From NCBI GenBank assembly GCA_946885645.1, contig CAMPGU010000022.1, positions 1 to 26,041 of the forward strand: a stretch of DNA of 26,041 bases, given 5' to 3'. This document shows positions 1-26,041 of this stretch, piece after piece. This DNA comes from an uncultured Haloferula sp. GTDB taxonomy: Bacteria; Verrucomicrobiota; Verrucomicrobiae; Verrucomicrobiales; Akkermansiaceae. Every line of letters starts with the position of its first letter. Position 1 is the stretch's first letter. The notes under the pieces are model-generated. The model did not search any database and was not told the DNA's origin. It worked only from the letters and a program-made list of their open reading frames with translations. The translations under genes were made by a program, and so were the position numbers.

Positions 1-1086
1 CTTCTCGAGGGTGGTGTCGGGAAAGTCCCGGCCTTCGTCTTTGCCTTTGCCCTCGAAGAGTTCCGCGTGGCGGTAGGCGGCGTAGGCAAGGCGGGCGGTG
101 GCCTTTGAAACGAACCCCTCGTCGAACTCGATGCTTCCCTCGAAATCGAAGCGGTCTTGTACCAGATCGAGCGTATAGTCGCCGTAGAGATCCGTGGCGT
201 CCCCAGGGAAGAAGTAGGGCACTCCGTAAGTGCTATCGTAACGCGAATACGACGCTCCTAGTAGCAAGGGAATCTTTTCGGGCAGGAAGGAAACTCCCGA
301 CGACCAGGATGAACCCTCGTGTCCGGAGTTCGGCAAGGTGCCGTCGGGATTCGGAACCGGTTCGGATTCCCCTGTGGCCGGGTTGTAGACCATCGGGTTT
401 TCCAGCAACTGGTAGGCACCGCTGCGCGCGCGATCGGGAATCGAGATGTCATCCGAGTGCCGCGCCGAACCGGTGAACTGGAAAATGAAAGGGCCGCCGG
501 CGAGCGAAAGATGGCCCGCTCCCGCAATGCCATCGCCATTTGTATCATAGCGGGATTCCCATCCGCCCGCGACCGGCCGGTCGATGCGTTCCCGCGCCAG
601 CACACGGCTGCGGGCATTGACCGCACCGCCGATCGCGGAGTTGCCGTAGAGCAAGGATGCGGGGCCCCGGTGAATCTCCACGCTTTCCATCAGGAAGGGC
701 TCCAAGGCGACTCCGTGGTCGGGACTCACGTCGGAGAGGTCGAAGGTCGAGAGATCGTCACGCAACATCCGGACCCTCACCCCTTCAAAGCCGCGCACCA
801 CGGGACGACTGGCACCGGGTCCGAAATAGCCCGACGATACTCCCGGCTCCCAGCCGATCGTTTCGCCGAGTGTGCCTTGCGCGTTCCTTTGAAGTACCTC
901 TTCGGAAACCGTTTGCACGGTTTGCATGGATGCCGTTCCAAGGGTGGGTGGCGAAGCTTCCGCGGTTACCGTGATTTCCTCCAGTTGCTCGGGGGCCTGT
1001 TCCTCTACCACCAAAGGCTCAAGAACGTCCTGACCTTGGGCGATCAGGGACGATGCGAGGAGGATTGCAGTCGGGAAGGCCTTCAT
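1..1086 (-). CDS. ZnuD-like TonB-dependent outer-membrane receptor (3' part outside window)
   Basis: Outer-membrane beta-barrel receptor, probably importing zinc or a zinc complex with TonB energy. The first 362 codons are present, starting at the ATG on the minus strand at 1086; the reading frame stays open to base 1, so most of the barrel is missing. A signal peptide (MKAFPTAILLASSLIAQGQ) precedes a plug domain with the segments VVRGFEGVRVRML, SDVSPDHG and EIHRGPASLLYGNSAIGG. SPDH followed by RGPxxLLYG, and the later barrel piece SRYDSTYGVPYF, resemble what I recall of the ZnuD subfamily more than siderophore or cobalamin receptors. That is family knowledge from memory, not an alignment. 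It is divergent from the anchor-M gene at 1149 across a 62-bp region holding a palindromic operator, which supports zinc-dependent control. The TonB-receptor call is firm; the substrate is inferred from sequence and neighbours. Confidence 0.8.
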   Translation of the reverse strand, partial: MKAFPTAILLASSLIAQGQDVLEPLVVEEQAPEQLEEITVTAEASPPTLGTASMQTVQTVSEEVLQRNAQGTLGETIGWEPGVSSGYFGPGASRPVVRGFEGVRVRMLRDDLSTFDLSDVSPDHGVALEPFLMESVEIHRGPASLLYGNSAIGGAVNARSRVLARERIDRPVAGGWESRYDTNGDGIAGAGHLSLAGGPFIFQFTGSARHSDDISIPDRARSGAYQLLENPMVYNPATGESEPVPNPDGTLPNSGHEGSSWSSGVSFLPEKIPLLLGASYSRYDSTYGVPYFFPGDATDLYGDYTLDLVQDRFDFEGSIEFDEGFVSKATARLAYAAYRHAELFEGKGKDEGRDFPDTTLEK

Positions 1087-1117
1087 GAAAAATTGTTGCG
1101 AATGGTTTTTGATTGCT

Positions 1118-1136
1118 CTTGCAATAATATTGCAAG
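1118..1136. promoter_or_regulatory. Perfect 19-bp palindrome, candidate Zur/Fur-family operator
   Basis: The sequence cttgcaataatattgcaag is two perfect 9-bp arms around one central base. It is AT-rich in a GC-rich genome and sits in the 62-bp divergent space between the TonB receptor (start 1086) and the anchor-M gene (start 1149), so one bound regulator could control both. Size and symmetry fit Fur-superfamily operators, and the flanking genes point to Zur. No regulator gene lies in the window, so its identity is inference. Confidence 0.55.
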
Positions 1137-1148
1137 AAACAAAATCCC

Positions 1149-2834
1149 GTGAAGCTGATTTACGTCCTTCTATCCGGAGCCGCGGCCGTCAACGGGATGG
1201 CACAGACGCCTCGAACCGATCTCATCTACGGACACTTCGAGTTTCACGTGGACTACGTCCCGACCCCCGGGACCCCGGATGCGGGGTGGCGCTTCGCGGC
1301 TTCCTACGACGAAGATGACGACTTCAGCTCCTCGGACGGCGTAGTGCGGATGACCCCGGCCAACACCGTCTACATCGCCTCTCCCCGGACGCGGACAGCG
1401 GTTCCTTCGCCACCGGGCATTTTTGGCCGTTTCGGCCCTGCCGGAACTCCAATCTGGGTTCTGCCCCAAAATCAGAACCTCGGTTCGCTCTATCTGGGTA
1501 TCCGCACCACCATGCCTGCCGGCACCTTCCAAGCGTCGGTGGGAGGCAACTACACGCCGAGTCCGCAGGGCAGCATTTCCCTGCGCTTGATCTCCGTCGC
1601 TGGCACAGGTCCCGACGCCGGAGGCAAGTTCGCGACGTGGAAGACCGAGAGCGCCGGCACCACCGTGTTCTCTTTCGATACGACCAACGGGATCACCTCC
1701 GCCGACTATATTGACACGATTCCGGTTTCTTCTCACACCCACTATAATTGGGGTTTCACCAAGCCCGGAACCTACGAGGTAACAGTGGAGGCCAAGGGTA
1801 AGCTAATGCCCCTCAACGGAGCGGTGACGTCCGGGCGGGAGACCTTCAAATTCTCCGTGCCTTTCTCATCAAGGATCGGTTCGGGGGGCTCGCTCCGCGT
1901 CGTCGCGGACAATGCCCTCCGGATTGTTGCCGCTGATTTGACGGACTCGGTTGCCTACTCCCCCGATCAGGCAATGCTCGAAACGATCGCCGCCACCGCG
2001 GCCAGCTCGGCACTACCCGGCGCTGTATGGGAGTCCAGCGGGACGATTACTTCCGCGGCTGCCACAATCGCCAACGGCATCGGGGTCGATCCGGCGATTG
2101 CATCCTCCGCACTGCTTCCCGCCGACTGGAGCAATCTCGCTATCGAAGTGCGGTCCGTGGAAGGGCCGGGTAGTTTCGCGTGGATTTCGGATGGCGCTGT
2201 CGTCGCGGATGGACTAGGCGACTCCGTGCCGCTGACCGCCGGGACTACCCGTAACCTGGTCACCGCATTTACGGCGAACGGCCTCTACCGCATCAAAGCA
2301 GTCCTTCATGGAACGAAGCTGGGAAGCGCCGTGAACTCCAGGCCTTTCACTTTGGTCTACGGCGCTGGCATCTCCGCCGATCACAATTATGCGGCATGGC
2401 AATCCAGCTTCGAGCGAGCGGCAGGGCTTACCGCGGGAGCGCTGGCAGATACCGAGGCGGACCACGATCATGACGGTCTGCCCAACGGAGTCGAGTTCGC
2501 CTTCTTCTGGCACGGATTGAATCCCACCGTCAGCGACTCTCCTCTCATGCCGTTGGCAGCGCCTACCCCGGAGGGCTTCGCAGCCATTGACTTCCTGAGG
2601 GATACCTACAAGGACACGCTCGACGAGACCCGCTGGCAGATCCGGCCTTGGGCCAGCACTGACCTTGTGACTTGGGTGCCACGCTCATCGCGTGTTCCCG
2701 GCTTCCCGATGGGGGCGGCCGAAACCGGAGCTGAAAAGGGCAATGCCCACGGCCGCATCATGCTGCGCAGCCTGCGGATCATGCCGTCTCCACAACCCAA
2801 GGCTTTCTTCCGATTTGACGTAACGGGGCCTTGA
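1149..2834 (+). CDS. Secreted choice-of-anchor M domain protein with verrucomicrobial C-terminal module
   Basis: Exported 561-residue protein of unknown exact function, probably cell-surface or periplasmic. It starts at GTG; residues 1-19 (MKLIYVLLSGAAAVNGMAQ) form a signal peptide, and no better start lies nearby. Residues about 25-220 match the choice-of-anchor M pattern: an opening (IYGHFEFHVDY), a central GTPIWVLPQ segment, and the hallmark HTHYNWGFTKPGTYEVTVEA near residues 196-215. That pattern is the short repeat (TIGR03769 type) known in actinobacterial surface proteins encoded beside metal ABC transporters. The C-terminus (DHNYAAW.., DHDHDGLPNGVEFAF, ASTDLVTW) is a divergent copy of the module that also ends the GH97 and beta-strand-repeat proteins further along; no PEP-CTERM tail is present. 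The His- and Asp-rich character fits metal binding, but that is inference. It shares a divergent operator region with the ZnuD-like receptor. Confidence 0.75.
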   Translation: MKLIYVLLSGAAAVNGMAQTPRTDLIYGHFEFHVDYVPTPGTPDAGWRFAASYDEDDDFSSSDGVVRMTPANTVYIASPRTRTAVPSPPGIFGRFGPAGTPIWVLPQNQNLGSLYLGIRTTMPAGTFQASVGGNYTPSPQGSISLRLISVAGTGPDAGGKFATWKTESAGTTVFSFDTTNGITSADYIDTIPVSSHTHYNWGFTKPGTYEVTVEAKGKLMPLNGAVTSGRETFKFSVPFSSRIGSGGSLRVVADNALRIVAADLTDSVAYSPDQAMLETIAATAASSALPGAVWESSGTITSAAATIANGIGVDPAIASSALLPADWSNLAIEVRSVEGPGSFAWISDGAVVADGLGDSVPLTAGTTRNLVTAFTANGLYRIKAVLHGTKLGSAVNSRPFTLVYGAGISADHNYAAWQSSFERAAGLTAGALADTEADHDHDGLPNGVEFAFFWHGLNPTVSDSPLMPLAAPTPEGFAAIDFLRDTYKDTLDETRWQIRPWASTDLVTWVPRSSRVPGFPMGAAETGAEKGNAHGRIMLRSLRIMPSPQPKAFFRFDVTGP

Positions 2835-2848
2835 TGTAATCCGATTGA

Positions 2849-2869
2849 AAATGCATTTAATATGCGTTT
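2849..2869. promoter_or_regulatory. Imperfect palindrome, candidate second Zur-type operator
   Basis: A 21-bp imperfect inverted repeat with arms AAATGCAT and ATGCGTTT (7 of 8 arm positions complementary) lies in the 82-bp gap before the second anchor-M gene. It keeps TGCA and TGC at the same spacing as the perfect palindrome at 1118-1136, and 9 of 19 aligned positions are identical. Two sites of the same layout in front of two genes of the same family suggest shared regulation. The match is imperfect and unproven. Confidence 0.4.
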
Positions 2870-2916
2870 GGGATTGCATCGTTGCTCCGAGCTTTCAAGA
2901 GTCTTCCCGCCACATC

Positions 2917-3636
2917 ATGAAAGCTTCCCGATTTTCCTCTTACCTTACCCTCGCCAGCATCGCCTTGCTGGCGACGGTTCCAGCCAACGCCGCGGTGGTT
3001 TACACCGCAGGACATGCCGATCTCGGTGTCGCTTACGAGGATGGTGCCTTCGATTTCCACTTCCATGGTGAAGGAGCCATCATCGATGGCGTGGAGGTCG
3101 AAGATCAGGAGTATGCGGCTTCCGATGTCATCATCCATGCGAGCGCTACATCCATGCTGGTGCTGCCGGAGGGATTCGACATGCCAGCCTTGGGTAGATC
3201 GGCCGGGGATACGATCTGGGTGTTGCCTTGGACGCAGGAGGATGGACTTCCCTTCCTCGGCACCGCGTCGGAAGAACTGAACCCGTCGGACTGGGTGGGA
3301 GGTATCACCTTCACCCTCGGTAACGTGACATCTTCAAGCGGCACCGGCGAATTCGCCCTGTGGCGCTATGGTGTCTCCGGCGATGTGACTCTGGACATCT
3401 CCTCGCTAACAGGTCCGGACTCGGTGATCACCCAGACGGGCAGCCACGATCATTTCAACTGGGGCTTCACCGAGCCCGGCACTTGGACCATCGAACTGAC
3501 CGCGAGCGGACAACACGTCACCGATGGTTTGATCACCGCGACGGAGACCTTTACTTTCCAGATCGTCCCCGAACCATCGTCTGCTTTGCTGGGCGGCTTG
3601 GGCATCGTCGGGCTGCTCGTTCGCCGCCGCCGCTGA
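2917..3636 (+). CDS. Choice-of-anchor M domain protein with PEP-CTERM sorting tail
   Basis: Exported 239-residue protein. The frame is open from 2845, but the start at 2917 gives a clean signal peptide (MKASRFSSYLTLASIALLATVPANA), so I use it. The body opens with TAGHADLGVAYEDGAFDFHF, contains GDTIWVLPWTQEDGLPFLG and the hallmark HDHFNWGFTEPGTWTIELTA, and therefore consists of one choice-of-anchor M domain parallel to the N-terminal half of the upstream protein. It ends with VPEPSSALLGGLGIVGLLV followed by RRRR, a textbook PEP-CTERM signal recognised by exosortase/archaeosortase-type transpeptidases; no exosortase gene is in the window. The many His and Asp residues suggest metal capture near the envelope, but this is inference. 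Position and domain type tie it to the zinc island, and the palindrome at 2849-2869 may control it. Confidence 0.8.
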   Translation: MKASRFSSYLTLASIALLATVPANAAVVYTAGHADLGVAYEDGAFDFHFHGEGAIIDGVEVEDQEYAASDVIIHASATSMLVLPEGFDMPALGRSAGDTIWVLPWTQEDGLPFLGTASEELNPSDWVGGITFTLGNVTSSSGTGEFALWRYGVSGDVTLDISSLTGPDSVITQTGSHDHFNWGFTEPGTWTIELTASGQHVTDGLITATETFTFQIVPEPSSALLGGLGIVGLLVRRRR

Positions 3637-4478
3637 GATGTCCTCTTCCCCGACATGCACAGCCTCGCGGATCGGGGGATTGATGAGGGATGCCACTGCC
3701 GGGCTCAGGCAGGAGATGTTCTTCCTCGGCATGGATGTGGTACATCCTTCCGGCAATCTTTTGGTTCGGGGTGGCTTCGAGCGAAGTCCCTCGAACGGGC
3801 TTCAAGGGACGAGTTGCTACGGACTGCCGTGGCAGGGTGGCCGTATCGAGCTTCATGGTGCATGTGCGGGTTGGTATCCTGACGACGGCAGCACCGGTTT
3901 CGTCTACATACGGCCTCTCGGGAGATGCCTGCCGTGGGTTCACGGGAAGCCTCCGGTTCCGGGCGAATGGTCGGTCGGAATCGGCCGGTCACCCAGTCCC
4001 TCGGCACTTTGGGAAACAGGCCTCCCGTTCTTTTCATGGTGGCTCTCCTGGGAGCAGCAGATCCTTCGATTGGGCGGGAGGGACTACCGGACCTCATGCT
4101 ATCGAACCTTTAAGAAACTTCCGAAGTCAAAAGCATGGTTGCCCCCTGAAGCGGCCATCGACTGGCTCGGCCGTTTCCTTGCCGATCCGGCGGGTCTGGC
4201 TCGTTCAAGCCGATTCCTCGCCTGAAAGATGCCCTCCGAACCCTGTCGCCGGGTAACTTCACGGTTTGGTCGCAATGGCCGCGCGAAACGATGCAACACT
4301 CAGAATTCCACCGCTCGGCCGGCGGTTGATCGGCGCCGATGCGCCGATGCGCCGGAGTCGCCGCGTCCGTCTTGGGACTTCGACATCGGGATCACGCACA
4401 TCGGCCTGCGCGTGCGCGTGAGAGCTTCCCCGATTCCCGGGTGAATCCAACTCCTCCGGGTCGAATGACATTTATCCC
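3637..4478. other. 842-bp stretch with no convincing gene
   Basis: Several overlapping open frames exist on both strands (for example 3638-4225 and 3690-4256 plus; 3705-4097 minus), but none has a recognisable domain, a signal peptide or a clear advantage over the others. Their composition (Arg/Pro/Ser/Gly-rich) looks like out-of-frame GC-rich DNA. Small hairpins occur, such as GGATGT-GGT-ACATCC at 3733-3747. The operon promoter before 4479 must lie near its right end, but I cannot point to -35/-10 boxes or a Zur-type palindrome. A degraded gene or a dispersed repeat is possible. Confidence 0.5.
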
Positions 4479-5816
4479 ATGAATCACAAACTACCCGTCA
4501 CCGTCCTCACCGGATTCCTCGGCTCAGGAAAAACCACCCTTCTCAACCGCATCCTCACCGAAAACCACGGCCTGCGCATCGCGGTGATCGAGAACGAATT
4601 CGGCGAGGTCGGCATCGACCACGAACTCGTCATCAATGCCGATGAGGAGATCTTCGAGATGAACAATGGCTGCATCTGCTGCACCGTACGCGGCGACCTT
4701 ATCCGCATCATCGGCAGCTTGATGAAGCGCCGCGAGCAGTTCGACCACATCCTCATCGAGACCACCGGCCTCGCTGATCCCGGCCCGGTGATTCAGACCT
4801 TCTTTGTCGATGATGACATGAAGGAAAAACTCACCCTCAACGCCATCGTCGCCCTCGTCGATGCCCGCCACATACCGCTTCATCTCGACTCCAGCGAGGA
4901 GGCCGTCAAACAAATCGCGTTCGCCGATTCCATCCTTCTCAACAAAACCGATCTCGTCACCCCGGCCGATCTGGACGCCCTCGAAGCACGCATCAAGAGC
5001 ATCAACGGCGTCGCCCGTCTCCAGCGCTGCCAAAACTCGAACGTCCCGATTGCCAGCGTGCTCGACATCGGCGGCTTCAATCTCGACCGCGCCATCGGCA
5101 TCGACCCGCGTTTCCTTGATCCCGAATATCCCTTCGAATGGGGCGGTATCTTCGATGCTCCGGCCGGCACCCTCAAGCTGGAAGCCTCCGAAAACCCGGA
5201 CCCATCCATGACCGCCGTCATCCTTCCCGTTCCGGGTACGGATGAGGGGTCGCTTGCCATCGCCCGCGAGGCCGCCGTCCGCGCCTTCTCCCATCCCGCC
5301 CGCGAAGCACCCTCCGGCTCGGTCATGACAGCCGATGGTTCACCCTACGATCTTATCCTCACCGAAGACCCCATGAGCTGGACCTGCGCAGTCGATTCGC
5401 CGGGACCGCTCGCCATCTTCACCCAACACTACCCGGAAGAGCTCGGGCTGCGTTTTCTATCGGACTCAGGCGAACTCCAGCCCGTCCGAGCCGCTTCCTA
5501 CAAGCCGGATCACACCCACGATGAAGCCGTCAGCTCGGTCGGTATCGAGGCGGATGGAGAGTGCGACGAGAAAAAACTCAATGCCTGGCTCTCCAAACTT
5601 CTCCGCGAGCGCGGCACCGACATCTACCGCATGAAAGGCGTCTTTGCCATCAAGGGCGATCCGAACCGCTTCATCTTCCAAGGCGTCCACATGCTGCTGG
5701 ATCCCGCCGACGGCGGCCCATGGGGAGACAAGCCGCGCCGCACCAGCCTCGTCTTCATCGGCCGCGATCTCGACCGCGATGAACTCAACCAATCCTTCCG
5801 CAAATGCCTCGTCTGA
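4479..5816 (+). CDS. COG0523 (CobW/ZigA-like) metallochaperone GTPase with intact CxCC
   Basis: Cytosolic G3E-family GTPase of 445 residues, predicted to deliver zinc to client enzymes. Visible motifs are the P-loop GFLGSGKTT (residues 12-20), the metal-binding [13 protein letters not shown] with Cys65, Cys67 and Cys68, the Walker-B-like ETTGLADP (about 94-101) and the nucleotide motif NKTD (155-158). The CobW C-terminal domain includes [21 protein letters not shown]. It is longer than the 300-400 residues usual for the family because of an extra segment around residues 225-350 between the G domain and CobW_C; that segment ends near HTHDE. It opens the plus-strand operon and overlaps the WD40 gene by 13 bp. 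Operon partners are a ZnuABC-type transporter and two more COG0523 genes, so zinc is much more likely than cobalt for cobalamin. No clear Shine-Dalgarno site precedes it. Confidence 0.9.
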
Positions 5817-6901
5817 CAAACGCCGATGACCTGGCGGATGAGGAGATTGACATCCGCTCCGCCGCAAAGCTCCTTCCTCAGACCTCGAGCGAAGAGCTCG
5901 ATGACTACGCGCTCGACCTACGGTGGTCGCCTGACGGCCGGCATCTCGCCGCCCTGCCCAGCACCGGAAAGCCGAAAATCATCGATCTGAAGAAGGGTGG
6001 GTTCCTCGAAGTCCCTGCTCACCGCGGTGGCAATGGCAGCATCGCCTGGAGCCCGGATGGTGCCTTGCTCGCCATCTTCGGCCAGGATGGCATCCTCCGC
6101 CTCCACGATCCGGTCACCGGCGCTTCGCGCGAAAACCAGCTCCCTCGCGGATGGGCCGAGCGCTGCGCTTGGAACGCCGACGGCTCCCTCATCGCCGCCG
6201 CCATCGGCCGCACCGTGCAGGTCATGGATGCTGCCACGCTTGAACCTCTGCACCTCATCGATGGCCACAGCTCGACCGTGACCGACTTCGTGTGGCACCC
6301 TGTGTTGCCGGATCAACTCGCTACCGCCAGCGACGGCGGGGCGCGGATGTGGCGGCTCGGCCAAAAAGAGCCTTTCGCCCGCATCGACGATGGCGTGGCG
6401 GCCGTGCTCACCACCTGGAGCCCGGACGGCCGCTGGGTGGTCACGAGCGACCAGACGCCCTCGGTGCATCTCTTCGACACGAAAAGACGCGCTCCACTCT
6501 ATATCCAGGGCTTCGAGGCCAAGATCAAAGCCTTCGCCTGGCAGACCGGAGGTGCTCCCGACCTGCCTTGGCTCGCCCTCGGGGGAGGCTCTGTGATCAC
6601 CGTATGGCTATGCTTCGGCAAGAACGGCCCGCGCGGTGCGAAGCCGCTGCAACTCTTCGGTCACCCGGGCGAAGTCACCGCATTGGATTTCCCGAAGGAC
6701 GGCCCCTATCTCGCCTCCGGCGGACGCGACGGCTTTGTCCTCCTCTGGCTCCCTCATCACTCGGACGGCCCCGCCCTGATCGCGCGAGAGGATAAGGAAA
6801 TCACCACTGTCCGCTGGTCGCCCGACGGTCTCCAGCTTGCCTCTGGCACCGTCTCCGGCCGTATCGCGGTCCACACGCTCCGTGATCAAACACAACCATG
6901 A
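5804..6901 (+). CDS. Cytosolic WD40-repeat (beta-propeller) protein of the zinc operon
   Basis: A 365-residue protein with no signal peptide or membrane segment. About seven to eight repeat units are visible, with anchors such as [69 protein letters not shown] and [13 protein letters not shown], enough for one closed propeller. An acidic N-terminal tail (residues 1-35) precedes it. WD40 propellers usually act as interaction platforms; no enzyme motif is seen. The start overlaps the end of the upstream GTPase by 13 bp, and the stop overlaps the ZnuA start (ATGA), implying translational coupling. A cytosolic scaffold linking the GTPase to the transporter or to client metalloenzymes is a reasonable inference, not shown by the sequence. 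Confidence 0.85.
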
Positions 6902-7812
6902 AACGTCGCCACTTCCTGCTCATCCCGTTGATCGCTCTGCTCGGCGCATGCAAGCCGGCGGCTGATTCCAAAACATCCAATGCCGCGAAAAAACCACGCG
7001 TCCTCGCCACCTTCCTGCCCGTCCATGCCCACGCCTCCGCCATCGCCGGAGACCGCGCGATCGTGGAATCGATTGTCGCGGGTGATGTCGGCGCCCACGA
7101 TTTCTCGCCACGCCCCGCGGACATGGACCGAATCGCCAAGGCCGATGTCCTCGTCTTCAACGGCGCGGGCATGGAACCGTGGCTCGCTGATCTGATCAGC
7201 CAGGCCGCAAAGAAGGATCTGAAGAAAGTCGATCTTTCCACCGGCATCGACCTCATTCCCAGCCCGCCCGCTTTCGGCACGGCCGATCCGCATGCGGGCG
7301 AGCCGAACCCACACCTCTGGCTCGATCCCGTGATCGCCATGCATCAGGTGGAAACCCTCCGCGACGCCCTCTGCGCCGCCGATCCGGATGGCACCGCGAC
7401 CTATCGGAAGAACGCCGCGGCCTACCTTGTCCGACTACGGGAACTGGATGCCGATTTCCAGCGCATCCTCGGCCCGCTGCCATCGAAAAAGCTGGTCACC
7501 TTCCACGATGCCTTTCCCTACCTCGCGAAACGTTACGGCCTCGCATCCATTGGCTACATCTCCGAGTTCCCCGAGCGTGACCCGGCACCGGCGGAGTTGG
7601 CCGCGCTCATCGACCGCATCCGCGCCGCAGGGGTGAAAGTTCTCTTCGCCGAGACCGGATACGAGCCGGCCCTGCTCCAGCGCGTCGCCACCGAATCCGG
7701 GGCCAAGGTTTCCACACTCGACACCCTGGAAGTCGGACACGGAGGACCGGACGCCTATCTCACAGGTATGCGGAAAAACCTCGAAGCCCTGCGCGCCGCC
7801 TTCGCCCCATGA
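6898..7812 (+). CDS. znuA: ZnuA/TroA-type metal ABC transporter substrate-binding lipoprotein
   Basis: High-affinity metal-binding lipoprotein of 304 residues delivering Zn(II), or less likely Mn(II), to the inner-membrane transporter. The signal peptide [18 protein letters not shown] ends in a lipobox with the acylated Cys18. Candidate metal ligands of the cluster A-I fold are the VHAHA segment (His43/His45), His67 in GAHDFSPRP or His139 in NPHLWLDP, His203 in TFHDAFPYL and Asp275 in STLDTLE. The long His-rich loop of classical proteobacterial ZnuA is absent; only a short DPHAGEPNPH remains, so affinity may differ. It overlaps the WD40 gene and the ATPase gene by 4 bp each. The zinc assignment rests mainly on the COG0523 and ZnuD-like neighbours, since sequence alone cannot separate Zn from Mn. 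Confidence 0.88.
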   Translation: MKRRHFLLIPLIALLGACKPAADSKTSNAAKKPRVLATFLPVHAHASAIAGDRAIVESIVAGDVGAHDFSPRPADMDRIAKADVLVFNGAGMEPWLADLISQAAKKDLKKVDLSTGIDLIPSPPAFGTADPHAGEPNPHLWLDPVIAMHQVETLRDALCAADPDGTATYRKNAAAYLVRLRELDADFQRILGPLPSKKLVTFHDAFPYLAKRYGLASIGYISEFPERDPAPAELAALIDRIRAAGVKVLFAETGYEPALLQRVATESGAKVSTLDTLEVGHGGPDAYLTGMRKNLEALRAAFAP

Positions 7813-8456
7813 CTTCCCATATCCCACTGCTCGAAGCCCGCTCCCTCACCTTGCGCCACGGCACCCGCGAGGTCCTTGGTGATTTTTCCTGCGCGATCCA
7901 TCGCGGGGAAATCATGGGCATCAGCGGTCCCAATGGCGCGGGCAAGTCCACCTTGCTAAAGGCCTTCGCTGGCATTCACCAACCCCGCTCGGGCACCATC
8001 CGCCGCCCGACGAAGAAACCCGGCTACGTCCCGCAACACGCACCCATCGACCGGAACTTCCCGCTCACTGCCTCCGAGTTCCTCGCCATCAACTGTCACA
8101 GCCGCATCCCAACGATGGGCGGCATTCCGCGCAAACAGCGCCATGGCATCTGCGGGAAGCTCGACTGCCTCGGCGTCTCCCACCTCGCCGCCCGCCCGCT
8201 CGACTCCCTCTCCGGAGGAGAGCTTCAGCGCGTTCGCATCGCCGCCGCGCTGCTCGATGACCCGACGCTGCTGTTGTTGGACGAGCCCTCCAGCCATCTG
8301 GATCCCGCCGCCTCCACAAGCCTGAAGGAGCTGCTGCTTCACCTCCACCAGGAACATCACCTCACGCTGGTGGTCGTTTCCCACGACGAATCCTTCCTCG
8401 ACGGCCTGGCAACCCAACGGATTGCGCTTGGAACTCCGCTGCTCGCGGTCGCCTGA
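7809..8456 (+). CDS. znuC: ZnuC-type metal ABC transporter ATP-binding protein
   Basis: ATPase subunit (215 residues) energising metal import at the cytoplasmic face of the inner membrane. Motifs in order are Walker A GPNGAGKST (residues 40-48), Q-loop YVPQ with Gln76, signature LSGGELQ (134-140) followed by RVRIA, Walker B LLLLDEP with Asp158 and Glu159, and the switch His192 in VVVSHDE. The PGYVPQHAPIDRNFPLTASEF stretch is typical of the manganese/zinc/iron chelate ATPase family. It is at the short end for the family and lacks the C-terminal extension of enterobacterial ZnuC. It overlaps znuA by 4 bp and is followed by the permease after 9 bp. Confidence 0.92.
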   Translation: MTSHIPLLEARSLTLRHGTREVLGDFSCAIHRGEIMGISGPNGAGKSTLLKAFAGIHQPRSGTIRRPTKKPGYVPQHAPIDRNFPLTASEFLAINCHSRIPTMGGIPRKQRHGICGKLDCLGVSHLAARPLDSLSGGELQRVRIAAALLDDPTLLLLDEPSSHLDPAASTSLKELLLHLHQEHHLTLVVVSHDESFLDGLATQRIALGTPLLAVA

Positions 8457-8465
8457 CCAACCGCC

Positions 8466-9305
8466 ATGCATCTCATCGAACTGTTCCGCCACGATTTCAT
8501 GCGCCATGCTCTGATCTCCGGACTGCTGTTGGGTCCGGTGTGCGCCTTGCTCGGCGTGTTCGTGAACCTGCGGGGGATGGCATTCTTCAGCGATGCGCTG
8601 GCCCACTCCGCGCTGACCGGCGTGGCACTCGGATTCATGATCGATGCCTGGACCGGCTGGAAACTCGATCCCTCGGTTTATGTCCTGATTTTCTCCTGCC
8701 TGCTCGCGCTGGGCATGGGCTGGCTGTCCCAGCGCACACCGCTTTCACGGGACACCATCACCGCCTTCACCTTCACCGGCAGTGTCGCCCTCGGGGTGAT
8801 CCTCATCTCCCTGCTTGGGAGACACCGGATGCTCGAAGGCCTGCTCTTCGGCAGCATCTACTCCAACGGCCCCGCGGACATCGCCCGCCAGGCCGTGCTC
8901 GCCGCGGTCGTTCTCCTGTTTTTCCTCACCCAGCTCCGCCCGCTCACGCTCGCCACGCTGGACCCTGAACTCGCCCGCGCCCGCGGGATCCATCCGGCGC
9001 TACTTCACTACGGATTCTCGCTCCTCGTCGCCGCCACCGTCGCCGTCGGTTTGAAGATGCTCGGCGCGCTTCTTCTCAGCGCGCTCATCGTCATGCCTGC
9101 CGCCGCCGCGCGGGTCGCCTCCAGCGGCTTCCGCGGACTCATTGGCGGAGCCTTGTTGCTGGGCCTTCTCGCGCCTCCCGTTGGCATCACTGCCTCCGCC
9201 GCCCTCAATCTGCCTACCGGCCCCTGCATCGTGCTGGTCCACGTGGCCGCGCTCGCACTCTGCCAGATGATTCATCTCATCCGCCCGCTAAGAATCCTCA
9301 CATGA
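8466..9305 (+). CDS. znuB: ZnuB-type metal ABC transporter permease
   Basis: Inner-membrane permease of 279 residues from the ABC-3 (ZnuB/TroC) family. About eight hydrophobic helices are visible. The conserved N-terminal segment MRHALISGLLLGPVCALLGV is followed by FFSDALAHSALTGVALGF, the usual region after the first helices, and the C-terminal half carries KMLGALLLSALIVMPAAAA, a hallmark of the family. It starts 9 bp after the ATPase and overlaps the next gene by 4 bp. A homodimer would form the channel with two ZnuC subunits. Confidence 0.92.
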   Translation: MHLIELFRHDFMRHALISGLLLGPVCALLGVFVNLRGMAFFSDALAHSALTGVALGFMIDAWTGWKLDPSVYVLIFSCLLALGMGWLSQRTPLSRDTITAFTFTGSVALGVILISLLGRHRMLEGLLFGSIYSNGPADIARQAVLAAVVLLFFLTQLRPLTLATLDPELARARGIHPALLHYGFSLLVAATVAVGLKMLGALLLSALIVMPAAAARVASSGFRGLIGGALLLGLLAPPVGITASAALNLPTGPCIVLVHVAALALCQMIHLIRPLRILT

Positions 9306-9715
9306 CCACGTCCCCGGATCCTGCCTCAATCCTTGCCGCAGCCCGTTCTGTTAGTGAACGCTGGCTGGCTGCGGTCAACAACCGCGACCTCGAGACATTG
9401 CTCTCACTTTATGCTATGAGCAGCGTGCTGCTACCTACGTTTTCCCCGCACATCATCCGCGAAGATGTTCGCCGCCGGGAATACTTCACCCGTCTATCGC
9501 AACGACCCGGCCTAACGGTCTCACTGCACGAAAAGACCTTCACTGCGCAGGCCGTCGGCCAAGTAGCCGTGGCCAGCGGCATCTACTGCTTTCGTTTCGA
9601 AATCGACGGTGAACCTTACGCGTTCGAGGCAAGGTTCACCTTCGTGATCGATCCGCAGTCGGAGCGTCCCATCGTTCATCACCACTCCTCGCAGATCCCG
9701 CGCACCATGGAGTGA
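9302..9715 (+). CDS. NTF2-like (SgcJ/EcaC, CaMKII-association-type) small protein
   Basis: A 137-residue cytosolic protein with the layout of an NTF2-like cone fold: an N-terminal helix (AAARSVSERWLAAVNNRDLE), a middle ILPTF-like segment (SVLLPTFSPHIIR), and C-terminal strands ending PIVHHHSSQIP. The HHHSS strand is the family's usual ending in the SgcJ/EcaC and CaMKII-association groups. No signal peptide is present. Start and stop overlap the permease and the next GTPase by 4 bp each, so it is embedded in the zinc operon. Family members often have no known function; the triple His could bind metal here, which is inference. Confidence 0.75.
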   Translation: MTTSPDPASILAAARSVSERWLAAVNNRDLETLLSLYAMSSVLLPTFSPHIIREDVRRREYFTRLSQRPGLTVSLHEKTFTAQAVGQVAVASGIYCFRFEIDGEPYAFEARFTFVIDPQSERPIVHHHSSQIPRTME

Positions 9716-10725
9716 TCGCACCGTACTTCGACTCATCCGAGAGCTATCCATCGGCCATGCCGACACCGCACATGACCCCGTCCTCCGACCGCATCCCCAT
9801 CCTCATCGTCGCCGGTTTCCTCGGTGCCGGGAAAACCACCTTCATCCGCGACCTCCTGCCGCGACTCGCGAACGTACCGCGCGCGCCCTACGTGATCCTC
9901 AACGATTTTCTCAACGCCGCCATCGACGCATTCACCCTGAAGGGCCTCGGTGCGGAAATCAAAGGCCTCGTCGCCGGTTGTGTCTGCTGCGATGACTCGG
10001 ACAGCCTCATCGACGCGATCCTGCGCGTGCCGATTTCCATCCGCCCGCTCGTCATCATCGAGGCAAACGGCACCACCGATCCTTTCCGCCTCATCGAGAC
10101 CCTCACGCTCACCGCTTCCCTGCGCGAGGTCATTGGCCCCATTCTCCAGGTGACCGCCATCAACGAAGCCCGCTGGGCGAAACGGCAGCTCCCAGCCGAC
10201 AAAGAGATCGAGCGCGCCCAAGTCCGCACCGCCAGCGCCATTCTCACCAATCGCGGCGAGTTCGCCACCGACCAACAGAAACAACGGCTGCGCGACGACT
10301 TGCTGGAACTCAATCCCCGCGCACCCCGGCTCGATGCCGAGACATTCGTCGAACTCCTGCTGCGCGAAACCGCCGCCGACATTCTGCCCGCGCCAGACAC
10401 CAGCGATCCCATCCCTCACGGACACCACCACGTGGCTGTGCATGTGGAGCCTCCTGCCATCAGCGAGGACCGCCTGCGCCAATGGCTGCTCGGTCTTCCC
10501 CGTGACATCCTCCGGGTCAAGGGACTCGCCCGCCTGTCCGAAACGGAAATGGCCTACTTCAATCGTACTGACGACCCTTTTGAATCCCCCCGCATCATCA
10601 AGGTGAGAGCCCAGGAGGGCATGAAACCGGCGGCCGTCTTCATCGGCCCCGGCCTCCGCGAGGAATTCCTCCGTGCCTCTTTCCGTGAAGCCTCCGTGCC
10701 GCGTCCTTTCAAGCTCACCCTCTGA
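9712..10725 (+). CDS. COG0523 GTPase, second copy: CxCC kept, NKxD lost
   Basis: G3E-family protein of 337 residues with P-loop GFLGAGKTT (residues 35-43), metal motif GCVCCDD (Cys90, Cys92, Cys93) and IIEANGTTDP (115-124), where the usual ETTG is altered to EANG. The guanine-specificity motif NKxD is not recognisable; the matching place reads ILTNRGEF (177-184), so nucleotide preference may be relaxed. A short His cluster, PHGHHHVAVH (235-244), precedes a compact C-terminal domain (ILRVKGLARL). The GTG at 9712 overlaps the preceding stop (GTGA); ATGs at 9757 and 9772 are alternatives and would trim a poorly conserved N-terminal tail. It closes the overlapping operon and probably works with the transporter in zinc allocation. 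Confidence 0.85.
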   Translation: MIAPYFDSSESYPSAMPTPHMTPSSDRIPILIVAGFLGAGKTTFIRDLLPRLANVPRAPYVILNDFLNAAIDAFTLKGLGAEIKGLVAGCVCCDDSDSLIDAILRVPISIRPLVIIEANGTTDPFRLIETLTLTASLREVIGPILQVTAINEARWAKRQLPADKEIERAQVRTASAILTNRGEFATDQQKQRLRDDLLELNPRAPRLDAETFVELLLRETAADILPAPDTSDPIPHGHHHVAVHVEPPAISEDRLRQWLLGLPRDILRVKGLARLSETEMAYFNRTDDPFESPRIIKVRAQEGMKPAAVFIGPGLREEFLRASFREASVPRPFKLTL

Positions 10726-10782
10726 ACTTCCGCAACCCGCGCCTGTGAATTCGCCCGTGCTCCCATCCGAGAATCTTCATTC

Positions 10783-11916
10783 ATGAAAGTCACCCTGATC
10801 ACCGGCTTCCTGGGAGCGGGGAAGACCACCTTTCTGGGACGCTTGATCCGGGAACACGGGGCCGGACGAAACTTTGGCGTGATCGTCAACGATCTGAGCG
10901 AACTGGAAGTGGACGGGGAGTTGCTGCGCGAAGGCCATCGCGTTTCCGAAAAACAAGGAACCCTGATCAGTCTGTTCAACGGATCGATCTCTTCGAGCCG
11001 AAGCGCTGATTTCTCCCAAGCTGTTGGCCGGATGAACGATAATGGGATCGAACACGTCTTCGTGGAGACCTCCGGTGGGTCACATCCCATCAGCGTGATC
11101 AACGAGCTGAGGAACACTGCCGGCGTCACTCTTGGAGCTGTCGCCACCCTCGTGGATGCAAGGGCGCTCTATCATGACTATGACGGGGGCATCGGATTGA
11201 TGCGGCTCCTCGCCCGCACGGAGGAAACCGGCGGGTATGGAGCAGAGAACCTCTTGGCGGAGCAGGTCAAGGCCGCAACGGTCGTGGTCCTGACCAAGAT
11301 CGACCTCGTGCCGGATGATGTTCTCCCGGTCATTTTCAAATCCATCGCGGTTTTGAATCCGTCGGCGACCTTGGTCGCTTGTGCCTACGGTAAGATCGAC
11401 CCGGCAATCCTACTTGACGCTCCGGCCTGCCGTCCCCGGCCGCAGGAGTTGTCGGAGGCGAGGGATGTCCCGGAGATCATTCCGGTGGTGATCCGGGACC
11501 GAAGGCCGCTTCATCCGCAACGGTTCATGGAACTTTATCAGCAGCATCTGACCCTTGGCGTCTATCGCACCAAGGGCTTCATCTGGCTGGCAAGCCGGCC
11601 GGACCACGTGCTCCTGTGGAATCAGGCAGGTGGTGCCATGGGATTGGAACTTCTCGCGGTCTGGCGCGCTCATATTCTCGAAGCTGACGGTCGCCTGCTA
11701 GCGGAAGAGCGCGAACTTTTGCGGTCGCGCATGAGTGACCTGGACCCTGACTTCGGAGACCGGTCGTGTGAGGTGACGATCATTGGCAACGCTCCGGAGG
11801 TTGAGACCTTCGCCGCCAGGTTCCGCAACTGCTTCTGCACGGACGATGAAATCGCTCCCTGGAAGTCCGGTGGAGCATTCGAGGATCCATGGCCCAGGAA
11901 TCTAAAAACCATATAG
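10783..11916 (+). CDS. COG0523 GTPase, third copy: metal motif changed to SxSS
   Basis: G3E-family protein of 377 residues with P-loop GFLGAGKTT (residues 8-16), VETSGGSHP (94-102) and TKID (171-174) in place of NKxD. Where the family has GCxCC, this one reads FNGSISSSRSADF, so all three metal-binding Cys are Ser (68, 70, 71). The rest of the fold is well kept: VATLVDAR, the C-terminal GVYRTKGFIWLASRPD, and a final CFCTDDEIAPWKSG..EDPWP like the YciC/ZagA branch. Two Cys in that tail (NCFC) are the only paired thiols. It starts 57 bp after the second GTPase and is probably co-transcribed, though it may have its own promoter. A GTPase that senses or regulates rather than carries metal, or one that replaces the thiol chaperone in zinc starvation, are possible roles. 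Confidence 0.88.
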   Translation: MKVTLITGFLGAGKTTFLGRLIREHGAGRNFGVIVNDLSELEVDGELLREGHRVSEKQGTLISLFNGSISSSRSADFSQAVGRMNDNGIEHVFVETSGGSHPISVINELRNTAGVTLGAVATLVDARALYHDYDGGIGLMRLLARTEETGGYGAENLLAEQVKAATVVVLTKIDLVPDDVLPVIFKSIAVLNPSATLVACAYGKIDPAILLDAPACRPRPQELSEARDVPEIIPVVIRDRRPLHPQRFMELYQQHLTLGVYRTKGFIWLASRPDHVLLWNQAGGAMGLELLAVWRAHILEADGRLLAEERELLRSRMSDLDPDFGDRSCEVTIIGNAPEVETFAARFRNCFCTDDEIAPWKSGGAFEDPWPRNLKTI

Positions 11917-11947
11917 AGCGCCCGGCATCTCCGCGCGCGGTTTTGAT

Positions 11948-11966
11948 CTTCCGAATCAATCGGAAG
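11948..11966. other. Weak hairpin after the third GTPase gene
   Basis: CTTCCGA and TCGGAAG form a 7-bp stem with a 5-base loop 31 bp after the stop at 11916. No T-run follows on the plus strand, so it is not a standard intrinsic terminator, but it is the only obvious RNA structure at the end of the zinc island. Confidence 0.25.
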
Positions 11967-12015
11967 CATCGGTTCGCGCCTACCTCACGTGTCCCGTCCC
12001 TTCACAATAGATGCA

Positions 12016-12165
12016 CTAAGGGTCCTGTTTGGCGATGCCGGTGCCGCCGCAGATCATCCGGTGGCCTGATGGCGTAAGACGGGTTCCCTGCCCGGAACAA
12101 CTGCTGCATCTCAGGACCGAGGTGCTCCGGTTCTTACCTGTGCCGTTGCAGGCGGAGCATTCACC
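12016..12165 (-). pseudogene. Relic of a small CxxCxGxG zinc-binding protein
   Basis: On the minus strand a frame without a usable start codon reads CSACNGTG, then CSSCSGQGTRLTP, then MICGGTGIAKQDP and a TAG stop. These are DnaJ-type CxxCxGxG knots, with one knot incomplete (only one Cys in MICGGTG). An in-frame TGA stands two codons before the first Cys and no ATG, GTG or TTG follows it, so the 5' part seems lost or frameshifted. I do not recognise the parent gene. It lies between the zinc island and the GH2 fragment, in a stretch (11917-12249) that otherwise holds no gene I can support. Confidence 0.35.
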
Positions 12166-12249
12166 TCACAAACGCAGCAAGTGCTACTTGGACCTCTGGG
12201 CCAATGTGCAAGAAAACGGGGGAAGGAGATCACCACGGGACTGATCCGT

Positions 12250-12500
12250 TCACATCTGAACGGATTGGAGATCGTCGAAATCCTTCGCGTATTCCGGCAA
12301 GGCACCGCCGTTCTCAGGCACGTCCGCCAGCTTCCAACGCCAGTCGCCCAGCTTGATCGAGCACGGCACGGACGAAAGAAACTCCTCGGGCTTGTGGCTG
12401 TTAGTATCGCCGTTGCCCACGCCGATCATCCGGCCCGACCCGCTGATCTCGAAAGCCACCGCGAGGTTCGCCGAGGAGGCGGAGGTGGCCTACCTCATAG
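12250..12500 (-). pseudogene. Fragment of a GH2 beta-galactosidase-type gene (late region)
   Basis: The minus strand reads ANLAVAFEISGSGRMIGVGN, then GDTNSHKPEEF, and later LPEYAKDFDD, ending at a TGA at 12250. FEISGxGxxxGVGNGDxxSHxP is the recognisable late region of glycoside hydrolase family 2 enzymes, C-terminal to the catalytic barrel. An in-frame TAG stands about 15 codons before it and neither the catalytic domain nor a signal peptide is present, so this is a remnant rather than a gene. It lies just beyond the 3' end of the GH97 gene and has the same orientation. A second GH2 remnant lies at 21640-22480. Confidence 0.55.
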
Positions 12501-12565
12501 GGAGCCCCACCGTCCCCTGTTCTAGGGCTTCTTGTCTCACCGGGTGGAGCCCGGGGATTCGATCG

Positions 12566-15526
12566 CTATGGAGTCCTCACCCGGACGAAGAACGTGGCAT
12601 CGGTCGGAGGCGAGGACAAGGTGACCGGCACGGTTTCGACCTCACCGTCAGGGATTGGAATACCCTCGGTGGCACCGGTGTCCTCGGTCCAGGCCACCAG
12701 GTCAGAGGATGTCCAGACGCTGTAGACGAGTCCGGTCATGCTTTGCAGGCGGCGGGTGTAGCTGAAGGTGCCGGCGGCCTTGTTGAGCGGGATGGTGATC
12801 GGGTTGATCGAGGACCCTCCGGTGGGATCGAGGCCGAAGGCATATTCCTCGTGATTGGTGAGGCCGTCCTTGTCGTCGTCATTGTTTTCGTCACCCGTCA
12901 CGCCGTTGGCGGATTTCCAAGTATCGTAGTCGTCAATGGCTGGCAGGATTTCCACGATCTGGAAGCCGGCGATGCCGCCATTGCCTGCGGCATGGACCGT
13001 GATGTTCTTGCTGGAACCGCTGAGATTGGCGAAGCGGGCGTAGGTGGCGGCGGCGTTGACGGGCAGGTCGTTGGTTTCAGTCGCCTGGATGAATACGGCG
13101 TTGTCGCCGCTGATCGCGCCGCTGCCGTAGGTGCGGAAATGGAATGTGCCGACTCCATCGGTCACGTAGCCCTCGCGGTCCGACATGTCGGCGCTGAGGT
13201 AAACGTAGATAACGTAATTGGCGTAGGGAATTTCCGACAGGGTGAGTGTCTGGGGATTGCCGCCGGACATGTCCACATAGCTCTTGAGCAATCTTTTGTT
13301 GTAGGAGCCGTCGAGGTCCCGGGCGGGCGACGTGTTCAGCGGGTTGAGCTGCCATTGGGCGCTGTGGCTGAAATGGATGTCGAGCGGGCTGGCGGAGCCG
13401 CTGTTGTCCTTGATGCTGGTGGCCGGGTCGCCGGCGGTGGGCGGCGAAGTCCGGGCAGGATAGGAATTGTTCCAGTGCGCGGCGGGAACCACCCCAGCTT
13501 GGGAGAACCCATCGCTGGGAATGGTGCCAAAGTAGTCCCAGTGGTAGCTGATGATGCCGGGCTGGGCCGGGATGGCGACCGGCCGGAGGGTGGCGGCGAA
13601 GCCTCCGGTATTTTCCATGCGGATGTGGATCGTCTCGCCGCGCGTGAACACGCGGGTCTGTTCGGCGAGGGAGGTCGGTTCCTGGTTGGACTGCGGAGTG
13701 TCGCCGTAGGTGGTCAGGGTGTAATTTCCATCGCCGAGGAAATCCAGGTTGAGATCGAGTTCCAGCGGTTGTTGCAAGTTCATGCCGGCGATCCACCAGG
13801 AATCGCCTTTGCGGCGTGCCTGGACGAGATGGGTCATCAAGCCGGACGACAGCACGCGGGTCGTGTCCCAGGTGCTGGGGAGCTTGCGGAAGAAGTTGAG
13901 ACCGGGCTCTTCCCGATAGTTTGCCGGGGCATCGCCCAGGCAGAGGTAGGGCGAGTCGATCAGCATCGCGAAAGCCAGGTGTCGGGCGCGGGTGCCGGTG
14001 ACCGTGGAGGGAACCGAGTTAGGGACGAATTGGTCAGCCCGGACATTGAGGAAGCCGCCCGGCGTGACGTCGGCAGATCCTAGCAGCCCGCGGGTGAAGG
14101 GCAGCCGCACCATTTGCTCCGGCGTGAAGGCTTGGCCGAGCTTGACGTATTCGGCTCCAAGCACGCCTTCCTGAGTGAGCACGTTCGGCCAGGTGCGCGA
14201 CAGACCGGTGGGCGTGTGAACGCCATGGAAATCCACCACCAACAGATGGTTGGCGGCGGCGGCGGCCAGTTCCTCCATCCACTTTTGGGTTCCCTGCGAG
14301 CCGTTGTTCTGGAAGAAGTCGATTTTCACCCCGGCGGCCCCCCATTGCTTGTAGGTGGCGAACAAGGTGTTTGCCCCGATCGACGGGATGTTCTTCGAGT
14401 TCACCCAGAGGATCAATTTCACGCCTTTCGACGCGGCGTGGGCCATGAGGGCCGGCATGTCGATGTGGGACAATGCCTTGATGGCGGTTTGCGGATCGCT
14501 GCTGTCCTGGTCATACCAGAACCAGTCGATGAGCATGTAGGGCCAGCCCATCTCGGCGGCGAAGTCGATGTAATCCTTGTGGGACTGGGTGTTGCCGCGG
14601 GCGTAGAGACCGTTGTGCTGGGTCCAGTATGGATTGTTGCCGGTCCACCACACGTCCCAGGCGGAGATGCCGGGCTTGATCCAGGAGGTGTCGGCGATCT
14701 GTGAGGGCGTGGCCAGGTTGAGCAGAAACGTGGAGGTTGTGAGAGCACCCGCATTCCGGGCGATGAGCAGCGTGTGCCAGGCGGACGCGCGCGGAGTTTG
14801 GGAATTCACTTGGGAAACCAGCGAGGCTTTGGCTCCGAAGACACCGGGCTGTCCGGTCGAGACAAGCATGGAGCTGGACCAGTCGCGCGCGTCGGCCTCG
14901 GCCACCGCAACCAAGGCATTTGGCGCCTCGACGACCAGCGGCAGGATGCGGTGGCCGGCGGGCATCTGGCTGAGGTGGATTTCGGGATACAAACACTCCG
15001 CATCGGAGCCGCCGCCAATCCAAGCGCGGTGATCACCGGTGAAGAGAAACTCGGTGAGGTTCTCGGTCACGGTGACGGCTGACGGCACGGTCGGTCGGGG
15101 CAGGACATAGCGCAGGGCCACGCCATCGTCATAGGCGCGGACGAGCACCTCGAATTCCATCGGAGCGGCAGGAATTGGGCGCGGCTCGCGCAGGCGGACG
15201 CGCAGCTCGCGGAAGTGGTCGCGCACCGTGGAGAATTTTCCGAAGCTGTTGTTCCAGGTTGTGTCGTTGAGGCGCAGGTCCGCTTCAAGGACTTCCGGCT
15301 GTTGCCCCAGGCGCGTGCCGTCGGAAAGAACGAGGCCAAGCTGCGATGGCACCACCAGGGCGGCACCATCCAGTTGTACGGCGTAGTTGAGTCCGCCGCT
15401 TGTTCCCACGAAAACGGAGATGCTGCCGTCCGGCGAGGTCAAGACGGGGATATCCACCGCCTTGGCTGCCGTATGAAGGAAGAGGGCCGCGGCGATGATC
15501 AGGGCGAGCGGGTGGAGCAGTCTCAT
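12566..15526 (-). CDS. Secreted GH97 glycoside hydrolase with C-terminal accessory domain and sorting-like module
   Basis: Exported 986-residue enzyme, probably an alpha-galactosidase or alpha-glucosidase acting on alpha-linked sugars outside the cytoplasm. The ATG at 15526 begins a signal peptide (MRLLHPLALIIAAALFLHTA); an in-frame GTG or ATG farther upstream would only add six residues. Domains in order: GH97 N-terminal beta-sandwich (about 30-280), (beta/alpha)8 barrel (about 285-560) with AWDVWWTGNNPYW, GVKIDFFQ (Asp403, candidate nucleophile of the retaining type) and LTQEGVLGAEY (Glu453, candidate acid/base), and a GH97 C-terminal sheet to about 650. From about 658 it carries an extra ISYHWDYFGT domain shared with the next two genes, and from about 865 the module YDTWKSANGV..DDDKDGLTNHEEYAFGLDP. 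Typical GH97 enzymes are 630-700 residues, so about 300 residues are added. Family assignment is firm; substrate is not. Confidence 0.9.
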   Translation of the reverse strand: MRLLHPLALIIAAALFLHTAAKAVDIPVLTSPDGSISVFVGTSGGLNYAVQLDGAALVVPSQLGLVLSDGTRLGQQPEVLEADLRLNDTTWNNSFGKFSTVRDHFRELRVRLREPRPIPAAPMEFEVLVRAYDDGVALRYVLPRPTVPSAVTVTENLTEFLFTGDHRAWIGGGSDAECLYPEIHLSQMPAGHRILPLVVEAPNALVAVAEADARDWSSSMLVSTGQPGVFGAKASLVSQVNSQTPRASAWHTLLIARNAGALTTSTFLLNLATPSQIADTSWIKPGISAWDVWWTGNNPYWTQHNGLYARGNTQSHKDYIDFAAEMGWPYMLIDWFWYDQDSSDPQTAIKALSHIDMPALMAHAASKGVKLILWVNSKNIPSIGANTLFATYKQWGAAGVKIDFFQNNGSQGTQKWMEELAAAAANHLLVVDFHGVHTPTGLSRTWPNVLTQEGVLGAEYVKLGQAFTPEQMVRLPFTRGLLGSADVTPGGFLNVRADQFVPNSVPSTVTGTRARHLAFAMLIDSPYLCLGDAPANYREEPGLNFFRKLPSTWDTTRVLSSGLMTHLVQARRKGDSWWIAGMNLQQPLELDLNLDFLGDGNYTLTTYGDTPQSNQEPTSLAEQTRVFTRGETIHIRMENTGGFAATLRPVAIPAQPGIISYHWDYFGTIPSDGFSQAGVVPAAHWNNSYPARTSPPTAGDPATSIKDNSGSASPLDIHFSHSAQWQLNPLNTSPARDLDGSYNKRLLKSYVDMSGGNPQTLTLSEIPYANYVIYVYLSADMSDREGYVTDGVGTFHFRTYGSGAISGDNAVFIQATETNDLPVNAAATYARFANLSGSSKNITVHAAGNGGIAGFQIVEILPAIDDYDTWKSANGVTGDENNDDDKDGLTNHEEYAFGLDPTGGSSINPITIPLNKAAGTFSYTRRLQSMTGLVYSVWTSSDLVAWTEDTGATEGIPIPDGEVETVPVTLSSPPTDATFFVRVRTP
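12731..12817. repeat. 87-bp perfect repeat, copy 1 (in GH97 C-terminal module)
   Basis: These 87 bases are identical to 16603-16689, and similarity continues to about 12935 with scattered mismatches. Both copies encode the same part of the C-terminal module on the minus strand. Synonymous sites are also identical here, pointing to recent duplication or gene conversion. Confidence 0.85.
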
Positions 15527-15559
15527 GTGAAGCAGGGAATACAATCGAATTACAAAATA

Positions 15560-15585
15560 GCCGGGCCTCCAAGCGAAGGCCCGGC
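15560..15585 (-). terminator. Intrinsic terminator for the PEP-CTERM gene
   Basis: GCCGGGCCT and AGGCCCGGC form a perfect 9-bp GC-rich stem with an 8-base loop. Read on the minus strand, it follows the stop of the gene at 15611 by about 25 bases and is succeeded by TATTTTGTAATT. It separates that gene from the GH97 gene (start 15526), so the GH97 gene would need its own promoter or read-through. Confidence 0.75.
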
Positions 15586-15610
15586 CGCTGGATCTTTTGA
15601 AAACGGAGGC

Positions 15611-16363
15611 TCAGCGGCGGCGACGGAACAGGGCCAGCATTCCAAGACCGCCGAGAAGCGCTGCGGAGGGCTCCGGGACCTGTACCACCTGGATGCCGGC
15701 GATACCGCCATTTCCCGCCGCAAAAACACTCAAACTCTGGCTGGATCCGGTTAGGTTGGAGAACCGGGCGTAGGTGGCCGCAGCGTTGGTGCCGAAGTCG
15801 CTGGTTTCGGTGGACTGGATGAACACAGCGTTGTCGCCGCTGATCGCGTCACTGCCGTAGGTGCTGAAGAAGAAGGTGCTGGCTGTATCCGTCACATAAC
15901 CTTCGCGGCCCGATGTATCGGAACTCATGTAAATGTAGATGTCGTATTGGGCGTAGGGGATCTCGGCGAGGCTGATCGTCACCGGGTTGCCTCCCACCAT
16001 GTCCACGTAGCCTTTGAGCAAGCTTTTGTTGTAAGTTCCATCCACGTCCTGAGGCACGCCAGTCCAAAAGGGAGCGAGGTGCCACTGGCCGGTGCCGCTG
16101 AAATGGATGTCCATGGTGGTTCCATTGCCGCTGTCGTCGATCAGGTTGAGCTCAGGGCTACCGACCGTGGGCGGAGTAGTCGATGCGCCTGTCCCATCGT
16201 AGGAATTATTCCAATTTGCGGCGGACACGACGCCAGCAAGTGAAGTCGAGTTCGTGGGAATCGTGCCGTAATAGTCCCAGTTGTAGCTGATCACCGCCGA
16301 GTGGGCGCAGGTGAGCTGCGCGAGCAGCGAGGCGGACAGGACGAATAGAGTTTTTTGGTTCAT
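15611..16363 (-). CDS. PEP-CTERM protein made of one ISYNWDYYGT domain
   Basis: Exported 250-residue protein. The signal peptide is MNQKTLFVLSASLLAQLTCAHS. The body (about 24-225) is one beta-rich domain beginning VISYNWDYYGTIPTNST and including AANWNNSYDG, DIHFSGTGQWHLAPFW, GTYNKSLLKGYVDM, EIPYAQYDIYIYMSSDTSGR, SGDNAVFIQSTETSD and NGGIAGIQVV. The tail VPEPSAALLGGLGMLALF plus RRRR is a PEP-CTERM signal. The same domain sits in the GH97 protein and in the beta-strand-repeat protein on either side, with long stretches of similar DNA. The function is unknown; sugar or polymer binding outside the cell is suggested by its fusion to GH97. A terminator follows at 15560-15585. Confidence 0.85.
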   Translation of the reverse strand: MNQKTLFVLSASLLAQLTCAHSAVISYNWDYYGTIPTNSTSLAGVVSAANWNNSYDGTGASTTPPTVGSPELNLIDDSGNGTTMDIHFSGTGQWHLAPFWTGVPQDVDGTYNKSLLKGYVDMVGGNPVTISLAEIPYAQYDIYIYMSSDTSGREGYVTDTASTFFFSTYGSDAISGDNAVFIQSTETSDFGTNAAATYARFSNLTGSSQSLSVFAAGNGGIAGIQVVQVPEPSAALLGGLGMLALFRRRR

Positions 16364-16437
16364 CTGTATGGTGCTGGGTTTTTACGGGGTGGGAGAATGA
16401 TGGTTCGCGTTCCCCAGGGTTAGTGTTAGGCAATGGC

Positions 16438-18747
16438 TCATTCGGCTTGCACACGGATGAAGGTCGCAGGTGCCATGGGTGGTGAGGACAGCGTGATGGG
16501 AATGGTTTCGACATCGCCATTGACCGTCGGAGCGCCCTCGGTGGCGCCGGTGTCTTCAGCCCAAGTCACGAGGTCGGTGGATGTCCAAATGCTGTAGGCC
16601 AGTCCGGTCATGCTTTGCAGGCGGCGGGTGTAGCTGAAGGTGCCGGCGGCCTTGTTGAGCGGGATGGTGATCGGGTTGATCGAGGACCCGCCGGTGGGAT
16701 CGAGGCCGAAGGCGTATTCCTCGTGATTGGTGAGGCCGTCGTTGTCGTCGTCATCGTTTTCGCCACCGGTCACGCCGTTGGCGGATTTCCAAGTGTCGTA
16801 GTCGGCGCCGATGACGAGTGTGAGTTCACCGGTGGCCTCGGAGAACGACCAATCGCCTTTGGCGTCGCTCATGGTCCAGACGCCGTCGTTGTCCAGGTCG
16901 TCGAAGCCGATGACCGAGAAGGTAGGATCGTCGAAGGACGAAGTCGGGTCGAGACCAGCAAGGTTGACCAGTGTCCAGATTCCGCCGGCCGTGCCGGTGA
17001 CGGCGGAGGTGTCGAGGGAGAAATCGCCCTTGATCGTTGCGATGCCGGAACCACTGACGGAATTGGAGGTGAAGTCCGACACAACGAACGTCAGTTGCCC
17101 GTCACCGGCGAGCTCCAGTGTGCCGTTGTCGATGGTGGTGTTGCCGGTGTAGGTGTTGATGCCCGCCAGCGTGATCGTTCCGGAGCCTTCCTTGACGAGG
17201 TTGCCGACGAACAGGGGATTATCCTCGGTGTTGGTGATGGAGCCGGAAAAGGTGCTGCTGCCATCCGCCACGCCGACGGTCAGGCTTTGGTAGCCGCCTC
17301 CGTTGTAGCCGGTACCGATGCTGCCGGAGCCGGTGATCTTGTTGACCCGGGCATTGGCCTCGACGGTTTTGAAGGTGGCTCCAGCTTCGACGTTGAGATC
17401 GGAAGAGTTTCCCGACCACACTTCGTTGGCATCCGAGCCGGCGACCAAGGTGCCTTCCCGCACGTCGATGAGCGCGCCGGACTCCAGCGCGAAGGTGGCG
17501 ATGCTTGCGGGCCAGATGAGGGTTTCAAAGCCGGTTTTGCGCAGCGTGCCGCCGCCGCTGAAGGTGGTCGCGGCACCGTTGAGAGTGCCAACAGCCGCGT
17601 TGAGTTCGAGCACCGCACCGGTGGCGATCACAAGAGATTCGGAGGAGTAGCCATTCTGATAGATCAGCGAGCCTTCGATGACCTCGGTAGTGCCCGATAC
17701 GGCGTTGCTTCCGGAAAGGATGAGTGTGCCGTTATTAGTCTTCTGCAGACCATTGCTACCCAGCAGGCTGGAGGCGATGGTCGCGGTCCGGCCCGATGCC
17801 ACCGAGATTTGTGGTGTTGCCAGCGAGCCCTGCAAAAGCAAGCTGCCTGTGCCCGCGGCGATCGTGTGATCCGCTCCGGAGAACTGCAGCGAACCGATCG
17901 AAAAAATGTTATTCATGGTGGCCGTGGCGGGGTTGGTGCCATTGAAAGTGGCCGTCCGGTCCGCACCTTGTGCAACGGTGGCATTCAACCAGTTCGCACT
18001 ATCACTCCAGTCTCCGTCTCCGCCCGTCCAGGTGCCGTGGTTCTGCGGGGTCGGGGGTAATTCCACTTCCACCACTTGGATGCCGGCGATACCGCCATTG
18101 CCCTCGGCAAAGACACTCAAACTCTGGCTGGTTCCCGTCAGATTGGTGAAACGGGCATAGGTGGCCGCCGCATTCGGAGTCAGATCGCTGGTCTCGGTTG
18201 CTTGGACGAACACAGCGTTGTCGCCACTGACCGCGTCGCTGCCATAGGTTTGGAAATAGAACGTGCTGGTGCCATCCGTCACGTGGCCTTCGCGGCCTGC
18301 TGTGTCGGCACTCAAATAGACGTAGATGTCGTATTTTGCATAGGGGATCTCGGCGAGGTTGACCGTCACGGGGTTGCCTCCGACCATATCCACGTAGCCT
18401 TTGAGTAGTCGTTTGTTGTGGGTTCCGTCCACGTCCTGGGGCGCGCCAGTCCAAAAGGGACCAAGGTGCCACTGGTTGGTACCGCTGAAATGGATGTCCA
18501 CCGCGGTGGCAACGCCCGAGTCGTCCTTCAGGTTAGTGGTGGGGTTGCCGACGGTGGGCGGGTTTGGAGTTGCGGGGTAGGAATTGTTCCAATTTGCGGC
18601 GGACACGACGCCAGCGAAAGAAGTCGGATCGGCGGGAACCGTGCCGTAATAATCCCAGTTGTAACTGATGACTCCTGCCTGGCCCGCGGCGCAGGTGAAG
18701 GCTAGGGCGATGACGGGGGGCAATACATTTCGGCGAGGGTTTTTCAT
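16438..18747 (-). CDS. Secreted autotransporter-type beta-strand repeat protein with ISYNWDYYGT domain
   Basis: Exported 769-residue protein. The frame is open far upstream, but the ATG at 18747 gives a signal peptide (MKNPRRNVLPPVIALAFTCA), so I use it. Domains in order: ISYNWDYYGT domain (about 25-215), a linker with HGTWTGGDGDWSDSANWLN, autotransporter-associated beta-strand repeats (about 250-560; for example NGTLILSGSNAVSGTTEVIE and NTYTGNTTIDNGTLELAG), a closing segment GGIWTLVNLAGLDP, and the C-terminal module YDTWKSANGV..DDDDNDGLTNHEEYAFGLDP (about 650-769). No autotransporter barrel and no PEP-CTERM tail is present. Such repeats form a beta-helix stalk on the surface in Verrucomicrobia and Planctomycetes. 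The role is unknown; adhesion or polysaccharide capture fits. It starts 142 bp downstream of the kinase gene. Confidence 0.85.
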   Translation of the reverse strand: MKNPRRNVLPPVIALAFTCAAGQAGVISYNWDYYGTVPADPTSFAGVVSAANWNNSYPATPNPPTVGNPTTNLKDDSGVATAVDIHFSGTNQWHLGPFWTGAPQDVDGTHNKRLLKGYVDMVGGNPVTVNLAEIPYAKYDIYVYLSADTAGREGHVTDGTSTFYFQTYGSDAVSGDNAVFVQATETSDLTPNAAATYARFTNLTGTSQSLSVFAEGNGGIAGIQVVEVELPPTPQNHGTWTGGDGDWSDSANWLNATVAQGADRTATFNGTNPATATMNNIFSIGSLQFSGADHTIAAGTGSLLLQGSLATPQISVASGRTATIASSLLGSNGLQKTNNGTLILSGSNAVSGTTEVIEGSLIYQNGYSSESLVIATGAVLELNAAVGTLNGAATTFSGGGTLRKTGFETLIWPASIATFALESGALIDVREGTLVAGSDANEVWSGNSSDLNVEAGATFKTVEANARVNKITGSGSIGTGYNGGGYQSLTVGVADGSSTFSGSITNTEDNPLFVGNLVKEGSGTITLAGINTYTGNTTIDNGTLELAGDGQLTFVVSDFTSNSVSGSGIATIKGDFSLDTSAVTGTAGGIWTLVNLAGLDPTSSFDDPTFSVIGFDDLDNDGVWTMSDAKGDWSFSEATGELTLVIGADYDTWKSANGVTGGENDDDDNDGLTNHEEYAFGLDPTGGSSINPITIPLNKAAGTFSYTRRLQSMTGLAYSIWTSTDLVTWAEDTGATEGAPTVNGDVETIPITLSSPPMAPATFIRVQAE
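16603..16689. repeat. 87-bp perfect repeat, copy 2 (in beta-strand-repeat protein module)
   Basis: This is identical to 12731-12817, in the same orientation and the same place in the C-terminal module. The two copies are 3.87 kb apart, so they could support recombination that would remove the PEP-CTERM gene between them. Confidence 0.85.
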
Positions 18748-18889
18748 GGTCGGCAGTGGTATAAATCGGAAGTGCGGACGTGCCTGGTTAAGGTTCGCGA
18801 CCGGACACATTCCCAAGGAGAAGGTGACCAGCGGGGAAAAACCCGACACGGCGATGGAAAATTTTTTCCACCCGGTCCAAACGGCGGAC

Positions 18890-21072
<2,183 letters not shown>

Positions 21073-21073
<1 letters not shown>

Positions 21074-21624
21074 CACGGGTCTTCCCGGGTGTTCTCCTGG
21101 CTCCGGATCATGGTCAGCAGGGTGGATTTGGCATAGGCCCACTGCCGCTCGACGGTGCGTTCGGTCACACCGAGGGATTCGGCCGCCTCGCGGTTGGTAA
21201 GTCCACCAAAGAACTTGAGGATCACCACGCGGGCGCATTCGGTATCCTGCTGTTCGAGCTTCTTCAGGCTTTCCTCGATGCGCAGCAGCCGGTCCTCGGG
21301 TGTTTCGCCGGTGGTTTCCGTCGCTCCGCGCTGCGATTGGAGTGCCGAGCAGCGGCGGCGTTTGCGGCGGGCGCTTTCCACCAGGATGCGGCGCATGGAC
21401 AAGGCGGCGGAGCGGAAGAAGTGCTCACGGTCGTTCCACTTGCGGTCGTCGCGCGCGCTCAGCTTAATCCACGCCTCGTGGACCAGCGCGGTAGGCTGAA
21501 GGGTCAGCCCGTCCGCCTCGCGGGCCATGCGGGCGGCAGCCAGACAGCGGAGTTCTTCATACACCTCTGGCACCCATCGGGAGGATCCCGAATCATGTGC
21601 CGAAGGCTGGAACATCTCGCTCAT
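21073..21624 (-). CDS. ECF sigma factor, TIGR02999 type
   Basis: RNA polymerase sigma factor of about 183 residues. Sigma region 2 covers the first half (ELRCLAAARMAREADGLTLQ, VHEAWIKLSARDDRKW, HFFRSAALSMRRILVESARR), and region 4 has the helix-turn-helix VILKFFGGLTNREAAESLGV followed by TERTVERQW. The LTLQPTALVHEAW segment is characteristic of the TIGR02999 group. I start at the ATG at 21624; a GTG at 21633 or an ATG at 21615 are alternatives. The stop overlaps the kinase start (TGATG), so the two proteins are made in a fixed ratio. No anti-sigma factor is encoded. Confidence 0.88.
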
Positions 21625-21639
21625 GGAGCCCACTATGGG

Positions 21640-22480
21640 GGGGATGCCCGCTGGATTTCAACCATGCAGAAGCCCCTCCCTGACTGCGGACGAACTGCCA
21701 CCCGGTCGGCCGCAGGCGGACGTCGTAGTCGGCGTGGTCCAGCGGTGGGCCGTCCGCGATCCAGCCGCCGCCGCTAATTGGGTCGATACTTTGCCAGCAG
21801 GAACGCTTCGGCGCGATGCGACCGCGTGCCTCATGGAACAATGGTCGCGCAAGTCCGATGGCACTGGCGGTCAGGCTGAGCGTGCTGGCATCGCGGGAAG
21901 CCTGCACGACCACGTGCGTCCGGCCGTTGAAGGGGTCGCGCGACCAGAACACGGGATCGGGTTTGCCGACGATGTCCACGTTTGTGGCCGCATACATGCC
22001 AGCCCTTTCCTCCGCCGTTCTTCACGCGGACGGCGAGGACATTGCGTTCGCCGAGCTTGAAGACGTTCGTGATGTCGTCGCTGCACGGATAGCAACAGCC
22101 CTCGTGACGGCGCACGAGCCAGACGTTGACCCAGACCGTCGCGTCGCGGAACACGCCGTCGATGCGCTTGTCGGCATCGGCCGTCGGCAGATCGAGTGAG
22201 CGGCGGTACCAGCCGATGCCCGTTGCTCAAACCCCGGCCCGAGTTTCTTGAATCGTGGTTCCGGCACATCCACGCCCAAATCGTGGGGAAGATCCGCCGT
22301 GCTCCGGGTCACGTCACTGAACAGGTTCTCCGATGCCGGACTCCCGCTCAGGCCGGCCTTGTCAAGGCGCAGCCTGGTGGGCCAGTTGTCGCTGAGGTAG
22401 GACTTCCAACCCGCATCCAACGAAAGACCTCGCGGGACGATTCCGCGGCCGGGAGGTTGGTGGCAAGGAAACCTCGGCAA
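21640..22480 (-). pseudogene. Frameshifted remnant of a GH2 beta-galactosidase-type gene
   Basis: Homology is spread over three frames on the minus strand. The first reads LSLDAGWKSYLSDNWPTRL and TADLPHDLGVDVPEPRF. A frameshift near 22220 leads to WYRRSLDLPTADADKRIDGV, RDATVWVNVWLVRRHEG and GERNVLAVRVKNGGGKG. Another shift near 21990 leads to DPFNGRTHVVVQASRDASTL. The first two blocks are the sugar-binding N-terminus of glycoside hydrolase family 2; the last resembles its C-terminal FNGxxxVxVQ region. The catalytic barrel is missing, so a large deletion occurred besides the frameshifts. It abuts the sigma factor gene, whose promoter must lie inside the remnant. Confidence 0.65.
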
Positions 22481-22673
22481 GCAGTAGCGGCTTCGCCGGA
22501 AAATCCGGCTAAACTAAGTGCCATTCCACTCCGGATAGGAAGACCCTCTTGGCGGTCAGTTCACAGGATGCCGCGCTCTCGGGTTTTGACTCATCGAATA
22601 AACATACGCCATCGCACTCCTCCTCGCTCTCGTTCTTCCATCCGCGCCGGACGAAGCCGAAAACGCCAAACTC

Positions 22674-23063
22674 ATGGAAGCTGTAAAGGTTGCCTTCGCC
22701 TCGTGCATGGCATGCCATGGTCCCGACAGAAAAGGCATTGCCGCCGGTCCCCGCAAGATGGTCCCTTCGCTCTCGGCCTCGCCGTTCGTCAATGGTGATC
22801 CCGCCGTTTTCGCCCTTGTCGTCCTCAAGGGAATCGCCAAGGAGAATCAGGATTTCCTCGGTATGATGGCACCTATGGAGGGAGGTGTTCCCACTGACGA
22901 CAAACTGGCGGCACTCCTGACCTACGTCCGCAATTCCTTCGATAACAAAGCGGATGTCGTGACTCCGGAAGACGCGAAGGAATTCCGTGAGCAGTGGAAG
23001 GATATCAGGGCACCCGTCAACCGGGCGAAGCTCAAGGAGCTGGAAGAAGCGGCCAAGAAGTAG
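22674..23063 (+). CDS. Small class I cytochrome c; signal peptide coding region lacks a start codon
   Basis: Single-heme c-type cytochrome with CMACH (heme attachment) and a candidate axial Met in GMMAPM. The ATG at 22674 opens a 129-residue frame that begins inside the mature protein. In the same frame, 22602-22673 encodes TYAIALLLALVLPSAPDEAE, an evident export signal, but it is preceded at once by TAA (22599) and contains no ATG, GTG or TTG. As written, the product could not be exported and matured. Either the gene was recently inactivated, a rare start codon is used (ATC at 22611), or the sequence contains an error. It ends 3 bp from the convergent response regulator gene. Intact homologues would serve as periplasmic electron carriers, possibly for the oxidase at 25047. 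Confidence 0.65.
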   Translation: MEAVKVAFASCMACHGPDRKGIAAGPRKMVPSLSASPFVNGDPAVFALVVLKGIAKENQDFLGMMAPMEGGVPTDDKLAALLTYVRNSFDNKADVVTPEDAKEFREQWKDIRAPVNRAKLKELEEAAKK

Positions 23064-23066
23064 CCC

Positions 23067-23597
23067 TCAACGGTTGGGCGCATACTTCTGAAGTTTGCGC
23101 TGGAGCGACCGCCGGTGCATGCCCAGTGCTTCGGCGGTGTGGCTGATGTTGCCATTATGATCGTGGAGCACCCGCTGGATGTGTTCCCACTCCAGTCGCT
23201 CCAGCGAAGGAACCGTTTGGGACCCTTCGCTGGAAGCTACTGCTTTTCCCGAAAGCACGGCGAGGATCTGGTCCGCGTCCGCAGGCTTGGTAAGGTAGTC
23301 TGTTGCTCCGGCCCTGACCGCCTCAATGGCGTTGGCGATGCTTCCATAGCCGGTCAGCATCACTGCCTTTACTGCGGGGTAATAACCCATCAGAGCCTTG
23401 AGGCATTCCAGTCCACCCATTCCCGGCATCCGCAGATCGATTACGGCCGCAGTCGGATTGAAATCCCGCGCCATTTCAATCGCCCTGTCGCCGTCGCCCG
23501 CCACGGCAACTTCATGACCCCCCATGCGGAAAGATCGCGCCAGCCGGTCCCGGTAAATGGTATCGTCATCCACGATCAGTATTCGGAAAGCGTTCAT
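23067..23597 (-). CDS. regA: RegA/PrrA/ActR-type redox response regulator
   Basis: Cytosolic DNA-binding response regulator of 176 residues. The receiver domain has the acidic pair (Asp11/Asp12), phosphorylation site Asp54 in AVIDLRMPG, and Lys104 in LTKPAD. The Fis-type helix-turn-helix near residues 136-172 (HIQRVLHDHNGNISHTAEAL, then GMHRRSLQRKLQKYAP) is the hallmark of RegA/PrrA regulators, which control respiration and other energy pathways in proteobacteria. Its start overlaps the histidine kinase stop by 4 bp (ATGA). With the divergent bd-like oxidase about 1.4 kb away, control of terminal oxidase expression is a likely but unproven role. Confidence 0.9.
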   Translation of the reverse strand: MNAFRILIVDDDTIYRDRLARSFRMGGHEVAVAGDGDRAIEMARDFNPTAAVIDLRMPGMGGLECLKALMGYYPAVKAVMLTGYGSIANAIEAVRAGATDYLTKPADADQILAVLSGKAVASSEGSQTVPSLERLEWEHIQRVLHDHNGNISHTAEALGMHRRSLQRKLQKYAPNR

Positions 23598-24826
23598 TGC
23601 ATGGTGATCGGTTCGGGTTGAAGAGGGAGGATCAGGGTGGCACAGGTGCCGCCACCGGCATTCGGATAAAGAGTGCAGGAGCCGCCAAGGTTGGCGGTGA
23701 GGGTTTGAACCAGAAAAAGCCCGAGCCCCATTCCCGACTCATCCTTTTTTGTCGTGTAGTAGGGTTGGCCGATACGGCGACGCTCCGCATCGGTGATTCC
23801 GCGCCCGATGTCGATCACTTGGAAGATGAGATCATGGTTGGTTCCGATCCTGGCATTGACCGTGACCTTCCCTCCCAAAGTATCGGCTTCACAGGCGTTC
23901 TCGATCAGGACCACCAGCGATTGCAACACTGCCTGAACCGAAGTGGTGACACGACGCCCTTCCGTAAGGTCGGAAACAACGAGCCGCTCAAAAGCCTTGG
24001 AGGGAAGGAACTCCTTCAGACGGCCGGCCAATTCTTCAATCGTGCATTGCTGCAATGCCTCGCCCGTTGCCCGTGTGGAATCCCGGTCCAACCTTCTGAG
24101 GATCGCCCGGCAACGATCCACTTCGCTCCGGATCAGTTTTGCGTCCTCTTGCACGTGAGGATCTGCCCCCGAGCGCTCAAGCTCGCGGATCAGATCCTTG
24201 CTTGCCACAGCGATGGTTCCCAGCGGCGATCCGAGTTCATGCGCTACGCCAGCCGCGAGGGTGGCGAGAGATTGAAAGCGGTTGGCATCGATGATCCGCT
24301 TCCCGGCTTCGGACAGGGACTGGTCCCGCGCCTTCAGGCTTGCGTTCATGCGGTAGAGGAAGAACGCGATGCATCCTCCGATCATTACCAGCGAGAGGAT
24401 CCACGCTCCGAGGAACAACGGATAAACAAGGCGACCTTGGGCGACGATGGAATCTCTTCCGTGGAACGGGACGTGGCTGAATGAAATCAGGAGCACTGCC
24501 GACAGGCTGACGCAAAGGACTACGATCAGTGCTCTCGCCGAGAGTGTCATCGCACCTACGGCGATCAACAGGAGATAGAAGCCGACGAAGGGATTGTGGA
24601 TGCCGCCGGTGAAATACAGCATCAATGTCAGCAACAGGAGATCGATGACGATGACCATTCCAAGCCGCCTGGCTGTCTTGCGGGGCGACCAGTCGGAGGA
24701 GTCCTGGAACCAATGGTTGGAGAATACGGTTGCCATCAGCACCCCGATCAGGGCGGCCCAAGGAAGCTCCAGTCCGAAGTAGAAATGCGCGGCAAGGATA
24801 CTTGCCGCCTGACCACATGCAGCCAC
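23594..24826 (-). CDS. regB: RegB/PrrB-type redox-sensing histidine kinase
   Basis: Inner-membrane sensor kinase with several transmembrane helices, the quinone-sensing motif GGIHNPF (residues 74-80, family pattern GGxxNPF), an H-box with phosphorylated His196 in AAGVAHELGSPLGT, Cys239 in VDRCRAILRRL (about where RegB has its redox-active Cys), and an ATPase domain with N-, G1- and G2-boxes (ENACEA, DIGRGI, GMGLGLFL). The only canonical start is the GTG at 24826, giving 410 residues, but homology-like sequence (SLRWFLRLRWVAACGQ) continues upstream in frame to about 24917 without an ATG, GTG or TTG, so the true N-terminus may use a rare codon such as ATT. Overlaps regA by 4 bp. Confidence 0.88.
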   Translation of the reverse strand: MAACGQAASILAAHFYFGLELPWAALIGVLMATVFSNHWFQDSSDWSPRKTARRLGMVIVIDLLLLTLMLYFTGGIHNPFVGFYLLLIAVGAMTLSARALIVVLCVSLSAVLLISFSHVPFHGRDSIVAQGRLVYPLFLGAWILSLVMIGGCIAFFLYRMNASLKARDQSLSEAGKRIIDANRFQSLATLAAGVAHELGSPLGTIAVASKDLIRELERSGADPHVQEDAKLIRSEVDRCRAILRRLDRDSTRATGEALQQCTIEELAGRLKEFLPSKAFERLVVSDLTEGRRVTTSVQAVLQSLVVLIENACEADTLGGKVTVNARIGTNHDLIFQVIDIGRGITDAERRRIGQPYYTTKKDESGMGLGLFLVQTLTANLGGSCTLYPNAGGGTCATLILPLQPEPITMQ

Positions 24827-25036
24827 CCATCGCAGTCGCAGGAACCAGCGGAGCGAAATCGCGGAAACAGATGGCGGTGGGTCGGCTTCGATGGGAAACG
24901 CTATGTCCGAAATCGTTTTCAGGCACGCCCGAAACGCGCTGAAGAAACGCGACCGATTGTCGCAGAGCCAACGCAGCTACGAGGTTTGTGCGAGCTGCGG
25001 CATTCGGTCACATTCACGAATTCGACGGAGAGCCGT

Positions 25037-25044
25037 AGGAGGGG
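25037..25044 (+). promoter_or_regulatory. Strong ribosome binding site for the bd-like oxidase gene
   Basis: AGGAGGGG lies just upstream of the ATG at 25047. Most genes in the window lack such a site; here it fixes the start and suggests efficient translation. Confidence 0.7.
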
Positions 25045-25046
25045 CC

Positions 25047-26041
25047 ATGGACTTTCCTCCTTACTACCTCGATCACATCGCCGGGGGCCGGTTGATCATC
25101 GGATTGATCGCATCGATCCACGTCCTGATCAACCACCCGCTTGCGGTGGGCGCTTATCCGATCCTCACCTTCATGGAATGGTGGGCACACAAGCACAACC
25201 GCCCGGACATTGACCGGCTGGCCTACCGCATCGCCTTCGTCGTCTTTCTCGTCACCACGACGATCGGTGCGATGACCGGAGTCGGCATCTGGCTCTCGAC
25301 CTCGCTGTTCGCTCCCTTCGGCATCGGAAGCTTGTTGCGGGTGTTTTTCTTCGGCTGGTTTGCCGAGTGGCTCGTCTTCATCTCGGAAGTCTGCCTGATC
25401 ATGTGGTGGTTCCTGAGCTGGAAGAAATCGGACACGCCGGAAAAGAAGCGCAAGCACATCAAGATCGGCATCGCGCTCAGCATCATGTCCTGGATCACGA
25501 TGGCGCTCATTGTCGCCGTACTCGGCTTCATGATGAACACCGGGGAATGGAGCCAAAGCCGCGCCTTCATCGACGCGATGACCGCTCCGCTGTATCTGCC
25601 TCAACTCGGCTTCCGCACCGCCTTCGCGTTCATGACCGGAGCAGTCTTCGTCTGGTTCTGCACCGCTTTCTTCACGAAGGACAATCCGTCAGCCCGATAT
25701 TGGGTGATCGAGAAGCTTTCGCATGTCACCATGGTTTCGCTGATCTTCGTGTTCTTCTTCGGCGTGTGGTACTGGTTCCGGATTCCGGAAGCCATGCGGG
25801 CGAACCAAGCGGTGGCATTGCTGTCGCAGGGATTCAGCAACTGGCAGGGCAAGTTCCATTCGCTGCTCAGTTGGACCGTTGCTGCATTCCTCTTGATCGC
25901 CATCGGGGGACTGGTGATTCCCAGGCTGATCCCGCGCTGGGCGCTCTTGATTCCCACGTTCATGGGAATCTGGCTGCTTGGCCATTTCGAACGGGCGCGG
26001 GAATTCATGCGCAAGCCGTGGGTCATCGGGGAATACATGTA
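25047..26041 (+). CDS. Cytochrome bd-type ubiquinol oxidase subunit I-like protein (3' end outside window)
   Basis: Integral membrane protein; the first 331 codons are present and the frame runs past the window end. Many hydrophobic helices are visible. Candidate heme ligands include His25 in IASIHVLINH, and the FFGWFAEWLVFISE segment places two acidic residues eight positions apart, as in bd oxidase subunit I. The later segment REFMRKPWVIGEYM matches the conserved REPWVIG of that family. The proline-rich and compact layout resembles bd-like families found in bacteria outside the Proteobacteria (the OR-N type), so substrate may be quinol or another donor. It is divergent from regB with 220 bp between the starts, and the small cytochrome c nearby could be a partner. 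A possible second subunit lies beyond the window. Confidence 0.8.
   Translation, partial: MDFPPYYLDHIAGGRLIIGLIASIHVLINHPLAVGAYPILTFMEWWAHKHNRPDIDRLAYRIAFVVFLVTTTIGAMTGVGIWLSTSLFAPFGIGSLLRVFFFGWFAEWLVFISEVCLIMWWFLSWKKSDTPEKKRKHIKIGIALSIMSWITMALIVAVLGFMMNTGEWSQSRAFIDAMTAPLYLPQLGFRTAFAFMTGAVFVWFCTAFFTKDNPSARYWVIEKLSHVTMVSLIFVFFFGVWYWFRIPEAMRANQAVALLSQGFSNWQGKFHSLLSWTVAAFLLIAIGGLVIPRLIPRWALLIPTFMGIWLLGHFERAREFMRKPWVIGEYM

Follow-up and report, generated by a model that had tools for sequence, protein, structure and literature searches.

A gene island at the start of the 26,041-nucleotide stretch of uncultured Haloferula sp. DNA analysed here (the window) appears to serve zinc starvation, with an outer and an inner half and with two secreted choice-of-anchor M proteins, AM1 and AM2, that would pass zinc to the receptor or to ZnuA, a reading to which we assign a probability of roughly 0.7. 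The genes and their motifs (Table 1) come with a module conserved among relatives and a promoter box shared with other loci.

Table 1. Features of the island, with positions in the window
Feature	Position	Strand	Remarks
ZnuD-like TonB-dependent outer-membrane receptor	1..1086	-	N-terminal 362 aa; window edge cuts gene
Perfect 21-bp palindrome TCTTGCAATAATATTGCAAGA	1117..1137	.	Zur-like operator candidate
AM1, secreted choice-of-anchor M protein	1149..2834	+	561 aa; verrucomicrobial C-terminal module
AM2, secreted choice-of-anchor M protein	2917..3636	+	239 aa; PEP-CTERM tail
ORF4, uncharacterised conserved protein	3638..4225	+	195 aa
COG0523 GTPase 1	4479..5816	+	PF02492 200.8 bits, PF07683 91.4 bits; CxCC = GCICC
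WD40 beta-propeller protein	5804..6901	+	PF00400 99.6 bits; by eye without signal peptide
ZnuA/AztC-like zinc-binding protein	6898..7812	+	PF01297 249.9 bits; AztC model 188 bits; lipobox by eye
ZnuC/AztA-like ATPase	7809..8456	+	NF040873 156.7 bits
ZnuB/AztB-like permease	8466..9305	+	NF040871 160.5 bits
NTF2-like protein	9302..9715	+	PF08332 37.8 bits, PF13474 29.8 bits; PF14534 also above cut-off
COG0523 GTPase 2	9712..10725	+	PF02492 87.0 bits; CxCC = GCVCC
COG0523-like GTPase 3	10783..11916	+	PF02492 110.1 bits; GSISS, without CxCC

The gene positions given in the initial annotation are borne out by the open reading frames of the window, and profile matches confirm its ZnuABC transporter, three COG0523 GTPases, WD40 and NTF2-like genes. 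The palindrome at 1117-1137 and the conserved reading frame at 3638-4225 were absent from that annotation.

Both anchor-M proteins score above the cut-offs of the two profiles that define their proposed family, NF038134 (cut-off 55 bits; AM1 93.3, AM2 95.0) and TIGR03769 (cut-off 30.9; AM1 55.7, AM2 41.6), and the sorting tails ascribed to them earlier also hold up. The PEP-CTERM tail of AM2 reaches 17.6 bits in NCBIfam (cut-off 16) and 23.1 in Pfam (PF07589, cut-off 20.7), and the verrucomicrobial C-terminal module ascribed to AM1 is confirmed by two other window proteins, encoded at 12566-15544 and 16438-18966, whose C-termini match AM1 residues 413-526 and 400-520 (29 and 32% identity). An exosortase is present in 9/10 genomes of AM1-bearing relatives tested. 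In AM2, 141 residues separate H33xD35 from H177xH179, and these residues are conserved in 57/60 (H33), 59/60 (D35) and 60/60 (both H177 and H179) homologues; AM1 has HxE in place of HxD, with HxE/HxH residues invariant (39/39). Judged from sequence, these conserved pocket residues are probably of zinc type, and a zinc site is predicted in each protein. Structure models were obtained with pLDDT of 92.6 (AM1) and 92.1 (AM2), and the AM2 fold has no clear match in the PDB, its middling ones including pilus adhesin lectin domains.

Proteins of this kind are known from Corynebacterium diphtheriae, where ZnuE/F/G and CmrA/CmrA2 (PMC12445094; PMC6711530) are secreted proteins whose HxD and HxH motifs lie about 150 residues from each other. 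They are tied to a ZnuA-type ABC transporter (ZnuABC) and repressed by zinc and Zur, and a GTP-binding gene, zrg, belongs to the same regulon; the term used for them in Table 1 of PMC6711530 is 'anchored repeat'. AM2 has this motif and AM1 has it in part (HxE/HxH), and the kinship of both with ZnuE/F/G is drawn from shared profile names and the motif. The Corynebacterium system, as described, has a Gram-positive wall, sortase or unknown anchoring and no TonB receptor, whereas the window has a divergent ZnuD-like outer-membrane receptor, PEP-CTERM or verrucomicrobial tails, and HxE in AM1. ZnuE/F/G of Corynebacterium diphtheriae bind zinc in a thermal assay (PMC12445094), and this published binding, taken with the motif found here, points to a known kind of protein that is now Gram-negative, receptor-coupled and probably Zur-controlled. 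ZepA (All3515, NF040463) is likewise PEP-CTERM-bearing, extracellular and Zur-controlled, with a histidine zinc site, according to PMC10957091, but AM2 has no sequence similarity to it once the tail is removed (hhalign probability 5.6) and no match to NF040463 at E 0.1. The authors of that ZepA work left the delivery route open and thought an outer-membrane receptor plausible.

The divergent receptor/AM1 arrangement, with a second anchor-M gene behind, is found at all 22 of the 22 loci that have enough contig, and a zepA homologue directly adjoins AM2 in two relatives (L172 and L175). COG0523 genes lie beside anchor-M homologues more often than chance, in 7/27 genomes against about 0.23 expected, as do fur-family genes, in 4/27 against about 0.11, both under a simple length model. 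ZnuA lies within 6 kb of an anchor-M gene in 1/27 genomes (P 0.21), which is not above chance; the proposed co-occurrence is thus supported for COG0523, whereas close linkage to ZnuABC is not. Many of the loci compared in this analysis are close relatives, and the counts are therefore not independent.

Could AM1 and AM2 be zinc buffers or stores that sequester the metal at the surface, whether to avert toxicity or to keep it for later, without feeding the receptor? The chance-level linkage to ZnuA speaks for this, as do experiments in C. diphtheriae, where a znuAECB mutant grew again once znuF and znuG were deleted, and their over-expression limited growth; a triple His-to-Ala mutant of ZnuE retains its zinc shift, and this persistence together with the growth gained on znuF/znuG deletion makes sequestration or storage, not delivery, possible (PMC12445094). 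According to the same paper, however, growth at low zinc depends on ZnuE. Uptake also accounts better for the strictly divergent placement of the pair against a ZnuD-like receptor and for a shared box of the starvation type, and we regard a buffering role as unlikely.

The identity of the receptor bears on which metal the island serves. Pfam profile search finds a Plug domain in the truncated protein (PF07715, 69.3 bits), and its best NCBIfam model is ZnuD (NF038289), in support of the initial annotation. ZnuD is also the top model in 4/4 full-length relatives (234 bits for L172:4771-6969, then 213, 219 and 151; runner-up 104, 103, 99 and 123), and in the one relative searched against the PDB, that of L172, the sole match at E up to 1e-10 is the ZnuD zinc piracy receptor (4rdr, E 8.6e-29), a protein that is TonB-dependent like the window receptor. 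These homologues differ from ZnuD in reaching at most 234 of the 950 bits of the model's strict, exception-level cut-off (115.6 for the truncated protein, 151-234 for the four relatives), and we therefore call the receptor ZnuD-like only.

The palindrome, with its core TGCAA-N5-TTGCA at 1120-1134, lies inside the divergent promoter between the receptor and AM1 and is a site with one match in the window against 0.01 expected from shuffling. Of 8,192 inverted repeats scored in the regions that precede the relatives' anchor-M genes, the core is the most enriched (p 2.2e-10; next-best 8.3e-5), and with at most one mismatch it stands ahead of AM1 at 20/25 loci. At the same tolerance it occurs in 7/40 znuA promoters, every site some 95-150 bp ahead of the point where the domain begins, and is missing from the other 33, whereas eight control repeats gave 0-3 sites in these 40 promoters. 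In single genomes the box stands in front of COG0523 genes, of a HisI-COG0523 pair (HisI being phosphoribosyl-AMP cyclohydrolase), of fur-family genes and of ZnuABC operons, and the zepA promoter of a Luteolibacter yonseiensis-type genome (G432) carries a 15-bp core letter-identical to that of the window. Neighbours were examined for 35 exact sites, and 20 of these have no evident zinc gene nearby. That the box is common to some znuA, COG0523 and zepA promoters links the anchor-M genes to zinc control, and the outer half of the island is probably Zur-controlled through this candidate operator. The Fur-family-type inverted repeat common to other zinc genes is found for that outer half only: even with two mismatches allowed, positions 3600-4500 contain no box, and so the ORF4/ZnuABC operon of the window may be under other control. 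The window has no convincing fur-family gene; one weak match opposite the ZnuA-ZnuC strand was taken as chance.

A site like TGCAA-N5-TTGCA probably resembles manganese/iron boxes of other groups, and ZnuA-family proteins can transport manganese. The island might accordingly serve another metal or haem, with a receptor of that type and a Fur or Mur site as the box; the L172 receptor also matches the haem-receptor model TIGR01785 (103.8 bits), and the box is missing from the majority of znuA promoters tested. We consider this improbable, since ZnuD is the best model for all four full-length relatives and the sole PDB match of the one tested, and since the box precedes the zinc-linked genes zepA, COG0523 and phosphoribosyl-AMP cyclohydrolase. 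That the pair are adhesins lying beside a zinc operon by chance is very hard to credit, for although PEP-CTERM and anchor-M proteins are numerous and diverse and lectin domains are among the middling matches of the AM2 beta-sandwich, the zinc-type pocket and divergent receptor are kept, the box is enriched, and the genes are co-located with zepA, COG0523 and fur-family genes.

In its gene clustering the inner half of the island resembles the published COG0523 subfamily 5 clusters (Haas 2009, PMC2770081), in which COG0523, WD40 and znuABC genes cluster, in some cases downstream of a predicted Zur site; the window differs in that ORF4 precedes the cluster and that it also holds an NTF2-like gene and a second and third COG0523 gene, one of them lacking CxCC. 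The best NCBIfam models of the transporter proteins are AztC/AztA/AztB, with scores below the equivalog cut-offs both of these (AztC 188/350, AztA 157/220, AztB 161/280 bits) and of the Znu models (ZnuA 109/268, ZnuC 120/306, ZnuB 116/284 bits); the ZnuA-like protein belongs to PF01297. The three GTPases match PF02492/PF07683; CxCC is present in GTPases 1 and 2 and absent from GTPase 3, hence termed COG0523-like. The WD40 gene holds the same place in relatives L189 and L274, and the NTF2-like protein has no match in either of these operon copies.

ORF4 reaches the cut-off of no family in NCBIfam or Pfam. Counterparts occupy the same position in L174 (60% identity) and L173 (59%), and the family occurs in 68/195 genomes; among its 20 best loci, 11 promoters contain the box (control repeats 0-2) and 12 have a COG0523 gene within 1.5 kb.

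We propose that a zinc-loaded Fur-family repressor, Zur, would sit on the palindrome and block both promoter directions, and that zinc shortage would release synthesis of the ZnuD-like receptor leftwards and of AM1-AM2 rightwards. Sec would export both anchor-M proteins, whose tails would hold them in or on the envelope, AM2 through exosortase and AM1 through its verrucomicrobial module. In each, a single beta-sandwich domain would bind zinc with its HxD(E)/HxH pocket, and the two proteins would concentrate the metal at the surface and pass it to the receptor or, inside the outer membrane, to ZnuA; the ZnuA(AztC)-like lipoprotein and ZnuCB would import it, and the COG0523 GTPases, with WD40 and ORF4, would direct it to client proteins. 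We infer the repressor's identity as Zur, the location of AM1 and AM2, and every hand-off step. A further proposal, which we advance tentatively and at less than even odds, is that AM1 and AM2, governed by a single verrucomicrobial Zur operator, load the divergent ZnuD-like receptor alongside or instead of ZepA, and that ORF4 is a new protein of the Zur regulon, working with COG0523 GTPases as their partner or client.

By what route does zinc enter through the outer membrane, and how are zinc TonB receptors supplied? The protein kind is known from a Gram-positive bacterium; what look new are its outer-membrane partner, the switch in this setting and the unnamed ORF4. A conserved locus in which secreted zinc-type proteins stand head-to-head with a ZnuD-like receptor, beside zepA in two genomes, offers a concrete pair to test. 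Moreover, with the box, parts of the zinc regulon can be read in Verrucomicrobiota, and it already points to one unnamed protein family, that of ORF4.

The zinc genes named in the initial annotation (ZnuD-like receptor, two choice-of-anchor M proteins, ZnuABC, three COG0523 genes, WD40 and NTF2-like) were borne out by profile searches, and the run from COG0523-1 to COG0523-3 is packed tightly enough for genes to overlap at five of its seven junctions. Inspection by eye gives each anchor-M protein, AM1 and AM2, a Sec-type signal peptide at its start, and ZnuA a lipobox. Two features absent from that annotation are a palindrome between receptor and AM1 and the unnamed 195-aa ORF4. All genome-wide work used relatives' genomes; the closest named matches come from Luteolibacter sp. 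Populi (77% identity for AM1, 73% for AM2).

Positions of genes and sites in the window
Feature	Position	Strand	Remark
TonB-dependent receptor	1-1086	minus	window begins inside gene
Palindrome TCTTGCAATAATATTGCAAGA	1117-1137		perfect, 21 bp, in receptor/AM1 gap
AM1	1149-2834	plus	head to head with receptor, 62-bp gap
AM2	2917-3636	plus	next after AM1
ORF4, unnamed	3638-4225	plus	between AM2 and COG0523-1
COG0523-1, WD40, ZnuA, ZnuC, ZnuB, NTF2-like, COG0523-2, COG0523-3	4479-11916	plus	packed run in this order
Secreted-type protein trio	12566-15544, 15611-16363, 16438-18966	minus	adjacent; one common domain, 59-71% identity
Apparent serine/threonine kinase gene, after small sigma-factor-like ORF	18890-21238, 21073-21633	minus	translation only
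Apparent RegB/RegA-like sensor kinase and response regulator pair	23067-24826	minus	translation only

The receptor and anchor-M genes form a conserved module. The anchor-M model NF038134 matched in 27 of 387 sampled Verrucomicrobiota genomes, 25 of these above cut-off, and AM1 in 26 of 195 genomes of the family; neighbourhoods were read for both sets. Window included, 25 loci hold a gene of the AM1 type that has the C-terminal module, and a second anchor-M match adjoins it in all 25 (a weaker one at L178). At 22 of them AM1 is preceded by a divergent ZnuD-like receptor gene; at L182, L184 and L188, the remaining three, no more than about 350 bp of contig separates the AM1 frame from the end. 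Two proteins of the downstream trio also have a C-terminal module in common (81.5%), to which the AM1 C-terminus is distantly similar.

In a search for its 17-bp form that allowed three mismatches at most, the palindrome in the receptor/AM1 gap was the window's single match, versus 0.01 expected in shuffles. When all 8,192 inverted repeats with 5-bp arms and 2-9 bp spacers were counted upstream of anchor-M genes at 53 loci, TGCAA-N5-TTGCA ranked first (13 inside, 10 outside, p 2.2e-10; next motif 8.3e-5), a count free of any prior motif, though the window box had been spotted earlier. With up to one mismatch, this box occurs 41 times in 56 kb of upstream sequence versus 50 times in 812 kb elsewhere; the reversed-pattern control gives 0 and 12. 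With one mismatch at most it precedes AM1 at 20 of the 25 loci, exactly in seven of these, and with two mismatches at L075, L097, L175 and L178; at L092 no box was found up to two mismatches. Paired boxes 24-60 bp apart are frequent.

What ties this box to zinc? In genome G432, the promoter of zepA, a zinc exoprotein gene, holds a 33-bp perfect palindrome whose 15-bp core, TGCAATAATATTGCA, matches the window's letter for letter; this match connects the window promoter with what is very likely the Zur site proposed earlier. An anchor-M frame (NF038134, 61.2 bits) starts about 0.55 kb past that box, on the other side. One AM2 neighbour at L172 and L175 belongs to the ZepA family (all3515, NF040463; P0136 of L. 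flavescens, 231 bits versus a cut-off of 75). AM1 and ZepA protein lists have 11 contigs in common versus 0.2 expected, contigs being equated by equal size in bases; on one of 5,321,988 bases the genes lie about 632 kb apart. The window yielded no ZepA, and by profile comparison AM2 is not a ZepA homologue. At L097, AM1-AM2-COG0523 is followed by one more PEP-CTERM protein (13067-13786), which has an HxxHYH motif and only 28 bits to the ZepA model; it is perhaps another type of zinc exoprotein.

Genome-wide, 46 exact boxes occur in 16 genomes versus 7 for the reversed control, and 15 of the 46 precede zinc-type genes. Exact boxes stand before znuA and before COG0523 in G162, before a COG0523-WD40-znuABC operon in G486, before a fur-family gene and, as two sites, before ORF4-COG0523 in G408, and at eight sites at anchor-M or receptor promoters. 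In G001 one precedes a phosphoribosyl-AMP cyclohydrolase gene (NF000768, 137.9 bits, exceeding the cut-off) that has two COG0523 genes after it (L140, G001:C35:46000-61000, box at 12435); two more COG0523 genes lie within the same 15 kb. No zinc gene was seen at 20 of the 35 exact sites with annotated neighbours, many of them inside frames.

In a test independent of anchor-M genes, 40 of 60 ZnuA matches were taken; seven promoters carry a box with up to one mismatch, two exact, versus 0-3 sites for eight control repeats, and all seven lie about 95-150 bp before the domain start. The other 33 lack such a box, as may be expected if genomes hold a second, non-zinc ZnuA-type gene. Before COG0523-1 (window 3600-4500) there is no box up to two mismatches; the same operon at L189, in G486, has an exact one.

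Anchor-M genes are genuinely linked to zinc chaperones and to regulators of the Fur family, both counts exceeding expectation under a simple length model that takes genomes as independent: 7 of the 27 phylum genomes have COG0523 within 6 kb (0.23 expected, P 1.5e-9), and four have a fur-family gene no farther than 2 kb away (0.11 expected, P 4e-6). Linkage to ZnuABC itself, which the initial annotation placed in the same island, proved sporadic, with ZnuA within 6 kb in only one of the 27 (0.24 expected, P 0.21); such proximity is seen in the window, G486 and, at 5.5 kb, G221. In the family set, fur-family genes lie near the module at L176, L183, L184 and L185 (PF01475, 61-70 bits). Some boxes precede fur-family genes or lie between such a gene and znuA (L183 9131, L185 7442, L077 8158, L073 3584), which suggests that the regulator controls itself.

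ORF4 keeps its position at L174 (60% identity) and L173 (59%) and matches at nine more loci, once as a fragment; it occurs in 68 of the 195 family genomes, more widely than AM1. It matches nothing in NCBIfam and, in Pfam, only below cut-off; no PDB relative was found, and by eye there is no signal peptide. Trp, His and Cys positions are kept. Of its best 20 loci, some near-copies of one another, 12 have COG0523 in the 1.5-kb flank and four have anchor-M there; at 11 there is a box 42-131 bp ahead of the match, versus 0-2 for eight controls. The L274 operon, ORF4-COG0523-WD40-ZnuA-ZnuC-ZnuB-COG0523-COG0523, repeats the window order without the NTF2-like gene, and no box up to one mismatch precedes it. 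Our proposal is that ORF4 acts in the cytoplasm, under zinc control, as a COG0523 partner or client.

One COG0523-like GTPase subfamily has lost the metal motif CxCC, which Haas 2009 (PMC2770081) describes as shared by all COG0523 members, yet zinc genes still adjoin. GSISS replaces it in the window (10783-11916), L140 (3821-5038) and L097 (11797-12972); no CxCC-type pattern was found in the L089, L173 and L174 copies.

ZepA and its box, zinc binding by the ZnuE/F/G-type proteins of an actinobacterium (PMC12445094) and clustering of COG0523 subfamily 5 with WD40 and znuABC (PMC2770081) are already known. Searches of an open-access library, read mainly as listings, turned up no work that places anchor-M in Gram-negative bacteria, couples it to a TonB receptor, or treats the box as a signal throughout a verrucomicrobial regulon. 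New here are ORF4, the module with its coupled receptor, and the spread of the box over the regulon. The ZepA authors (PMC10957091) regard the way it delivers zinc as unknown and prefer a route by which the metal passes to an outer-membrane receptor. We infer that AM1 and AM2 may bind zinc, on whichever side of the membrane they reside, and would hand it on.
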